Shown: positions 1 through 64,000 of the stretch, piece after piece
Position numbering within the stretch: position 1 is the stretch's first letter
Layout: each line of letters begins with the position of its first letter
Assembly (NCBI GenBank): GCA_030750975.1
Contig: JASMHC010000014.1
Span: 310,001-374,000, forward strand
DNA length: 64,000 nt
Reading direction: 5' to 3'
From: Paracoccaceae bacterium
Lineage (GTDB): Bacteria > Pseudomonadota > Alphaproteobacteria > Rhodobacterales > Rhodobacteraceae
The notes under the pieces: model-generated
Database searches by the model: none
Seen by the model: only the letters and a program-made list of their open reading frames with translations
Told to the model about the DNA's origin: nothing
Made by a program: the position numbers and the translations under genes

Positions 1-801
1 CAGCTCGGCCTGTGCCAGGCCCAGCTCGGCCTGTTTGACCTGTGACTGAGCCGCCAGAATATCCGGATGGCCGCGCCCCGCAACGGCCTTGGCAATCGCG
101 GCACTGTCCGGCAGATCCGGCAGCGCGGACGGGGCCGAGGGCGATTGCGGTGCCTTGCCGACCGCATTGATATACGCCTCGCGCGCGCGGGTCAGATCGC
201 CCCGCGCCTGGGCCAAAGCACTGAGCGACTGGGCTTTCGAGCTTTCGGCCATCGCCACATCGGTGCGGGTAATCTCGCCCACCTCAAACCGGTCATTGGC
301 CGCCTGAAGCTCTCGGTCGATGACTTTAAGATTGTTTTCCCGCAAGCGCACCAGCTCGGACGCCTGTCGGTATTGCATAAAGGCCTCAATGGCTTGCAAC
401 AGAACGCTTTGCTCGACCCCGATCAATTGCTGGCGGGTGCTTTGAACGGCTTCACTGGCCTGATCAATCCCCAATTGCCCAGCGCCGAAATCATAAAGCG
501 TCATCGAGGCGCGCAGCCCTACGGTACTGCTGGCGCTTTCCGAATAGCCGCCCGGCGACGCATCGCGATAGCTTTGCCCGACCGAGGCCGTCCAGCTGAC
601 AACCGGAAGCAAGGCCGCCCCGGCCCGCATCACGTCTTCATCCGCAACGCGCAGCAAGGCCTGATTCTGTTCCAGCAAGCCGCTGTTCTGATACGCCGCC
701 TCAAGCGCGGAGGTCAGGCTTTGCGCCTGAACCGCCCCCGACAGCCCCAAAGACGTGGCCGCGGCAACCAAAATCCGCACCGGTTTATGCAATGTGGTCA
801 T
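1..801 (-). CDS. tolC: TolC-family outer-membrane efflux/secretion channel, partial
   Basis: N-terminal part of a TolC-family outer-membrane channel, the exit duct for type I secretion systems and tripartite efflux pumps. The frame runs off the left window edge, so 267 residues are visible and the C-terminal part is missing. The first 26 residues look like a signal peptide (basic start MTTLHKPVR, hydrophobic stretch, cleavage after AVQA). The mature protein starts with the family-typical SLTSALEAAYQNSG helix and continues as long Ala/Gln/Glu-rich helices such as AAQSQVKQAELGLAQAEL. It follows pcm on the same strand, a common pairing in Rhodobacterales; the gap holds a palindromic repeat (816-867). 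The family is clear; which pump or secretion system it serves cannot be told. Confidence 0.9.
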   Translation of the reverse strand, partial: MTTLHKPVRILVAAATSLGLSGAVQAQSLTSALEAAYQNSGLLEQNQALLRVADEDVMRAGAALLPVVSWTASVGQSYRDASPGGYSESASSTVGLRASMTLYDFGAGQLGIDQASEAVQSTRQQLIGVEQSVLLQAIEAFMQYRQASELVRLRENNLKVIDRELQAANDRFEVGEITRTDVAMAESSKAQSLSALAQARGDLTRAREAYINAVGKAPQSPSAPSALPDLPDSAAIAKAVAGRGHPDILAAQSQVKQAELGLAQAEL

Positions 802-815
802 CAAATCCCCCAGAC

Positions 816-867
816 TAAAGCGTTTCGAAATCGACTTCGCGTCTCGCGTTCATCCCGAAACGCTTTA
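816..867. repeat. Palindromic intergenic repeat, monomer (copy 1)
   Basis: A 52-bp element bounded by a perfect 12-bp inverted repeat, TAAAGCGTTTCG and its complement. The interior carries ATCGACTTCGCGTCTC, which is the reverse complement of the core found in the dimeric copies at 9012-9128 and 52445-52561. It lies between pcm and tolC, about 15 bp upstream of the tolC start, so it would be transcribed in the tolC leader if the two genes share a transcript. Confidence 0.8.
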
Positions 868-906
868 TCGCCCTGAACATTAGAACACCTGAAAAATTCG
901 GCAAGA

Positions 907-1557
907 TCAGAGCGTGAATTCCGCGTGTTTTTCGAAGCCCGGCAAAACCGGTGCGCCGGCATTGAAGCCAAAACGCCAACCCACCCGCCCATCCAGCTTA
1001 TAGCCGATGCGTACAACACCCAGCGCCCCTTCCTGCCAGATACAGGCAATCCGCCCGCCTTCCTCAAGCTGGTCCGTGATACCCTCGGGCATGGTTTCCA
1101 CGGCCCCCTGAAGAAGTATTACGTCGTAAGGTCCGCTTTTCGTCGCGCCTTCGTGCAGATTTCCTTCGACCACCGCCACATTGTCAAAACCCTGCTCTGA
1201 CAAGATCGCCTGAGCCTCGTCGGCGAATTGCGCATCCTCGACCGCAACGACCGCCTCCGCCAACTGCGCGACAACGGCGGATGAATAACCCAGACCGCAG
1301 CCGATATCCAAAACCACCTCGTCGGGCTGAATGTCCAAAGCATCCAGCATCTTGGCCAGGCTCCGCGCCTCGAGCACAACACGCCCGTTGCCCAGATCAA
1401 GGTTCACATCCACATAGGCCGCTTCACGTTTCTGATCCGGCACAAACGCCTCGCGGCGGACCTTGAGCAAAGCGTCGATCACGGGGAATTTGGTCACGTC
1501 CGAGGGGCGCACCTGAGTGTCGACCATGAATGTGCGGCGGGTGGCGAAATCGGTCAT
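907..1557 (-). CDS. pcm: Protein-L-isoaspartate O-methyltransferase family protein
   Basis: A 216-residue SAM-dependent methyltransferase of the Pcm family, which methylates L-isoaspartyl residues in aged proteins so they can be repaired. The SAM-binding motif I is visible as [19 protein letters not shown] near residues 80-100, preceded by an N-terminal region with the VRREAFVP segment typical of the family. The start at 1557 is preferred to an upstream in-frame ATG because a GGAAG ribosome-binding site lies just before it and the protein then begins [18 protein letters not shown] as in relatives. It lies upstream of tolC on the same strand. Alphaproteobacterial Pcm-like proteins next to tolC may have a different substrate; the enzymatic class is firm, the substrate is inferred. 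Confidence 0.88.
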
Positions 1558-1695
1558 GGCAGTCTTCCATATTCTATAGATGCCAGCGTCATGCCACATT
1601 CCCCCGCCCTGCACAACACAAGCCGCCGCTTTTGACGGTTGAGGCCTTGCAGCCCTGAAGAAGATCAGCTAATCCGCACACACCACTTATCAGAC

Positions 1696-1769
1696 GGCGA
1701 GTTGGCGGAGTGGTGACGCAGCGGATTGCAAATCCGTGTACACCGGTTCGATTCCGGTACTCGCCTCCA
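1696..1769 (+). tRNA. tRNA-Cys (GCA)
   Basis: A 74-nt cloverleaf including an encoded CCA. The acceptor arms GGCGAGT and ACTCGCC pair fully, the discriminator base is U as expected for tRNA-Cys, and the anticodon loop TTGCAAA gives anticodon GCA. The T arm reads CCGGTTCGATTCCGG. This is the intact copy: its 3' half from the anticodon on is duplicated at 4792-4837, marking it as the integration site of the mer islet that follows directly. Confidence 0.97.
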
Positions 1770-1773
1770 AGTG
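1728..1773. repeat. attL-like direct repeat (3' half of tRNA-Cys)
   Basis: This 46-bp segment runs from the anticodon of tRNA-Cys through its 3' end to CCAAGTG just beyond the gene. It is repeated without mismatch at 4792-4837. Crossover within the anticodon loop to 3' end of a tRNA is a usual target of tyrosine recombinases, and the intact tRNA on this side means the incoming element restored the gene's 3' half. Confidence 0.92.
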
Positions 1774-1901
1774 GTTCAATTAGTTTAGTTGAAAAACAGC
1801 CAGACATCAGGCGTCTTAGAACCCATTTCCGCGACTTCTGTGTTTTGACCAATGGCCGGTTTCGCACCCATACGAGTGCTTTTTTGGAAAGAAGGACAAC
1901 C

Positions 1902-2017
1902 TAAAGCGTCCGGCCTTTAACCTGGGACAGGGGAAAGGCCGGACGCTGCAAGACCCATCGACTGTTGTGGGCGCCCTGCCACAAACCCGTGATTCAGGTT
2001 TTTGGCAGGACGCTTTA
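1902..2017. repeat. Palindromic intergenic repeat, diverged dimer (copy 2, in mer islet)
   Basis: A 116-bp element with ends TAAAGCGTCC and GGACGCTTTA. Its first hairpin pairs GCGTCCGGCCTTT with AAAGGCCGGACGC around a loop containing AACCTGGGACAG; the second pairs CCTGCC with GGCAGG. Its length, outer TAAAGCG ends and loop match the copies at 9012-9128 and 52445-52561, while the stem sequence differs on both arms, so pairing is kept. Its right end supplies the TAA stop codon of merA on the minus strand. Confidence 0.75.
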
Positions 2018-3448
2018 GCCAGCACAACAGGACAGCTTTGTGACATCCTTCTCAAAGGTTTGTGCGGCCAATTTCAAACCTTCAACTGTTGTGAGGTAAG
2101 GAAAGATCATCGTGCCAAGATCGTCGTAGGTCATTCCCATTTTCAGCGCCATCGCTGCCGTCTGGATACTATCCGCTCCTTCCGGCGCTATGATGTGCGC
2201 CCCCAACAGCTTCTTGCTGTGCTTTTCCGCAACCAGCTTGATAAGGCCCCGTGTATCGCGTGCCGCCAAGGCACGAGGCACATGCTCCAAACCCAGAACC
2301 GACGTTGCCACGTCATAACCGGCGGACTTGGCTCGCGCCTCGGTAAGACCGACACTGGCTACCTGTGGATCAGAGAAAACGACAGTCGGCATGACGCTAT
2401 TGTCATACGTCAGCGTGTTTCCATTCATCGCATTCATGGCCGCGAGTTTCGCGCCATATGCCGCCATATATACGAACTGATCGGTCCCGGTCACATCGCC
2501 TGTGGCATAAACTCCGTCCCGCGAACTGCGCATCTGCGGGTCGATAACAATTCCACCGTTCGCATCTGTGTCGATACCAGCAACATCAAGCGCCAGAGAA
2601 GCCGTGTTTGGGACACGGCCCGTTGCCAACAAAAGCCTTTCAGCTTCGATTTTGACCGCCACGCCATTTTGGGCGGCGTGCAAGGCGACACCCTCGCCCG
2701 ATTTTTCAAACCGGTCATATGCCAACCCATCCAGCACCTTGATGCGCTCTTCTGAGAAGGCTTTCGTCAATGCTTCGCTGACCTCCGGCTCAGCCTCCGG
2801 CAGCAAACCACGGCGCGTGACGATGGTAACTTCGGTGCCCGCCCGCGCGAAAATTTGTGCGATCTCAACCCCGATATAGCCACCGCCCATCACCATGAGG
2901 GACACCGGAAGCTGCCGGAGTTCAAGGGCCGAGGTGCTGTCCAGCCAATCGATTCCATCCAGTCCGGGTATGTCGGGAACATGCGGTGAGGAACCTGTCG
3001 CGACGATCACTTTTGGTGCGCGTAAGGTGCGATCGCCAATTTGAAGTTCACCACCCTTGGTAAAATGCGCCTGACCTTCGATGTATTTGATGCCCACATA
3101 GTTTGGCAGAACATCGACGTATTTTTCCACTCTAAGCTCATCAACCAAGGCTTGCTTCTGGGCCACCATTGCCGCCCAATCGGTTACATGTGCCGTAGCC
3201 GTCAGGCCGTCAAAGCGATCAGCCCCTTTGGCTACATGCATCGTTTCCACCGCACGGATCATCGCTTTGGATGGGACGCAGCCAACGTTGACGCACGTGC
3301 CACCGAGGGTTCCATAACCGATTAGAGCAACGCGCGCGCCTTCTTCTGCTGCTGTGATCGCAGCGGAAAAGCCAGCAGAGCCAGCCCCAATTACGGCAAG
3401 GTCAAATGTATCGGTGTCAGTGGATTTCAGAGTGTTGGGTTCGGTCAT
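2015..3448 (-). CDS. merA: Mercuric reductase
   Basis: A 477-residue FAD- and NADPH-dependent disulfide oxidoreductase that reduces cytoplasmic Hg(II) to volatile Hg(0). The FAD-binding GAGSAG lies near residue 22, the redox-active pair is C52/C57 in GGTCVNVGCVPSKA, and the C-terminal vicinal cysteine pair C474/C475 (LSCCAG) that receives Hg(II) from the partner subunit is present; together these separate MerA from dihydrolipoamide dehydrogenase. There is no N-terminal heavy-metal-associated domain, as in many short MerA proteins. It is last in the merT-merP-merA order, 91 bp after merP. A GAGAAAG sequence precedes the chosen ATG. The stop codon overlaps the repeat at 1902-2017. Confidence 0.95.
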   Translation of the reverse strand: MTEPNTLKSTDTDTFDLAVIGAGSAGFSAAITAAEEGARVALIGYGTLGGTCVNVGCVPSKAMIRAVETMHVAKGADRFDGLTATAHVTDWAAMVAQKQALVDELRVEKYVDVLPNYVGIKYIEGQAHFTKGGELQIGDRTLRAPKVIVATGSSPHVPDIPGLDGIDWLDSTSALELRQLPVSLMVMGGGYIGVEIAQIFARAGTEVTIVTRRGLLPEAEPEVSEALTKAFSEERIKVLDGLAYDRFEKSGEGVALHAAQNGVAVKIEAERLLLATGRVPNTASLALDVAGIDTDANGGIVIDPQMRSSRDGVYATGDVTGTDQFVYMAAYGAKLAAMNAMNGNTLTYDNSVMPTVVFSDPQVASVGLTEARAKSAGYDVATSVLGLEHVPRALAARDTRGLIKLVAEKHSKKLLGAHIIAPEGADSIQTAAMALKMGMTYDDLGTMIFPYLTTVEGLKLAAQTFEKDVTKLSCCAG

Positions 3449-3539
3449 AATAATGGTCTTTCTCGGTCAGGCATTACCGCAGCGGCAGATAGCGCCATCG
3501 CTGGCTGCATCGCATGCCAGACGGTCGTTCGTGACCGAT

Positions 3540-3836
3540 TCAAAAGTTGCTGCCGTCTGACACAAGCTCGGCCTCATAGCCCGCGGCCGTTGAAGCAAAC
3601 GCGATATCTTCTGCGTTGGCAATGGCGTCGTCAAAGACAACGACGGCCGTCCGTGTGTCCACATCAGCGATCACTTGGATGACGCCTTCAACGCTGCGCA
3701 TTGCTGATTCAACGATGAAGGGGCAACTCGCACAGGTCATGCCGGGAACCGAGAACGTCACGGTCTGTTCTGCGGCAAAGGCCTGACCAGCGGCCATCAT
3801 GGCAATCAAGGCCAAACTGAAAGTTTTGATTTTCAT
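3540..3836 (-). CDS. merP: Periplasmic mercury-binding protein
   Basis: A 98-residue small periplasmic protein that captures Hg(II) and passes it to MerT. A signal peptide occupies about the first 22 residues (MKIKTFSLALIAMMAAGQAF, cleaved near AFA/AE). The mature protein is a single heavy-metal-associated domain with the metal-binding motif GMTCASC. The start at 3836 is supported by an AAAGGAC ribosome-binding site 7-8 bp upstream that overlaps the end of merT; a longer in-frame reading through merT is a shadow. It lies 11 bp downstream of merT and is surely co-transcribed with it. Confidence 0.94.
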   Translation of the reverse strand: MKIKTFSLALIAMMAAGQAFAAEQTVTFSVPGMTCASCPFIVESAMRSVEGVIQVIADVDTRTAVVVFDDAIANAEDIAFASTAAGYEAELVSDGSNF

Positions 3837-3847
3837 AGTGTGTCCTT

Positions 3848-4252
3848 TCAAAGACCAAGAAGAATGGGGGCGAGGACCGGAGCAATCCAGTTCCAGAACA
3901 GCGCAACCACAATGAGGAATGTCGAAACCCAAAGAGCAGATTTGACAAGACGGTTGGGAAGCGGTCGTGCACAGGTTTCCCCCTCCGTGCAGGCTTTGGG
4001 CTTGCGATATACCAACCAGTAACCGTAGCCGAGAAAACCCAGCGTAATTACGATGAAGATTGGCTTGTAGGGTGTAAGTGCCGTCAGGTTGCCTATCCAG
4101 GCTCCGGAAATTCCAAGGCTGAACAGGATAAGTGGAACGACGCAGCAAGTTGAAGCCGCAAGAGCACCCAAAATCCCCCCCGCCGCAATCATTCGTTCCT
4201 TGCGATTGTCAGGATCTGTCTGTGGTACGTCAACATTTGTTGTGTCGGCCAT
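3848..4252 (-). CDS. merT: Mercuric ion transporter
   Basis: A 134-residue inner-membrane protein that takes Hg(II) from MerP into the cytoplasm for reduction by MerA. Three hydrophobic segments are visible (about 22-45, 60-80 and 105-132). The vicinal cysteines C36/C37 in the first segment (AASTCCVVPLILF) and the second cysteine pair in the cytoplasmic loop (PKACTEGETC) are the residues that relay mercury in this family. It is the first gene of the merTPA operon, transcribed from the MerR-controlled promoter at 4284-4314. Confidence 0.94.
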   Translation of the reverse strand: MADTTNVDVPQTDPDNRKERMIAAGGILGALAASTCCVVPLILFSLGISGAWIGNLTALTPYKPIFIVITLGFLGYGYWLVYRKPKACTEGETCARPLPNRLVKSALWVSTFLIVVALFWNWIAPVLAPILLGL

Positions 4253-4283
4253 ATTTGCACTCGCGATCTAGGAATTTCAGTGT

Positions 4284-4314
4284 AGTCTACGATCTGTAGT
4301 CACTACAGAAACAA
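4284..4314 (-). promoter_or_regulatory. MerR-type operator/promoter of merTPA
   Basis: On the minus strand the -35 box TTGTTT (4309-4314) and the -10 box TAGACT (4284-4289) are separated by 19 bp, the overlong spacer typical of MerR-activated promoters. The spacer holds a perfect inverted repeat, CTGTAG-TGA-CTACAG (4294-4308), just next to the -35 box, where a MerR dimer binds and untwists DNA on metal binding. It sits between the divergent merT and merR starts and so likely controls both. Confidence 0.85.
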
Positions 4315-4326
4315 GGGGTCTTTTTG

Positions 4327-4746
4327 ATGTCCGGCTTCACGAACGCGCGAGGTTACGCAATTGGTGAAATATCCAGACGCACCGGTGTGAATATTGAAAC
4401 GGTCCGCTATTACGAGCGCATCAATATAATGCCGAAGCCAGATCGGACTGCTGGCGGCAACCGGCAATACAACTATGACCAACTCAAACGGTTGTCCTTC
4501 ATCAAAACATCACGAGAGCTTGGCTTTAGCATTGATGAAATCCGCACGTTGCTGGAAATGGTTGATCAGCAAGACTTCACCTGCGGCGAAGTACATGATC
4601 TGACCATCGGGCATTTGGCATCAGTGCGTGAAAAAATCAAAGGGCTGAGGAAGTTGGAAAAGGCACTTGTCAGCATGGCCGCCGAATGCAGCCAAGGCGA
4701 GGTGCCCGACTGCCCGATCCTGACGACACTATTTGAACCGCGATGA
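4327..4746 (+). CDS. merR: MerR-family mercury-responsive regulator
   Basis: A 139-residue MerR-family activator/repressor that controls the divergent merTPA operon. The winged helix-turn-helix (YAIGEISRRTGVNIETVRYYER) spans about residues 9-32, followed by a dimerisation helix and a C-terminal metal-binding loop. Three cysteines are placed as in Hg(II)-sensing MerR: one in FTCGEV at the start of the dimer helix and two in ECSQGEVPDCPI. The last two are eight positions apart, one less than I recall for Tn501 MerR. The ATG at 4327 is preferred to an in-frame TTG one codon upstream; AAGGGG lies before it. Zn or Pb sensing is a weaker alternative given the mer neighbours. Confidence 0.92.
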   Translation: MSGFTNARGYAIGEISRRTGVNIETVRYYERINIMPKPDRTAGGNRQYNYDQLKRLSFIKTSRELGFSIDEIRTLLEMVDQQDFTCGEVHDLTIGHLASVREKIKGLRKLEKALVSMAAECSQGEVPDCPILTTLFEPR

Positions 4747-4791
4747 TGGTTGTATTGACTGATCCTTTCGGAAGCAGACCTGCGGTCAAAA

Positions 4792-4837
4792 GCAAATCCG
4801 TGTACACCGGTTCGATTCCGGTACTCGCCTCCAAGTG
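4792..4837. repeat. attR-like direct repeat (duplicated tRNA-Cys 3' half)
   Basis: An exact 46-bp copy of 1728-1773, starting at the anticodon GCA of tRNA-Cys and ending in CCAAGTG. The 5' half of the tRNA is absent, so this copy is not a functional gene. It marks the right boundary of the mer islet, 45 bp after the merR stop codon. Confidence 0.92.
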
Positions 4838-5132
4838 TTTTCAATGCCCTAGCTAAATGGCAGTCAGGTGTGACACAAAGTGGAGCACACAGCCAGGAGG
4901 GGCGCGATCAATACGCTTAAGCGTTTCTTGGATTCAAGCTCTCAGTGCAACTTGACTGTTGGTTCCAGTATCGCCCGGCAATTGGGGCTTGTGGACTGAC
5001 CCCCACACCCTTTCAAACCGGCCGCCCACCCGCTGATGTGCCACGGGCTTTTTGGTGCATTTTTTCCAAGCCCCCCGAAAAACCCCGAATAATTCTGTTC
5101 CATGCGCGGGCGCGGGAAGTTATTGATTTCGC
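4838..5132. other. Intergenic region right of the mer islet, no gene seen
   Basis: No convincing reading frame or RNA gene was found here. The only structure noted is the 12-bp palindrome ACGCTTAAGCGT at 4913-4924, which resembles the joined ends of the dispersed palindromic repeat but is too short to assign. The stretch presumably holds the DNA that followed tRNA-Cys before integration and the promoter of the ZIP gene at 5133. Confidence 0.5.
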
Positions 5133-5846
5133 ATGGACAACCTGTGGATATCCCTTTTACTGGCCGTGCTGGCAGGCATAACCATTCCGATCGGCGCCCA
5201 TGTCGCCAGCATCGAACGGATCAAACCGCAATGGCTGGAAGACGAGCTTCGCCATGCGATCATTGCATTCGGCGGGGGCGTTTTGTTGGCCGCTGTCTCG
5301 CTGGTGCTGGTGCCCGAGGGCATCCGTGATCTGTCGCCCCTTTGGGTTGTCCTTGCATTTGCCCTGGGCGGGCTGGTCGTTTTTGCGCTTGATCTGCTGC
5401 TGGCACGTCTCGGCAGCCCCTCGTCCCAGCTTATGGCGATGCTGTTGGATTTCGTCCCCGAGGCCATCGCGATGGGGGCCGCCCTTGCGACGGGCAAGCC
5501 CGCCGGGCTTTTGCTGGCCCTTCTGATCGCGCTGCAAAACTTTCCCGAAGGTTTCAATGCCTTCCGCGAGGCGCAGGCCCACGGAACCACGCCACCGAGA
5601 AAATTGCTTGCCGGGTTTTGGGGGCTGGTGCTGCTTGGTCCGCTATGCGCCTATATCGGGTTTTCGATCCTGGCGGGAAATCCGCAACTGATCGGTGCGA
5701 TCATGTTGTTCGCATCCGGCGGGATCGTCTATCTGACGTTTCAGGACATAGCACCGCAATCGGTTCTGGATCGCCACTGGGCACCGGCACTGGGGGCTGT
5801 CGCGGGTTTTCTGGTGGGACTGATCGGGTCTCTTTTGATCCTGTGA
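5133..5846 (+). CDS. ZIP-family divalent metal transporter
   Basis: A 237-residue inner-membrane protein of the ZIP family, which imports zinc or related divalent metals. About seven to eight hydrophobic segments are visible. Two membrane-embedded metal motifs are present: LDFVPEAIAMG and QNFPEGFNAF, the latter matching the HNxPEG signature with Gln in place of His. The length is near that of bacterial ZupT-like proteins. A GGGAAG sequence lies about 13 bp before the ATG, so the ribosome-binding site is distant. It stands alone just outside the mer islet, and nothing suggests it belongs to it. Metal specificity cannot be told from sequence. Confidence 0.85.
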   Translation: MDNLWISLLLAVLAGITIPIGAHVASIERIKPQWLEDELRHAIIAFGGGVLLAAVSLVLVPEGIRDLSPLWVVLAFALGGLVVFALDLLLARLGSPSSQLMAMLLDFVPEAIAMGAALATGKPAGLLLALLIALQNFPEGFNAFREAQAHGTTPPRKLLAGFWGLVLLGPLCAYIGFSILAGNPQLIGAIMLFASGGIVYLTFQDIAPQSVLDRHWAPALGAVAGFLVGLIGSLLIL

Positions 5847-6032
5847 TGCGGTAAGCCCAATCAGACCGGACAAGCTGCGCCAGGCGGCTCAGGCCTGTCA
5901 GACGATCCAGGTTCGCCAGAAACGCCCACCATCGGTCGCATTTTCATGAAAACCGCTTTATGAAGGTACGGGAAAAGCGTCGGTGCGGGCATTTGTTTCA
6001 CCGGCTTTCTGTCAAGGTCAAAGGGCTGTCAC

Positions 6033-6398
6033 ATGGGTTTGCGCGAAGAATTACAGGCGGTTTGGGATCGGTATCTCAAGGCATACCGCACGGGCGACGC
6101 ATCGGGTTGTGCGGCGGTTTTCTCGGCGGACGCGACTTTGGCCTCGCCCTATGCCCCTGTGGCCCAGGGACAAGAGGCGATCAGGGATCTCCATCAGGAC
6201 TGGACAAGTGACGGCGGCGAAAACAAGCGGCTGGACATGATCGCGCATGGAGGCTCGGGCGATCTTGCCTGGTGCCATGCAAATTACAGCGAAGGCGCTG
6301 AAACGGGGGATGGTGTTTCACTGACTGTGTTTGAGCGGCAAGCCGACGGGCAATGGCTGATCAAAATGTGCAGCCTGAACGAAACCGAACCCGCCTGA
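6033..6398 (+). CDS. SnoaL/NTF2-like small protein
   Basis: A 121-residue protein of the NTF2-like superfamily (SnoaL / DUF4440 type). Recognisable features are the N-terminal amphipathic helix ending in YLKAYRTGDASGCAAVFSAD, the short ALASPYAPVAQGQEAI segment that forms the pocket mouth, and the C-terminal strand QWLIKMCSLN. Such proteins include isomerases, dehydratase-like enzymes and ligand-binding folds, so no reaction is assigned. AAGGG lies before the ATG. The gene is flanked by unrelated genes and converges on the aminotransferase gene at 6434. Confidence 0.75.
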   Translation: MGLREELQAVWDRYLKAYRTGDASGCAAVFSADATLASPYAPVAQGQEAIRDLHQDWTSDGGENKRLDMIAHGGSGDLAWCHANYSEGAETGDGVSLTVFERQADGQWLIKMCSLNETEPA

Positions 6399-6433
6399 CT
6401 TCGGCGCTGACCAGCGACCGGCAAGCCGTGGCG

Positions 6434-7369
6434 TCACGCCTTTCGCCCGGCCTTCTGCGCCGCCACGTTTTCTGCCACAAGACGCTTGTAAAGCGCACGA
6501 ATGCGCATCATCACCGGACGCTCGCCATTGCCGATGGATTTGCCGTCGATCTCGGCCACCGGGGTTTGGGCGCCGAACGTGCCGGTCAGAAACGCTTCGT
6601 CGGCACCGTAGGCTTCATAGAGCGAATAGTTCTTTTCCAACACCGGAATACCGTCGGCACGGCACAGATCGATCACCTTTTGCCGCGTGACACCGTTCAT
6701 GCAGTAGTCACCGGTCGAGGTCCAGACCTCGCCCTTTCGAACGATGAAGAAGTTGCAGGCGTTGGTGGTGTTCACAAAGCCATGCGGGTCCAGCATCAGG
6801 GCCTCGTCCGCACCGGCCTGCTCGGCCTGTAGGCAGGCGATCACGCAGTTCAGCTTGGAATGGCTGTTGTATTTCGCATCCTGCGACATCGGCAGCCCGC
6901 GCACCTGCGGCACCGTGGCCAGACGGATTCCTTGCGACTGAACGTTTTCGGACGGTTTGGAATGCTCGACAATCGCCACGATGGTCGGGCCAAAGCGGCT
7001 GAGGCCCGGATGCTGGAACGGTTTGGCCTTGCGCCCTCGGGTGATCATCAGGCGGCAATGGGCGTCCGAGGTCATACCATTGGCTCTGGCGGTCTGATCC
7101 AGCAGGGCGCGGATGTCGTCCGGCCCCTCGTCAATCCTTAGCGACACCGATTTCAACGAGTTGAACAGCCTGTCCATATGGTCATCGAAAAACGCCCATT
7201 CCCCGTCGTAAAGCCGCATGCCTTCCCACATCCCGTCGCCCAGCATGAAGCCGCTGTCATAGACCGAGACTTTGGCCTCGTCCTTGTGCACGAGCGCTCC
7301 GTTCACCCAGATCAGGATGTCGTCATTGCGGGCATCTGCCTCGGCGTCATGGGTGGTTTGGTCGGTCAT
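6434..7369 (-). CDS. Class IV PLP-dependent aminotransferase
   Basis: A 311-residue fold-type IV PLP enzyme, the group that holds branched-chain aminotransferase, D-amino-acid transaminase and aminodeoxychorismate lyase. The N-terminal WVNGALVHKDEAKVSVYDSGF strand and the probable PLP lysine in AKYNSHSKLNCVIA are visible. In the segment that usually reads xTExxxxN, this protein has GFVNTTNACNFFIV, so the conserved Glu near the PLP pyridine nitrogen appears to be replaced; I believe this is shared by a Rhodobacterales subgroup. The start at 7369 has GGAAAG upstream and is preferred to one 21 codons earlier. It is divergent from betC. The substrate is not assigned. Confidence 0.85.
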   Translation of the reverse strand: MTDQTTHDAEADARNDDILIWVNGALVHKDEAKVSVYDSGFMLGDGMWEGMRLYDGEWAFFDDHMDRLFNSLKSVSLRIDEGPDDIRALLDQTARANGMTSDAHCRLMITRGRKAKPFQHPGLSRFGPTIVAIVEHSKPSENVQSQGIRLATVPQVRGLPMSQDAKYNSHSKLNCVIACLQAEQAGADEALMLDPHGFVNTTNACNFFIVRKGEVWTSTGDYCMNGVTRQKVIDLCRADGIPVLEKNYSLYEAYGADEAFLTGTFGAQTPVAEIDGKSIGNGERPVMMRIRALYKRLVAENVAAQKAGRKA

Positions 7370-7505
7370 CGGGGCAGCTTTCCTATCATCCTGTGCCCCG
7401 CCATTCCGCACATATCCCGCCGGGGAAATCAATATCCCGCATTTCAGCTATTGACCGTGCCGCGCAAGGTCTCGACACTCGGCCCGTCAAAGGACGGGAA
7501 CGCAG

Positions 7506-9014
7506 ATGGATAGACCGAACATATTGTTTGTCATGGCCGATCAGATGTCGGCCAAGGCCCTGCCCTTTTACGGCCATCCGGTTGTCAAGGCGCAGACCCT
7601 GACGCGGCTGGCCAATGAGGGCGTGGTGTTTCAGAACGCCTATTGCAACGCACCGCTTTGCGGGCCGTCGCGAACCTCGATGATGACGGGGCGGCTGCCG
7701 TCACGGGTGGGCGGATATGACAACGCGCATGATTTTTCCTCGGCCCATCCGACATTTGCCCATTACCTGCGCCTTGGCGGCTATCGCACCTGTCTTTCGG
7801 GCAAGATGCATTTCACCGGACCCGACCAGTTGCACGGCTACGAGGAACGCCTGACCACCGACATTTACCCCTCGGATTTCGGCTGGACGCCAAACTGGGC
7901 CGATCCTGACGCCAAGGTCCGCTTTCAGGACATGCAGAATGTGCAAGAGGTCGGCCCCTGCCTGCGGTCGTTGCAGATGGATTATGACGACGACGTGAAT
8001 ACCAAGGCCATGCGCTGGCTTTATGACCGCGCCCGCGACGGCGCAGAGCAGCCGTTCATGCTGACGGTGTCTTTTACCTCGCCCCATGACCCTTACGTGG
8101 CGCGGCCCGAGTTCTGGGACATGTATGACGAGGATCAGATTGACCTGCCCAGGGTGCCGCCCATCGCGCTGACGGAAAAAGATGCCCATTCCGCCCGGCT
8201 GCACACCCATTACGCAATCGGCGAGGCTGAAATCAGCGCGGCCGATATCCGCCGCACCCGCCACGGCTATTACGCATCAATCGAATATGTCGACAGCAAG
8301 CTGGCCGAACTGGTGAAGGTGCTGGAAGAGACGGGCCTGAAGGACAACACGATCCTGATCTTTGCCTCGGACCACGGCGACATGATGGGCGAGCGGGGGA
8401 TGTATTACAAGAAATGCTTCTTTGAATGGTCCGCCCGCGTGCCGCTGATCGTCTGGGCACCGGGTCGGATTGATCGCGGCCGCGTGGCTGAAACCGTGTC
8501 ACTGGTGGATATCCTGCCAACCTTTGCCGATCTGTCGGGCGTCAGCGACGAGGTGCTGGAAACCGACGGCACGTCGCTGCTGCCTTTGCTGGCAGGCCAG
8601 AGCATCGCCCCCCGTGCGGTCGCCGGGGAATACCTGTCCGAAGGGGTGTCCGAGCCGACCTTCATGCTGGTGCGCGGCCGGATGAAACTGTTTTACAGCG
8701 AAACCGACCCGCCCTTGCTGTTCGATCTTGACGCAGACCCGGACGAGCTGACCAATCTGGCCGCTAATCCGGCCTATGCCGACACGCTGGCCGAGCTTGA
8801 GACCATCGCCCACGCGCAATGGGACGCAAAGGCTTTGAAGCGGCAGATCATCGACGATCAAAACCGCCGCCGACTGGTCAACCGCGCCCATGGGATCGGC
8901 AAGCGGCCCCATTGGGATTACCAGCCGGTCGAGGATGCCAGCCAGCAATATGTCCGCGCGGGCCGCTGGACGGTCGAGGTCGAGGCCGAGGCGCATCTGG
9001 ATGTGAATAACTAA
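7506..9014 (+). CDS. betC: Choline-sulfatase
   Basis: A 502-residue type I sulfatase that hydrolyses choline-O-sulfate to choline and sulfate, feeding glycine-betaine synthesis and sulfur supply. The sulfatase signature CGPSR places the cysteine that is converted to formylglycine at residue 52. Metal-binding Asp12 in the N-terminal NILFVMADQ and the FASDHGDMMGERGMYYKK segment are present. The stretch TGPDQLHGYEERLTTDIYPS and the C-terminal choline-sulfatase tail are typical of BetC rather than generic arylsulfatases. betI, betA and betB are not adjacent. The TAA stop codon is the first three bases of the palindromic repeat at 9012. Confidence 0.9.
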   Translation: MDRPNILFVMADQMSAKALPFYGHPVVKAQTLTRLANEGVVFQNAYCNAPLCGPSRTSMMTGRLPSRVGGYDNAHDFSSAHPTFAHYLRLGGYRTCLSGKMHFTGPDQLHGYEERLTTDIYPSDFGWTPNWADPDAKVRFQDMQNVQEVGPCLRSLQMDYDDDVNTKAMRWLYDRARDGAEQPFMLTVSFTSPHDPYVARPEFWDMYDEDQIDLPRVPPIALTEKDAHSARLHTHYAIGEAEISAADIRRTRHGYYASIEYVDSKLAELVKVLEETGLKDNTILIFASDHGDMMGERGMYYKKCFFEWSARVPLIVWAPGRIDRGRVAETVSLVDILPTFADLSGVSDEVLETDGTSLLPLLAGQSIAPRAVAGEYLSEGVSEPTFMLVRGRMKLFYSETDPPLLFDLDADPDELTNLAANPAYADTLAELETIAHAQWDAKALKRQIIDDQNRRRLVNRAHGIGKRPHWDYQPVEDASQQYVRAGRWTVEVEAEAHLDVNN

Positions 9015-9128
9015 AGCGTTTCGAGATCAACTTGAGACGCGAAGTTGATTTCGAAACGCCCGCAACGCCATTAAGTATCGCGCGTTTCGCCAGATTGTTG
9101 AGACTTAACAATATGACGAAACGCTTTA
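9012..9128. repeat. Palindromic intergenic repeat, dimer (copy 3)
   Basis: A 117-bp element with perfect 12-bp terminal inverted repeats TAAAGCGTTTCG. It contains two hairpins in tandem. The first pairs GCGTTTCGAGATCAACTT with AAGTTGATTTCGAAACGC around GAGACGCG; the second pairs GCGTTTCG and ATTGTT with AACAAT and CGAAACGC. The first TAA is the betC stop codon. It is closely similar to the copy at 52445-52561. Confidence 0.9.
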
Positions 9129-9245
9129 GCCGCTGGCGGGTATTGAAACCGCAATCCAAAGGTCAGGGGCGAAGTTGCCCTATGCAGTCCGGTTTTGGGC
9201 CGCGCACATATCTTATTTGCCCCGGTTGGTAAGTATAGTTACCAA

Positions 9246-9295
9246 TTAAGGCGTCTCAAAAATATCCTGAGACGCGCAGTTGAAGTCAAAACGCC
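9246..9295. repeat. Palindromic intergenic repeat, degenerate monomer (copy 4)
   Basis: This segment shares CCTGAGACGCGCAGTTGA followed by AAACGCC with the core of the dimeric copies (CTTGAGACGCGAAGTTGA then AAACGCC), but the left arm and both outer ends have decayed. It lies 23 bp upstream of the chosen start of the hydroxylase gene at 9319, so it forms part of that gene's leader. Confidence 0.55.
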
Positions 9296-9318
9296 AAAGT
9301 CAAGGTCAGGACAAGCCC

Positions 9319-11232
9319 ATGCAGTTTTATCTCGACGGTTTTCGTGGCGGCGACCCGGACCGCAAGACCGCCGCCCCAAACCGGCGCGATCAAAGCCCGA
9401 ACGCGCCCTTGCCTGAAAAAGTCGATGTGCTGATTGCAGGCACCGGCCCAGCCGGTCTTTGCCTTGCCGCCCAGCTTGCGCAATTTCCCGAAATTGACAC
9501 GATGATTGTCGAATCCAGCCCCCGCAACATCACCAAAGGCAAGGCCGACGGGATCAACACCCGCACGATGGAAATGTTTCAGGCCTTCGGTTTCGCCGAT
9601 AAGGTGAAGCGCGAAAGCTATTGGGTGAACCAGACCGCGTTCTGGGTGCCGGATCCCGACAAACCCAATCATATCAAACGGTTCGGACGGGTTCAGGACG
9701 TCGCTGACGACAGCTCGGAAATGCCGCATATCCTGATCAATCAGGCGCGGCTACACCAGTTGTTTCTGGATGTGATGATGGATTCTCCGTCGCGCCTTGC
9801 CCCCGATTACAGCTGGTCGGTCACGGATGTGCAGATAGAACCCAAAACCGACGACCATCCGGTCACGGTCACATTGGAAGACACCGGCGTTGATTGGGGC
9901 CAGACCCGCACCGTCCGGGCCAATTATGTGGTCGGCTGCGACGGGGCACGTTCGAATGTGCGCCGCGCCATTGGCGGTTCGCTTCAGGGCGACGCAGCGC
10001 ATCAGGCCTGGGGTGTGATGGACATTCTTGCCAATACCGATTTCCCCGATATCCGCCAGAAATGCCTGATCGCCTCGCAAGATCAGGGCAATGTGCTGAT
10101 CCTGCCGCGCGAAGGCGGCTATCTGTTCAGGATGTATGTCGAACTTGACAAGCTGAACGAAGACGAGCGTGTCACCGACCGCGACCTGACCCGCGAAGAT
10201 ATCATCGCCGCCGCCAACCGGATCATGTCCCCCTACCGGATCGACGTGAAAGAAACCGTCTGGTGGTCAATCTACGAGATCGGCCACCGGATGACCGACC
10301 GGTTCGACGATGTGCCCGCCCATCAGGCGGCCACCCGCACCCCGCGCGTCTTTACCGCCGGAGACGCCTGCCACACCCATTCACCCAAGGCCGGTCAGGG
10401 GATGAATGTCTCGATGCAGGATACATTCAACCTGGGCTGGAAACTGGCCCATGTGCTTACGGGCCGTGCCCCGAAAACCCTGCTGCACAGCTATTCCAGC
10501 GAACGCTGGCGCGAAGCGAAACGCCTTGTCGACACCGATCATGAATGGGCGCGGATCATGTCGGCCCCCGCCGGATCGACCGCAATCGATGACGGGCAAG
10601 AGCCGCGCTTTGTGCGGGCGTTCAAGGAAAACCTGGAATTCACCGGCGGCACAGCGGTTCATTACGACCCGTCCAGCCTGATCGCCGCGCCGACCCATCA
10701 ATCGCTGGCCCGCGGCGAGATTATCGGCAAACGCTTCCACTCGGCCCCGGTCGTGCGCCTTGCGGATGCCCGGCAGATGCAACTGGGCCACGCGGCAACG
10801 GCGGATGGCCGCTGGCGTCTTTACGCCTTCGCGGGGCGGGATCACACAAGCCTGGTCCAACTGACCGGCTGGCTGGAGAACGATACCGCCTCGCCTGTCC
10901 GGAAATACACAAGGGACGGCGAAGATATTGACGGCTTTCTCGACATCCGCGCGGTCTTTCCCGAAACCTTCGACGCGCTGGATTTCGCCGCCATGCCGGA
11001 CCTGCTGAAACCGCGGAAAGGCAGGCTTGGGCTGATGGATTACGAAAAGGTCTTCTGCACCGACCACAAGGGCGCGGGCGATATCTATGACATGCGCGGG
11101 ATCGATCGCGATCAGGGCTGCATGGTGCTGGTGCGACCCGATCAATATGTGGCCCATGTATTGCCGTTAAGCGCGGGCGCGGAACTTGGCGCATTCTTCG
11201 ATGCGATCTATGGGCAAGCGCCGTCTCGTTGA
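9319..11232 (+). CDS. FAD-dependent aromatic hydroxylase, 3-hydroxybenzoate 4-monooxygenase (MobA)-like
   Basis: A 637-residue class A flavin monooxygenase that hydroxylates a phenolic ring with NADPH and oxygen. The start at 9319 gives MQFYLDGFRGG, matching the N terminus of 3-hydroxybenzoate 4-monooxygenase as I remember it. FAD motifs are GTGPAGLCLAA near residue 38, VVGCDGARSNVRRAIG near 210 and FTAGDACHTHSPKAGQGMN near 350. The C-terminal third is the thioredoxin-like domain of the phenol 2-monooxygenase family, ending in VRPDQYVAHVLPL. Close similarity in the GNVLILPREGGYLFR region supports MobA, but other phenols are possible. No ring-cleavage genes are adjacent, which weakens the pathway assignment. 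Confidence 0.83.
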   Translation: MQFYLDGFRGGDPDRKTAAPNRRDQSPNAPLPEKVDVLIAGTGPAGLCLAAQLAQFPEIDTMIVESSPRNITKGKADGINTRTMEMFQAFGFADKVKRESYWVNQTAFWVPDPDKPNHIKRFGRVQDVADDSSEMPHILINQARLHQLFLDVMMDSPSRLAPDYSWSVTDVQIEPKTDDHPVTVTLEDTGVDWGQTRTVRANYVVGCDGARSNVRRAIGGSLQGDAAHQAWGVMDILANTDFPDIRQKCLIASQDQGNVLILPREGGYLFRMYVELDKLNEDERVTDRDLTREDIIAAANRIMSPYRIDVKETVWWSIYEIGHRMTDRFDDVPAHQAATRTPRVFTAGDACHTHSPKAGQGMNVSMQDTFNLGWKLAHVLTGRAPKTLLHSYSSERWREAKRLVDTDHEWARIMSAPAGSTAIDDGQEPRFVRAFKENLEFTGGTAVHYDPSSLIAAPTHQSLARGEIIGKRFHSAPVVRLADARQMQLGHAATADGRWRLYAFAGRDHTSLVQLTGWLENDTASPVRKYTRDGEDIDGFLDIRAVFPETFDALDFAAMPDLLKPRKGRLGLMDYEKVFCTDHKGAGDIYDMRGIDRDQGCMVLVRPDQYVAHVLPLSAGAELGAFFDAIYGQAPSR

Positions 11233-11299
11233 CCCAAATCAAGGCTGTTTTTGCCAGCCCTGATAGGCTTTGCGCCGACCCGACGAACGAGGCGCGACC

Positions 11300-13681
11300 A
11301 TGACCGATCAATCCGAAGTCCTGTTTTTTGAAACCCTGCGGCGCGACGACGTGGCCCTTGTCGGCGGCAAGAATTCGTCTTTGGGCGAAATGGTGCAGGA
11401 ATTGGGCGGCCTTGGCATTTCGGTCCCGCCCGGTTTTGCCACCACCTCGGATGCGTTCCGCCGGTACATGGCGGACAACGATCTGAACGGTCTGGTGGAT
11501 CGCCAGATGGCACGGCTTGATCAGGGCAAGACCACATTGTCCGAAGCCGGAGAAACCATCCGCGCCGCCATTGCGGCGGGCGACTGGCCGGACAGCACCG
11601 CAAAAGCCATCCGCAGCGCCTACCAAGAGCTTTCCAGACGGGCCGGCCAAACCGACCTGTCGGTCGCCGTCCGCTCAAGCGCCACGGCGGAAGACCTGCC
11701 CGAGGCCAGCTTTGCCGGTCAGCAGGAAACCTATCTGAACGTGACCGGAGAAGAGGACCTTCTGACCGCCTGCCGCAATTGCTATGCCTCGCTGTTCACC
11801 GACAGGGCGATCACCTATCGCAAGGTGCAGGGGTTCGACCACCGGCAGGTGGCCCTTTCGGTCGGGGTTCAGCAGATGGTGCGGTCGGATATTGGCGGTT
11901 CGGGCGTGATGTTTTCCATCGACACCGAAACCGGCTTTGACAAGGTGATCCTGATCAACGCGGCCTGGGGTCTGGGCGAAAACGTCGTGCAGGGCGCTGT
12001 GACGCCGGACGAATTTCAGGTCTACACGCCGTTTCTGGACAACACCGCCTTGCGTCCGGTGATCGAAAAGAAACTCGGCGCGAAAGAGATCAAGATGATC
12101 TACGCCACCGGTCGTGACGGGCCGGTGCGCAATGTGGCGACCTCAAAGGCCGAGCGTGGACAATTCGTGCTGTCGGATGACGAGGTGCTGGAACTGGCCC
12201 GTCAGGCGGCGACCATTCAGGCGCATTACGGCCTTCCAATGGATATGGAATGGGCGCGCGACGGCATCACCGGCAAGCTTTATATCGTTCAGGCACGGCC
12301 AGAAACCGTACAATCGCGCACATCCGCCGGAGCGGTGAAAAGCTTTACCATCGGCGATCACGGACCGGCGATTGTCACCGGTCTGTCGGTCGGCCAGCAG
12401 ATTGCCACCGGGCGTGTTTGCCTGATCGAGAACGTCCGCGATATTGACCGGTTTGTCGATGGCGGTGTTCTGGTCACATCAACCACCGATCCCGATTGGG
12501 TGCCGATCATGAAACGGGCCTCGGCCATTGTCACCGATCACGGCGGCCGCACCAGCCACGCGGCCATTGTCAGCCGCGAACTTGGGGTGCCGGCAATCGT
12601 CGGCTGTGGCGATGCCACGCATATCCTGCATGACGGTCAGGACATCACCGTCAGCTGCGCCGAAGGCGACGAAGGCTATGTCTACGAGGGTATTTCAAGC
12701 TTTGAGGTCGAAGACCTCGATCTTGAGCATGTGCCCGAGACCCGGACCCGCATCATGCTCAACCTTGCCAACCCGGCCACCGCCTCGCGCTGGTGGCGCC
12801 TGCCTGCGGCGGGGGTTGGCCTTGCGCGGATGGAATTCGTGATTTCCAACGCGATCAAGGTCCATCCCAAGGCGTTGATCCATTTCGACACGCTGCGCGA
12901 CGAAACGGTGCGGGCGGAAATCGAGGAACTGACCAAAGGCTATGACGACAAATCCGAATATTTTGTCGAGCAACTGGCCCTTGGCCTGTCCCGCATTGCC
13001 GCTGTTGCCTATCCCAATCCGATGATCCTGCGGATGAGCGATTTCAAAACCAACGAATATGCCGATTTGCTGGGCGGGCGGGCCTTTGAACCGGTCGAGG
13101 CCAACCCGATGATCGGCTGGCGCGGGGCTTCGCGCTATTACGATCCGGGCTATGCCGATGGCTTCCGGCTGGAATGCCGCGCCGTGCAGCGGCTGCGCAA
13201 GACCATGGGCTTTGACAATGTGACCGTGATGATCCCCTTCTGCCGCACCCCGGACGAAGCCGACCGTGTATTGGCGGTCATGGCCAATGAGGGGCTGACG
13301 CGCGGCGAAGACGGGCTTGAGGTTTACGTCATGTGCGAAGTGCCCTCGAACGTCATTCTGGCCGAGCAATTCGCCAAGCGCTTTGACGGGTTCTCGATCG
13401 GGTCCAACGACCTGACACAGCTGACGCTTGGCATCGACCGCGACAGCGACCAGCTGGCGGGATTGTTCAACGAACGCGACGAGGCGGTTCTTTGGATGAT
13501 CCGCTCGGTGATCGAAAAGGCCCATGCGGCGGGGGTGAAGGTCGGGCTGTGCGGTCAGGCCCCGTCGAATTACCCCGAATTTGCGCGGCTGCTGGTTCAG
13601 GCGGGGATCGATTCAATCTCGGTCACGCCGGACAGTTTCCTGCAAGTGAAAGATCACGTCGCCGCCGCGGAAAAAGGCTGA
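11300..13681 (+). CDS. ppsA: Phosphoenolpyruvate synthase
   Basis: A 793-residue PEP synthase converting pyruvate, ATP and water to PEP, AMP and phosphate, the entry to gluconeogenesis from three-carbon acids. The N-terminal ATP-binding domain starts with VALVGGKNSSLGEMV. The phosphorylated His420 lies in the mobile-domain signature DHGGRTSHAAIVS. The C-terminal TIM barrel carries the SIGSNDLTQLTLGIDRDS signature and the catalytic Cys751 (GLCGQAPS). The length matches the E. coli type. The ATG at 11300 is chosen over an upstream in-frame TTG because GAGG lies 8 bp before it. It stands alone, 67 bp after the hydroxylase gene. Confidence 0.95.
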   Translation: MTDQSEVLFFETLRRDDVALVGGKNSSLGEMVQELGGLGISVPPGFATTSDAFRRYMADNDLNGLVDRQMARLDQGKTTLSEAGETIRAAIAAGDWPDSTAKAIRSAYQELSRRAGQTDLSVAVRSSATAEDLPEASFAGQQETYLNVTGEEDLLTACRNCYASLFTDRAITYRKVQGFDHRQVALSVGVQQMVRSDIGGSGVMFSIDTETGFDKVILINAAWGLGENVVQGAVTPDEFQVYTPFLDNTALRPVIEKKLGAKEIKMIYATGRDGPVRNVATSKAERGQFVLSDDEVLELARQAATIQAHYGLPMDMEWARDGITGKLYIVQARPETVQSRTSAGAVKSFTIGDHGPAIVTGLSVGQQIATGRVCLIENVRDIDRFVDGGVLVTSTTDPDWVPIMKRASAIVTDHGGRTSHAAIVSRELGVPAIVGCGDATHILHDGQDITVSCAEGDEGYVYEGISSFEVEDLDLEHVPETRTRIMLNLANPATASRWWRLPAAGVGLARMEFVISNAIKVHPKALIHFDTLRDETVRAEIEELTKGYDDKSEYFVEQLALGLSRIAAVAYPNPMILRMSDFKTNEYADLLGGRAFEPVEANPMIGWRGASRYYDPGYADGFRLECRAVQRLRKTMGFDNVTVMIPFCRTPDEADRVLAVMANEGLTRGEDGLEVYVMCEVPSNVILAEQFAKRFDGFSIGSNDLTQLTLGIDRDSDQLAGLFNERDEAVLWMIRSVIEKAHAAGVKVGLCGQAPSNYPEFARLLVQAGIDSISVTPDSFLQVKDHVAAAEKG

Positions 13682-13745
13682 TCCCCTTCCCTTCGCGCAT
13701 TTACCCTGTAGAAACGAAGACGTGGCTTCCTGCCGCGGGGGTATC

Positions 13746-15713
13746 ATGCGCGACTATGTAAAATTTCTGACCGGATTGATGGTGGTAATGCTGGGCTTGC
13801 TGCCGCCAATTGCACGGGCGCAGCAGGATAATGCCGTGCCGCTGGCCGATCCGTCCATGGCAATGAACCTGTCGCAAATCAGCGATTGGAGCCCGGCCCA
13901 CCCGTTCATCAACCTTGCCAGAACCGCCCGAGCCTGGGAAGGGCATCTGCCTGGCCAATGGGGCGGGATCAGCAATCAGGAACTGCGCGATCAGGGCTAT
14001 GTCGATGATCAGGGCTGGCCGATTGCGGTTCCGGACGAGGCGCGGTTTCTGGCTTCGCTAATTTTGGTGGATCAGCCGACGGATCAGACCTCGGTCGCGG
14101 GGCGCTATCGTGTCACCTATTCCGGCGATGCCAAGGTCAACCTGTCGCTGGCCGCCCGTGTGATCCGCCGTGCCGAAAACGAGATTTGGTTCGAATTCCC
14201 GACCGGGGCCACCGGGCCGGTGATGATCGAAGTCTCGGACATGGACCCGGCGAACCCGTTGCGCGATCTGGCGATTGTCCATGAACGCAATATCCCGGCA
14301 TATGAGCTTGGCGCGCAATTCAACCCCGATTTCGTCCGGCGTATCCGCGATTTCCGGGTGTTGCGCTTCATGAACTGGATGCGGACCAACGGATCAACGG
14401 TCAGAACCTGGCAGGAGCTGCCCGAGATCGGGGATTATACCTATTCCGGCGGTGTCCCGCTTCAGGTGATGGTCGATCTGGCCAATCTGGTCGGGGCCGA
14501 TCCGTGGTTCACCCTGCCGCATCTGTCCGACGACGACCTGATCCGCCGCTATGCGCAATCGGTGAAAGACCGGCTGGACCCCGACCTGAAGGCCTATGTC
14601 GAATTTTCCAACGAGCTTTGGAATTTCGGCTTCGCACAGGCCAAATGGGCGCAGGCCCAGGCGCAAGAGCGTTGGGGCCGCCGTGCCGGTGGCGAAGGCT
14701 GGCTAGAGTTCGCAGGACTGCGGGCAGCGCAGGTTGCGATGATTTTCAGCGACGTATTCGGGGCCGAGGCTGACGACCGGCTGACCAATGTGATCGCGGT
14801 ACAGGCGGCTTCGCCCGGGCGGTCACGGGCACAACTGGAAGGCCGCAACCTGATCGACGAATTGGGCGGGTCAACGGCGCAGTATTTCGATGCCTATGCG
14901 CTGACGGGCTATTTGTGGCTGTCGATGGACAGCGGCCAGACCGCCCCGACCGTGCGGCGCTGGATGGCGCAAGGGGACGAGGATTTCGTCTTTGACCAGT
15001 TGGCGGCGAACCTGCGGGCCGGTGCCCTGCGCGCCCAAATCACCGGTTACTGGCCCGAGCATTACAGTTTTGCCAATGCAAACGGGTTGGAAATGATCAT
15101 GTATGAAGGTGGCACCCATGTGATCCAGCCCTATGACGAGCCGCGCGACGACGAGGTGATCGCCCTGCTGAACCGGTTCAACTATAGCCCGCAGATGGAT
15201 GCGCTTTATCTCGAGCTTCTCGATGGCTGGGCCGGGGCGGGCGGCAAACTGTTCAACCCGTATCTGGCCTTTTACACACCGGGCCGTCACGGCGCCTGGG
15301 GGCATCTGCGGCATCTGGACGATCAGACCGGCCGCTGGGATATTCTTTTGGCCCATAACCGGCGCCCCTCGAAGCTGAACGAAACCCGCGAACCGGACGC
15401 TTTCAAACAGGGCCGCATCGTCACCGGCGGCAGTGGCGATATCATCGGCACCGCGTTTGACGACATCCTGACCGGAGGCGACGGGGACGATCTGTTCGTG
15501 CCGAAATCCGGCCGCGATCTGGTGCATGGCGGCGACGGGGTGGACCAGTTGATGCTGGACGGAACCATGGCCCGGATATCTTTCAAGGTTGACGGCGATC
15601 TGATCACCGCCCGAAATGGTGACAGCCAAGTCACCTTCAAAGGCATCGAATACCTGCTGTTTGCCGGTGATAATTTCGCCCTGGCCACCAGCGATATCCC
15701 CGGTGCGCGTTGA
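13746..15713 (+). CDS. Secreted glycoside-hydrolase-like protein with RTX-type calcium repeats
   Basis: A 655-residue exported protein. Residues 1-24 form a signal peptide (MRDYVKFLTGLMVVMLGLLP, cleaved near ARA). The central 400 residues look like a clan GH-A (beta/alpha)8 barrel: E290 in VEFSNELWN fits the Asn-Glu acid/base and E454 in MIMYEGGTHV fits the nucleophile, 164 residues apart. The C terminus has two or three nonapeptide-like repeats (GGSGDIIGTAFDDILTGGDG, then HGGDGVDQ) that bind calcium and often go with type I secretion. The next gene is a polysaccharide flippase, so a role in trimming or releasing an exported glycan is inferred. Substrate unknown; the fold assignment is by eye. 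Confidence 0.65.
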   Translation: MRDYVKFLTGLMVVMLGLLPPIARAQQDNAVPLADPSMAMNLSQISDWSPAHPFINLARTARAWEGHLPGQWGGISNQELRDQGYVDDQGWPIAVPDEARFLASLILVDQPTDQTSVAGRYRVTYSGDAKVNLSLAARVIRRAENEIWFEFPTGATGPVMIEVSDMDPANPLRDLAIVHERNIPAYELGAQFNPDFVRRIRDFRVLRFMNWMRTNGSTVRTWQELPEIGDYTYSGGVPLQVMVDLANLVGADPWFTLPHLSDDDLIRRYAQSVKDRLDPDLKAYVEFSNELWNFGFAQAKWAQAQAQERWGRRAGGEGWLEFAGLRAAQVAMIFSDVFGAEADDRLTNVIAVQAASPGRSRAQLEGRNLIDELGGSTAQYFDAYALTGYLWLSMDSGQTAPTVRRWMAQGDEDFVFDQLAANLRAGALRAQITGYWPEHYSFANANGLEMIMYEGGTHVIQPYDEPRDDEVIALLNRFNYSPQMDALYLELLDGWAGAGGKLFNPYLAFYTPGRHGAWGHLRHLDDQTGRWDILLAHNRRPSKLNETREPDAFKQGRIVTGGSGDIIGTAFDDILTGGDGDDLFVPKSGRDLVHGGDGVDQLMLDGTMARISFKVDGDLITARNGDSQVTFKGIEYLLFAGDNFALATSDIPGAR

Positions 15714-15814
15714 CGGCGCGGCCCCCAGTCGCGTAGACAGATCAAAAAGTTAACAAGTGTCCCCGCCAATTCTGCGGGGTTACGGGGCATCCAGTAGAAT
15801 CGGAACCGGGCAGC

Positions 15815-17176
15815 ATGATCAAATCGCTATGGGCCAAGATAACCGGCGCCAGCATCCTGCAAAAGGCGGCGCGCACCACGGCCTATACCGTGATCAATTT
15901 CGGCTCGAGCCAGCTGATCCGGCTGCTGTCCAACCTTGTTCTGACACGCCTTTTGTTCCCCGAAGCCTTCGGGATCATGGCCCTGTCGGGGCTGCTGCTG
16001 ACCGCGCTCAGCCAGTTCTCGGATGTGGGCATAAAAACCTCGATCATCCGCAGCGAGCGGGGCGAGGATCAGGTGTTTCTCGATACCGCATGGTCGCTGA
16101 AGGTCGTCCGGGGTGTCTTCCTGTTCGCCATGGCATGGCTGCTGAGCTATCCGATGTCGATCCTTTATGGCGATCCGATCTTTACCAAAATCGTTCCGAT
16201 GATGGCGATTATCCTGATTGTCGAGGGGCTTTTGCCGACATCGGTCGATCTGGCCTATCGCCACATGGAAATGGGCCGCCTGACCGCGCTTGAAATCGGT
16301 GCGAACCTGATCACCGTCATATCGATGATTTTCTTTTCCTGGCTGACCGGCGATGTCTGGGGTCTGGCCTACGGCACCGTGCTTGGGGCGATCGGCAAGT
16401 TCATCCTGTTCAAGATCTTCCTGCCCGGCCACGGGAATTCCTTTGTCTTCGAACGCCCCGCCATGCGAGAGCTGCTGACCTTCGGCATCTGGATTTTCCC
16501 CAGCACCATCGCAACCTTCATCGCCATGCAGTCCGACAAGTTTCTGCTGGGCATCTACGTGTCGCTGGAAACGCTTGGCATCTACAATATCGGCTATTTC
16601 CTTGCCAGCTTCCCGCTGATGCTGGCGCAGACTTTGGGCGGGCGGGTGATGACCTCGTTCTATCGCAACTCGCCGCCCGGTGAATCGGCGGCGAATTTCA
16701 ACCGTATCCGAAAACTGATCTTTGTTGCCTTTGGCGGGTTAAGCGTTTCCATCATCGTGCTGGTGCTGATCGGCGGCTGGCTGGTCGCGTTTCTTTACGA
16801 CGACCGCTATCTGGAAGCGGGGGTGATGCTGGTGACGCTGACCTCGATGCATATCCTGCAAATTCACCAAATCCCCTATCAGCATGCGGTGCTCGGGCTT
16901 GGCTCGTCGCGGCAGTATTTCACCCTGATCGCGGTCAAGGCTTTGGCGATGATTTCCTGTATCTGGCTGGGTCTGGAATTTTTCGGCCTGCTTGGCGGCA
17001 TCATCGGCCAGGGCGTGGCTTTCGTGATCTCTTACCCTGCGTCGCTGTTCTATGCGATCCGGATGAAGGTCTGGGATCCGCTGTTCGACATCTTCCTGTT
17101 TGCCGTCGCGGCTGTGATCACCTCGACCGCGTGGTTTCTGTATTCCGACCAAATGCAAAGCCTGATTGGTTACTGA
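15815..17176 (+). CDS. Polysaccharide flippase (Wzx/MOP superfamily)
   Basis: A 453-residue integral membrane protein of the oligosaccharidyl-lipid flippase family, which moves lipid-linked oligosaccharides across the inner membrane. About 12 hydrophobic helices are spread over the whole length. The N-terminal TTAYTVINFGSSQLIRLLSN and LVLTRLLFPEAFGIMALSG segments are typical of Wzx/RfbX-type proteins. It begins 101 bp after the glycosidase-like gene and ends about 160 bp before the PKS gene, in the same direction. Together with the glycosyltransferase at 23779 and the Wzz-like gene at 30254 it frames the biosynthetic operon, suggesting that the product is linked to a surface glycan; this link is an inference. 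Confidence 0.87.
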   Translation: MIKSLWAKITGASILQKAARTTAYTVINFGSSQLIRLLSNLVLTRLLFPEAFGIMALSGLLLTALSQFSDVGIKTSIIRSERGEDQVFLDTAWSLKVVRGVFLFAMAWLLSYPMSILYGDPIFTKIVPMMAIILIVEGLLPTSVDLAYRHMEMGRLTALEIGANLITVISMIFFSWLTGDVWGLAYGTVLGAIGKFILFKIFLPGHGNSFVFERPAMRELLTFGIWIFPSTIATFIAMQSDKFLLGIYVSLETLGIYNIGYFLASFPLMLAQTLGGRVMTSFYRNSPPGESAANFNRIRKLIFVAFGGLSVSIIVLVLIGGWLVAFLYDDRYLEAGVMLVTLTSMHILQIHQIPYQHAVLGLGSSRQYFTLIAVKALAMISCIWLGLEFFGLLGGIIGQGVAFVISYPASLFYAIRMKVWDPLFDIFLFAVAAVITSTAWFLYSDQMQSLIGY

Positions 17177-17335
17177 TCGGAAACAATAACGCCCACAGGC
17201 TTGCTTATTTTCCAATCCGAGGACACCATGTGCCCGGGTTAAAAAGGTGATTAAGTGTGAATGTTTCCCCAAAAGTGCCCCAAAAAGTCCTTTTTTGAAC
17301 AATAGGAAACAAACAAAGTCAGCAGTGAGTGAAAA

Positions 17336-20300
17336 ATGCCAACGGATTTCGACAGCAACGCCTATTCGGACGGCGACATTGCCATTGTCGGTATGGCCGC
17401 GCATTTGCCAGGCGCAAAAAACATCGAAACCTTCTGGAAAAACCTTGAAAGTGGCACGGAATCCATTCGCAAGCTCAGCGAAAGCGAGCTGACCAAATCG
17501 GGCGAACCGCTGCATCTGATCCGCAATCCGAACTATGTGCCGGCCGCGGCGGTGCTGGAGGATTTCGAAAAGTTTGACGGAGAGTTCTTCGGCCTCAGCC
17601 CGAAAGAATCCGCGATCATGGATCCCCAGCACCGGCAGTTTCTGGAATGCGCCTGGGAAGCGCTGGAAAACGCCGGCCATCCGCCGGAAAGCGTCCCCGG
17701 CCCGGTCGGGGTGTATGCAGGCTGCGGCATGGGCAGCTATTTCTATTTCAACATCTGCTCGAACCCCGATCTGGTCGATGATACGGGCATGTTCCTGTTG
17801 CGCCACACGGGCAATGACAAGGATTTCCTGTCCACCCGTCTTAGCCATATCCTTGATCTTACGGGGCCGTCGGTGAACATCCAGACGGCTTGCTCAACCT
17901 CATTGGTTGCCACCCATTATGCCTGTCAGGCCCTGCAAAATGCCGAATGCGACATGGCTCTGGCGGGCGGTGTCACCATCGAATTGCCGCATGGGCGGGG
18001 CTATGTCTTTCAGGAAGGCGAAATCCTGTCGCCCGATGGGCATTGCCATGCGTTCGACCACCGCGCCCAGGGCACCGTTTTTGGCAGCGGCGTCGGAGTG
18101 GTGGTTCTGCGCCGGATCGAAGATGCGATCCGCGACGGCGATCATATCTGGGCCGTAATCAAGGGCACGGCGATCAACAATGACGGCGCCTCCAAAGCCG
18201 GATACCTTGCCCCTTCGGTTGACGGACAGGCCGCCGCGATTGCCGAGGCGCATGCGATGGCAGGCGTCAACGCCGATACGATCGACTATGTCGAATGCCA
18301 TGGCACCGGCACCTATCTGGGCGATCCGATCGAAGTGGCCGCCCTGACCAACGCCTTTCGCGAAACCTCGCACGAGACCGGCTTTTGCCGGATTGGCAGC
18401 GTCAAAACCAATATCGGCCATCTGGACACGGCAGCGGGGGTTGCCAGCCTGATCAAGGTCGCACTGTCGCTGAAAAACCAGAGCATCCCGCCGTCATTGG
18501 GGTATGAAGAACCGAACCCGGCGATTGACTTCCCCAACAGCCCGTTTCGCGTCAACAATGCCCTGACCCCGTGGAATTCCCACAAAGGCCCGAAACGGGC
18601 CGGCGTGAATTCGCTGGGTGTGGGTGGCACAAACGCCCATGCGGTGCTGGAAGAGGCACCCGACCGGGGGATGTCGGACGAAACCGACTGGCCGTTCCAA
18701 CTGCTGACCCTGTCGGCACGGTCCGGCGCCGCGCTTGACGATGCCTCGGCCAATATAGCACAGGCCTTGCCCGCCATGCCCGATGTGCCACTGGCCGATA
18801 TCGCATGGACGCTGAAAGAAGGCCGCCGCGCCTTTGACAAGCGCCGTGTCGTGGTTGCCGAAACCCATGCGGAAGCGGCGCAATATCTGAAAGAAAACAA
18901 CACCCGCCGCGTGTTCACCCATTCGGTCGTGTCGGACAATCCCAACGTGGTCTTCATGTTCCCCGGCGGCGGGGCGCAATATGCCAACATGGCCCGCGAT
19001 TTATACGAGACCGAGCCGGTCTTTCAGGACTGGATGGACCGGGGCCTTGAAATCCTGCAAGAACGGCTGGATTTCGACATTCGCGACATCTGGCTGCCCG
19101 ACGAGGGCGGCGAGGCGCAAGCCAACGAGACACTGCGCAAACCGTCCGTCCAACTGCCGCTGATCATGATCACCGAATATGCGCTGGCGCAGTTGTGGAT
19201 GTCCTGGGGTGTGCAGCCAACCGCCCTGATCGGCCACTCGATGGGCGAAAACACCGCCGCCTGCGTCTCGGGCGTGATCTCGTTCGAAGATTGTATCGCG
19301 CTGGTACATCTGCGCGGCCGGCTGTTTGATACGGTCCCATCGGGCGGAATGCTCAGCGTGCCGATCCCGGCCGAAGAGCTGCGGCCCCATCTTGGCGACG
19401 CGCTTGATCTGGCCGCCGAGAACGGCCCGTTCCTAAGCGTGGCCTCTGGCCCGCGCGACGCGCTGGAAGACCTGAAATCGCGTCTCGAAAAAGAGCGGAT
19501 CGAGTGTCAGGACATCCCGATCGATATCGCCGCGCATTCGCGGATGCTGGACCCGATCCTGGAAGAATTCCGCGCCTTTCTGAAAACCCTGCATTTCGAA
19601 GCCCCGTCTATCCCGTTCGTCTCGAACCGCACGGGCGCATGGATCAAAAGCTCAGAAGCGATGAACCCCGATTACTGGGTCGATCACCTGCGCAATTCGG
19701 TCCTGTTCGCCGAGGGCATCCGCACCCTGGCCGAAGACCCCGAGCGGGTGTATATCGAAGTCGGGCCGGGCAAGGCGCTTGCCTCGCTGACACAATCACA
19801 TCCCGATGTGTCGGCCAATCAGGTGATCAGTTCACTGCGCCATGAACAGGACGAGGTCGCCGACGACGCTTACTTCCTTGCCATGCTGGGCCGCTGCTGG
19901 GCGACCGGCATCGACATCGACTGGGGCCAGATTTGGGGCGACCAGAAACGCCACCGCGTTCCGCTGCCCACCTACCCGTTCCAGCGGTCCCCCTATTTCA
20001 TCGAACCGGGCAAGCTGGACCAGCGCAGCTTTGCAGAACCGCCGACACGGCTGCCGAAAATCTCGGACTGGGGCTTCAAACCTGCATGGTGGCCAAAAAC
20101 GGCGGATTGTCCGCTGGACATCGAGGTGGACCTTGAAAACGCCAAAAAAGAGGTCTGGCTGGTCTTTGTCGATGATACCGGCCTTGGCCTGACCGTCGCC
20201 GAAAACCTGCGGGCCGCCGGGCAGATCGTCGTCACCGTCCGCAGCGGAGACGATTTCGTCCGCGACGGGGATCAATCCTATATACTGTCCACCGAACGCG

Positions 20301-23300
20301 GCCGCGAGGGCTATGTCAGCCTGCTGTCCAGCCTGATGAGCCGGGGCCTCGCGCCGACGCGCATCGCGCATTTCTGGCTGACCACGGTCAAGGAAACCTT
20401 TCGCCCCGGCAGCAGCTTTTTCCACCGCAATATCGAACAGGGTTTTTTCAGCCTGACCTTCCTGATGCAGGCCATGGAAGAGGTGTCCCTGCCCAAACCG
20501 GTGCATATCACGGCGATCACCTCGGATTCGATGCAAGTGCGGGATGAACCGCTGCAATATCCCGAAAAGGCGATGATTTCCGGCCCGCTTCGGGTTGCGC
20601 CGCGTGAATTTTCCGACGTGACCTGCAGCCAGCTTGATCTGGGCATATTCTCGGAAAACAAAGGCGCGGATATTGCCGGGCAATTCGCAACCCCGGTCAT
20701 GGAAGAGCTTTTGGCGATCCCGTCCAACACCATCGCTGCCTTCCGCAGCGGGCGCCGTTTCGCGCTGGGTCTGCGGCCCGAAAAGCTGCCGCCGCTGGTT
20801 GGTGGCGACCGGCTGAAAGGTGCCAAGACCTTCTTTATCACCGGCGGTTTCGGCGGCATCGGTCTGTCACTGGCGCGGCATTTCGCCAAGACCAAACGCG
20901 CCAATTTCGTGCTTCTGACCCGCGACGCGATCCCCGAACGCGATCAGTGGACAGACTATCTGACCACCGTCGCCCCAACCGACCGCACCGCCCTGCGCAT
21001 CGCCGCGATCCGCGAGATCGAGGATTTGGGCGGCCGTGTTCTGCCCTGTACGGCGGATATTTCCAACCTTGAGGAAATGCAGACGGCCATCGAAGCGGCG
21101 AAGGCCGAATTCGGCGGCATTGACGTGGTGATCCACTCGGCCGGTGTGCTGGATGACGGCCCGATCCTCGGGCGTCGGATGGTCGAAACCGAAACCGTGT
21201 TCGCCCCCAAACTGCACGGCACGCAAGTGCTTGAACGGGTCTTCCCCGATGGCAGCGTGAAAGAGATCGTCCTGTTCTCGTCAACCTCGACCATTACGGC
21301 GCCGACCGGTCAGTCCGACTATGTGGCGGCCAATGAATTTCTGAACGCCTATGCCAAAAGCCGCAAAGGCGGCAAAACCAAGGTCACTGCGATCAATTGG
21401 GGCATCTGGTCGGATGTCGGCATGGCGGCCAATGTGGTCAATCCAGAACATTTCGATCCGCAAAGCGTGCCGCCCTCGGATGTGGATGCGCCCTTCTATG
21501 CGCAGGCGCATTTCGACCCCAACGGCAACCGCGCCTTCCTGCGCGATTTCAGCGCCACCGAAGACTGGGTGTTCGACGAACATCGCACCATTGACGGCAA
21601 GGCCCTGTTGCCGGGCACCGGCTATATCGAACTGGTGGCCCAGGCCCTGCGCGAACAGCGCGAACAGATGGATTATGAAATCCAGAACCTGTTTTTCCTC
21701 AGCCCGTTCCACATCCCCGACGGCCAGACCCGCAGGCTTCGAAGCGTCGTGGCCCGCAGCGACAAAGGCTATCGCTTGCGGGTTCAGTCCTCGGACACCG
21801 GGCTTGCTGACCCCGAATGGATGAGCCACGCCGAGGCGGATATTCTGATTTCCGGACAAACCCGCCCTGACCCGATTGATCTAAGCGTGATCAAGGCCCG
21901 GCTGGACGGCCCTGCCGCCCCCGGCAATGGCGATCCGATTGCCAGCCCTCAGGAACACCACCTGCGCTTTGGTCCGCGCTGGCGCACATTGATCCGCCAA
22001 TCCATCGGTGAAGGCGAAGGCCTGGCCGAGCTGCGCCTGAACCCGGCGGCCTTGGAAGATGACGGTTTCATTCTGCACCCTGCCCTGCTGGACATTGCAA
22101 CGGGCTGGGCAATCCGGCTGGTGCCGGGTTATTCGGGCCAGAACCTCTGGGTTCCGATGTCCTATCAATCGGTGCGCGTTCACGCGCCGCTGACCGACGA
22201 GATTTTGAGTTGGGCGCGCCTGTCGCCGCGCCAGACCGATTTCGGCACCATCGCCAGCGTCGATGTGACGATCTGCGACAAGCACGGCAATGTTCTGGTC
22301 GATGTGTTCGGGTTCCAGATGCAAAAGCAAGAGACCGCCGCATTCCTGACCAGCGAAACGCTGCTGAATGCCCCGACCGAAAAAGACAGGCTGACCGAAG
22401 GCCAAGCCGGTGGGGCGGCGAATGCCCGCCTGAAACACCAGCTATCACAGGGCATTCCCAGCGCCGACGGGGTTGTCCTGTTCGAACGCGCGCTTGAACG
22501 GGACATGCCGCAGATCATTGTCAGCTCGATGGATATCAACAAGCTGGTTGAAAACACCACGACCGAGGCGCTTGATCTGCTGAAAAACACCGCAACCAGT
22601 TTCCAGCGCCCGAAACTGGAAAGCGAATATGCCCAGCCCACAACCGAGGTCGAACGCACGCTGGCCGAATTCTGGGAAGACCTGCTTGGCGTGCAGGATG
22701 TGGGTGTTGATGACAGTTTCTTTGAACTGGGGGGGCATTCGCTGATCGCCGTCCGCCTGTTTGCACAGATCCGCAAATCTTTCGGCGTCAACTTCCCGAT
22801 CTCGGTGCTGTTCGAAGCACCGACCATCCGCGCCTGCGCCAGGCTGATCGACGCCCAGATCGGGCGCAACGAAACCTCGGCCGCAAAAGATGACAGTGGC
22901 AAGGGCGAACGCCGGTTCAAGCACCTCGTCGCCATGCATGACGGCGAAGGCGGGCCGCGCAACCCGTTCTTCCTGGTGGCCGGCATGTTCGGCAATGTGC
23001 TGAACCTGCGCCATCTGGCCCATCTGCTGGGCGAGGATCGTCCCTTTTATGGCCTTCAGGCACGTGGCCTTTTGGGCAATGACACGCCGCACGAAACGAT
23101 TGAAGCGGCGGCCAGGGATTATATCGCGGAAATGCAGGCGGTTCAGCCGCATGGCCCCTATTACATCGGCGGTTATTCCGGCGGTGGTATCTTTGCGTTG
23201 GAAGTGGCGCAGCAACTGGCAAAACAGGGCGAGCATACCCAATTGCTGGTGCTGCTGGACACACCGTTGCCACAACGCCGGCCGGTTGAACGAATCGACC

Positions 23301-23782
23301 GCTTGTGGATCCAGTGGCAGAATATCCGCGAACGCGGCTGGCGTTATCCGCGCGAATGGCTTGCGGCGCGGTCGGCCTGGAAAGCCAGGGTCCGGGAAAA
23401 GGCCGAAGGGCTTGCGCAGGAAACATCCGACCACCAGTTCCACAGCGCCGAGATCGAGGCCGCTTTCCTTAAGGCCACCGAGATCTATTCGGTTTCGCAA
23501 TGGCGCGGGGCGACCGTGCTGTACCGGCCGCCGATCCGTGGCAAATGGCACGTATCCAAGGGGCGTCTGATCAGTGACGAGCGCCACTATGTGTTCCACG
23601 ACAATGACTGGGGTGATCTTCTGCCCGCGCTGACCATCACCGAAGTGCCGGGCGATCACGACAGCATGGTTCTGGAACCCAATGTGCGCGTTCTGGCCAA
23701 CCGGCTGCGCCAGGAGCTTGAAAAAGCCGAGCGCGAGGCCCTGCTGGCCGGTCCCGGCGAATATGCGAGGGCGGCGGAATGA
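17336..23782 (+). CDS. Single-module type I polyketide synthase (KS-AT-KR-DH-ACP-TE)
   Basis: A 2148-residue modular PKS. KS, residues 14-441: catalytic C186 (TACSTS), H322 (CHGTGT) and H362 (NIGH). AT, about 538-821: S635 in GHSMGE, with IAAHS in the specificity loop, so malonyl is likely but not certain. KR structural half about 915-1160, then the NADPH site TGGFGGIG near 1168 and Y1329 in SDYVAANEF. DH about 1400-1670: H1416 (DEHRTIDG...LLPG) and D1586 (HPALLDIA). ACP: S1802 in ELGGHSL. TE about 1860-2130: S1948 (GYSGGG) and H2108 (PGDHDS). All catalytic residues are present. DH follows KR, the reverse of the usual DH-KR order. No ER or docking domain is seen. It is the first gene of a four-gene operon; the stop codon overlaps the glycosyltransferase start by 4 bp. 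Confidence 0.93.
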   Translation: MPTDFDSNAYSDGDIAIVGMAAHLPGAKNIETFWKNLESGTESIRKLSESELTKSGEPLHLIRNPNYVPAAAVLEDFEKFDGEFFGLSPKESAIMDPQHRQFLECAWEALENAGHPPESVPGPVGVYAGCGMGSYFYFNICSNPDLVDDTGMFLLRHTGNDKDFLSTRLSHILDLTGPSVNIQTACSTSLVATHYACQALQNAECDMALAGGVTIELPHGRGYVFQEGEILSPDGHCHAFDHRAQGTVFGSGVGVVVLRRIEDAIRDGDHIWAVIKGTAINNDGASKAGYLAPSVDGQAAAIAEAHAMAGVNADTIDYVECHGTGTYLGDPIEVAALTNAFRETSHETGFCRIGSVKTNIGHLDTAAGVASLIKVALSLKNQSIPPSLGYEEPNPAIDFPNSPFRVNNALTPWNSHKGPKRAGVNSLGVGGTNAHAVLEEAPDRGMSDETDWPFQLLTLSARSGAALDDASANIAQALPAMPDVPLADIAWTLKEGRRAFDKRRVVVAETHAEAAQYLKENNTRRVFTHSVVSDNPNVVFMFPGGGAQYANMARDLYETEPVFQDWMDRGLEILQERLDFDIRDIWLPDEGGEAQANETLRKPSVQLPLIMITEYALAQLWMSWGVQPTALIGHSMGENTAACVSGVISFEDCIALVHLRGRLFDTVPSGGMLSVPIPAEELRPHLGDALDLAAENGPFLSVASGPRDALEDLKSRLEKERIECQDIPIDIAAHSRMLDPILEEFRAFLKTLHFEAPSIPFVSNRTGAWIKSSEAMNPDYWVDHLRNSVLFAEGIRTLAEDPERVYIEVGPGKALASLTQSHPDVSANQVISSLRHEQDEVADDAYFLAMLGRCWATGIDIDWGQIWGDQKRHRVPLPTYPFQRSPYFIEPGKLDQRSFAEPPTRLPKISDWGFKPAWWPKTADCPLDIEVDLENAKKEVWLVFVDDTGLGLTVAENLRAAGQIVVTVRSGDDFVRDGDQSYILSTERGREGYVSLLSSLMSRGLAPTRIAHFWLTTVKETFRPGSSFFHRNIEQGFFSLTFLMQAMEEVSLPKPVHITAITSDSMQVRDEPLQYPEKAMISGPLRVAPREFSDVTCSQLDLGIFSENKGADIAGQFATPVMEELLAIPSNTIAAFRSGRRFALGLRPEKLPPLVGGDRLKGAKTFFITGGFGGIGLSLARHFAKTKRANFVLLTRDAIPERDQWTDYLTTVAPTDRTALRIAAIREIEDLGGRVLPCTADISNLEEMQTAIEAAKAEFGGIDVVIHSAGVLDDGPILGRRMVETETVFAPKLHGTQVLERVFPDGSVKEIVLFSSTSTITAPTGQSDYVAANEFLNAYAKSRKGGKTKVTAINWGIWSDVGMAANVVNPEHFDPQSVPPSDVDAPFYAQAHFDPNGNRAFLRDFSATEDWVFDEHRTIDGKALLPGTGYIELVAQALREQREQMDYEIQNLFFLSPFHIPDGQTRRLRSVVARSDKGYRLRVQSSDTGLADPEWMSHAEADILISGQTRPDPIDLSVIKARLDGPAAPGNGDPIASPQEHHLRFGPRWRTLIRQSIGEGEGLAELRLNPAALEDDGFILHPALLDIATGWAIRLVPGYSGQNLWVPMSYQSVRVHAPLTDEILSWARLSPRQTDFGTIASVDVTICDKHGNVLVDVFGFQMQKQETAAFLTSETLLNAPTEKDRLTEGQAGGAANARLKHQLSQGIPSADGVVLFERALERDMPQIIVSSMDINKLVENTTTEALDLLKNTATSFQRPKLESEYAQPTTEVERTLAEFWEDLLGVQDVGVDDSFFELGGHSLIAVRLFAQIRKSFGVNFPISVLFEAPTIRACARLIDAQIGRNETSAAKDDSGKGERRFKHLVAMHDGEGGPRNPFFLVAGMFGNVLNLRHLAHLLGEDRPFYGLQARGLLGNDTPHETIEAAARDYIAEMQAVQPHGPYYIGGYSGGGIFALEVAQQLAKQGEHTQLLVLLDTPLPQRRPVERIDRLWIQWQNIRERGWRYPREWLAARSAWKARVREKAEGLAQETSDHQFHSAEIEAAFLKATEIYSVSQWRGATVLYRPPIRGKWHVSKGRLISDERHYVFHDNDWGDLLPALTITEVPGDHDSMVLEPNVRVLANRLRQELEKAEREALLAGPGEYARAAE

Positions 23783-24801
23783 CACAAACCAAGGGCCGCG
23801 TTTTGGTCGTTCTGCTGAACTACAAAACCGCGCAAATGACGGCAGAGGCCATGCATCGCACCCGCGAGGCGATGCGAGGCGTGCCCGGAGAAATCATGGT
23901 GGTCGACAATGACTCGCAAGACGGGTCTTTCGAATTCCTGTCCGACGCCATCGCCGCAATAGACCCGGGCGACGGGCTGACGAAATGCCATATTCTGCAA
24001 TCCGACCACAATGGCGGCTTTGGCTACGGCAATAATGTCGGCATAAGCTGGGGGCTGGACCATGGCGGGTTTGATTATTTCTACATCCAGAATTCAGATG
24101 CGTTCCCATCCGATTCCGCCATTTCGGCTTTGCATGAATTCCTTGATGATCACCCACATGCGGGCTTTGCAGGCAGTCATTTGCATGGCGAAGACGGCGA
24201 GCCGCATTTCACCCAGTTCCGTTTCCCCTCAATCGCGTCGGAATTTGAAGGCAAGGCCCAGCTCGGCCCGATCACACGCCTGCTGAAACGCTATCAGGTG
24301 CCGCTGTTTGACCTGTCCAAGACCGAACCCACAAAAATCGGCTGGATCGCCGGAGCCAGCCTGATGGTGCGCCGACAGGTGTTCGAAGATATCGGGCTTT
24401 TTGACGAAAACTATTTCCTCTACTTCGAAGAGGTCGATCTGTGCCGCCGCGCCAAGCTGGCCGGGTGGGACACTTATTATGTGCCAACCAGCCGGGTTGT
24501 GCATCTGGGATCGGTCTCGACCGGCATGCTCAGCTGGCAGCGGGTGCCGGAATACTGGCTGGATTCGCGGCTTTACTATTATTCGAAGAATTACGGCAAG
24601 CTTTACGCCACGCTGGCGACGATCGCGGCGATTTCGGGCGGGATGATTGCGCGGCTGCGCATGGCGCTTGGGGGGCGCAAAGTCAAAGATCCGGATCATT
24701 TCCTGCGCGATCTGACCCGTCATTTCCTTCGGTCCATCTGGACCCCGACGGCCCGTAGCTCTGAAACGGCCACCCCTGTCAAGAAACCTGCCGAGGTTTA
24801 A
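23779..24801 (+). CDS. Family 2 glycosyltransferase (rhamnosyltransferase-like)
   Basis: A 340-residue GT-A fold glycosyltransferase. The N-terminal strand VLVVLLNYKTAQMTAEAM and the nucleotide-binding VVDNDSQDGSFEFL are followed by DHNGGFGYGNNVGISW and an acceptor-site region WIAGASLMVRRQVF and YFEEVDLCRRAKLAGW, the pattern of rhamnosyltransferase-type family 2 enzymes. A short hydrophobic stretch near residue 280 may attach it to the membrane. It overlaps the PKS gene by 4 bp (ATGA) and the NRPS gene follows 2 bp after its stop, so all three are translated from one message. It probably adds a sugar to the assembly-line product or to a lipid-linked acceptor; donor and acceptor are unknown. 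Confidence 0.88.
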   Translation: MTQTKGRVLVVLLNYKTAQMTAEAMHRTREAMRGVPGEIMVVDNDSQDGSFEFLSDAIAAIDPGDGLTKCHILQSDHNGGFGYGNNVGISWGLDHGGFDYFYIQNSDAFPSDSAISALHEFLDDHPHAGFAGSHLHGEDGEPHFTQFRFPSIASEFEGKAQLGPITRLLKRYQVPLFDLSKTEPTKIGWIAGASLMVRRQVFEDIGLFDENYFLYFEEVDLCRRAKLAGWDTYYVPTSRVVHLGSVSTGMLSWQRVPEYWLDSRLYYYSKNYGKLYATLATIAAISGGMIARLRMALGGRKVKDPDHFLRDLTRHFLRSIWTPTARSSETATPVKKPAEV

Positions 24802-24803
24802 TC

Positions 24804-27800
24804 ATGGTTCCTTTGTCCTTCGTTCTTTTTGGCAATCAGTCGCTTCTGGTGCAATGCGCCGGAAAAATCCTGCAAAGCGGTCATCGCATCACGGCGGTGG
24901 TCTCGCATGCGAAAGATATCACCGACTGGGCGGCGGCCAATGGTATTCGGGTGCTGGAACCCGGGGCCGACCTGCCTGCCAAATTGCGCCACACCCGTAT
25001 CGACTGGCTGTTAAGCATATCCTACCTGTCGATCATCCCCGACGAGGTATTGTCGCTTGCCACCCGAGGTGCGGTGAATTTCCACGACGGACCACTGCCC
25101 GCCTATGCCGGGCTGAACACGCCGGTCTGGGCGCGGATCAATCAGGCCGCGACCCATGCCATTACCTGGCATTTCATGGAAACCGGCATTGACGAGGGCG
25201 ATATCCTTCTGTCCCGCAGCTTCGCGATTGACGAAGAGGATACGGCCTTTTCGCTGAACGCCAAATGTTTCGAGGCCGCGATTGACAGCTTTGACGAATT
25301 GCTGGTCAAGCTGACCTCGGGCGATGTGACCGGCAAGGCGCAGGATCTAAGCCGCAAGGGGTATTATGCGCGGCACCAAAGGCCCGACAATCTGGGGTTT
25401 ATTGATTTCTCCAAACCGGCGGACACTATCATCGCGCTGGTGCGCGGGCTGGATCACAAGAATTACTGGAACCCGCTGACCACCGCAAAAATCGCGGTGA
25501 ACGGGCAGATATTCACGGCTCAGGGCGTTGAAAAAACCGATCAGACCGGTGTGGCTGGCCGCGTGACCGGTGTGACGGGCAATAGCCTGACAGTGGCTTG
25601 TGCCGACGGGGCGGTCAGGCTGACCGGCCTGCGACTGGCGGACGGAACCAGCCCGGACGCCCTGCTGTCGGATATCATCGCCGAGGGCGCAATTGTCGAA
25701 ACACCTTCGGGCCGCGCGCTTGAGGTGCTTGGCCAGCAACTGGCCCGGAACGACAGCCACTGGCGCAAGCGTCTGGGTGATATGCCCGGCGCACGGCTGC
25801 CCTTGGCCGGTGGTGACGCGGGCGCGGATGATCTTCACGCGATCCCGCTGAATAACGCAAACGCGGTCGACAGCGGGCGTTTTCTGGCCACGGTCGTGTT
25901 CTGGGCCTGCCGCCAGCAGGAAGAATTCACCGCCACCCTTGCATTGGCGATGAATTCCGAAGCGCCGGTCGCCGGGCTGGTCAATGGCTGGGTGCCGGTC
26001 ACGTTTTCCAAAGACGGCAGCACGGTCGCCGATCTGCTGGCGCTCACATCGCAGGCCTTTGAAGACGCTGCTGCCAGGGGGGGCTTTGCCACCGACCTGC
26101 TGGCCCGCGCACCGGAACTGGCCGGGCTTGCCACACCCGATATCGGCATCAGCCATGACGGCCACTTTGTCGACGGCTCGGCGCTGACCATTCACACGGA
26201 CACCCAAACCCTGACCTATTCCGCCGCGCGGCTTGCCCCGGCAACGGCGGAATTGCTGGCCAACCGGTTGGATCACGTGCTGTCGCTGATGGCAACGGCC
26301 TCGGCGGATCAAAGCCTGGATACGCTGGCCGACACCGCCCCGGAAGAGGTTCAGCGCATGCTGGGCCTGTGGAACCAGACCGATCTGGACTATGACCGCT
26401 CGGCGTTGATGCATCACCCGTTCGAAGCAGCCGTCAAGGCCAACCCCAACAAGACCGCCTTGGTTTTCGAGGATCAGAAATTTACCTTTTCCGAGCTGGA
26501 CCGCAAGGCCAATGCCATCGCCGCCAACCTGAAAGACGCGGGCGTTCAGGCCGGTGATATTGTCGGGCTGTGCATCCACCGCTCGCCCGAGATGGTGATG
26601 GCCGCCCTGGCGATCCTGAAAGCGGGCGCGGCCTATCTGCCGCTTGATCCCGCCTATCCCAAAGAGCGGACCGAATTCTGCCTGTCCGACAGCCAGGCCA
26701 AGGTGGTTCTGACCCATTCGGCGGTCGCCTCTGCGCTGCCCATCGCGTCGGTGCCGCAGATACAGGTGGACAAGCTGGATACTGGCACGGGCGATGGATT
26801 GACGACCGAAGCATCGGCCCATGACCTTGCCTATCTGATCTACACATCCGGTTCGACCGGCAAGCCCAAGGGGGTGATGATCGAACACCGCAACGTGTCG
26901 AATTTCTTCGCCGCGATGGACCAGCGGATCGATCACGATCCGGCGGGGGTCTGGCTGGCCGTCACCAGCCTGTCCTTTGACATATCGGTGCTGGAAATCT
27001 TCTGGTCGCTGGGCCGCGGTTTCAAGCTGGTGCTGACCGGTGACGAGGGCCGGACCGTGCTGTCCAACGGCCCTCTGCCCGCGCAGGTCGAAGGCATGGA
27101 TGTCAGCCTGTATTACTGGGGCAATGACGATGGTCACGGCCGCGACAAGTACAAGCTGTTGCTTGAAGGGGCGCAATTCGCCGATCAGAACGGCTTTCAC
27201 GCGGTCTGGACGCCCGAACGGCATTTCCATGCTTTCGGCGGCCCTTACCCCAACCCGTCCGTCACCGGTGCGGCTGTGGCGGCGGTCACGCGCAATCTGG
27301 CTGTTCGGGCAGGCAGTTGCGTCACGCCCTTGCACCACACCATCCGCATAGCCGAGGAATGGGCCGTGATCGACAACCTGACCAACGGTCGGGCAGGATT
27401 GGCGGTGGCCACCGGCTGGCATCCGGATGATTTCGTGATCCGGCCTGAAAACACCCCGCCCAATAACCGCGATGCGATGTTCCGGCAGATCAGCGACCTG
27501 CGCAAACTCTGGGCCGATGAACCCGTCGCCTTCCCCCGTGCCGATGGCACCATGCACGAGGTGATCACCCAGCCACGGCCCGTGTCGAAAGACCTGCCGA
27601 TCTGGGTGACGATCGCGGGCAATCCCGAAACATGGCGTCAGGCGGGCGAGGTCGGGGCAAATGTGTTAACCCACCTTCTGGGCCAGAGCATCCCCGAGGT
27701 TGAAGACAAGATCAAAATCTACCATCAGGCGTTGCGCGATAACGGCTATGATCCGGCGGATTTCAAAATCACCCTGATGCTGCACAGCTTCATCACCGAT

Positions 27801-29420
27801 GACCGCGAAAAAGCCCGCGATATCGCCCGTGGTCCGATGAAAGACTATCTGCGGGCCGCCGCCGGATTGGTAAAGCAATATGCCTGGGCCTTCCCCGCCT
27901 TCAAACGCCCCAAGGGCGTGGACAATGCGTTCCAGCTGGATCTTGGCATTTTGGAAGAGGACGAGCTTGAGGCGCTCCTCGAATTCGCCTTCCTGCGCTA
28001 TTTCGAAGACTCCGGCCTGTTCGGCACCATTCACGACGCCATGGCACGGATCGAGCAGGTCAAACGGATCGGCGTGACCGAAGTGGCCTGCCTGATCGAT
28101 TATGGCATTGAGAAGGACACGGTGCTTGAAGGGCTCAGGCCGCTGGCCGAAGTGGTGCGCCGCTGCAATCAGGGGGCCAAGCTGGACGAGGGCGATTTCT
28201 CGGTCGCGGCCCAGATCGTGCGCCATAAAGTCACCCATCTGCAATGCACCCCGTCGATGGCGCGGATGTTCCTGATGAACGACGAAACCCGTCAGGCCTT
28301 GGGCGGCATTTCCAATATCATGCTGGGCGGCGAAGCCTTGCCTGGTGCCTTGGTGGAAGAAATGAAAACCGTCACCCAGGCCCATGTGCAAAACATGTAC
28401 GGACCGACCGAAACCACCATCTGGTCCACCACCGCGACAGCGGACGGCGGCGACGGTACGGTTTCCATCGGCACGCCGATTGCGAATACAAAGGTTTACG
28501 TGCTGGACGGCAATCGCAAACTGGTGCCGATCGGCACCCCGGGCGAGCTGTGGATCGGCGGCGAAGGCGTGGCCCGAGGCTATTGGAACCGGGCCGGTCT
28601 GACCGAACAGCGCTTCGTGGCCGACCCGTTCTCGGACAAGCCCGATGCGCGGATGTATCAGACCGGCGATCTGGTGGCGTGGAAGGCGGATGGGACGCTT
28701 GATTACATCGGCCGCACGGATTTCCAGGTGAAACTGCGCGGCTATCGGATCGAGATCGGTGAAATCGAGGCGATGATGGATTCGCATCGCGACATCACCC
28801 AATCGGCTGTGGTTGTCCGGCTGGAAAACGAAAGCGACCAGCGTTTGATCGGGTATTTCACCTCGGCCGGTGGCATAGAAGAATCCAGCCTGCGGGCCTT
28901 TCTGTCCGACAGGCTGCCCCCGCATATGGTGCCCTCGCGGATGATCCATGTGGACCGGATGCCTTTGACACCAAACAAGAAGATCGACCGCAAAGCCCTG
29001 CAATCACGCCCGCTGGGCAACGCGGCGGCAAAGACGGCGGCGGTTTTGGCGGACAGCGCGGCCGACAGCTCGACCATGCAGGCCGTCGGCGAAATCTGGA
29101 AGGCGGTGCTGGGGGTGTCACAGGCAGCCCCCGCAGACAATTTCTTCGAATTGGGCGGGCATTCGCTGCTGGCGGTTCAGACCCATCGGGAAATCCGCGA
29201 AAAATTGTCGGTGCCCGGCCTGTCGATCACCGATATCTTCCGGTTCCCCGTACTGAAAGACATGGTCGCCCGCGTCGATGAACTGGCCGGAGCGCCCAAG
29301 GCAAGGGAATTGGCCGCAACCCCCGCCGGTCAACCGCCGCATATGGACGCCAAAAAAGCCGAAATGCGCAGCAGCGCGATTGAGCGCCGCAAAGCCTTGC
29401 GCGCCAAGAGACGCGGGTGA
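24804..29420 (+). CDS. NRPS: formyltransferase / partial C / split A with luciferase-like monooxygenase / PCP
   Basis: A 1538-residue one-module NRPS. Residues 1-240 are a formyltransferase domain with the Asn-His-Asp triad N92, H94 and D130, followed by its C-terminal barrel to about 300. Residues 310-510 resemble the C-terminal lobe of a condensation domain but lack HHxxxDG. The adenylation domain runs from 530 to 1400: A3 is YTSGSTGKPKG near 680 and A4 is SFDISVLE; a flavin-dependent luciferase-like monooxygenase (about 760-1120, MupA/Atu3671 type) is inserted before A5 NMYGPTETT. Pocket residues read D, I, L, Q, M, G, M, I, W, K, close to known glycine codes. The PCP has S1454 (GGHSL). 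No thioesterase or reductase follows. The PPTase gene overlaps the stop by 4 bp. Confidence 0.9.
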   Translation: MVPLSFVLFGNQSLLVQCAGKILQSGHRITAVVSHAKDITDWAAANGIRVLEPGADLPAKLRHTRIDWLLSISYLSIIPDEVLSLATRGAVNFHDGPLPAYAGLNTPVWARINQAATHAITWHFMETGIDEGDILLSRSFAIDEEDTAFSLNAKCFEAAIDSFDELLVKLTSGDVTGKAQDLSRKGYYARHQRPDNLGFIDFSKPADTIIALVRGLDHKNYWNPLTTAKIAVNGQIFTAQGVEKTDQTGVAGRVTGVTGNSLTVACADGAVRLTGLRLADGTSPDALLSDIIAEGAIVETPSGRALEVLGQQLARNDSHWRKRLGDMPGARLPLAGGDAGADDLHAIPLNNANAVDSGRFLATVVFWACRQQEEFTATLALAMNSEAPVAGLVNGWVPVTFSKDGSTVADLLALTSQAFEDAAARGGFATDLLARAPELAGLATPDIGISHDGHFVDGSALTIHTDTQTLTYSAARLAPATAELLANRLDHVLSLMATASADQSLDTLADTAPEEVQRMLGLWNQTDLDYDRSALMHHPFEAAVKANPNKTALVFEDQKFTFSELDRKANAIAANLKDAGVQAGDIVGLCIHRSPEMVMAALAILKAGAAYLPLDPAYPKERTEFCLSDSQAKVVLTHSAVASALPIASVPQIQVDKLDTGTGDGLTTEASAHDLAYLIYTSGSTGKPKGVMIEHRNVSNFFAAMDQRIDHDPAGVWLAVTSLSFDISVLEIFWSLGRGFKLVLTGDEGRTVLSNGPLPAQVEGMDVSLYYWGNDDGHGRDKYKLLLEGAQFADQNGFHAVWTPERHFHAFGGPYPNPSVTGAAVAAVTRNLAVRAGSCVTPLHHTIRIAEEWAVIDNLTNGRAGLAVATGWHPDDFVIRPENTPPNNRDAMFRQISDLRKLWADEPVAFPRADGTMHEVITQPRPVSKDLPIWVTIAGNPETWRQAGEVGANVLTHLLGQSIPEVEDKIKIYHQALRDNGYDPADFKITLMLHSFITDDREKARDIARGPMKDYLRAAAGLVKQYAWAFPAFKRPKGVDNAFQLDLGILEEDELEALLEFAFLRYFEDSGLFGTIHDAMARIEQVKRIGVTEVACLIDYGIEKDTVLEGLRPLAEVVRRCNQGAKLDEGDFSVAAQIVRHKVTHLQCTPSMARMFLMNDETRQALGGISNIMLGGEALPGALVEEMKTVTQAHVQNMYGPTETTIWSTTATADGGDGTVSIGTPIANTKVYVLDGNRKLVPIGTPGELWIGGEGVARGYWNRAGLTEQRFVADPFSDKPDARMYQTGDLVAWKADGTLDYIGRTDFQVKLRGYRIEIGEIEAMMDSHRDITQSAVVVRLENESDQRLIGYFTSAGGIEESSLRAFLSDRLPPHMVPSRMIHVDRMPLTPNKKIDRKALQSRPLGNAAAKTAAVLADSAADSSTMQAVGEIWKAVLGVSQAAPADNFFELGGHSLLAVQTHREIREKLSVPGLSITDIFRFPVLKDMVARVDELAGAPKARELAATPAGQPPHMDAKKAEMRSSAIERRKALRAKRRG

Positions 29421-30097
29421 GCGTGCCCAGCGCCGCATTGCTGTCCGACGCCAAAGCCCTGTTGAACCGGCTTTCCGGCGCGGTCCCCGATTTGCAGGTC
29501 GGTCTTCGCGGCGTTCACGCGGCCCTGCCGCCTTTGTATCCGGACGAACGCGCCCTGCTGTCGCCCCGTGCGGTCAGCAAGCGCCGTGCCGAGTTTCACG
29601 CGGGCCGCATTGCCGCGCGGGATGTGTTGGCAGCCTTGGGCATTGTGGATTTTCCGCTGCTCAGGCTCGACAACCGCGCCCCGCTCTGGCCCGACGCCAT
29701 CAAAGGCAGCCTAAGCCATACCGATGATGTTGCCTGCGCGATTGCCCTGCGCTCGGACCGGCCCGTTGGGGTGGATCTGGAACGGAACGCCCCCCTGTCG
29801 GCCGAGGTTGAAAACGCGGTATCCGACGCACAGGAACGCCGCGCATTCAGCGAACACACATCGCCCGCGCGGATCGTGTTCAGCGCCAAGGAAAGCGTCT
29901 ATAAATGCATTTCAGGTCAGGTCGGCCGGGTGGTGGATTTCTCTGAGGTGGTCATCGACCCTGTTACACCCGACACCTTCCACGCCCGTGCCAAAACCGA
30001 TCTGTCCGGTCGCGCCCTGCCCGATCAGATTGTGGCCAGAGGGCGGGTGGCATGCTCGGACCTGCATATTCTGACCTATGCCCAAAGCGCCTTGTGA
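29417..30097 (+). CDS. 4'-phosphopantetheinyl transferase (EntD/Sfp superfamily)
   Basis: A 226-residue enzyme that moves the phosphopantetheine arm of coenzyme A onto carrier-protein serines. Motifs are GSLSHTDDVACAIA, VGVDLE (Mg-binding Asp and Glu) and FSAKESVYKC, in the order and spacing of EntD-type transferases; the N-terminal RRAEFHAGRIAARDVL also fits. It starts with GTG inside the NRPS stop codon (GTGA), so it is translationally coupled. Its obvious clients are PCP S1454 of the NRPS and ACP S1802 of the PKS. A dedicated PPTase at the end of the operon supports the cluster being a complete, working unit. Confidence 0.93.
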   Translation: MSVPSAALLSDAKALLNRLSGAVPDLQVGLRGVHAALPPLYPDERALLSPRAVSKRRAEFHAGRIAARDVLAALGIVDFPLLRLDNRAPLWPDAIKGSLSHTDDVACAIALRSDRPVGVDLERNAPLSAEVENAVSDAQERRAFSEHTSPARIVFSAKESVYKCISGQVGRVVDFSEVVIDPVTPDTFHARAKTDLSGRALPDQIVARGRVACSDLHILTYAQSAL

Positions 30098-30253
30098 CCC
30101 GATGATCGTTGCGAAACCGTGCCCAATCGAATTGAAACCGCAAAGATTGTGTCCCTTTGAAAGACGATTTAGCGAATTCATTGAAAGAAAAGCAGAATTT
30201 GGCTAAAAAGTGGCGTTCCTGTGGCAGGCGGTGAGTATTGGAGTTCTTGAGTC

Positions 30254-31522
30254 ATGCATCAGTTTGAAATCTTCTCGGGCGCGGCACGCGCTTTCAGCAA
30301 CCGGATCGTCATCATGCTGATGCTGTTTATCGTCGGCATCATCGCCACGATCGTCTATACCATTCAGCAGCCGCAAGTGTATCGCGCGACCGCCGTGATC
30401 CAGATTGAAAGCCCGCAAATCTCGGAAGCGGTGGCCGGCAGCATCGGCACATCCGCCGCGCACCGTTTGCAACTGATCGAACAGCGCATGATGGCGCGTG
30501 ACAACCTGGCCGCCATTATCGACCGTCACGGCCTGTTTACCGATGATCCGGACATGAGCATCACCGAAAAGGTCAACCTGCTGCGGGAAAGCATCTCGAC
30601 CCAACAGATCGCCGGTGAAGATGCAGGCATCGGCGCGGTCTCGGTTCCGGCGGGGCTGATCATCAGCGTTCAGCTGGAAGATCCGAACAAGGCTGCCGAT
30701 CTGGCCAATGATCTGGTCAACACCGTGATCGAACAAAACGACAGCCGCCGGTCCAGCCAGGCCCGCGAAACCCTGGCGTTCTTTGAAGCTCAGGAAGGCG
30801 AATTGCTTGGCTCGATCGAACGCCTCGAGGCGCGGATTGCCGAATTCAAGCAGGTCAATGCCGAAGTGCTGCCGGAAACCGTCACATCGCTGATCGGTCA
30901 GGAAGCGGATTTCCAAAGCGCCATTCTGGATATCGACCAGCAAATCGTGACATTGCGCAGCGGCAACAGCCGCCAGCGGGCCGAATTCGTCGACCGTCAG
31001 GTTGCCATTCTGGACGAACAGAAAATGCTGCTGACCGAACGTCTGCTTGGTGTGCGCAGCCTGCTGCAACGCGCCCCCGCCGTGGAACGCGAACTGGCCC
31101 AGATGAGCCGCGAACTTGGCTTGTATCAGGGACAGTATGATGTTGTGACCGCCAACCGCGCCGAGGCCGAGCTGTCGCTGTCGCTGGAAGACCGCAAACA
31201 GGCCGAGCGTTTCGAAATCCTCGAAACCGCGCTGCCACCGGAATATCCGGTTTCAACCAGCCGCCGCATGATCTTTTTGATCGGTGCCGTGCTGTCGCTG
31301 GTCGGGTCGGGTGCGATCATCTTCTTCTACGGCAACCTCAGCCCGATCGTCCGCAATGCGCGTGATCTGAAAGACGAGCTGGACCTGACCCCGGTCGTGA
31401 CCATCCCGACCATCGTCAGCCCGCGCGAAGCCTTCGGAGAACGTCTGGTGATCGCGACCATGCTGGCCCTGCTGTTCATCGCAATCCCGCTGGTCACACT
31501 CCAGATCGTCGCGGGCGGATAA
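30254..31522 (+). CDS. Wzz/GumC-like polysaccharide chain-length protein
   Basis: A 422-residue inner-membrane protein of the Wzz family, which sets the length or assists export of surface polysaccharides. There is a first membrane helix at about residues 19-37 (VIMLMLFIVGIIATIVYTI), a large periplasmic part with YRATAVIQIE and long heptad-rich helices (about 170-310), and a second helix near 340 (MIFLIGAVLSLVGSGAIIFF). An extra helix lies at the C terminus (IATMLALLFIAIPLVTLQIV). No Walker A motif is present, so there is no fused tyrosine kinase. It is 156 bp after the PPTase gene in the same direction and is followed by a strong terminator, so it may close the region's transcription unit. 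Confidence 0.85.
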   Translation: MHQFEIFSGAARAFSNRIVIMLMLFIVGIIATIVYTIQQPQVYRATAVIQIESPQISEAVAGSIGTSAAHRLQLIEQRMMARDNLAAIIDRHGLFTDDPDMSITEKVNLLRESISTQQIAGEDAGIGAVSVPAGLIISVQLEDPNKAADLANDLVNTVIEQNDSRRSSQARETLAFFEAQEGELLGSIERLEARIAEFKQVNAEVLPETVTSLIGQEADFQSAILDIDQQIVTLRSGNSRQRAEFVDRQVAILDEQKMLLTERLLGVRSLLQRAPAVERELAQMSRELGLYQGQYDVVTANRAEAELSLSLEDRKQAERFEILETALPPEYPVSTSRRMIFLIGAVLSLVGSGAIIFFYGNLSPIVRNARDLKDELDLTPVVTIPTIVSPREAFGERLVIATMLALLFIAIPLVTLQIVAGG

Positions 31523-31549
31523 ACAAAGTTCTCCTCCAAGGAACTGCAA

Positions 31550-31579
31550 AAGGGCGTCCCACGGGGCGCCCTTTTTTTT
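31550..31579 (+). terminator. Rho-independent terminator after the Wzz-like gene
   Basis: AAGGGCG and CGCCCTT form a 7-bp stem that continues as CCC/GGG past one bulged base around the loop ACG, followed by eight T residues. It lies 28 bp after the Wzz-like stop codon and likely ends transcription of the 13.7-31.5 kb gene run. Confidence 0.92.
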
Positions 31580-31653
31580 GCAGGTGAGCGGGCCAGCGGG
31601 CGGCACCACGGCGCAACCGAACGGGATAGCGTAAGTTTGACTTTGGAAAAATC

Positions 31654-31740
31654 TGGTGCGGTCGAGAAGACTCGAACTTCCACTCCGGTTAAGGAACAGC
31701 GACCTCAACGCTGCGCGTCTACCAATTCCGCCACGACCGC
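31654..31740 (-). tRNA. tRNA-Leu (GAG)
   Basis: An 87-nt tRNA on the minus strand with encoded CCA. The acceptor arm GCGGTCG pairs with CGACCGC, the D loop contains TTGGTAGACG, the anticodon loop TTGAGGT gives GAG, a long variable arm typical of leucine tRNAs follows, and the T arm has GTTCGAGTC. No duplicated fragment of it was noticed nearby, so it is not an obvious integration site. Confidence 0.95.
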
Positions 31741-31811
31741 ACTGTCTTGACTTGGTGAGGCGCCGTATACCGAAGCCCCGTGGCGATGTGAAGCCCAAAT
31801 TCGCGGAAATC

Positions 31812-32306
31812 TCATCCCGCTGAAAAGCGCCGGATCAGCCTCTTCCGGCGCGAGGCAAAAAGGAAGGCCGAGGCAACCGCAAGGATGGCGGCGATCATCG
31901 CCAACGCGGCCTCGTCCTGCCCGAATAGGATGCGGTTGGTCAGGCGGTTTGGCAGGAAATTCAGCGCGAACGCAACCCAAAGCCCGCCCCAGTAAAGCCA
32001 TTTCAGCATCTCGGCATGGGCCTGAATATTCCCCTGACGGACCAGCTGGACCGACCGGACCACGACAAACAGCGTCCAGACCGACAGAAGATGGATCGGA
32101 CTGAACGGGCCGATCACCCCAAAGCTGGATATCCAGAACGAGCTGATTGCGGTCGCAACCATCGCCGCCATCCAGACGTACCCAAAGCTTTTGTGCCAGA
32201 TATCCTTGCGTTTGCGATAAAGCGCCAGGGGTCCGGTCAGAAGGGCCAGCAATGCGGACAGGGCGTGGACCTGAATATAGGCCGGGGCAGCAAAGAAATG
32301 TTCCAA
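31812..32306 (-). CDS. DUF2306-like membrane protein
   Basis: A 164-residue integral membrane protein with about five hydrophobic segments. The sequence VHALSALLALLTGPLALYRK, followed by DIWHKSFGYVWMAAMVATAI with conserved histidines, matches the DUF2306 family as I know it; the family's function is not established. The gene faces the LytTR regulator at 32409 across about 100 bp, so the two may share a regulatory region. Whether the conserved histidines bind haem or metal is unknown. Confidence 0.75.
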   Translation of the reverse strand: MEHFFAAPAYIQVHALSALLALLTGPLALYRKRKDIWHKSFGYVWMAAMVATAISSFWISSFGVIGPFSPIHLLSVWTLFVVVRSVQLVRQGNIQAHAEMLKWLYWGGLWVAFALNFLPNRLTNRILFGQDEAALAMIAAILAVASAFLFASRRKRLIRRFSAG

Positions 32307-32408
32307 ACCTGTTTTCCTTTCTCGGGGTGTTGAAATTCACTGACCAAGGTGAAAACGTATCGGCGGACCGAAAAACACCGTATCTATGGCGAATGAAGGA
32401 AAGAATTC

Positions 32409-33191
32409 GTGAGTGACAGCCACACGTATTTCGCGCTTCGTGAAGTGCGACGGCATTTTTCCTCGCCCAGGGTTCTTGGGGCGCTGTTCGGGATTTCGGT
32501 GATTCTGGGAATGGCCGGCCCGTTCGGCACCGGTGCGTTCATGCGGACCGGGCCATTGGTCGTCTATTGGATCATCATCGCCTATACGACCTATGCGGCG
32601 GGATCCTTCGTGGCGGCGTGGTCGGCGCATTATTGCCGGGCGCATAAGCTGAACCAGACGATGAGCATTCTGATCACAAGCCTGGGCACAGGCATTGCCG
32701 CGGTTTTGATCGTTGTGCTGGTCAACTGGGCCGCGCTTGGCCTGCCGCCAACGGCTCCGGGGTATTTGGGGACCTTGACCCTGACCACCTTCGTCACTGC
32801 CACCATCATCGCGGTGCTGTTGTTCTTCTCGGGTCTGACCGATGCAGAGCAAGACACGCCCGCCCCCGCCCAAACGCCGCGTCTGCTGGAGCGGCTGCCA
32901 TTCGACAAGCGCGGGGCGCTGATTTCGCTGTCGGTGTCGGATCACTATGTCGAAGTCACCACCACCAGGGGGCAGGATCTGCTTCTGATGCGGCTGGGGG
33001 ATGCGATCAAAGATTGCGACGGGGTTGCAGGGATGCAGGTGCACCGGTCGCATTGGATCGCCCTGGATCAGGTGCAAGCGGTCAGGCGCGCCGGCGACCG
33101 CGCCATCGTGACCATGCGCGACGGGCGTGACATTCCGGTCAGCCGCAGCTATGTGCCTGCGGTGAAAGACACCGGATTACTGCCGAGCTAA
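32409..33191 (+). CDS. Membrane-anchored LytTR-family DNA-binding regulator
   Basis: A 260-residue protein with four predicted membrane helices in the first 145 residues and a LytTR DNA-binding domain in about residues 160-255. The domain is marked by [19 protein letters not shown], the [11 protein letters not shown] segment and [10 protein letters not shown], a common C-terminal pattern of LytTR domains. It has no receiver domain, so it acts as a one-component regulator with a membrane sensor. The start is GTG at 32409, preceded by AAGGAAAG. lipB begins 2 bp after its stop codon, so the two are probably co-transcribed, although no functional link is apparent. Target genes are unknown. Confidence 0.85.
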
Positions 33192-33192
33192 C

Positions 33193-33840
33193 ATGGTCGA
33201 ATGGAAAACCTCTGACACTCTGGTCGATTACGACACCGCCGTTGCTTTCATGGAGCATCGGGTGCAGCAGATACATAACGGCACCGCGGACGAGCTGATC
33301 TGGCTGTTGGAACATCCCCCCCTTTACACCGCGGGCACCAGTGCCAGGCCCGAGGATCTGACCGATCCCGACCGGTTCCCGGTGTATCAAAGCGCACGCG
33401 GGGGGCAGTACACCTATCACGGGCCGGGGCAGCGGGTGGTGTACGTGATGCTTGACCTGAACAAGCGCGGCAAGGATGTGCGGGCCTTTGTCAAAAGCCT
33501 CGAGGATTGGGTGATCGCGGCATTGGCCGAATTCAACGTCAAAGGCGAAATCCGCGAGGGCCGCGTGGGGGTTTGGGTAAGGCGCGATGACAAGCCGCTG
33601 ACCATCACTGGCGCCAAACCCGAAGACAAGGTGGCCGCCATCGGTATCCGCTTGCGCAAATGGGTCAGTTTTCACGGTATCTCGATCAACGTGGATCCGG
33701 ACCTTGACCATTTCGGCGGCATCGTCCCCTGTGGCATCTCGGAACACGGTGTCACCAGCCTTGTCGGCTTAGGTTTGCCGGTCACGCTGGGGGATGTGGA
33801 CGTCGCGTTGCGGACCAGTTTTGATGCTGTTATTGGTTAG
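33193..33840 (+). CDS. lipB: Octanoyl-[acyl-carrier-protein]:protein N-octanoyltransferase
   Basis: A 215-residue LipB that moves octanoyl from acyl carrier protein to lipoyl domains of pyruvate and 2-oxoglutarate dehydrogenases and the glycine cleavage system, the first step of lipoate synthesis. Family motifs are [25 protein letters not shown], the catalytic lysine in [17 protein letters not shown] and the catalytic cysteine in IVPCGI. The length is normal. It starts 2 bp after the LytTR gene. Confidence 0.95.
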
Positions 33841-33934
33841 CACACCATATCATGCGATAATCCACACCATACCGCGTAACCGCGCGTATCCATTTTAACC
33901 ACTCCGAAACCTGCAAAACAAAAGCGAGACTCTG

Positions 33935-34354
33935 ATGAAGAAGTTCCTGACAGCCACCGCAGCCCTGTTTGCCTTAGCGGCCCCTGCATTCGCCGATAGC
34001 GACAATGCGGGCGACCCCGAAGCGGGCGCAAAAGATTTCCGCAAATGTGCGGCATGCCATGCGATCATCAACAACGATGGCGATGTCATCTCGAAGGGCG
34101 GCAAGGCCGGACCGAACCTGTACGGTGTTATCGGCCGTGAAGCCGGTTCGCTGGATTTCAAATATTCCGACCTGATGCAAGCCGCCGCTGCGGCCGGTCT
34201 GGTTTGGGATGACGAAACCCTGGCACTGTTCCTGGCCGATCCGACCGCCTTCCTGAAGGAAATTTCGGGCGAATCGGGCCGGTCGAAAATGTCCAAGCAA
34301 AGGGTCAAAAATCCGGCGGATATCGTCGCATTTCTCGAATCGGCCGCTGAGTAG
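33935..34354 (+). CDS. Periplasmic class I cytochrome c (c2/c550-like)
   Basis: A 139-residue secreted c-type cytochrome. The signal peptide covers about 20 residues (MKKFLTATAALFALAAPAFA). The haem attachment site is CAACH, and the distal methionine ligand is probably in SKMSKQRVKNP. GPNLYGVIGREAG after the haem site is typical of cytochrome c2/c550 electron carriers. The length fits this group. It lies upstream of ctaD in the same direction and may donate electrons to the aa3 oxidase or to another terminal enzyme. A hairpin (GTAGGGC pairing with GCCTTAC) directly follows the stop codon, but the T-run does not come immediately after it. Confidence 0.9.
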   Translation: MKKFLTATAALFALAAPAFADSDNAGDPEAGAKDFRKCAACHAIINNDGDVISKGGKAGPNLYGVIGREAGSLDFKYSDLMQAAAAAGLVWDDETLALFLADPTAFLKEISGESGRSKMSKQRVKNPADIVAFLESAAE

Positions 34355-34396
34355 GGCAAAACGCCTTACCCAAATGCAGGGGCGCGACAATTTTTT

Positions 34397-34410
34397 TTGA
34401 TCTGCGTCAA
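34397..34410. promoter_or_regulatory. FNR/FixK-type box upstream of ctaD
   Basis: The 14-bp sequence TTGATCTGCGTCAA differs from the FNR/FixK consensus TTGAT-N4-ATCAA by one base and equals the TTGAC-GCAG-ATCAA form, read on the other strand, that is common for FnrL/Dnr sites in Rhodobacterales. It is about 105 bp before the ctaD start and after the cytochrome c gene, so it could set the oxygen response of cytochrome oxidase. Confidence 0.65.
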
Positions 34411-34514
34411 AGTCGGACATTGCCCCGACGTGTCCTGCATTCTAAAAACCGACATGATCATTGGCGCGAGGGTCATCCCTCGCGCTTTGTTTAGACACCA
34501 GCAGGAGGCAAAGC

Positions 34515-36191
34515 ATGGCCGACGCAGCCATTCACAGCCACGAGCATGAAGACAACCGTAGCTTCTTCACTCGGTGGTTCATGTCGACGAACCACAAGGA
34601 TATCGGCATCCTGTACCTGATCACTTCGGCCATCGTTGGCCTGATCTCGGTACTTTTCACCGTTTACATGCGCCTGGAGCTTATGGAGCCAGGCGTTCAG
34701 TACATGTGTCTTGAAGGCGCACGGCTATTTTCTGCTGCTGCCGAGGGCGAATGTACCCCGAACGGACATCTTTGGAACGTGATGATCACCTATCACGGCG
34801 TTCTGATGATGTTCTTTGTTGTTATTCCGGCGCTGTTTGGCGGGTTTGGCAACTATTTCATGCCGCTGCAAATCGGTGCACCGGACATGGCCTTCCCGCG
34901 CATGAACAACCTGTCTTACTGGATGTATGTGGCCGGTGTGGCGCTTGGCGTTGTGTCCATGCTGTCTCCGGGTGGCAACGACCAGTTGGGATCAGGGGTT
35001 GGCTGGGTGCTTTACGCGCCGCTATCAACCCGCGAAGCCGGGTCCTCGATGGATTTCGCGATCTTCGCGGTGCACGTATCCGGTGCATCTTCGATCCTTG
35101 GTGCGATCAACATGATCACCACCTTCCTGAACATGCGCGCACCGGGCATGACCCTGCACAAGGTTCCGCTGTTTGCGTGGTCGATCTTTGTTACCGCATG
35201 GCTGATCCTTCTGTCTCTGCCGGTTCTGGCGGGCGCGATCACCATGTTGCTGACCGACCGCAACTTTGGCACCACTTTCTTCGATCCGGCCGGTGGCGGT
35301 GATCCGATCCTTTACCAGCACATCCTGTGGTTCTTCGGACACCCCGAGGTTTACATCGTGATCGTGCCGGGCTTCGGGATCGCAAGCCACGTCATTGCGA
35401 CCTTCTCGAAAAAGCCGATCTTCGGATATCTGCCGATGGTCTATGCGATGGTCGCCATTGGCGCATTGGGCTTTGTCGTCTGGGCGCACCACATGTACAC
35501 CGTTGGCATGTCGCTGACCCAGCAGAGCTATTTCATGCTGGCCACGATGGTCATCGCGGTGCCGACAGGGGTTAAGGTCTTCTCGTGGATCGCAACCATG
35601 TGGGGCGGCTCGATCGAGTTCAAAACCCCGATGCTGTTCGCCATCGGCTTTGTGATCCTGTTCACCATCGGTGGTGTGACCGGCATCGTTCTTAGCCAGG
35701 CAGGCATCGACCGCGCCCTGCACGACACCTATTACGTTGTGGCGCACTTCCACTATACGATGTCGATGGGCGCCGCCTTCACGATCTTTGCCGGCATATA
35801 CTATTACATCGGCAAAATGTCGGGCCGTCAGTATCCCGAGTTCTGGGGCAAGCTTCACTTCTGGATGTTCTTCATCGGCGTGAACCTGACCTTCTTCCCC
35901 CAGCACTTCCTGGGCCGCCAGGGCATGCCGCGTCGTTACATCGACTATCCCGAAGCCTTTGCCTTCTGGAACGAGATTTCGTCCTATGGCGCGTTCCTGA
36001 GCTTCGCTTCGTTCGTTCTGTTCTTCGGCATCATGGCCTACACCTTGCTGTGGGGCCGCAAGATCACCGAGAACAACTATTGGAACGAATACGCGGATAC
36101 GCTGGAATGGACCCTGCCCTGCCCGCCGCCAGAGCATACCTTTGAAACACTTCCCAAACAGGAAGACTGGGACAAAGGCCCGGCGCATTAA
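34515..36191 (+). CDS. ctaD: Cytochrome c oxidase subunit I (aa3-type)
   Basis: A 558-residue catalytic subunit of the haem-copper oxidase that reduces oxygen to water and pumps protons. About 12 membrane helices are seen. Haem and copper ligands are present: [11 protein letters not shown] (low-spin haem), [16 protein letters not shown] with the His-Tyr crosslink site, [10 protein letters not shown] for CuB, and [11 protein letters not shown] for haem a3 and haem a. The ATG at 34515 is preferred to an upstream in-frame start because a perfect AGGAGG lies 6-7 bp before it. It stands apart from the other cta genes and is followed by a strong terminator. An FNR-type box lies upstream. Confidence 0.97.
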
Positions 36192-36210
36192 GCTGCAATG
36201 GCATGAAAAC

Positions 36211-36246
36211 AAAAAAGCCCCGCGCATCGTCGGGGCTTTTTCTTTT
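36211..36246 (+). terminator. Rho-independent terminator after ctaD
   Basis: AAAAGCCCCG and CGGGGCTTTT form a perfect 10-bp stem around an 8-nt loop, followed by TCTTTTT. A run of A residues precedes the stem, so it could also work in the reverse direction. It lies 20 bp after the ctaD stop codon. Confidence 0.92.
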
Positions 36247-36591
36247 TGCACGGATCGAATTTTGCACAGGAATGCGCTTGCGCCCCGCGCGGACGTAATA
36301 TCCGGCAGGGGCATCACATATCGGGGTTTGTATCGGTTGAAATCGGTGGGCCCACCTAAGTAAGGCTTGTCGCCGGACAGGGTTTCCCCCGCACTTTCCG
36401 ATCTTCCAGTGTTTGGCTGGGTCCCCTAAGCATCCTCGCTTTCGCTAGCCGTTGGACCTGAATTGCCTTTTGACGTCGGATAGGGTTATCCCGCCAAAGG
36501 ATTAACCAATCCACACCGCTGCGTTCGCAGCTGCCCCAATGCGAAGGCATGGGCAATGCGGTGAAAGGTGCGAAACCTCTTGATGTCGGGT
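36247..36591. other. Non-coding stretch with hairpins, possible structured RNA
   Basis: About 345 bp without a convincing gene. It contains the perfect 12-bp palindrome GGTGGGCCCACC (36345-36356) and short hairpins such as CGCTTTCGC and a GGGTTATCCC palindrome. I compared it by eye with SRP RNA, RNase P RNA, 6S RNA and two-piece tmRNA and could not match it to any. A 100-codon minus-strand reading frame across it has no recognisable domain and runs into the repeat at 36592, so I do not call it. Confidence 0.4.
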
Positions 36592-36640
36592 GCGTTTCAA
36601 TATCAACTTCGCGTCTCTGGATACTTACGAAACGCTTTAT
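36592..36640. repeat. Palindromic intergenic repeat, monomer (copy 5)
   Basis: GCGTTTCAATATCAACTTCG followed by CGTCTC and the right end CGAAACGCTTTA matches the reverse-orientation monomer at 816-867. The left arm has one changed base in GCGTTTC-A. Its last two bases are the A and T of the ATG start codon chosen for the DUF2244 gene. Confidence 0.7.
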
Positions 36641-37121
36641 GCCATACGAGTTGACCAAATCCGCGCAGCAAACCCGCCTGTCGGCCTGGCCTTACCGGTC
36701 CTTGCCGAAGAAAGGGTTCGTGCTGGTCATTGCCCTGGCCTGTGGCCTGATCGCCCTGCCGCTGATGGCGGTGCTGGGCACGCTTCTGCTGTGGGGGCTG
36801 TTACCCTTTGCCGCGCTGGCGGTGGCGGCCCTGTGGTGGGGGCTGCAATCAAGCTATCATCAGGGCGAGCTGCTGGAAGAGCTGACGATCTCGGACGACC
36901 GGCTGATCCTGATCCGAAATCACCCGCGCCAGCCGCGCAAGGAATTCCGGGCAAATCCCTATTGGACCAGCGTCCACCTGCACGAAACAGGCGGACCGGT
37001 GCCCTATTATGTCACGCTGAAAAGCAAGGACCGCGAGGTCGAGATCGGCGCCTTCCTAAGCGAGAAAGAGCGCCAACAGCTTTATGTCGAATTGTCAGAC
37101 GAGTTGCGGGCGGTCCCCTAG
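36639..37121 (+). CDS. DUF2244 family membrane protein
   Basis: A 160-residue protein with an N-terminal YRSLPKKGFVLVIALACGL segment, two adjacent hydrophobic helices (about 25-70) and a soluble C-terminal part with ISDDRLILIRNHPRQPRKEF and WTSVHLHE, the pattern of DUF2244. Its function is unknown. The ATG at 36639 overlaps the end of the palindromic repeat and has no clear ribosome-binding site, so the start is uncertain by a few codons; an upstream in-frame reading through the repeat is less likely. It converges on the YqeY-domain gene, with a 4-bp overlap of stop codons. Confidence 0.78.
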   Translation: MPYELTKSAQQTRLSAWPYRSLPKKGFVLVIALACGLIALPLMAVLGTLLLWGLLPFAALAVAALWWGLQSSYHQGELLEELTISDDRLILIRNHPRQPRKEFRANPYWTSVHLHETGGPVPYYVTLKSKDREVEIGAFLSEKERQQLYVELSDELRAVP

Positions 37122-37576
37122 CCCAGCATCGATTTGACCTTTGGCCCGACCGAGCCGAAATCCATCTGGCCGGTGTATTTCGATTTCAGCTCACCCATGA
37201 CCTTGCCCATATCGCGGATCGAGCTGGCCCCGACCGATTCAATCGCGGCGCGGATGGCGGCGGCGGCCTCGTCTTCATTCAGCTGGGTCGGCAAAAACTC
37301 TTCAATGACCACGATTTCGCCGCGTTCCTTTTCGGCCAGCTCCAGACGGCCACCCTCTTCATAGGCGCGGGCGCTTTCCTGGCGTTGCTTGACCATTTTC
37401 CCAAGGATGCCAAGGATTTCGTCGTCTCCGACGCCGTCGTCACCGCCGTTACCGCGGGCGGCAATATCCTTGTCCTTGATCGCGGCGTTGATAAGCCGCA
37501 ATGTCGACAGGCGCGCGGCCTCTTTGTTGCGCATAGCGGTCTTCAAAGCCGCATTGACTTCTTCACGCAGTGACAT
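37118..37576 (-). CDS. GatB/YqeY domain protein
   Basis: A 152-residue protein of the YqeY family, whose fold matches the C-terminal tRNA-binding part of the GatB amidotransferase subunit. Recognisable parts are MSLREEVNAALKTAMRNKEA at the N terminus, LSTLRLINAAIKDKDIAARG, the EIVVIEEFLPTQLNEDE hinge and the C-terminal MGKVMGELKSKYTGQMD. The length is typical. It is divergent from carA across about 170 bp, a neighbourhood often seen in alphaproteobacteria. Its exact role, possibly in tRNA-dependent amidation, is not established. Confidence 0.9.
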   Translation of the reverse strand: MSLREEVNAALKTAMRNKEAARLSTLRLINAAIKDKDIAARGNGGDDGVGDDEILGILGKMVKQRQESARAYEEGGRLELAEKERGEIVVIEEFLPTQLNEDEAAAAIRAAIESVGASSIRDMGKVMGELKSKYTGQMDFGSVGPKVKSMLG

Positions 37577-37743
37577 GGCTGTCCCCTCATTTTGACCCGG
37601 CTCTATTAAAGGGTCATGACCTCAAGGGCAAGCAAACGCTTTTCGGCGTGCGAAAATCGGCGGAAATGCCATGTGCCAACGGCTTGACACCATGAGGCCC
37701 CAAGCCTAGTTTCCGCCCGATTTAGCCGCCGGAGAATCCCGAA

Positions 37744-38898
37744 ATGTCAGCATCATCGCCCCGCCCGACCGCTTGCCTAGCACTTGCGGACGGAACTGTT
37801 TTCTACGGCATGGGGTTTGGCGCTTTCGGGGAAACCACGGCAGAGCTTTGCTTTAACACCGCGATGACCGGCTATCAGGAAATCATGACCGATCCGTCCT
37901 ATGCCGGACAGATCGTAACCTTCACCTTTCCCCATATCGGCAATACCGGCGTGACGCCCGAGGATGACGAAACCGGCGATCCCGTGGCCGAGGGCATGGT
38001 GGTGAAATGGGACCCGACCGAACCGTCGAACTGGCGCTCGGTCCAGGACCTGAACGCCTGGATGAGCGCCCGTGGCCGCATCGCCATCGGCGGCGTCGAC
38101 ACCCGCCGCCTGACCCGGGCGATCCGCCAGCAGGGCGCGCCGCATGTGGCGCTGTCGCATGATCCCGAGAGCAATTTCGATATCGAGGCGCTGGTGGCCA
38201 AGGCCCGCGCGTTTTCAGGCCTTGAAGGGCTGGATCTGGCCAAGGATGTCACCTGCGCCCAAACCTATAAATGGGACGAAATGCGTTGGGCATGGCCCGA
38301 AGGCTATCGCCGTCAGACCGAACCGAAGCACAAGGTTGTTGCGGTGGATTACGGGGCAAAGCGGAATATCCTGCGTTGTCTGGCATCGGCCGGCTGTGAT
38401 GTGACGGTCGTGCCTGCTTCGGCCACGGCCGAAGACATCCTGGCCCACAATCCCGACGGAGTATTCCTGTCCAACGGTCCGGGCGATCCGGCGGCGACAG
38501 GGGAATACGCGGTGCCGATGATCAAAACCATCCTAAACGAGACCGACCTGCCGGTCTTCGGCATTTGTCTGGGCCATCAGATGCTGGCGCTGGCGCTTGG
38601 GGCCAAGACCATCAAGATGAACCACGGCCATCACGGTGCCAACCACCCGGTTAAGGATCACACCACCGGCAAGGTGGAAATCACCTCGATGAACCACGGT
38701 TTCGCGGTGGATGCACAGACCCTGCCCGAGGGGGTTGAGGAAAGCCATGTGTCGCTGTTTGACGGCTCTAACTGCGGCATCCGCATGACCGACCGTCCGG
38801 TGTTCAGCGTCCAGCACCACCCCGAGGCCAGCCCCGGCCCGCAGGACAGTTTCTATCTTTTTGAACGCTTTGCCGACGCAATGGCCGCCCGCAGCTAA
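37744..38898 (+). CDS. carA: Carbamoyl-phosphate synthase small subunit
   Basis: A 384-residue glutaminase subunit that supplies ammonia to CarB for carbamoyl phosphate, the precursor of arginine and pyrimidines. The N-terminal CPSase domain includes FGETTAELCFNTAMTGYQE. The C-terminal class I glutaminase has nucleophile C275 (VFGICLGHQM) and the His-Glu pair in SVQHHPEASPGP. The length is standard. carB is not adjacent, as is common in this order. GGAGAATCCCGAA precedes the ATG. Confidence 0.97.
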   Translation: MSASSPRPTACLALADGTVFYGMGFGAFGETTAELCFNTAMTGYQEIMTDPSYAGQIVTFTFPHIGNTGVTPEDDETGDPVAEGMVVKWDPTEPSNWRSVQDLNAWMSARGRIAIGGVDTRRLTRAIRQQGAPHVALSHDPESNFDIEALVAKARAFSGLEGLDLAKDVTCAQTYKWDEMRWAWPEGYRRQTEPKHKVVAVDYGAKRNILRCLASAGCDVTVVPASATAEDILAHNPDGVFLSNGPGDPAATGEYAVPMIKTILNETDLPVFGICLGHQMLALALGAKTIKMNHGHHGANHPVKDHTTGKVEITSMNHGFAVDAQTLPEGVEESHVSLFDGSNCGIRMTDRPVFSVQHHPEASPGPQDSFYLFERFADAMAARS

Positions 38899-38961
38899 GG
38901 CTTTAGCCATTCGTTAACCTCGTTCGCTCAATCTGCCCCAGTTAATCCGGCGGGTGGGGTG

Positions 38962-40821
38962 ATGAATCAGATAACACCGCAATTCCTTACTTACGCCCGT
39001 CAAAAGGCGAAAAGCGACCGGCCCAAGCTGGGCCATATGCTGATCGAACAGGGGGATGTGTCGGTCAGGGATATGCTGACCTCGCTTGTTCAGCACAAAA
39101 CGCTGGACGTGCCATTGGGGCAGGTTCTGGTTTCGCAGGGCAGTCTGGATGAGACGCGGCTTTATGATGCGCTTGCCCGGCAATGGGACCATCCGCGCAG
39201 CAAGCTTGGGATTTTCGCGCCCGCCGCCGATACCATCGGGCGGGAATTTTGCCTTGGGCACGGGGTCGTGCCCACCGGACTGCGGAACGGGGTGCTGGAA
39301 CTGACGGCACCCTCGCCCCAGGTCTTCGCCAAAGCGGAAGAGGATTTGCAGGATCTTTACGGGCTGATCACCATGGCCGTCGCCAGCCCGCGCGAAATTC
39401 AGGGGGTGCTGGCGGCGCATTTCGCGCATGATCTGGCAGGCGATGCCGCCATGCGTCTGCCCGAACCGCTAAGCTGCCGCCGGATGTCCGAAAACGGACG
39501 CCGACGCATTGCAAGCGCTCTGGCTGTTCTGGGCCTCTTGGCACTGGCTTTCGTGGCATATCCCGCCGCGACGCTGTTGATCCTGACCTGCACCGCCATT
39601 GGTCTTGCCCTAAGCTCGACCATTCTAAAGGCCGTCGCCATGATCGCGGGCCTGCGCCCGCCGCGTGGCACCGATCAGCCCGATCCGGATTTCCCCGACC
39701 ATCCGGTTTTTTCGATCATGGTGCCGCTGCACCGCGAAAAGGATATTGCGCCAGCGCTGGTCAAGCGCCTGTCGCGGCTCAGCTATCCGAAATCATTGCT
39801 CGAGGTGGTGCTGGTGGTCGAGGAAAACGATACCGAGACCGCGCATTCGCTGCAATCGGCCGATCTTCCTTCGTGGATGCGGGTGATCCTCGTGCCCGAG
39901 GGGCAGCCCAAGACAAAACCCCGCGCCCTGAACCATGCGATCCGATTCTGCCGTGGCGATGTGATCGGTATCTACGATGCCGAGGATGCGCCGGATTCGG
40001 ACCAGCTGGAACGGGTGGTCGCGAAATTCAGGGCCTCGCCAGCCCATGTGGCCTGTGTGCAGGGCATTTTGCAGTTCTACAATCCGACCGACAATTGGCT
40101 GGCGCGCTGTTTCACCATGGATTACGCCGCGTGGTTCCGGGTGATCCTGCCGGGGATTTCCCGTCTGGGTCTGCCGGTCCCGCTGGGGGGAACAACGCTG
40201 TTTTTGAAACGCAATGCGGTTGATGCGATGTTTGGGTGGGACGCCCATAATGTCACCGAAGACGCCGATCTTGGCCTGCGCCTGCATCGCGCCGGATACC
40301 GAACGGCGCTGATCACATCCGTCACGGGGGAAGAGGCCAATTGCCGCGCATGGCCGTGGGTCAAGCAACGTTCGCGCTGGATCAAGGGCTATATGGTCAC
40401 CTATTGGGCGCATATGCGGCGGCCGGTGGCGCTGTATCGGGATTTGGGCTTTGCCGGTTTTCTGGGAATGCAGGTGCTGTTTTTAAGCACGATCCTGCAT
40501 TTCATCGCCGCCCCGCTGCTATGGGCCTTCTGGCTGGCCTTTCTTGGCGTCAGCCACCCCTATTTCACCGACATGCCGGACGTGGTCATATCCGCGGTCG
40601 GAGTTGCGTTCATCACGGCCGAGTTGATCGGGCTTGCCATCTTCGCAACCGCCCTTGGCAAGGCGGGGCGCAGCTTTCTGACCCCATGGGCGCCGACGAT
40701 GATGTTCTATTTCCTGCTGATGATCCCCGCCGGTGTCAAAGCCGCGTGGGAATTCGTGACCGCTCCGGTTTATTGGGACAAAACCGAACACGGGCATTCG
40801 CTGCCCGAGGATCCGGCCTAA
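38962..40821 (+). CDS. Membrane glycosyltransferase family 2 with N-terminal MshEN-type domain
   Basis: A 619-residue protein. Residues about 22-75 carry two copies of a motif of the form LGxxLxxxGxxxxxxLxxxLxxQ (KLGHMLIEQGDVSVRDML, then PLGQVLVSQGSLDETRLYD), the MshEN/GspE-N pattern that binds cyclic di-GMP in related proteins. Two membrane helices near 175-225 are followed by a processive-type family 2 catalytic domain: FSIMVPLHRE, YDAEDAPDSDQLE, TEDADLGLRLHRAGY and the KQRSRWIKGY motif. About four helices close the protein. It probably makes or extends an exopolysaccharide at the inner membrane. A GTG one codon earlier is an alternative start. The stop overlaps the convergent GntR gene by 4 bp. 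Confidence 0.87.
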   Translation: MNQITPQFLTYARQKAKSDRPKLGHMLIEQGDVSVRDMLTSLVQHKTLDVPLGQVLVSQGSLDETRLYDALARQWDHPRSKLGIFAPAADTIGREFCLGHGVVPTGLRNGVLELTAPSPQVFAKAEEDLQDLYGLITMAVASPREIQGVLAAHFAHDLAGDAAMRLPEPLSCRRMSENGRRRIASALAVLGLLALAFVAYPAATLLILTCTAIGLALSSTILKAVAMIAGLRPPRGTDQPDPDFPDHPVFSIMVPLHREKDIAPALVKRLSRLSYPKSLLEVVLVVEENDTETAHSLQSADLPSWMRVILVPEGQPKTKPRALNHAIRFCRGDVIGIYDAEDAPDSDQLERVVAKFRASPAHVACVQGILQFYNPTDNWLARCFTMDYAAWFRVILPGISRLGLPVPLGGTTLFLKRNAVDAMFGWDAHNVTEDADLGLRLHRAGYRTALITSVTGEEANCRAWPWVKQRSRWIKGYMVTYWAHMRRPVALYRDLGFAGFLGMQVLFLSTILHFIAAPLLWAFWLAFLGVSHPYFTDMPDVVISAVGVAFITAELIGLAIFATALGKAGRSFLTPWAPTMMFYFLLMIPAGVKAAWEFVTAPVYWDKTEHGHSLPEDPA

Positions 40822-41465
40822 AGCCGTTCGCGTTCGGCGTCTTCCTTCAGGCGTGTCATGAAGGCCTTCGAAATATGCGCCTTGAGCGCCTGATACGCCG
40901 CCTCGCCATCGCTATTCTCGATCGCGGTGACGATCGCGTCATGTTCCTCGACAGCCTTGGTGCCGCGCCCCTCGGCCGCGAGCGAGCTTGTCGCCATCAG
41001 CGCCATGCTGCGATACACAAGGTCAAGCTGCTGCACCAGATAGCGGTTATGCGACGCCAGATGAATCATCTTGTGAAACCGCTTGTTGGTGCGCGCCAGA
41101 GCGGCGGTATCTTCGACCCTTTGGCGGTCTTCCTCGACCATGTCACGCAGCACGCGCTTTTCTTCGACCGTCGCATGCGAGGCCGCAAGCCGCGCGGCAA
41201 GCCCCTCAAGTTCGCTGCGCACGACGTAAAGTTCGGACAACTGGTTGTGATCCAGCGACGCCACCACCAGGCTGCGCCCGTCGCGGGCCAGCAAGGACTG
41301 GGTTTCCAGCCGTTGCAGCGCCTCGCGGATCGGGGTGCGGGACACGCCGAAACGCTCGGCCAATTCGCTTTCCACCAGCCGATCACCGGGTTTGTAGACG
41401 CCCACGTCAATGGCTTCGAGAATAAGGGCGTAGGCGTCTTTCTGCTGGGTGCGTTCGCTGGTCAT
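40818..41465 (-). CDS. GntR-family regulator, FCD (FadR) subfamily
   Basis: A 215-residue regulator with an N-terminal winged helix-turn-helix (ESELAERFGVSRTPIREALQ, about residues 33-52) and an all-helical FCD ligand-binding domain with conserved Asp and His positions (RFHKMIHLASHN and VEEHDAIVTAI). Members of this subfamily respond to organic acids, sugar acids or amino acids and usually repress neighbouring catabolic genes. Here the neighbours are a convergent glycosyltransferase and a divergent HAD phosphatase, and neither points to a ligand. The start has no competitor nearby. Confidence 0.92.
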   Translation of the reverse strand: MTSERTQQKDAYALILEAIDVGVYKPGDRLVESELAERFGVSRTPIREALQRLETQSLLARDGRSLVVASLDHNQLSELYVVRSELEGLAARLAASHATVEEKRVLRDMVEEDRQRVEDTAALARTNKRFHKMIHLASHNRYLVQQLDLVYRSMALMATSSLAAEGRGTKAVEEHDAIVTAIENSDGEAAYQALKAHISKAFMTRLKEDAERERL

Positions 41466-41567
41466 TTTCGGGTCCTGAATGTCGTCGGATCAGGTTACGA
41501 TCAAAATCTTCGGCCGATCAACCCTTTCTCCTTGAACCGGTCCAATCTGCCGCATTAGCCTTAGGCC

Positions 41568-42212
41568 ATGCCAAAGCAGGATTTTTCCCATGTCGAGCAT
41601 TGGGTGTTCGATCTGGACAACACCCTTTACCCGCCCAGCGCCCGCCTTTTCGATCAGATCGAAGTGCGGATGACGCAATATGTCATGGATGCGCTTGGGG
41701 TGGATCGCGACCGGGCAGACCATCTGCGGGCGACCTATTGGGCGCAATATGGCACGACACTGGCGGGTTTGATGCGCGAACATGATGTGGACCCGACCCC
41801 CTATCTGACCCATGTGCACGAGATTGACCTGTCGCATCTTGAACAGGATGCCGAGCTGAAAGCGATGATCAGCGGCCTGCCTGGGCGGAAGATCGTTTAC
41901 ACCAACGGATCACGCCCTTACGCCGAACGGGTGCTCGAGGCGCGGGGATTGGGCGGGTCTTTTGATGCGGTCTACGGCATTGAACATGCCGGTTTCAGCC
42001 CTAAACCGGAACGCGCGGCTTTTGAACGGGTGTTTGACACCGGCGGCGTCGATCCGACCAAGGGCGCGATGTTCGAAGATGACCAGCGCAACCTGTCCGC
42101 GCCGCATGACATGGGGATGAAAACCGTGCATGTGGCCGAGGACCCGCATGACGCGGATCACATCCATTATCACACCGTTGCGCTGAACACCTTCCTGCAA
42201 AAGCTGACGTGA
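41568..42212 (+). CDS. HAD-family pyrimidine 5'-nucleotidase-like phosphatase
   Basis: A 214-residue HAD hydrolase of the SDT1/Phm8-like group, usually annotated as pyrimidine 5'-nucleotidase. Motif I is FDLDNTLYP (nucleophile Asp and acid/base Asp), motif II is VYTNGS, motif III includes the KPERAAFE lysine, and motif IV is MFEDDQRNL. The length fits. Related proteins remove phosphate from UMP, CMP or phosphorylated sugars, so substrate is uncertain. It is divergent from the GntR-type gene and about 70 bp before the flavoprotein gene. Confidence 0.87.
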   Translation: MPKQDFSHVEHWVFDLDNTLYPPSARLFDQIEVRMTQYVMDALGVDRDRADHLRATYWAQYGTTLAGLMREHDVDPTPYLTHVHEIDLSHLEQDAELKAMISGLPGRKIVYTNGSRPYAERVLEARGLGGSFDAVYGIEHAGFSPKPERAAFERVFDTGGVDPTKGAMFEDDQRNLSAPHDMGMKTVHVAEDPHDADHIHYHTVALNTFLQKLT

Positions 42213-42281
42213 TGGCGACAGGATGCCGCTTGGACCTTTGCGTATAACGGGCCTAGCTCTTTTTCAGACGGGAGAGTTGTT

Positions 42282-43484
42282 GTGACCAAAGAACATGTCG
42301 ATGTCCTTATTTCCGGCGGCGGGGTGGCCGGTCTGATTGCAGCCGCGGCCTTTGGCAGGGCCGGATTTTCCGTCATATGCGCCGACCCGACCCCGCCTGT
42401 GACCGAGAGGGATGCGGACGGGTCCGACCTTCGGACCACCGCGTTTTTGCAATGGTCCCAGAAGTTGCTGGACGAGGCGGGATTATGGGAGCGCTTCGCC
42501 CCCCACGCCGCCCCGTTGCAGGTGATGCGGATTATCGACGCGGGCGGCGAGAAATCCCTGGCCCGTCTGGTCAAGGAATTCGACGCGGTTGATATTTCCG
42601 ATAAACCTTTTGGCTGGAACCTGCCCAACTGGTTGTTGAGGCGCGAGTTGCTGGCCTTTCTGAAAGACCTGCCGAATGTCGATTTTAGGCAGGGCGTGGG
42701 CACCAAAGCATTATTCACCCGCACCGATGAGGCACGGGTTACGCTGACCGATGGCAACCAGCTGTCCTGTCGGTTGGTTGTCGCGGCGGACGGGCGCAAT
42801 TCGCCCATGCGCGACGCGGCTGGCATCGGGGTTTCCACAACCCGCTACGGGCAAAAGGCGCTGGCCTATGCTGTGACCCATCCCTTGCCGCATGAAAACG
42901 TCTCGACCGAAATCCACCGCTCGGGCGGGCCGTTCACGCTGGTGCCGCTGCCGGATTATCAGGGCAGGCATTCATCCGCGATTGTCTGGATGGAAACCGG
43001 TCCCGAGGTGGACCGGCTGGCCAATCTGCCGGTGGCTGAATTCGAAGCGGCGATGAATGAGCGATCCTGTGACATTCTGGGGCAGCTGACATTGGCGTCG
43101 CGCCGGACGGTCTGGCCGATTATTTCGCAAGTCGCGGATCGGCTGACCTCTGAGCGTTTGGCCCTGATTGCCGAGGCGGCCCATGTGGTGCCGCCGATCG
43201 GGGCGCAGGGTCTGAACATGAGCCTTGGGGATTTGCGCGCGCTGCTGGATCTGGCGGTGGCCAATCGCGGTGATCTGGGCAGTCAGGCGATGCTGGACCG
43301 GTATCACAAGGCGCGACATACCGAGATTCAGGTGCGCGTGACCGGTATTGATGTTTTGAACCGCGCCTCGATGGCACAGGCGCAGCCTTTGCGCGATGCC
43401 CGTGCGATGGGCTTGAACGCGCTTTATTCACTGGCACCGGTGCGCAAGACGCTGATGCAGATGGGGCTGGGCGCGCGGGGGTAG
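42282..43484 (+). CDS. UbiH/UbiF-family FAD-dependent ring hydroxylase
   Basis: A 400-residue flavoprotein of the UbiH/Coq6 family, which hydroxylates the aromatic ring during ubiquinone synthesis. FAD motifs are LISGGGVAGLIAAAAF at the N terminus, VVAADGRNSPMRDAAGI near residue 165 and LIAEAAHVVPPIGAQGLNMS near residue 300, where relatives have GDAAH and this protein has EAAH. The start is GTG at 42282 with GGGAGAG upstream. It is a stand-alone gene after the HAD phosphatase. Which ring position it modifies cannot be told; alphaproteobacteria use several paralogues, including UbiL and UbiM types. Confidence 0.87.
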   Translation: MTKEHVDVLISGGGVAGLIAAAAFGRAGFSVICADPTPPVTERDADGSDLRTTAFLQWSQKLLDEAGLWERFAPHAAPLQVMRIIDAGGEKSLARLVKEFDAVDISDKPFGWNLPNWLLRRELLAFLKDLPNVDFRQGVGTKALFTRTDEARVTLTDGNQLSCRLVVAADGRNSPMRDAAGIGVSTTRYGQKALAYAVTHPLPHENVSTEIHRSGGPFTLVPLPDYQGRHSSAIVWMETGPEVDRLANLPVAEFEAAMNERSCDILGQLTLASRRTVWPIISQVADRLTSERLALIAEAAHVVPPIGAQGLNMSLGDLRALLDLAVANRGDLGSQAMLDRYHKARHTEIQVRVTGIDVLNRASMAQAQPLRDARAMGLNALYSLAPVRKTLMQMGLGARG

Positions 43485-43509
43485 TTGGCGGGCTGAAGCC
43501 CGCCATCTT

Positions 43510-44637
43510 TCACAACACCTGATCAAGCACCTTTTTCAAGCGGGCGATTGCGGCCTCGGGATCATAAAGCTTGTCCAGACCGAAAAGCCCCAGCCGGAAG
43601 GTTGAGAACCCTTCGGGTTCGTCGCATTGCAGCGGCACACCGGCAGCGATCTGCACACCGAGGGCCGCGAATTTCGACCCGTTCTTGATGTCGGGATCAT
43701 CGGTATAGCTGACCACCACACCCGGTGCGCCAAAGCCTTCGGCGGCAACGGATTTCACCCCTTTCTCGGCCAGAATCGCCCGCACGCCGTTACCCAAAGC
43801 CCATTGCGCGTCGCGCAGTTTTTCAAACCCGTAATCGCGGGTTTCCAGCATCGTGTCGCGGAAGGCTTTCAGCGCATCGGTCGGCATGGTGGCGTGATAG
43901 GCGTGACCACCGCCCTCGTAGGCCTCCATGATCGCGCGCCATTTCTTCAGGTCGATGGCAAAGCTGGACGAGGCGGTTTCGGCCAGACGGGCGCTGGCGC
44001 GTTCATTCATCATCACCAGACCGGCAGATGGCGAGGCTGACCAGCCTTTTTGCGGGGCCGAGATCAGCACATCGACGCCGGTGGCCTTCATATCCACCCA
44101 GACCGCCCCCGAGGCGATACAGTCAAGCACCATCAGGGCGCCAACCTCGTGCGCGGCGGCGGCAAGCTGGGTGATATAGTCATCCGGCAGGATCAGACCG
44201 GCGGCGGTTTCCACATGCGGGGCGAAAACCACATCCGGTTTGGCATCGCGGATTTGCGCGGTGACTTCCGCTATGGGAACCGGTGCAAAGGCTGATTGCG
44301 GATCATTGCCTGATTGGCGGGCCATGCAGACGGTGACATCTTTGGCGAAACCGCCCGCGTCGAAAATCTGGCTCCAGCGGAAGGAAAAGAAGCCGTTGCG
44401 AACCACCAGCGCATGGGCGTCCGAGGCGAACTGGCGGGCGACCGCCTCCATCGCGTAGGTTCCGCCGCCGGGGATGATCGCAACCGCATCGGCGTTGTAG
44501 ACCTGTTTCAACATGTCGTTGATATCCAGCATCACCCGCTGGAACTGCTTTGACATATGATTGAGTGACCGGTCGGTGAAAACGACCGAGAATTCCAGCA
44601 ATCCATCCGGATCGACAGTATCGAGCAGTGCAGCCAT
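43510..44637 (-). CDS. Class V aminotransferase (alanine/serine-glyoxylate type)
   Basis: A 375-residue fold-type I PLP enzyme of class V. The PLP lysine is in SAPQKGWSASPSAGLVMM, the cofactor phosphate site includes IIPGGGTYAMEAVARQF, and VLDCIASGAVWVDMKATGVD supplies the Asp that contacts the pyridine nitrogen. The pattern fits alanine-glyoxylate and serine-glyoxylate aminotransferases. The ATG at 44637 is preferred to one 19 codons upstream because GGGAGGG lies just before it. It lies downstream of two Lrp-family genes on the same strand, with a gap of 77 bp, which suggests control by amino acids. Confidence 0.88.
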   Translation of the reverse strand: MAALLDTVDPDGLLEFSVVFTDRSLNHMSKQFQRVMLDINDMLKQVYNADAVAIIPGGGTYAMEAVARQFASDAHALVVRNGFFSFRWSQIFDAGGFAKDVTVCMARQSGNDPQSAFAPVPIAEVTAQIRDAKPDVVFAPHVETAAGLILPDDYITQLAAAAHEVGALMVLDCIASGAVWVDMKATGVDVLISAPQKGWSASPSAGLVMMNERASARLAETASSSFAIDLKKWRAIMEAYEGGGHAYHATMPTDALKAFRDTMLETRDYGFEKLRDAQWALGNGVRAILAEKGVKSVAAEGFGAPGVVVSYTDDPDIKNGSKFAALGVQIAAGVPLQCDEPEGFSTFRLGLFGLDKLYDPEAAIARLKKVLDQVL

Positions 44638-44714
44638 GAGGCCCTCCCATGCATTCGTTTCGCCATGGGTACCGAAAGGATTGGGGAAAGGCAAAGTCTA
44701 CATTGGTATGCGGA

Positions 44715-45173
44715 TCAGCCGATAGGCCCGGGGCGGCGTTCTTCGCTGAGAAGCACGTTGGCTTCCACGTCCCCTGCCCCCGGCAGGGTCATGATGCGGC
44801 GCCTGAGGACACGCTCAAAATCCGAAAGATCGCGGGCGACGACGCGAAGGCGGTAATCATATAGGCCAAGCACGTGTTCTACGGTTTGCACCTCGGGGAT
44901 TGCGCCGACGGCGCGTTCGAAATCCTCGAGGCTGACCTGACCTTTGCGGGCCAGTTTGACACCAAGAAACACCGTCACGCCGAAGCCCAGTTTATCCGCA
45001 TCCAGCCGCAGGCGGCGGCCTGCGATCACGCCGCTTTCCTGCAATCGTTTGATGCGCCGCCAGACAGCGGGTTGCGACATATCAAGCCTGCGCCCGATGG
45101 CGCTGGCGCTTTGGGTGGCGTCTTTTGCAAGGATACGCAGGATTTTGCGGTCGGTCGCGTCCAGCTCGATCAT
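44715..45173 (-). CDS. Lrp/AsnC-family regulator (second of a pair)
   Basis: A 152-residue Lrp/AsnC protein. The N-terminal helix-turn-helix (DATDRKILRILAKDATQSAS, then RLDMSQPAVWRRIKRLQESG) is followed by an effector-binding RAM domain with VEHVLGLYDYRLRVVARDL. Its start codon lies within the last bases of the upstream Lrp gene (4-bp overlap), so the two are translated together. They share the same fold and are clearly paralogues, yet differ enough to be distinct. Ligands are probably amino acids. It precedes the class V aminotransferase gene. Confidence 0.93.
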   Translation of the reverse strand: MIELDATDRKILRILAKDATQSASAIGRRLDMSQPAVWRRIKRLQESGVIAGRRLRLDADKLGFGVTVFLGVKLARKGQVSLEDFERAVGAIPEVQTVEHVLGLYDYRLRVVARDLSDFERVLRRRIMTLPGAGDVEANVLLSEERRPGPIG

Positions 45174-45625
45174 AGGGGCAGCACCTCGTCCGATTTGACG
45201 CGGGCGATATGCATCAGCGCCTCGATATCGGCGATATGCGGCAGGGTCAGAATACGGGTGCGGTAAAGTTCCTGATAATGCGGCATGTCGCGGGCGATGA
45301 CCGACAGGCGCACATCGACACGGCCCAGAAAGGTCTGGATTTCCAGCACTTCGGGCACATCCCGGGCCGCAGTAAGAAAGTCGTCAAAGGCGCGGGCTTG
45401 GGTTTTGTCCAGCGTGATGCGCAAAGAGACCTCAACCGCGTAGCCCAGGGCCTGCCAGTTCATGACCGTTTCCTGCCCCTGGATGACGCCCGATTCCTGC
45501 ATCTTTTCAACCCGCCGCCAGCAGGTGGCCTGGGTCATCCGGCACCGCTCGGCCAGGTCTGCCGCGCCAAGGGTCGGGTCGGCTTGCAGATGGCGCAGAA
45601 TGCGGCGATCAAGATCATCAAGCAT
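45170..45625 (-). CDS. Lrp/AsnC-family regulator (first of a pair)
   Basis: A 151-residue Lrp/AsnC protein beginning MLDDLDRRILRHLQADPTLG, with the helix-turn-helix ERCRMTQATCWRRVEKMQESG and a C-terminal RAM domain (VLEIQTFLGRVDVRLSVIARD). The start at 45625 is chosen over one seven codons upstream because CGGAAAA lies at the right distance. It is divergent from ilvC across about 130 bp, with an AT-rich inverted repeat between them, so it is the likely local regulator of ilvC, of itself and of its overlapping partner. Binding of leucine or another branched-chain amino acid is an inference from that context. Confidence 0.93.
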   Translation of the reverse strand: MLDDLDRRILRHLQADPTLGAADLAERCRMTQATCWRRVEKMQESGVIQGQETVMNWQALGYAVEVSLRITLDKTQARAFDDFLTAARDVPEVLEIQTFLGRVDVRLSVIARDMPHYQELYRTRILTLPHIADIEALMHIARVKSDEVLPL

Positions 45626-45627
45626 GA

Positions 45628-46779
<1,152 letters not shown>

Positions 46780-46804
46780 GTCGTTTTGCCTGATGGAAGC
46801 CAAG

Positions 46805-46834
46805 CGGCCCGGAGCGTTCCGGGCCGATTTTCTT
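46805..46834 (+). terminator. Rho-independent terminator after ilvC
   Basis: CGGCCCGGA and TCCGGGCCG form a perfect 9-bp stem around the loop GCGT, followed by ATTTTCTTTT. It lies 25 bp after the ilvC stop codon. Confidence 0.93.
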
Positions 46835-46848
46835 TTGCTCGGTCAGTC

Positions 46849-46902
46849 GGGGGTTTCACCCCCCTGGCCTGCGGCCATTCCCCCCAAAGTATTTCGCAAA
46901 AG
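46849..46902. other. GC hairpin plus CCCCCAAAGTATTT motif between convergent genes
   Basis: A GGGGG-TTTCA-CCCCC hairpin is followed by CCTGGCCTGCGGCC and CCCCCAAAGTATTTCGC. I recall similar GC-hairpin plus AGTATTT strings as dispersed intergenic sequences in Rhodobacterales, but only one copy was seen in this window. It lies between the ilvC terminator and the 3' end of the ABC exporter gene and may end transcription from the other side. Confidence 0.3.
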
Positions 46903-46957
46903 ATGAAAGCCAGCCGCGATTGCCCGTGTGCTGTGCCAGATCAGGGGGCAAACCGCC

Positions 46958-48790
46958 TTACTCGGCGGCGACCTCGATGGTTTCGTTTTCTGCCAGCTGC
47001 ATCTGCCACAAGGCGGCATAGCGGCCGTCATGGGCCAGCAGGTCATCATGGTTGCCGCGTTCGACGATCCGGCCCTCTTCCAGCACCACGATCTCGTCGG
47101 CTTCGACAATCGTCGAGAGGCGGTGCGCGATGGTCAGCACGGTGCGGCCTTCACCGGCGCGGCGCAGGGCCTCTTTGATTTCGTGCTCGGTTTCGGTGTC
47201 GAGCGCCGAAGTGGCTTCATCCAGAAGCAGGATCGGCGGGTTTTTCAGCAAGGTGCGGGCAATGCCGACACGCTGCTTTTCACCGCCCGACAGTTTCAGG
47301 CCGCGTTCACCGACGGTGGTGTCATAGCCTTCGGGCAGGGACATGACGAAATCATGGATCTGCGCGGCTTTGGCGGCGGCGATCACATCGTCATCGGTCG
47401 CGTTGGCCTTGCCATAGGCGATATTGTAGCGGATTGAATCGTTGAACAGCACGGTGTCCTGAGGCACCACGCCGATTGCATTGTGCAGGCTGTCCTGCGT
47501 AACGTCGCGCACATCCTGCCCGTCGATTTTCAACGCTCCGCCGGTGACATCGTAAAAGCGGAACAACAGCCGCCCGATGGTGGATTTGCCTGAGCCTGAG
47601 GGGCCGACAATGGCGACGGTCTTGCCCGAGCCAACCTCGAGCGAGACACCTTTGAGGATCGGGCGGTCGGGGGAATAGCCGAAATGGACGTCGTCCAGTG
47701 TGACGCAGCCTTGATCAACCTGAATGTCCGGCGCATCGGGGCGGTCGTTGATTTCCGCCGGTTGTTCAAGCAGGTCAAACATTTCCCCCATATCAACCAG
47801 CGCCTGCCGGATTTCGCGGTAGACCGTGCCCAGAAAGCCCAAAGGCAGGGTGATCTGGATCATATAGGCGTTGACCATGACGAAATCGCCCACGGTCAGG
47901 GTGCCGTTTTGCACGCCCAACGCGGCCATGATCATGACCGTCACCAGACCGGCGGTGATGATCAGGGACTGGCCACCATTCAAAAGCGCCAGCGACTGCG
48001 CCGTGCGAATGGCGTTTTTTTCGTAGCCGCGCATGGATTGGTCATAACGCTCGGCTTCGCGCTTTTCAGCGCCGAAATATTTGACGGTCTCAAAATTCAG
48101 AAGGCTGTCGATGGCTTTCTGGTTTGCGTCGGTATCCTGTTCGTTCATGCGGCGGCGGATCTGTACCCGCCATTCGGTGATGCGGAAGGTGAACCAGACA
48201 TAGATCGTGATCGTCGCGGCTATGACGGCAAGGTAATAGGCATCCAGATAGAGACCGAGGAAGATCGATACCAGCGCCAGCTCAAGGATCAGCGGCCCAA
48301 GGTTGAACAGCATGAAGCGCAGCAGAAATTCGACCCCTTTGACACCGCGTTCGATGATGCGCGACAGCCCCCCGGTTTTGCGGGTGATGTGATAGCGCAT
48401 CGATAGGCGGTGGATATGGGCGAAAGTCTCAAGTGCGACGCGGCGCAAGGCGCGCTGGCCGACACGGGCGAAGACGGAATCCCGCAACTGCTGGAAAACC
48501 ACGGATAACAGGCGTACGGCCCCGTAGGCGATGACCAGCCCGACCGCGCCGAGCATCAGCTCGGACGCCCCGCTGTCGGACAGCGCGTCCACCGATTGGC
48601 CGAACAAATAGGGCGTGGCAAAGGCCACCAGCTTGGCTGACACAAGAAGGATCATGGCCGCGACAACGCGCCATTTCACCCAGAACTGACCTTCGGGCCA
48701 GAGATAGGGAACGACCTTGCGGATCGTGCGCATGCCCGACCCTTGCTGGCGTTTGACTTCTTCTTCGCTGGCTGTGACCCAACCTGCCAT
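46958..48790 (-). CDS. Atm1/HMT1-type ABC exporter (fused permease and ATPase)
   Basis: A 610-residue half transporter that works as a homodimer. Six membrane helices lie between about residues 35 and 320, with RYHITRKTGGLSRIIERGVKG and NFETVKYFGAEKRE, which are typical of the Atm1 family that exports glutathione-linked sulfur or metal compounds. The ATPase has Walker A GPSGSGKST, signature LSGGEKQRV, Walker B ILLLDEATSAL and the switch IAHRLST. The length is that of bacterial Atm1 homologues. A start about 20 codons later (at MRTIRKVV) is possible. It is followed on the same strand, upstream in transcription, by the LysM gene with about 60 bp between. Confidence 0.92.
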   Translation of the reverse strand: MAGWVTASEEEVKRQQGSGMRTIRKVVPYLWPEGQFWVKWRVVAAMILLVSAKLVAFATPYLFGQSVDALSDSGASELMLGAVGLVIAYGAVRLLSVVFQQLRDSVFARVGQRALRRVALETFAHIHRLSMRYHITRKTGGLSRIIERGVKGVEFLLRFMLFNLGPLILELALVSIFLGLYLDAYYLAVIAATITIYVWFTFRITEWRVQIRRRMNEQDTDANQKAIDSLLNFETVKYFGAEKREAERYDQSMRGYEKNAIRTAQSLALLNGGQSLIITAGLVTVMIMAALGVQNGTLTVGDFVMVNAYMIQITLPLGFLGTVYREIRQALVDMGEMFDLLEQPAEINDRPDAPDIQVDQGCVTLDDVHFGYSPDRPILKGVSLEVGSGKTVAIVGPSGSGKSTIGRLLFRFYDVTGGALKIDGQDVRDVTQDSLHNAIGVVPQDTVLFNDSIRYNIAYGKANATDDDVIAAAKAAQIHDFVMSLPEGYDTTVGERGLKLSGGEKQRVGIARTLLKNPPILLLDEATSALDTETEHEIKEALRRAGEGRTVLTIAHRLSTIVEADEIVVLEEGRIVERGNHDDLLAHDGRYAALWQMQLAENETIEVAAE

Positions 48791-48853
48791 GGCAATACCC
48801 CTGAAATGAAAAGGCGGACCCGAAGGTTCGCCCTTACCTAGGGGCTGACGGCC

Positions 48854-50512
48854 CTATTGACCAGAGGCACGCTTGGTTTTCTGTGCGCCGGGCGGGGCGG
48901 GAAGTGCGAATATCTGGCCCGGATAGATCAGATCGGGGTTGCGGATCTGGTTTTTATTGGCCTCGAAAATGCGGACAAACAGCACGCCGCTGCCATAAGC
49001 CTCGCGCGAGATTGCCCAGAGGGTAGAGCCGGGCTGAACCACCTGCTGGCTGACAAGCGGCCTGCGCGATTGCGCGGCTTCTACGACTTTTTGCGGTGCT
49101 TCGCGTTTGAACGGTGTTTCGACACGCTGCATGACATCGCCGTTTTCATCCACCTGATCCACGCGAAGCGTGTAGACGCCGGGCTGAACATCCACCAGTT
49201 CGGCAGTCCATTCGCCGGGTTCGGGAACCTCAAGGATGATCACCTGCTGGTTGTTGACATAGACCCGCAGGAAACCCGCCGGGCTGAAACCGGTCAGGAA
49301 GACCGAGCCGTCATCGGCATAGGTGATGGCGGCAATCGACAGGTCTTCAAGAACCTCGGGCGCATTGGCGGCTGGTTGCAGGATGTTCACACCGTCGTCG
49401 TCCACCAGCAAGACAGCCGGGGCAGCGGGTTCTGCGGGGGCGGCTTCTGTTGGTTCCGCCGGTTCAGTGGTTTGCGCGTCAGGGGTTGGCTCTGCGGTTG
49501 GTGTTTCGGTTTCGGCAGCGGGGGACGGGCTTGTTTCGCCGGCGGTCGAAGCCATTTCGGCGGGTTCTGCGGCTTGCGCGGGGGTGTCGGTCGTGGTCTC
49601 GACAATTACCGTCACGGTGCTTGAGCCGGTCGGCTTTGCTTCGGTGCTGGTTTCTGAGGTCTCAGATTCCACGGCTTCGGCCATTGCAATCTCGGCCCCG
49701 GCGTCTTCCAAGATGGTTTCGGTGACGGTCGGCAGATCCTCGGCCAAGTCGGTCGTGGCGGTTTCAACGGTTTCTTCTTCTACCGCATCGTTTTGGGCTG
49801 TGGTTTCGGCAGTCCCGGTCGCTTCGGTGACTTCCGCCGCTTCGTCAGCCGCAACGGTTTCCACCGTTTCTTCCGGCGCTGCGGTGTCGGGGGTTTCCTC
49901 AGCTTCTGGCGTTGGGTCCACCTCGGCGACCTGCACCTCAACCGGTGCGATGATCACCTGTGCGTCGGACAAAAGGATGGTCTGGCCGTCGGTGGCCCGA
50001 AGGGTCATCACCCGCGCGAGGTCTGACGTGCCCAGATCGAGGAAGGCGACGAATTGGCCGGAGCTGTCAATTTGGGTGCTGGCCATTTCTTCGCCATCGA
50101 CAAGGATTGCGATGTTCCATCCGGCAGGCCCGGTGCCGGCAATGACGGTGGTTCCGTCACTTTCCACCCGGACCACATCAAAATCGGGGGCCGGTACGGG
50201 GGCGGGGGTTGCGGGTTGGTCTTCTGGCGTTTCTTCGACCGGCAAGGCTTCGGAAGTCTCGGCCATATCTTCCGTGGCGCCGTCTGCCGCTGGTTGGTCC
50301 TGGGCCGGAGTTTCGCTGGTTTCGACCGGGGCCATTTCTTCGGCTGCGGGCGCTTCTGCCGGTTCGGCCGTGGGTTCCGATTGCGCCTGAACGACCGGAA
50401 CGGGTTCATCCGGACCCAGTATTCCGGTCTGGGTGAACAGCACCCACCCCGCGATGGCCACGATTACAACCCCACCGGCTATGGTTGGAAACATCCCTAG
50501 TCGTGCAAACAT
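48854..50512 (-). CDS. Membrane-anchored LysM-domain protein with long acidic low-complexity region
   Basis: A 552-residue protein. A single membrane helix lies at about residues 11-27 (TIAGGVVIVAIAGWVLF). It is followed by two Pro/Ala/Glu/Thr-rich low-complexity stretches (about 40-110 and 205-375), separated by a folded segment with VRVESDGTTVIAGTGPAGWN that looks like a beta domain. A similar beta segment lies near 390-470 (DDGSVFLTGFSPAGFLRVYV). The C-terminal LysM domain (VQPGSTLWAISREAYGSGV to NPDLIYPGQIFALP) binds peptidoglycan. The overall plan, anchor, flexible spacer and wall-binding domain, is shared by a group of Rhodobacterales envelope proteins. It may link the membrane to the cell wall; the role is not established. 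Confidence 0.87.
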   Translation of the reverse strand: MFARLGMFPTIAGGVVIVAIAGWVLFTQTGILGPDEPVPVVQAQSEPTAEPAEAPAAEEMAPVETSETPAQDQPAADGATEDMAETSEALPVEETPEDQPATPAPVPAPDFDVVRVESDGTTVIAGTGPAGWNIAILVDGEEMASTQIDSSGQFVAFLDLGTSDLARVMTLRATDGQTILLSDAQVIIAPVEVQVAEVDPTPEAEETPDTAAPEETVETVAADEAAEVTEATGTAETTAQNDAVEEETVETATTDLAEDLPTVTETILEDAGAEIAMAEAVESETSETSTEAKPTGSSTVTVIVETTTDTPAQAAEPAEMASTAGETSPSPAAETETPTAEPTPDAQTTEPAEPTEAAPAEPAAPAVLLVDDDGVNILQPAANAPEVLEDLSIAAITYADDGSVFLTGFSPAGFLRVYVNNQQVIILEVPEPGEWTAELVDVQPGVYTLRVDQVDENGDVMQRVETPFKREAPQKVVEAAQSRRPLVSQQVVQPGSTLWAISREAYGSGVLFVRIFEANKNQIRNPDLIYPGQIFALPAPPGAQKTKRASGQ

Positions 50513-50614
50513 TTTTCTTCTTACTTTCCTTGGCCGGCAACAGGCAGTTGAGCGAGACTAACAACGCCGTTATCAGAGATCAAAAGCACTTGAAACATTT
50601 CTGCGGGGATTTCG

Positions 50615-51166
50615 ATGAATCAAGCTTCAATATGTGTGTTTTGCGGCTCACGTCCGGGAACCAACCCCGCCTTTGCCGAAGCGGCGCAAAAACTGGGCCA
50701 GCTTTTGGCGGATAAAAACTGGCGGCTGGTTTACGGGGCCGGGGATGTGGGGCTGATGGGGGCGGTTGCCCGCGCAGCGCAGGATGGTGGAGCGGACACG
50801 TTTGGCGTGATCCCGACACATCTGCTGAAGCGCGAGGTCGGCAAGACCGATCTGACCCGCTTTGTGATCACCGAGGATATGCATGAACGCAAGAAGGTGA
50901 TGTTCATGAATTCCGATGCCGTGGTCATTCTGCCCGGCGGGCCGGGGACGCTCGATGAGTTTTTCGAAGTGCTGACATGGCGGCAGCTGGGATTGCACGA
51001 CAAACCCATCTTGGTGCTGAATATCGATGGTTTCTGGACCCCGCTTCTGGAGTTGCTGCAACATCAGGTCCGTTTAGGATTTGCAGACGACTCGTTACTA
51101 TCATTCTTTGACGTGGTAACGGATATGGACGCATTGACCGCCACGCTGACGGTGAAACTTGGCTGA
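50615..51166 (+). CDS. LOG-family nucleotide phosphoribohydrolase
   Basis: A 183-residue Rossmann-like protein of the LOG family, which cleaves AMP or cytokinin ribotides to base and ribose 5-phosphate. The N terminus ICVFCGSRPGTNPAFAEAA, the GAGDVGLMGAVARAA loop and the active-site motif LPGGPGTLDEFFE are all present, and the catalytic Arg is in MHERKKVMF. The length is typical. Although such genes are often labelled lysine decarboxylase, the PGGxGTxxE motif points to the phosphoribohydrolase. The tiny membrane-protein gene at 51178 starts 11 bp after its stop codon. Confidence 0.92.
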   Translation: MNQASICVFCGSRPGTNPAFAEAAQKLGQLLADKNWRLVYGAGDVGLMGAVARAAQDGGADTFGVIPTHLLKREVGKTDLTRFVITEDMHERKKVMFMNSDAVVILPGGPGTLDEFFEVLTWRQLGLHDKPILVLNIDGFWTPLLELLQHQVRLGFADDSLLSFFDVVTDMDALTATLTVKLG

Positions 51167-51177
51167 AAGCTTCAGAT

Positions 51178-51321
51178 ATGACCAATACGCTTTCTCTTTA
51201 CCTTGGTGCGGCGATCCTTATCGCCCTTGGGGTGGATTTTCTTCTATTTGATTGGTTTTATTCTATTTTTTGGGCAAAAAAGTTCTTTGAGTTCACCGAA
51301 TACATTGCCTTCTGGCGCTAG
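51178..51321 (+). CDS. 47-residue single-pass membrane protein
   Basis: A short gene encoding 47 residues, beginning MTNTLSLYLGAAILIALGVD and ending EYIAFWR. It has one membrane helix at about residues 5-27 and an aromatic, charged tail with FWAKKFFEFTE. GAAAGC lies before the ATG. It sits 11 bp after the LOG gene and about 110 bp before gap. I recall short proteins with the same layout and an AFWR end in this neighbourhood in other Rhodobacterales, which supports a real gene, but I cannot verify it here. The function is unknown. Confidence 0.7.
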   Translation: MTNTLSLYLGAAILIALGVDFLLFDWFYSIFWAKKFFEFTEYIAFWR

Positions 51322-51432
51322 ACTTTGCCTATCGCGCCGATTGGGGGATGTTTTGACTTGACCTTTGCCGTCAAATGTTGATGTTAGCGCTATCATTTCA
51401 AGGCAGCACCAATTTACCTGTGGAGACGGGCT

Positions 51433-52437
51433 ATGACTGTAAAAGTCGCAATCAATGGATTTGGCCGCATCGGCCGTAACACTCTTCGCGCAATCGTCGA
51501 AAGTGGGCGCTCGGATATCGAGGTGGTTGCCATCAACGATCTTGGCCCTGTCGAAACAAACGCGCATCTTTTGCAGTATGACAGTGTCCATGGCCGCTTT
51601 CCGGCCCTTGTGACCCATGGCGAAAACAGCCTGAATGTCGGCGGTGGTGATATTCGCGTAACAGCGATCCGCAACCCGGAAGAGCTTCCCTGGGGTGATG
51701 TGGATATCGCGCTGGAATGCACCGGCATTTTTACCGCGCGCGATGATGCGGCGCGGCATCTGAATAACGGCTCGAAGCGCGTGTTGGTGTCGGCCCCCGC
51801 CAAGGGTGCGGACAAAACCGTGGTCTATGGTGTGAATGATAGTGACCTGACTGCGGATGACATCATCGTTTCTAACGCCTCGTGCACGACAAACTGTCTG
51901 GCACCGGTTGCTTCGGTTCTGGACGCGAGCATTGGCATCAAACGCGGTTTCATGACCACCGTTCACAGCTATACCGGCGACCAGCCGACGCTGGATACGA
52001 TGCACAAAGACCTTTACCGCGCCCGCGCGGCGGCGATGTCGCTGATCCCGACTTCAACCGGAGCGGCCAAGGCGGTCGGGCTTGTTTTGCCGCAACTGAA
52101 CGGCAAGCTGGACGGCGTGGCGATCCGTGTGCCAACCCCGAATGTTTCGGCGGTTGATCTGACATTCGAAGCCAGCCGCGACACCAGTGTCGAAGAAATC
52201 AACGCTGCCATTCACGCAGCGGCGATCGATGGCCCACTGAAGGGTGTATTGGGCGTCACCGATCACAAGCTGGTATCGATGGACTTTAATCACGATCCCC
52301 ACAGCTCGGTCTTTGCGACCGACCAGACCAAAGTGATGGACGGAAATATGTGCCGCATCCTAAGCTGGTACGACAATGAATGGGGCTTTTCCTGCCGGAT
52401 GGCCGACACAGCGGTGGCAATGGCCAATCTGATGTGA
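51433..52437 (+). CDS. gap: Glyceraldehyde-3-phosphate dehydrogenase, type I
   Basis: A 334-residue NAD-dependent enzyme of glycolysis and gluconeogenesis that oxidises and phosphorylates glyceraldehyde 3-phosphate. The NAD-binding N terminus KVAINGFGRIGRNTLRA has Asp in VVAINDLG, which favours NAD over NADP. The active-site C151 is in SNASCTTNCLAP, and the phosphate-site region includes RARAAAMSLIPTSTGAAKAV. The length is standard. GGAGAC lies before the ATG. The palindromic repeat at 52445 follows the stop codon by 7 bp. Confidence 0.97.
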   Translation: MTVKVAINGFGRIGRNTLRAIVESGRSDIEVVAINDLGPVETNAHLLQYDSVHGRFPALVTHGENSLNVGGGDIRVTAIRNPEELPWGDVDIALECTGIFTARDDAARHLNNGSKRVLVSAPAKGADKTVVYGVNDSDLTADDIIVSNASCTTNCLAPVASVLDASIGIKRGFMTTVHSYTGDQPTLDTMHKDLYRARAAAMSLIPTSTGAAKAVGLVLPQLNGKLDGVAIRVPTPNVSAVDLTFEASRDTSVEEINAAIHAAAIDGPLKGVLGVTDHKLVSMDFNHDPHSSVFATDQTKVMDGNMCRILSWYDNEWGFSCRMADTAVAMANLM

Positions 52438-52444
52438 TGACCCT

Positions 52445-52561
52445 TAAAGCGTTTCGAGGTTAACCTGAGACACCAAGTTGATTTCGAAACGCCCGCAACG
52501 CCTTTATTTATCGCGCGTTGCGCCACATTATTTAGTCACAAAAATGTGGTGAAACGCTTTA
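52445..52561. repeat. Palindromic intergenic repeat, dimer (copy 6)
   Basis: A 117-bp element, the closest relative of the one at 9012-9128. Ends are TAAAGCGTTTCG and TGAAACGCTTTA. The first hairpin pairs GCGTTTCGAGGTTAAC with GTTGATTTCGAAACGC, using several G-T pairs, around a loop with CTGAGACA; the second pairs CCACATT with AATGTGG. It fills almost the whole gap between the convergent gap and coaD genes, and its right end is the coaD stop codon TAA. Confidence 0.9.
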
Positions 52562-53050
52562 GCGCAGACGCTTGATCAGGGCGTTTTCGACTTCCGGGGT
52601 CACGAATTTCGATACATCCCCGCCAAGACGAGCGATTTCCTTGACCAGTTTCGAGGCGATCGCCTGATGCTTGGCTTCGGCCATCAGAAACACGGTCTCG
52701 ATCGAGCTGTCGAGCACGCGGTTCATGCCAACCATCTGATATTCATACTCAAAATCCGCAACAGCCCGCAGGCCCCGCAGAATGACCTGTGCCCCGACAT
52801 CACGGGCACAATCGATCAGAAGGTTTTCAAACGGGTGGGCAACAATCTCGGTTCCGGTTTCGTCGGACAGGGTTTTGCATTCGGCCTCGATCATGGCGAC
52901 ACGCTCTTCCAGATTGAAAAGCGGACCCTTGTCGCGGTTGATCGCCACCCCGATGACCAGACGGTCCACCAGCATCGCACCACGGCGGATAATGTCCAGA
53001 TGACCCAGGGTGATCGGATCGAAAGTTCCCGGATAAAGACCGATGCGCAT
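52559..53050 (-). CDS. coaD: Phosphopantetheine adenylyltransferase
   Basis: A 163-residue nucleotidyltransferase that makes dephospho-CoA from 4'-phosphopantetheine and ATP, the penultimate step of coenzyme A synthesis. The nucleotide-binding T/HxGH motif is in YPGTFDPITLGHLDIIRR. ILRGLRAVADFEYEYQMVGMNR and FLMAEAKHQAIASKLVKEIA are family signatures. The length is standard. The stop codon lies in the palindromic repeat. CoA made by this step supplies the arm added by the PPTase at 29417, although the gene is a general housekeeping one. Confidence 0.97.
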   Translation of the reverse strand: MRIGLYPGTFDPITLGHLDIIRRGAMLVDRLVIGVAINRDKGPLFNLEERVAMIEAECKTLSDETGTEIVAHPFENLLIDCARDVGAQVILRGLRAVADFEYEYQMVGMNRVLDSSIETVFLMAEAKHQAIASKLVKEIARLGGDVSKFVTPEVENALIKRLR

Positions 53051-53141
53051 TCTTGCTCTCCAACGTCAAACTGCGGGCAAGCAACTATATTGCCCGCAGA
53101 AATTCAAGATGCAGTTGCAGAAAACCGGAAATAACAGCCCG

Positions 53142-53576
53142 TCAGTGGCCCATGATCATGCCTTCGAGGGCTGATTTCTCCATCGAAAGCTCGGATAGGC
53201 GGGCCGCGACCAGATCGCCGATTGTGACGATTCCGATCATTTTACCGCCTTCGACAACCGGCATATGGCGGAAGCGGCCCTCGGTCATCCGTTGCAGAAT
53301 TTCGTCGGCAGTTTCGTCGCCAGAGCAGGTTTTCGGGTCCTTTGTCATAATGCTTTCAGCAGGTTCGTCGAAACAACCGGCGCCCTGACGGGCCGCGGCA
53401 CGAACAATATCACGTTCAGACAGAATGCCATCCGGCGACACGCCGTCGCTGGAAACCACGACACCACCGATGCGGTGTTCGGTCAGAAGTGCAGCAACTT
53501 CGGATATTTTGGTTTCCGGTTTGACTGTGATGGTCCCGGTGCTGGGTTTGGACTTAAGGATTTGCTGCACGAGCAT
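53142..53576 (-). CDS. Protein with a pair of CBS domains
   Basis: A 144-residue protein made of two CBS domains only. The first covers about residues 8-65 (VKPETKISEVAALLTEHRIG, SDGILSERDIVRA-like segment) and the second about 75-130 (DETADEILQRMTEGRFRHMP, then IGIVTIGDLVA). Such stand-alone pairs bind adenine nucleotides such as AMP, ATP or SAM and often act as energy sensors for partner enzymes. No partner is evident among its neighbours. Its start is 80-90 bp downstream of the LysR gene end on the same strand. Confidence 0.93.
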   Translation of the reverse strand: MLVQQILKSKPSTGTITVKPETKISEVAALLTEHRIGGVVVSSDGVSPDGILSERDIVRAAARQGAGCFDEPAESIMTKDPKTCSGDETADEILQRMTEGRFRHMPVVEGGKMIGIVTIGDLVAARLSELSMEKSALEGMIMGH

Positions 53577-53633
53577 TGGCGACTCCGAAATAATATTTCA
53601 ATAACTCTAATGTCACCGTAATTAAATGTGCAG

Positions 53634-54533
53634 TCAAGCATCAGACTGCAAGCGCAGCACTTCATTTTTAATTCCGGTCATCAGCGCGTCGGAAAAACGG
53701 TTCATCCGTTCCAACCTTCGGTCATCCTGATGCCGGATCAGATAGAATGAGCGCGTCAGCCGCACCTGATCTGGCAGCACCCGTACCATTCGGCGCGCGC
53801 CCGGGCCTATGGCGAAATCATGCACGATCCCCAAGCCGTGCCCCTGCCGGATCCACCCCATCTGCACCGAGGCCGAGTTTGACGCAAGATGCACACGCTC
53901 GACCCCCAGTTCGGATTGATAATCCAGTTCCTTGTCAAAGATCATGTCCGGGATATAGCCGACGATCTTGTGATTTTTCAGATCGTCGAGCGTTTCTATC
54001 GGCGGGTGACTGCGCAGATAGGGCCGCGCGGCGAACAACGAAAGCGAATAATCGGTGATCTTCTGAACGCTCAAACGCCCGGCGGTCGGCTGGCTGACAC
54101 CGATGGCAATATCGGCTTCGCGCTTGGACAGGTTGAAAACACGCGGCAGGGCGATGATCTGAATATCCAGTTCCGGGTTTTGCCCGGAAATCTCGGCGCA
54201 GACCTGGGGCAGAATAAAATTCGCGCAGCCATCCGGCGCACCGATACGGATTTGCCCGGACAGCTGACCGGATGAGCCTGCCAGTTCCTCAATCGCGCCG
54301 TCCATCGCCTGTTCGGCACGCTCGGCATGGGCCAGAAGGCGCTGGCCGGCATCCGTCGGGGCATATCCTTGCGGAGATTTGGCGAAAAGCGGTGCGCCCA
54401 GCGCCTCTTCCAGTCTGGCAATCCGTCGCCCGACCGTGGCCGGATCGATCTTCAGCTTGCGCCCGGCCCCCGAAAGGCTTTCGGTACGCGCAACCGCCAG
54501 AAAAATCTTAAGATCATCCCAATGTGGGTCCAT
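53634..54533 (-). CDS. LysR-family regulator, divergent from mmsA
   Basis: A 299-residue LysR-type regulator with an N-terminal winged helix-turn-helix (LKIFLAVARTESLSGAGRKL and DPATVGRRIARLEEALGAPL) and a periplasmic-binding-protein-like effector domain. The start MDPHWDDL at 54533 is preferred to one six codons upstream. It is divergent from mmsA with 103 bp between, the usual layout of a LysR regulator and its target. The gap holds TGCAAAAATGCA near 54549 and a TTTTTTGCA further on, which could be parts of an operator. Control of valine degradation is inferred from position. Confidence 0.92.
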   Translation of the reverse strand: MDPHWDDLKIFLAVARTESLSGAGRKLKIDPATVGRRIARLEEALGAPLFAKSPQGYAPTDAGQRLLAHAERAEQAMDGAIEELAGSSGQLSGQIRIGAPDGCANFILPQVCAEISGQNPELDIQIIALPRVFNLSKREADIAIGVSQPTAGRLSVQKITDYSLSLFAARPYLRSHPPIETLDDLKNHKIVGYIPDMIFDKELDYQSELGVERVHLASNSASVQMGWIRQGHGLGIVHDFAIGPGARRMVRVLPDQVRLTRSFYLIRHQDDRRLERMNRFSDALMTGIKNEVLRLQSDA

Positions 54534-54636
54534 TTTCACCCCCATCTGCAAAAATGCAAAATCCTTTTGAGGTATTCTCTGTTTTTCTGCGTTTTTTGCA
54601 AGGGTAAACTGCGCAGCATATTTTTAGGAGAATCCC

Positions 54637-56136
54637 ATGACCGAGTTGACCCATTACGTGAACGGTGAACATGTTGCCGGAACCTCAGGCCGTTTCACCG
54701 AAGTATTCAACCCTGCAACCGGCGAGGTTCAGGCCAAAGTGCCGCTGGCATCCAAGGACGAAATGGATGCGATCATTGCCAAGGCCGCGGCCGCGCAGCC
54801 GGGCTGGGCCGCAACAAACCCGCAGCGCCGAGCGCGGGTGATGATGAAATTCGCCGACCTGATCAACACGCATATGGACGAACTGGCCGAGCTGGTCAGC
54901 CGCGAGCATGGCAAAACCCTTCCCGACGCACGTGGAGACGTTCAGCGTGGTCTGGAAGTTGTCGAAGTGTGCATGGGCGCCCCTCATATGCTGAAGGGCG
55001 AGTATATCAATGACGGCGGCCCCGGCATTGATCTTTATTCGATGCGTCAGCCGCTGGGCGTTGTTGCGGGCATCACCCCGTTCAACTTTCCCGCCATGAT
55101 CCCTCTTTGGAAAATGGCCCCTGCGCTGGCATCCGGCAACGCGATGATCCTGAAACCATCCGAGCGGTGCCCGTCAACGTCATTGCGTCTGGCCGAACTG
55201 ATCAAAGAGGCGGGCCTTCCGGAAGGTGTTTTACAGGTCGTGAACGGCGACAAGGAAGCCGTTGACGCGATCCTGGACAACGAGACCATTCAAGCGGTCG
55301 GCTTTGTCGGATCAACCCCGATCGCGCAGTATATCTATGGGCGCGCCGCCACCAACGGCAAACGCGCCCAGTGTTTCGGCGGGGCAAAAAACCACATGAT
55401 CATCATGCCGGATGCCGATCTGGACAAGGCCGCCGATGCGCTGGTTGGCGCGGGCTACGGCGCGGCGGGCGAACGCTGCATGGCGATTTCAGTCGCGGTT
55501 CCGGTGGGCGAGAAAACCGCCGACGCATTGATCGAGCGTTTGGTGCCGCGCATCGAAAAGCTGAAAGTCGGCCCCTATACCGCCGGAGAGGATGTAGACT
55601 TTGGCCCGGTGATCACAGCAGCGGCGAAAGCGCGTATCGACGGGTTGGTCAATTCAGGTGTCGAGCAAGGCGCGACGCTTGTAGTCGATGGCCGTGACTT
55701 CACGATGCAGGGCTATGAGAACGGCTATTTCGTTGGCCCGTCGCTGTTCGACAACGTGACCGCCGATATGGACATCTACAAGGAAGAGATTTTCGGCCCG
55801 GTTCTGTCAACCGTCCGCTCGGAATCTTATGAGGACGCGCTGGATCTGGTGATGACCAACCAATACGGCAACGGAACCTCGATCTTCACCGCAGATGGGG
55901 ACACGGCCCGCGATTTCGCCGCCAAGGTCAATGTGGGCATGGTTGGTATCAACTTCCCGATCCCGGTTCCGCTGAGCTATTTTTCGTTCGGTGGCTGGAA
56001 GAAATCAGCCTTTGGCGATCTGAACCAGTATGGCCCGGATGCGTTCAAGTTCTACACCAAGACCAAAACCGTCACGGCAAGATGGTTCTCGGGCATCAAG
56101 GAAGGCGGAGAATTTGCCTTCAAGGCGATGGATTAA
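54637..56136 (+). CDS. mmsA: Methylmalonate-semialdehyde dehydrogenase (CoA-acylating)
   Basis: A 499-residue aldehyde dehydrogenase that turns methylmalonate semialdehyde into propionyl-CoA, or malonate semialdehyde into acetyl-CoA, at the end of valine and inositol degradation. The catalytic C281 is in GERCMAISVAVP, the NAD-binding FVGSTPIAQYIYGRA is present, and GITPFNFPAMIPLWKMAPAL is typical of MmsA. The length is standard. TTTTTAGGAGAATCCC before the ATG supplies a strong ribosome-binding site. It is divergent from the LysR gene and ends in a terminator, so it is not in one operon with the acyl-CoA dehydrogenase gene at 58310. Confidence 0.95.
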   Translation: MTELTHYVNGEHVAGTSGRFTEVFNPATGEVQAKVPLASKDEMDAIIAKAAAAQPGWAATNPQRRARVMMKFADLINTHMDELAELVSREHGKTLPDARGDVQRGLEVVEVCMGAPHMLKGEYINDGGPGIDLYSMRQPLGVVAGITPFNFPAMIPLWKMAPALASGNAMILKPSERCPSTSLRLAELIKEAGLPEGVLQVVNGDKEAVDAILDNETIQAVGFVGSTPIAQYIYGRAATNGKRAQCFGGAKNHMIIMPDADLDKAADALVGAGYGAAGERCMAISVAVPVGEKTADALIERLVPRIEKLKVGPYTAGEDVDFGPVITAAAKARIDGLVNSGVEQGATLVVDGRDFTMQGYENGYFVGPSLFDNVTADMDIYKEEIFGPVLSTVRSESYEDALDLVMTNQYGNGTSIFTADGDTARDFAAKVNVGMVGINFPIPVPLSYFSFGGWKKSAFGDLNQYGPDAFKFYTKTKTVTARWFSGIKEGGEFAFKAMD

Positions 56137-56143
56137 GCATTTG

Positions 56144-56177
56144 AAGTCAAGGATGGCCTTCCATCCTTGACTTTTTT
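56144..56177 (+). terminator. Rho-independent terminator after mmsA
   Basis: AAGTCAAGGATGG pairs without mismatch with CCATCCTTGACTT around the loop CCTT, followed by a T-run. It lies 8 bp after the mmsA stop codon and separates mmsA from the toxin-antitoxin-like genes. Confidence 0.95.
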
Positions 56178-56225
56178 ACTATTTTGAATTAGTAAGTCAT
56201 AGTAATTAATGAAAACCCAACAACA

Positions 56226-56606
56226 ATGTCAAAATATGCCCCTTTGAATGAATTCCTGCGCTCGTGCGAAGCACATCGGATCTCGCTCGACTTCGTGCGC
56301 GTTGAGCAGATTATCGGTGCGCCATTGCCGAAAAGCGCTTTTTCACATGCCGCTTGGTGGGCGAATAATACCGAAGGACACAGCCATAGCCGCGCATGGA
56401 TTGAGGCTGGATGGCATACAGAGAACCTTAGTTTTGAAAAAATGCGCATCGACTTTATTCGCAAACGACTTAGGGACACATCTTCTGCCAAAGCGGCCAA
56501 GCCGACACTATGGGGGGCACTTGCCGGCACTGTAAAGATTATCGACGGCTCCGACATCACCCACCCAACTGGTGAAATTTGGGATGCCGAGGGCGGTATC
56601 TTGTGA
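56226..56606 (+). CDS. Probable antitoxin with an unusual N-terminal domain (DUF7662-like)
   Basis: A 126-residue protein. Residues 1-80 read MSKYAPLNEFLRSCEAHRIS, then SHAAWWANNTEGHSHSRAW and IEAGW, the pattern of an uncharacterised domain that I believe is catalogued as DUF7662. The last 35 residues (LWGALAGTVKIIDGSDITHP, then TGEIWDAEGG) resemble the toxin-binding tail of VapB/Phd-type antitoxins paired with PIN toxins. No AbrB, RHH or HTH DNA-binding domain is seen, so either DUF7662 binds DNA or the pair is regulated otherwise. It overlaps the PIN gene by 4 bp (GTGA). The surrounding DNA is AT-richer than its neighbours. The ribosome-binding site is weak. The antitoxin role is inferred. 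Confidence 0.65.
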   Translation: MSKYAPLNEFLRSCEAHRISLDFVRVEQIIGAPLPKSAFSHAAWWANNTEGHSHSRAWIEAGWHTENLSFEKMRIDFIRKRLRDTSSAKAAKPTLWGALAGTVKIIDGSDITHPTGEIWDAEGGIL

Positions 56607-57019
56607 CGTCTTCGGGTTTATTGCTGGATACCTGCGCGATCCTGTGGCTGTTCGGTGGCACTGAATTGCAGGAAAGAATTATAGAAGAAATTCAGGAACA
56701 GGCAGAGCTGGACCGATTGTTTTTATCGCCAATTTCAGCCTGGGAAATCGGTATGCTTGCTGCAAAAGGCAGAATAGCGCTGACCACCCCGATTGAAAAA
56801 TGGGTGGCCCAAGCATTTCATCATGCCTCTGTAAAATTAATCAATCTAGATCCTGAAATACTGGTTTCCTCCAGCTACTTGCCGAATATCAAACACGGCG
56901 ATCCTGCCGACAGGATCATTATGGCAACCGCCCGAAATCACAATCTGGCTGTTGTGACCCGTGACAGAAAAATTCTTGAATATGCAGAACAAGGGCACTT
57001 GCTGGCACTTGAGTGTTAA
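56603..57019 (+). CDS. PIN-domain ribonuclease toxin (VapC-like)
   Basis: A 138-residue PIN-domain protein. The acidic metal-binding residues are in GLLLDTCAILWLF, the central Glu is in SPISAWEIGMLAAKGRI, and DPADRIIMATARNHNLAVVTRD supplies the remaining Asp residues, all in the usual order of VapC toxins. Such proteins cut tRNA or rRNA when released from the antitoxin. It starts with GTG inside the stop codon of the preceding gene, the normal toxin-antitoxin coupling. The pair is flanked by the mmsA terminator and a carboxylate-amine ligase gene. Confidence 0.88.
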   Translation: MTSSGLLLDTCAILWLFGGTELQERIIEEIQEQAELDRLFLSPISAWEIGMLAAKGRIALTTPIEKWVAQAFHHASVKLINLDPEILVSSSYLPNIKHGDPADRIIMATARNHNLAVVTRDRKILEYAEQGHLLALEC

Positions 57020-57090
57020 AACTTTAATCGGCGTCATTGTCGAAACGTTCAATCTCTGACACCCTTGACGCATATTGGCAGGAGGGTGCG

Positions 57091-58224
57091 ATGCCAAGAC
57101 CAGACCCTAGCTTCACTATCGGGATCGAAGAAGAATACCTTCTGGTCGATCTGGAAAGTCTTGACCTTGTTCAGGCCCCGGAATCCCTGATGTCGGATTG
57201 CCGTCGGGAACTTGCCGGACAGGTCAGCCCGGAATTTCTGCAATGCCAGATCGAAATCGGCACCAAGGTTTGCGCCGATATCAGTGCCGCGCGGGACGAT
57301 CTTAGGAAGCTGCGGTCTTGTGTGAAGCGGGTGGCGAATTCCTATGGCATGGCGCCGATTGCGGCATCGTGCCATCCGTCGGCGGATTATCACCGGCAGC
57401 ATCACACCGACAAAGAGCGGTACAATGCCCTGCGCAAGGATTTGGCCGGGGTTGCTCGGCGGATGCTGATCTGCGGGCAGCATGTGCATGTGGCAATTGA
57501 AGACAACGAGACCCGCATCGATCTGATGCGCCAGTTTACCTATTTTCTGCCGCATCTTCTGGCGCTGTCCGGCTCCAGCCCGTATTGGATTGGTGAAGAT
57601 ACCGGTTTGGCCAGCTATCGCCTGACCATTTTCGACAACCTTCCGCGCACCGGATTGCCGCCCTCGTTCGGATCATGGTCCGAGTTTGAGCGTTCGGTTC
57701 AAATGATCGTCGATAGCGGCGCGATTGAGGATGCAACCAAGATCTGGTGGGATCTGCGCCCCTCGGCCCGGTTCCCGACGCTGGAAAGCCGGATTTGTGA
57801 CGTTTCCCCGCGGATTGAGGATACGTTATGCATCGCGGCCCTGACTCAATGCATCATGCGTATGCTGTGGCGGCTGCGGACCAATAACCAGCGTTGGCGC
57901 ATCTATGACCGCTTCCTTGTCGGGGAAAACCGCTGGCGGGCGCAGCGTTACGGGGTGAAAGACGGGTTGATTGATTTCGGTGCGCGCGAGGTCAAGCCCT
58001 TTCCCGAACTGATCGACGAATTGCTTGAGCTGATCCACGAGGACGCCGAGGTGTTGAACTGCACGGCGGAAGTTGAGCGGGCGCGTGAGATTGCGGCGCA
58101 GGGCACCTCGTCCGACAGGCAGCGTCTGGTCTTTCAAAAAACAATCGAGGCAGGCGGAACCAAAGAGGCCGCGTTGCGGGCGGTCGTCGATTCCCTGATC
58201 GGAGAATTTTCCGAAGGGTTGTGA
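57091..58224 (+). CDS. Carboxylate-amine ligase, YbdK/GCS2 family
   Basis: A 377-residue ATP-dependent ligase related to plant-type glutamate-cysteine ligase. The N-terminal [14 protein letters not shown] carries the metal-binding glutamates, [11 protein letters not shown] matches the second acidic motif, and [10 protein letters not shown] and [15 protein letters not shown] complete the active site. The start at 57091 has a strong AGGAGG 6-7 bp before it and beats an upstream in-frame ATG. YbdK-type enzymes have weak glutamate-cysteine ligase activity and their physiological substrate is unknown. It separates the PIN gene from the acyl-CoA dehydrogenase gene. Confidence 0.9.
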
Positions 58225-58309
58225 CGCCACGCTGCGCTTGCAAAACTCTCGCAACATTTAGGAAATAAACACCCGTTCAATTCAGCCAGTTTAGCCGGAG
58301 ATCTATGCA

Positions 58310-59455
58310 ATGGATTTTGCCCTGACAGAAGAACAACAGGCCATTTTCGATATGGCTTATGCCTTTGGGCAAGACCGTATCGCGCCAGATGCGCAAACCT
58401 GGGAGGCCGAGGGCAGCATCCCGAAAGAGCTGTGGCCGGAAATCGCAGCGCTGGGATTTGGCGGGCTTTATGTGTCCGAGGAATACGGCGGGTCGGGGCT
58501 GAGCCGTCTGGACGCGACGCTGGTGTTCGAGGCACTGGCCATGGCCTGCCCGTCGGTCGGGTCGTTCCTGTCGATCCACAACATGTGCGGCGGGATGATC
58601 GACAAGTTTGCCAGCGATGAGGTCAAGGCCGCGTGGTTGCCCAAGATGGCGACGATGGAAAAGGTCGTCAGCTATTGTTTGACGGAACCGGGGTCAGGCT
58701 CGGACGCGGCGGCGCTGAAAACGCGGGCCGAAAAGAGCAACGAGAATTACGTTCTCAATGGCACCAAGGCGTTTATCTCGGGTGGCGGTTATTCCGACGC
58801 CTATGTCGTGATGTGCCGGACGGGTGAGGACGGACCAAAAGGGATTTCCACCGTGATTGTCGAGGATGGGGCGCCAGGATTGTCCTTCGGGGCCAAAGAA
58901 ACGAAGATGGGCTGGCACAGTCAGGAAACCGCTCAGGTGCAGTTTGACAATTGCGAAGTGCCTTTGGCCAATCTTGTCGGAGAAGAAGGCAAGGGCTTCA
59001 GCTATGCAATGGCGGGACTTGACGGGGGTCGCCTGAACATCTCGGCTGGGGCGTTGGGTGGGGCGCAGCAGGCGCTGAACCAGACGCTGACCTATATGGG
59101 CGAGCGCAAAGCCTTTGGCAAAACCATCGACCAGTTTCAGGCGCTGCAATTCCGGCTGGCGGATATGGAGATTGAATTGCAGGCGGCACGGACTTTCCTG
59201 CGTCAGGCGGCATGGAAACTGGATACCGGCGCAGCGGATGCCACCAAGTTCTGTGCCATGGCCAAGCGGTTCGTGACGGATACCGCGTTCAAGGTGGCCA
59301 ATGATTGTCTGCAACTGCATGGCGGCTATGGCTATTTGGCCGATTACGGCATTGAAAAGATTGTCCGTGATTTGCGGGTGCACCAGATCCTTGAGGGCAC
59401 CAACGAGATCATGCGCCTGATCGTTAGCCGCCAGATGCTGGCGGAGCGCGGCTGA
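58310..59455 (+). CDS. Acyl-CoA dehydrogenase, probable isobutyryl-CoA dehydrogenase
   Basis: A 381-residue FAD enzyme that introduces the double bond into an acyl-CoA. The helical N terminus FALTEEQQAIFDMAYAFG, the flavin-site segment CLTEPGSGSDAAALKTRA and the C-terminal QLHGGYGYLADYGIEKIVRD are standard. The catalytic Glu is in HQILEGTNEIMRL, in the position used by short-chain and isobutyryl-CoA enzymes. Assignment to isobutyryl-CoA rests on its neighbour, the 3-hydroxyisobutyryl-CoA hydrolase/MmsB gene, which starts inside its stop codon (TGATG). Confidence 0.9.
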   Translation: MDFALTEEQQAIFDMAYAFGQDRIAPDAQTWEAEGSIPKELWPEIAALGFGGLYVSEEYGGSGLSRLDATLVFEALAMACPSVGSFLSIHNMCGGMIDKFASDEVKAAWLPKMATMEKVVSYCLTEPGSGSDAAALKTRAEKSNENYVLNGTKAFISGGGYSDAYVVMCRTGEDGPKGISTVIVEDGAPGLSFGAKETKMGWHSQETAQVQFDNCEVPLANLVGEEGKGFSYAMAGLDGGRLNISAGALGGAQQALNQTLTYMGERKAFGKTIDQFQALQFRLADMEIELQAARTFLRQAAWKLDTGAADATKFCAMAKRFVTDTAFKVANDCLQLHGGYGYLADYGIEKIVRDLRVHQILEGTNEIMRLIVSRQMLAERG

Positions 59456-61371
59456 TGGCGGATATTCACATCCGCAAAACCGGCCATGCGGGCCGGATTA
59501 CGCTGCAACGCCCCAAAGCGTTGAACGCGCTGACTTATCAGATGTGTCTTGATATCGACGCGGCGCTGAAAGCGTGGGCCAAGGACGATGAGGTCTTGCT
59601 GATCGTCATCGACGCAGAGGGCGACAAGGCCTTTTGCGCGGGCGGTGATATTGCAGAGATGTACGAGACCGGCACCAGGGGCGATTATGCCTATGGTCGG
59701 AAATTCTGGTTTGATGAATACCGGATGAACAACCGTCTGCATGAATACCCCAAACCTGTTGTCAGCTTCCTGCAAGGCTTCACCATGGGCGGCGGTGTGG
59801 GCGTTGGATGCCACGGTTCGCACCGGATCGTGGGCGAAACCAGCCAGATCGCCATGCCGGAATGCGGGATCGGCTTGGTGCCTGACGTGGGCGGAACCTA
59901 CATTCTGGCCAACGCGCCGGGTCGTCTGGGCGAATATCTCGGCACAACCGCGTCACGCATGAATGCCGGTGATGCGATCCTCGTGGGTTTTGCCGATGGC
60001 TTTATCCCGCAAGCCGAATGGCCTGCCCTGATCGAGGCGCTGGAAACCACCGGTGATGTCACGGTTCTCGAGCAAGCCTATCAGGATGCGCCTAAGGCCA
60101 GCCTGCCTGCGATACAATCCGCGATCGACACCCATTTCGGCGGGGAAAGCCTTGGAGATATCCTGAACAGTCTTGAACATGACGGCGGGGATTTCGCGCA
60201 CGACGCGCTGAAAAAACTGTCGCGCAACGCGCCTTTGTCGATGGCCTGCACGGTCGAGATGATCCATCGCTTGCGCGGACCAAGCCTGACCCTGCGCAAG
60301 GCTTTGGATATGGAATACCGGTTCACCTATCGCGCGATGGAGCATGGGGACTTTATCGAAGGTATCCGCGCACAGATCATCGACAAGGATCGCAACCCGA
60401 GTTGGCAACATGAGTTACACAAGGTTCCAGCGGTGGCCGTCAGCAAAATGCTGATCCCGCTGGGCAGGAACGCCGTGACATTTGAAGAGGATAACACCAT
60501 GAAAATCGGATTTATCGGACTGGGCAACATGGGCGGGCCGATGGCGGCAAATCTGGCCAAGGCGGGGCATAGCGTGGCTGGCTTTGACATGGCGGATGTG
60601 TCGATCGAAGGCGTTCGCAATGTTTCAGATGCGGCAGCGGCTGCTATTGGTGCGGATGTTGTTATCACCATGCTGCCCAACGGCGCTATCCTGCGCTCGG
60701 TCGCGGACGAGGTGATACCCGCGATGAAACCCGGGGCGGTGCTGCTCGATTGTTCAACCGTCGATGTGGAAAGTGCGCGGGCCGTGGCGGAACAGGCGGG
60801 CGCTGCCGGTTTGTCATCGCTTGACGCCCCGGTTTCGGGCGGTGTCGGCGGGGCCACGGCTGGCACACTGACCTTCATGGTTGGCGGTGATGACAAGGGC
60901 TATCAGACCGCCCTGCCCCTGTTTGAGGTCATGGGCCAAAAGGCCGTCCATTGCGGCCCGTCCGGCAATGGTCAGGCAGCGAAAATCTGCAACAACATGA
61001 TCCTCGGCATCACCATGATCGGCACCTGCGAAGCCTTCGCGCTGGCTGATAAGCTGGGGCTTGACCGCCAAGCGATGTTTGATGTTGTCAGCACCTCGTC
61101 TGGCTATAGCTGGACGATGAACGCCTATTGCCCCGCCCCCGGTGTCGGGCCGCAATCTCCGGCGGATAACGGATACCAGCCGGGCTTTGCGGCTGAGTTG
61201 ATGCTCAAAGACCTGCGCCTGTCGCAACAGGCAGCCGAGGCTGCGGATGCCGACACCCCGATGGGTCAGGCGGCGACAGCGCTTTACGAGCAATTCGTAG
61301 AAGGCGAGGATGGGCTGGGCAAAGACTTTAGCGCCATGCTGCCGCGTTTCGAGAAACGCGGGCGCGGGTAA
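59455..61371 (+). CDS. mmsB: Fused 3-hydroxyisobutyryl-CoA hydrolase / 3-hydroxyisobutyrate dehydrogenase
   Basis: A 638-residue reading frame joining two enzymes of valine degradation. Residues 1-348 are a crotonase-fold 3-hydroxyisobutyryl-CoA hydrolase (FCAGGDIAEMY, VVSFLQGFTMGGGVGVGCHG, ECGIGLVPDVGGTY). Residues 349-638 are MmsB: the NAD site KIGFIGLGNMGGPMAANLA, the substrate-site LDAPVSGGVGGA and the catalytic Lys in GNGQAAKICNNMI. The joint NAVTFEEDNTMKIGF contains what looks like a former intergenic segment: GAAGAGG lies 9 bp before the ATG at 60499, and TGA occurs out of frame just before it. So the fusion may come from a small indel that removed a stop codon, or be a read error. The symbol applies to the C-terminal part. 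Confidence 0.9.
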   Translation: MADIHIRKTGHAGRITLQRPKALNALTYQMCLDIDAALKAWAKDDEVLLIVIDAEGDKAFCAGGDIAEMYETGTRGDYAYGRKFWFDEYRMNNRLHEYPKPVVSFLQGFTMGGGVGVGCHGSHRIVGETSQIAMPECGIGLVPDVGGTYILANAPGRLGEYLGTTASRMNAGDAILVGFADGFIPQAEWPALIEALETTGDVTVLEQAYQDAPKASLPAIQSAIDTHFGGESLGDILNSLEHDGGDFAHDALKKLSRNAPLSMACTVEMIHRLRGPSLTLRKALDMEYRFTYRAMEHGDFIEGIRAQIIDKDRNPSWQHELHKVPAVAVSKMLIPLGRNAVTFEEDNTMKIGFIGLGNMGGPMAANLAKAGHSVAGFDMADVSIEGVRNVSDAAAAAIGADVVITMLPNGAILRSVADEVIPAMKPGAVLLDCSTVDVESARAVAEQAGAAGLSSLDAPVSGGVGGATAGTLTFMVGGDDKGYQTALPLFEVMGQKAVHCGPSGNGQAAKICNNMILGITMIGTCEAFALADKLGLDRQAMFDVVSTSSGYSWTMNAYCPAPGVGPQSPADNGYQPGFAAELMLKDLRLSQQAAEAADADTPMGQAATALYEQFVEGEDGLGKDFSAMLPRFEKRGRG

Positions 61372-61491
61372 GGCCCGGATGGTTCGCGGGAAACGCCCCA
61401 ATGAACCATCACAAAATGGTGTATTTGCGCAAAATCAAAGAGGAATTAGCTTTTGCGCATAAACTTCGCCAAAATTGTATAGGAGAGACCA

Positions 61492-61677
61492 ATGATCAAG
61501 AATGTTGGCAGCGTGGACAGAGTGCTGCGCATCGTGATCGGCGCCCTGCTGATAATCGGAGCGTTGCTTGGATACGGGGCTTGGATGTGGATCGGGGTCA
61601 TCGTCCTGGCCACGGGTCTGATGAGCCGCTGCCTTTTGTACAGAATTATCGGCTTTAGCACCAACAAATCCGAATAG
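61492..61677 (+). CDS. DUF2892 family small membrane protein
   Basis: A 61-residue protein with an amphipathic N terminus (MIKNVGSVDRVLRIVIGAL) and two closely spaced membrane helices, ending GLMSRCLLYRIIGFSTNKSE with the conserved Cys of the YgaP-like/DUF2892 group. AGGAGAGACCA lies before the ATG. It is 120 bp after mmsB and is followed by a decayed MmsB fragment. The function is unknown; relatives often accompany rhodanese or sulfur-handling genes, but none is present here. Confidence 0.87.
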   Translation: MIKNVGSVDRVLRIVIGALLIIGALLGYGAWMWIGVIVLATGLMSRCLLYRIIGFSTNKSE

Positions 61678-61714
61678 CGGCACCCCCCGAACAGCAGAAA
61701 AGCCGCGATGCTTT

Positions 61715-61894
61715 TCATGTCGATCAAAGGCGTTCGCAATGGCGCCGATGCGTCAGCGGCTGCTTCGGCTGCGGATATTGTTATCGCCATGCTGCCAAAC
61801 GGCGCTTTACGAGCACTTCGTAGAAGGCGATGACCGGCTGGGTAAAGACTTTAGCGCCATGTTGCCACGTTTCGAGAAACGCGGGTGGCTCTAG
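61715..61894 (+). pseudogene. Decayed remnant of a second mmsB copy
   Basis: Two pieces of mmsB are joined here. 61715-61806 resembles 60598-60687 (GTCGATCAAAGGCGTTCGC, then ATGCTGCC-AACGGCGCT), and 61802-61894 resembles 61279-61370 (GCGCTTTACGAGCA, then GACTTTAGCGCCATG and TTTCGAGAAACGCGGG). The junction lies on a GCGCT shared by both sites, and about 596 bp are missing relative to the parent. The join changes reading frame, so only a 41-codon frame remains. There are scattered substitutions, so the duplication is not recent. Confidence 0.9.
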
Positions 61895-61911
61895 ACGTTG
61901 ACGCGACGTCG

Positions 61912-61942
61912 CCTGCCCTAATCCCTTGTTTGGGCAGGTTTT
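61912..61942 (+). terminator. Possible Rho-independent terminator
   Basis: CCTGCCC and GGGCAGG form a 7-bp stem with a 13-nt loop followed by TTTTCC. The loop is large and the T-run short, so this is weaker than the other terminators in the window. It follows the mmsB remnant and may once have ended that copy. Nothing else was seen in 61943-62033 beyond the likely leader of the next gene. Confidence 0.45.
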
Positions 61943-62048
61943 CCTGATGTGCGCACAGATAGCTGCCAAACTTTTGCCACATTTCGAACGCTATAAAAAT
62001 CGCAACTCGGGACAACCGGGACGAATGAGATGAGTGCAGGTCCGCATA

Positions 62049-63611
62049 ATGCCCAGAGCGGTTGAACTAAATCTGAACACAGGGGCATCAGCCCTTGATA
62101 TGGCCAACGAGATCTTCGGTGATGGCGTCACTGTGGATTCCGCGACCTATTTTGGTGATTCAAGGTCGTCCGGTATTTACACCGGGGCCGACACCACCAG
62201 CGCAGGCGTCGCACCAGCCGACACAGGCGTGATCCTGTCTACGGGCCGCGCCGCGGATTTCACCAATGGCAACAACCGTTTCAACACCAATCGCGCGACC
62301 AATACCTCGACCAACACCAGCGGCGAAGACAACAACGCCGCCTTCAATGCCATCGCCGGCACGAATACCTACGACGCATCCTATCTCGAGATCGATTTCT
62401 ACGCTACGGGCGACACGCTGACCATCGACTTTGTCCTGGCGTCAGAGGAATATCCCGAATTCCTGAGCTATAACGACACGATTGGTGTCTGGGTTAACGG
62501 TCAGCCTGCCTCAATTTCAATCGGAGACGGAACGGCTACGATTGGCAACATCAATGAGGCCAATCAGAATATTTACGTCGACAACACCGGCGACCAATAC
62601 AACACCGAGATGGACGGGTTCACCATCACCCTGACCTTTGTCGCACCGGTCAACACCACAGGGCTGAATACCCTTGTTGTCGGTGTCGCGGATGCGGGCG
62701 ACAGCAGCTATGATACCAACCTGCTGATTGCCGGAGGATCGGTGCAAACGGCCATCGTCGCGCAGGACGACACTGCCAATATCACCCAAGGTGGCACCGA
62801 AACCATCAACGTTCTGGGCAACGACAATACCTCGGCGGCAAGCCCTTTGCTGACGATCACGAAGATCAACGAAGTCGCCGTCTCGGCCGGCGATACCGTC
62901 ACTCTGGCCTCGGGGCAGGATGTTACCCTGAACGCTGACGGCACGTTGACAATCACCGCCGACAACGACACGGAAACCGCCTATTTCAACTATACCATTC
63001 AGGATTCCACGGGTGCCACCGATTCAGCGCTGGTTGAAATCAACCAGAACCCGCCCTGTTTTACACCCGACACCATGATCCTGACCGACCAGGGCGAATT
63101 GGCGGTTCAAGACCTAAAACCCGGAATGCTGCTTGCAACCAAGGACAATGGCCTACAGCCGCTTCTGTGGATCGGCAAAAGCACCCTTCCGGCAACAGAG
63201 GATACCTATCCGATCAGGCTTGACGCCGAATTTCTTAACAATGACCGCGCATTGATCGTTTCGCCCCAGCATCACATTCTGATCAGCAGCGTTTATGCCG
63301 AACTTTTGTTTGGCGCCAATGAGGTGTTGATCAAAGCCAAAGATCTGGTCAACGACCATTCGGTCATGCGCTGCCGCGACTGCGAACAGGTTGTCTATTA
63401 CCACCTTCTTATGGCGAATCACGAGTTGCTGCTGTCAAACGGTCTGTGGAGCGAAAGTTTCCTGCCCGGCCCACAAACGGTCCACAGCTTTGAACCGCAA
63501 GTCACGTGCACACTTCAAGCAGTCATGCGAACAGAACGTTTGGGGTCTGTCCAAAAATCGACGCGGCCCAGCCTTAAGTCGCACGAGACCCGCGCTCTGA
63601 TGGTCGCCTGA
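62049..63611 (+). CDS. Choice-of-anchor-L-like protein with C-terminal Hint domain
   Basis: A 520-residue protein likely exported by a type I system. Residues 1-240 resemble the choice-of-anchor L domain: ELNLNTGASALDMANEIFGD, GVILSTGRAADF, LEIDFYATGDTLTIDFVLAS, EEYPEF and VVGVADAGDSSYDTNLLIAG. A beta-rich segment (about 245-340) includes DDTANITQGGTETINVLGND, as in tandem extracellular domains. From about residue 345 a Hint domain begins with CFTPDTMILTDQGELAVQDL and includes LLWIGKSTLPA and SPQHHILISS. In Rhodobacterales such Hint domains end many large surface proteins and may self-process. There is no Sec signal peptide. A GTG five codons upstream is an alternative start. It faces uvrA. 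Confidence 0.82.
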   Translation: MPRAVELNLNTGASALDMANEIFGDGVTVDSATYFGDSRSSGIYTGADTTSAGVAPADTGVILSTGRAADFTNGNNRFNTNRATNTSTNTSGEDNNAAFNAIAGTNTYDASYLEIDFYATGDTLTIDFVLASEEYPEFLSYNDTIGVWVNGQPASISIGDGTATIGNINEANQNIYVDNTGDQYNTEMDGFTITLTFVAPVNTTGLNTLVVGVADAGDSSYDTNLLIAGGSVQTAIVAQDDTANITQGGTETINVLGNDNTSAASPLLTITKINEVAVSAGDTVTLASGQDVTLNADGTLTITADNDTETAYFNYTIQDSTGATDSALVEINQNPPCFTPDTMILTDQGELAVQDLKPGMLLATKDNGLQPLLWIGKSTLPATEDTYPIRLDAEFLNNDRALIVSPQHHILISSVYAELLFGANEVLIKAKDLVNDHSVMRCRDCEQVVYYHLLMANHELLLSNGLWSESFLPGPQTVHSFEPQVTCTLQAVMRTERLGSVQKSTRPSLKSHETRALMVA

Positions 63612-63628
63612 CCACTGTCAATCAACTT

Positions 63629-64000
63629 TCATTCAGCAGCCACTTTTCCACCATGCAACATCGGCTTCAGGTAGTGGCCGGTATGGCTGTGGCCGCAGTC
63701 TGACACCTGTTCCGGTGTCCCCTCGGCCACGATCTGGCCACCGCCGTCGCCGCCCTCGGGTCCGATGTCGATGATCCAGTCTGCGGTTTTCACCACATCG
63801 AGATTATGCTCGATCACCACGACCGTGTTGCCTTGATCGACCAATTCATGCAGCACTTCCAACAGCTTGCGCACGTCTTCAAAATGCAGACCGGTGGTTG
63901 GCTCGTCCAGAATATAAAGCGTCCGTCCAGTTGAGCGTTTGGCAAGCTCTTTGGACAGCTTGACCCTCTGTGCTTCGCCGCCTGACAGCGTTGTCGCCTG
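63629..64000 (-). CDS. uvrA: Excinuclease ABC subunit A, C-terminal part
   Basis: The last 123 residues of UvrA, the damage-recognising ATPase of nucleotide excision repair; the rest lies beyond the right window edge. The visible part starts with the second ABC signature [19 protein letters not shown], followed by Walker [21 protein letters not shown], the switch-region [20 protein letters not shown] and [20 protein letters not shown], all diagnostic of UvrA. The C terminus is [14 protein letters not shown]. It converges on the Hint-protein gene with 17 bp between. Confidence 0.97.

Follow-up and report, generated by a model that had tools for sequence, protein, structure and literature searches.

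We propose that a four-gene operon in the analysed window (the whole stretch of 64,000 nucleotides, to which positions below refer) encodes an NRPS-PKS assembly line that makes a small acyl group, derived from N-formyl-glycine, for an exopolysaccharide. Judging from the sequence, we would give this reading a probability of about 0.62. The link of the operon to polysaccharide is well supported, while the chemistry of the assembly line is what we infer from its domains. A sequence-only reading had presented the genes as a four-gene pathway and guessed at a glycan-bound product. The unit itself stands and its Wzx/Wzy neighbourhood supports the guess, but the stand-alone status does not hold, since the functional unit is larger and lies within Wzx/Wzy exopolysaccharide loci.

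Organization and integrity of the operon

ORF analysis finds four intact plus-strand frames spanning 17336-30097, and Pfam and NCBIfam profiles bear out the PKS, glycosyltransferase, NRPS and PPTase content first read from the letters:

17336..23782, +, type I PKS of one module, KS-AT-KR-DH-ACP-TE (2148 aa; Pfam/NCBIfam)
17375..18505, +, KS domain (Cys186, His322 and His362, identical in 73 sequences)
18950..19876, +, AT domain (Ser635; IAAH motif identical in 73 sequences)
20828..21415, +, KR domain (Ser1316, Tyr1329; Asp1274 of LDD-type motif identical in 73)
21521..22333, +, DH domain, downstream of KR (His1416, Asp1586)
22658..22849, +, ACP (Ser1802)
22982..23680, +, TE domain (Ser1948, Asp1975, His2108)
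23779..24801, +, GT2 glycosyltransferase between PKS and NRPS (340 aa; Pfam/NCBIfam)
24804..29420, +, NRPS initiation module: formyltransferase, linker, A domain split by monooxygenase, PCP (1538 aa)
24804..25646, +, formyltransferase (FT) domain (Asn92, His94, Asp130; Pfam Formyl_trans N and C)
26421..27041, +, N-terminal part of adenylation domain, through motif A4 (FDISVLE; named by eye)
27102..28154, +, inserted FMN-dependent luciferase-like monooxygenase (TIGR04020; PDB relative PuwE, 6ket, E 9.1e-96)
28200..28982, +, C-terminal part of adenylation domain, including Lys1393
29082..29276, +, PCP (Ser1454)
29417..30097, +, Sfp-type phosphopantetheinyl transferase, 4PPT_N and ACPS (226 aa, GTG start)

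The PKS and GT2 genes overlap by 4 bp, GT2 and NRPS are 2 bp apart, and NRPS and PPTase again overlap by 4 bp, in agreement with the spacing given earlier. Because of this spacing, the four genes are probably co-translated.

Related loci were found with an NRPS peptide pattern, and the best 80 of at least 582 candidates were scored. The catalytic residues had been described as intact, and the tested positions are indeed conserved among these loci. None of the 15 tested PKS positions varies among 73 complete sequences (the window and 72 of the 79 PKS loci). In the NRPS, the FT Asn, His and Asp, the PCP Ser and the A-domain Lys are identical in 80 sequences (79 of the 80 loci and the window), a count that is partly circular for the FT Asn and His, since both fall inside the locus-finding pattern. 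Glu and Lys of the PPTase are identical in 73 of 73 sequences and its Asp in 72. This enzyme is, as had been claimed, the operon's own: the genome holds two ACPS-superfamily matches, the other being a 145-aa frame elsewhere. For PKS and NRPS, dN/dS ranges from 0.04 to 0.18 in eight close pairs each. We rejected a recent island as judged by composition; GC runs at 0.525-0.625 in the window and 0.556-0.625 in the cluster, without a clear step.

The NRPS has the build of a formylating initiation module, with the FT Asn-His-Asp set N-terminal to A-PCP and without a Condensation match (Pfam, 0 of 20 at E <= 1). The HHxxxDG motif occurs between residues 200 and 560 in none of the 80 sequences. We considered a vestigial half of a condensation domain at residues ~290-530, the C-terminal edge of which looks C-domain-like by eye, as against the Pfam result. 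The FT domain would be expected to transfer formyl to aminoacyl-PCP. The monooxygenase insertion scores 462.5 bits with TIGR04020 (cut-off 244.45) and occupies residues 767-1117, between AMP-binding stretches. Read by eye over both parts of the A domain, the specificity residues are D-I-L-Q-M-G-M-I plus Lys1393, with six of the eight identical in 80 sequences. They resemble DILQLGLI, which we take to be the reference code for glycine-activating A domains; the literature searched returned nothing on this reference code. The code of the window NRPS appears glycine-like, as previously suggested.

Active sites of KS, AT, ACP, A and PCP are intact and a releasing domain is present, the composition of a hybrid NRPS-PKS. 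The adjacency of the two genes, the absent condensation domain and the best PDB match of the PKS, 8xju, all suggest that the NRPS passes its chain to the PKS. A sequence close to 8xju is also found in entry 8xjz together with a peptide synthetase chain.

Polysaccharide genes around the operon

A Wzx flippase gene precedes the operon and a Wzz-like gene follows it; a GH-A-like glycosidase is encoded further upstream:

13722..15713, +, candidate GH-A-like TIM-barrel glycoside hydrolase (family c2) with RTX-like repeat tail (fold model)
15815..17176, +, Wzx-type polysaccharide flippase (PF13440, 8.4e-37; PF01943, 3e-22)
30254..31522, +, Wzz-like polysaccharide chain-length protein (PF02706, E 3e-4, 21.5 bits, under the 25.5 cut-off)

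The 3.19 Mb genome has two PF13440 matches, of which the window Wzx is the stronger (130.1 vs 24.5 bits), two Bac_transf matches and one match to the Wzy query. Homologues of Wzy, priming GT, WecG, GT and kinase are grouped on the same contig, 65-71 kb from the operon (C14:406787-412815), with Wzy polymerase and priming transferase at C14:410491-412815. The sole Poly_export (Wza-type) match of the genome, over cut-off, is on contig C16, away from the operon and the EPS genes.

The c2 protein, which has no Pfam match, is probably a secreted glycoside hydrolase of a GH-A-like clan. Its AF2 model (mean pLDDT 79) retrieves GH-A-type glycosidases in Foldseek with a best E of 2.7e-6, and with TM-scores of at most 0.30 (model) and 0.54 (target) among the matches listed. 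E298 and E462 are invariant in 20 sequences and placed, by our count, after strands 4 and 7; the RTX-like tail and motifs were identified by eye. Several c2 relatives have an additional N-terminal SGNH-like domain. For an associated protein, c29, the best fold matches are PAF-acetylhydrolase-like proteins and carbohydrate esterases, an LPS acetyltransferase domain and PatB. Fold matches of both accessory proteins are modest.

Conservation of the polysaccharide setting

Among the best 80 loci, the PKS is kept in the same order in 79, GT2 in 80 and the PPTase in 72. In 80 of 80, a GT2 homologue on the NRPS strand starts no more than 2.5 kb ahead of the NRPS, and the NRPS and PPTase starts are 4547-4880 bp apart in the 72 PPTase-bearing loci. 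Neighbours were counted when a homologue scored >70 bits (tblastn) and lay no more than 10 kb from the matched stretch; counts based on an ORF caller were lower bounds, because wrong strands were chosen in G+C-rich loci, and the tblastn counts are used instead. The loci contain homologues of Wzz-like (60), Wzx (52), GT4 (52), GT2 of family c17 (52), GT of family c6 (48), kinase (45), WecG (37), Wzy (36) and priming GT (20). Of the 80 loci, 75 have members of two or more of the nine Wzx/Wzy exopolysaccharide families, and five of none or one. Three of these five are stretches <20 kb, and one (L082) encodes a ManC-like enzyme, an acyltransferase and a hexapeptide protein. The best 80 loci have common ancestry, so these counts are not independent. 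Distances of PKS and NRPS correlate with r 0.89, of NRPS and Wzz with 0.77 and of NRPS and Wzx with 0.55, values that may merely mirror the species tree.

Four flanking genes are peculiar to the window. The neighbours at 7506-13681 (sulfatase, phenol-hydroxylase-like FAD enzyme, PEP-synthase-like protein) and a LytTR gene were rejected as pathway members, because each is found in 0 of 80 related loci.

The unit is widespread in Rhodobacteraceae and occurs also in Hyphomicrobiales, Hydrogenophaga and Deinococcus, with polysaccharide genes nearby. Ruegeria, Aminobacter, Paracoccus, Shinella, Parasedimentitalea, Rhizobium and three Hydrogenophaga keep the polysaccharide setting. A Methylobacterium relative has Wzy_C, GT1 and a Wzz/CbiA protein as neighbours, and a Deinococcus relative PGA_cap, Polysacc_synt_2, GT1 and a sugar transferase. 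In Deinococcus, the C-terminal domain of the PKS is Condensation, replacing TE, which indicates acyl transfer.

One could argue that operon and polysaccharide genes merely co-reside in a mobile accessory region and share no function. Distribution is patchy (a full-length single-frame copy in 20 of 60 other family genomes, none in the one same-genus genome), and the NRPS-PKS unit is also found on plasmids. Such hitch-hiking seems very improbable to us: the linkage survives ~50% protein divergence and is seen across phyla with rearranged neighbours, the four other flanking genes are shared by none of the 80 loci, and the 52 loci (<=27 kb each) of these 80 that have a Wzx homologue are far more than chance would give by a rough, one-genome rate.

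NRPS-PKS pairs mostly yield free metabolites. The operon might accordingly make a glycosylated small molecule that acts in free form as an antibiotic, signal or metallophore; the MOP-family flippase would export it, and the polysaccharide setting would be incidental. A hydrolysing TE would liberate an acid, and the genome papers, in their accessible parts, assign the NRPS/T1PKS clusters that they find in roseobacters and Paracoccus to secondary metabolism (PMC8273931, PMC11225332, PMC9728324). Further, in Aliiroseovarius, a more distant relative, the pair is joined to a further NRPS module outside a Wzx/Wzy locus, without Wzx/Wzy genes in view. Yet Wzy, priming GT, Wzz-like and WecG would all be superfluous for such a molecule, and they recur in several gene orders and in a second phylum. 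Siderophore clusters can include related monooxygenase NRPSs, but the scan of 20 window flanking proteins showed no TonB receptor, siderophore or iron-uptake genes, nor did seven annotated plasmid neighbourhoods (with incomplete gene tables) show receptor or uptake genes, and the siderophore reading was rejected. We consider a free molecule unlikely, though it is the most serious of the alternatives. Because the operon lies within Wzx/Wzy exopolysaccharide loci, a free small molecule in extracts is less to be expected, and the polysaccharide is the place to look for the product.

A possible model of polymer decoration

In the decoration pathway that we favour, the PPTase would arm the carrier domains and the A domain would put glycine on PCP. 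The FT domain would formylate the glycine amine with 10-formyl-THF as donor, and the embedded FMN monooxygenase would oxidise the glycine unit at C-alpha or N (the site is a guess). KS would then accept the resulting starter and add one malonyl-type unit, which, upon KR reduction and DH dehydration, might become a small 4-formamido-2-butenoyl-like chain. The TE would move the chain onto a sugar hydroxyl or amine, or free it for transfer (this acceptor step is also a guess). There is a precedent for acyl transfer by a TE: that of Pks13 releases its product on polyols, with trehalose preferred, according to the accessible part of PMC9210659. GT2 may build or extend the sugar bearing the acyl chain, Wzx would flip the lipid-linked repeat unit, and Wzy and the Wzz-like protein would polymerise it. 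Finally, the GH-A-like glycosidase and SGNH esterase/acyltransferase-like proteins could trim or edit the decorated polymer.

A lipid-like carrier or anchor role has been proposed for RkpA-type PKSs of capsule clusters. RkpA and WcbR are type I PKSs within such clusters, as the accessible part of PMC3908369 describes. If the KR-DH module worked iteratively, our PKS-NRPS might similarly supply the polysaccharide with a lipid-like carrier or anchor of a special kind. We regard this as rather improbable: the polarity of a formyl-amino start unit ill suits an anchor, a Pfam profile scan found no ER domain match in the PKS, and the genome has two Bac_transf priming enzymes. These enzymes normally use undecaprenyl phosphate.

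Returning to polymer decoration, its most specific version seems to us an even bet: an oxidised, unsaturated acyl derived from N-formyl-glycine, possibly an N-hydroxy-formamide that is metal-binding or cross-linkable, would be loaded on the Wzx/Wzy repeat unit in at least two phyla, via a TE or condensation domain.

If our assumptions are true, this common orphan NRPS/T1PKS unit does not give Rhodobacteraceae a hidden antibiotic but serves them to tailor their sugar coat, which such bacteria may use in biofilms and on algae. Natural-product assembly lines and exopolysaccharide loci, now annotated separately, would become connected, and a new kind of polymer substituent is predicted. It would also account for extract screening possibly missing the product.

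Comparison with known systems

We found no described polysaccharide-linked PKS-NRPS in the literature searched, including the accessible parts of PMC4359443, PMC4062626, PMC11225332, PMC8273931, PMC8383342, PMC9728324, PMC12609847 and PMC3102044. For the orphan clusters of roseobacters and Paracoccus, these parts give presence, without a polysaccharide link or product. For example, NZ_CP065894.1 (P. marcusii from Cancer pagurus, 225 kb), which we take, from its host and size, to be pCP157_02, bears the NRPS in two pieces, and the accessible part of PMC8273931 reports a hybrid NRPS/T1PKS cluster on pCP157_02. In P. inhibens, going by locus tags, PKS and one NRPS are one tag apart in strain T5 (Inhi_1972/Inhi_1974; PMC4062626, accessible part), whereas the printed tags of two other strains are not adjacent.

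LgrA of linear gramicidin shares the FT-A-PCP start, and 6mfz is the best PDB match of the NRPS. Unlike LgrA, the window NRPS has a ~240-residue linker and a monooxygenase inside the A domain, and it would hand its product over to a PKS rather than a condensation domain. In MtaG and MelG (myxothiazol, melithiazol), an A domain of glycine type is interrupted by a monooxygenase, much like the apparently glycine-like A domain here; they act at the chain end and yield an amide. The window module, in contrast, seems chain-starting. Similar terminating amidation was rejected as the main reading because the NRPS has a formyltransferase start and no recognisable condensation domain. The monooxygenase is by sequence a clear member of the MupA/Atu3671 family of FMN luciferase-like monooxygenases (TIGR04020), with PuwE as its PDB relative.

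Mycobacterial Pks13 is likewise a PKS with one elongation cycle whose TE passes the product to polyols (PMC9210659, accessible part). It makes mycolic acids without an NRPS, and the resemblance is one of mechanism, not membership (NF040607, 631.9 bits vs a cut-off of 2100). The RkpA/WcbR systems of rhizobial and Burkholderia capsule clusters are alike in gene setting, a type I PKS among surface-polysaccharide genes (PMC3908369, accessible part). The window operon differs from them in its Wzx/Wzy-type neighbours. It combines that setting with an NRPS partner, a formyltransferase and a monooxygenase, none of which the RkpA/WcbR systems are known to have.

Conservation of the operon

The four genes which the sequence-only reading had taken for one intact operon are indeed genuine and intact. 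Each is assigned its domains by Pfam and NCBIfam, and the copy in the window showed no disabling change. Parts, gene order, conservation and context of the operon were obtained directly. Adjacent genes overlap by 4 bp or leave a gap of 2 bp.

17336-23782, + strand: PKS, KS-AT-KR-DH-ACP-TE
23779-24801, + strand: family-2 glycosyltransferase (GT2)
24804-29420, + strand: NRPS, formyltransferase (FT), adenylation (A) domain in two stretches around a TIGR04020 FMN monooxygenase, PCP
29417-30097, + strand: Sfp-type PPTase

In the same family, 20 of 60 other genomes carry a full-length, single-frame NRPS, at 50-56% identity. Incomplete copies were found in genome G029 (cut by contig end) and genome G023 (in fragments), while the NRPS is missing from the one same-genus genome included among the 60. 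Outside this family, 40 genomes from the same class gave no full-length match. At G010:C3:523961-528498 the NRPS homologue is split into two reading frames, by pseudogene formation or sequencing error.

A scan of named genomes revealed at least 582 relatives. The best 80 of these are mostly from Rhodobacteraceae, with three from Hydrogenophaga and one from a Hyphomicrobiales MAG. PKS is present in 79 of these 80 loci (the contig of the 80th starts inside the region), a GT2 homologue lies within 2.5 kb upstream of NRPS in all 80, and PPTase immediately follows NRPS in 72; PKS and NRPS matches are 991-1152 bp apart. The 15 catalytic residues compared in PKS are invariant among 73 complete sequences, i.e. 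72 of the 79 loci and the window, seven incomplete or short ones being left out. In the NRPS, the compared positions of FT and PCP and the A-domain Lys show no variation across 80 sequences, drawn from 79 of the 80 loci and the window; two of the FT positions were contained in the search pattern for the loci. The PPTase Asp is altered in one of 73 sequences. For eight close pairs each, dN/dS was 0.04-0.18 in PKS and NRPS; the values for GT2 and PPTase were 0.07-0.21 and 0.05-0.35. Further, pairwise protein distances, uncorrected for kinship, correlate between PKS and NRPS (r 0.89, n=72), NRPS and Wzz-like protein (r 0.77, n=59) and NRPS and Wzx (r 0.55, n=49); the maxima in 200 permutations were 0.09, 0.14 and 0.17, respectively.

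Polysaccharide context

Neighbours of the window operon are a Wzx flippase and a protein without Pfam match on the upstream side and a Wzz-like protein on the downstream side. Homologues scoring above 70 bits and lying no more than 10 kb from the matched stretch were counted in the best 80 of at least 582 relatives: Wzz-like protein in 60, Wzx, GT4 and GT2 (a family distinguished as c17) in 52 each, another glycosyltransferase (family c6) in 48, CpsD-like kinase in 45, WecG in 37, Wzy in 36 and priming glycosyltransferase in 20. These counts are lower bounds, because 8 of the 80 loci are represented by 20 kb or less of sequence. At least two of the nine families are present in 75 of 80 loci; since the families were defined on 20 relatives, the 80 loci constitute a separate but related sample. 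Directly upstream in L082, the locus scanned among the five exceptions, lies a gene for a mannose-1-phosphate guanylyltransferase-like protein; an acyltransferase and a hexapeptide protein are also encoded at this locus. Four genes from the window's own flanks occur in none of the 80 loci.

Other features of the surroundings are a choline-sulfatase-like sulfatase, a phenol-hydroxylase-like FAD enzyme and a PEP-synthase-like protein upstream (7506-13681; in none of the 80 related loci), a tRNA-Leu(GAG) directly after the Wzz-like gene (31654-31740, - strand), a possible island boundary, and, outside the cluster, a 620-aa GT2 with MshEN domain (38959-40821).

In the genome itself, one gene matches the Wzy query. 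Bac_transf priming transferases and PF13440 flippase matches number two each, and of the latter the window copy is much the stronger. Homologues of Wzy, a priming glycosyltransferase, WecG, the c6 glycosyltransferase and the kinase are grouped on the same contig (C14:406787-412815), at a distance of 65-71 kb from where the window cluster ends. Because genes of these types often adjoin PKS in relatives, the locus has apparently been split here, its PKS half retaining Wzx, the Wzz-like gene and the glycosidase. The sole Poly_export (Wza-type) match lies on a different contig, where none of these genes adjoins it.

The presumed glycosidase is the following protein.

13722-15713: protein family c2, no Pfam match, GH-A-like

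Its AF2 model (mean pLDDT 79) matches clan GH-A-type glycosidases with a best E of 2.7e-6 and low TM-scores. E298 and E462, invariant in 20 sequences, are placed after strands 4 and 7, as in clan GH-A, by our own strand count. Several c2 relatives in other species carry an extra N-terminal SGNH-like domain with GHSL and DxxH motifs, and family c29 is such a domain as a stand-alone protein. The c29 model (mean pLDDT 88) has weak SGNH-type matches, three with E <= 0.001 (best 5.3e-4); among its matches are a putative platelet-activating-factor esterase, a CE3 carbohydrate esterase, an LPS acetyltransferase domain and PatB. Family c2 is a candidate new glycoside hydrolase family, and a glycosidase with carbohydrate esterase- or acyltransferase-like partners would agree with an acylated polymer.

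More remote relatives

On plasmids in Ruegeria, Aminobacter, Paracoccus, Shinella and Parasedimentitalea, the annotated surroundings are those of polysaccharide loci. In Aminobacter and Shinella, PKS is divergent from NRPS, without GT2 between them; on the Paracoccus plasmid, PPTase is about 9 kb away. The Rhizobium grahamii locus has Wzx and WecG homologues, the three Hydrogenophaga loci WecG plus GT4, c6 or priming-glycosyltransferase homologues, and Methylobacterium has Wzy_C, GT1, FkbM and a Wzz/CbiA protein, the two matches of the latter falling slightly below Pfam cut-offs.

Deinococcus actinosclerus, from another phylum, possesses a separate formyltransferase, an A-monooxygenase-PCP protein and a KS-AT-KR-DH-ACP protein, next to PGA_cap, Polysacc_synt_2, GT1, annotated CapK and sugar-transferase genes; no PPTase match was found at this locus. 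The PKS there, plasmid-borne (L158:20324-26986), has a C-terminal Condensation domain with HHxxxDA, replacing TE. Condensation domains couple acyl chains to nucleophiles, so this ending favours release by transfer rather than simple hydrolysis.

Against the polysaccharide link counts a plasmid of Aliiroseovarius sp. M344 (L155:17992-31731), where no Wzx/Wzy genes are in view and another NRPS module comes after the NRPS-PKS pair; the pair may be the start of a longer assembly line there. Exosortase XrtD, a VPLPA-CTERM protein and an acetylxylan esterase are nearby. In a Nostoc relative, the A-monooxygenase part of NRPS and the KS-AT part of PKS were matched, FT was unmatched and no polysaccharide genes were seen.

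Possible chemistry and known systems

The A-domain specificity residues, read by eye, are D-I-L-Q-M-G-M-I, close to DILQLGLI, which we take to be a glycine code. Because no Condensation domain is matched by Pfam at E <= 1 in any of 20 aligned NRPSs, and HHxxxDG is absent from residues 200-560 in 80 of 80, the NRPS is best read, from sequence, as a putative initiation module like that of LgrA (6mfz), its closest solved structure. Among PDB entries, the PKS matches the PKS of 8xju best; a nearly equal match is in entry 8xjz, which additionally contains a peptide synthetase chain. These matches would fit a KS that accepts an aminoacyl chain. KR Asp1274, identical in 73 sequences, suggests a B-type KR by the rule that takes this Asp as its sign. 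The AT motif IAAH, also identical in 73 sequences, is neither of the reference motifs HAFH and YASH, which makes the extender unit uncertain. The substrates, a single extension, the place of oxidation and the TE acceptor are inferred.

Formylating NRPS modules and monooxygenase-bearing ones are already known. The NRPS-PKS pair as a constant element of Wzx/Wzy loci was not found in the mainly open-access literature searched, so absence is unproven. For carriers or likely carriers, the accessible parts of PMC4062626, PMC8273931, PMC11225332 and PMC9728324 list NRPS/T1PKS genes under secondary-metabolite clusters and name no product for them. Type I PKSs of capsule clusters are themselves familiar, examples being RkpA/WcbR (PMC3908369).
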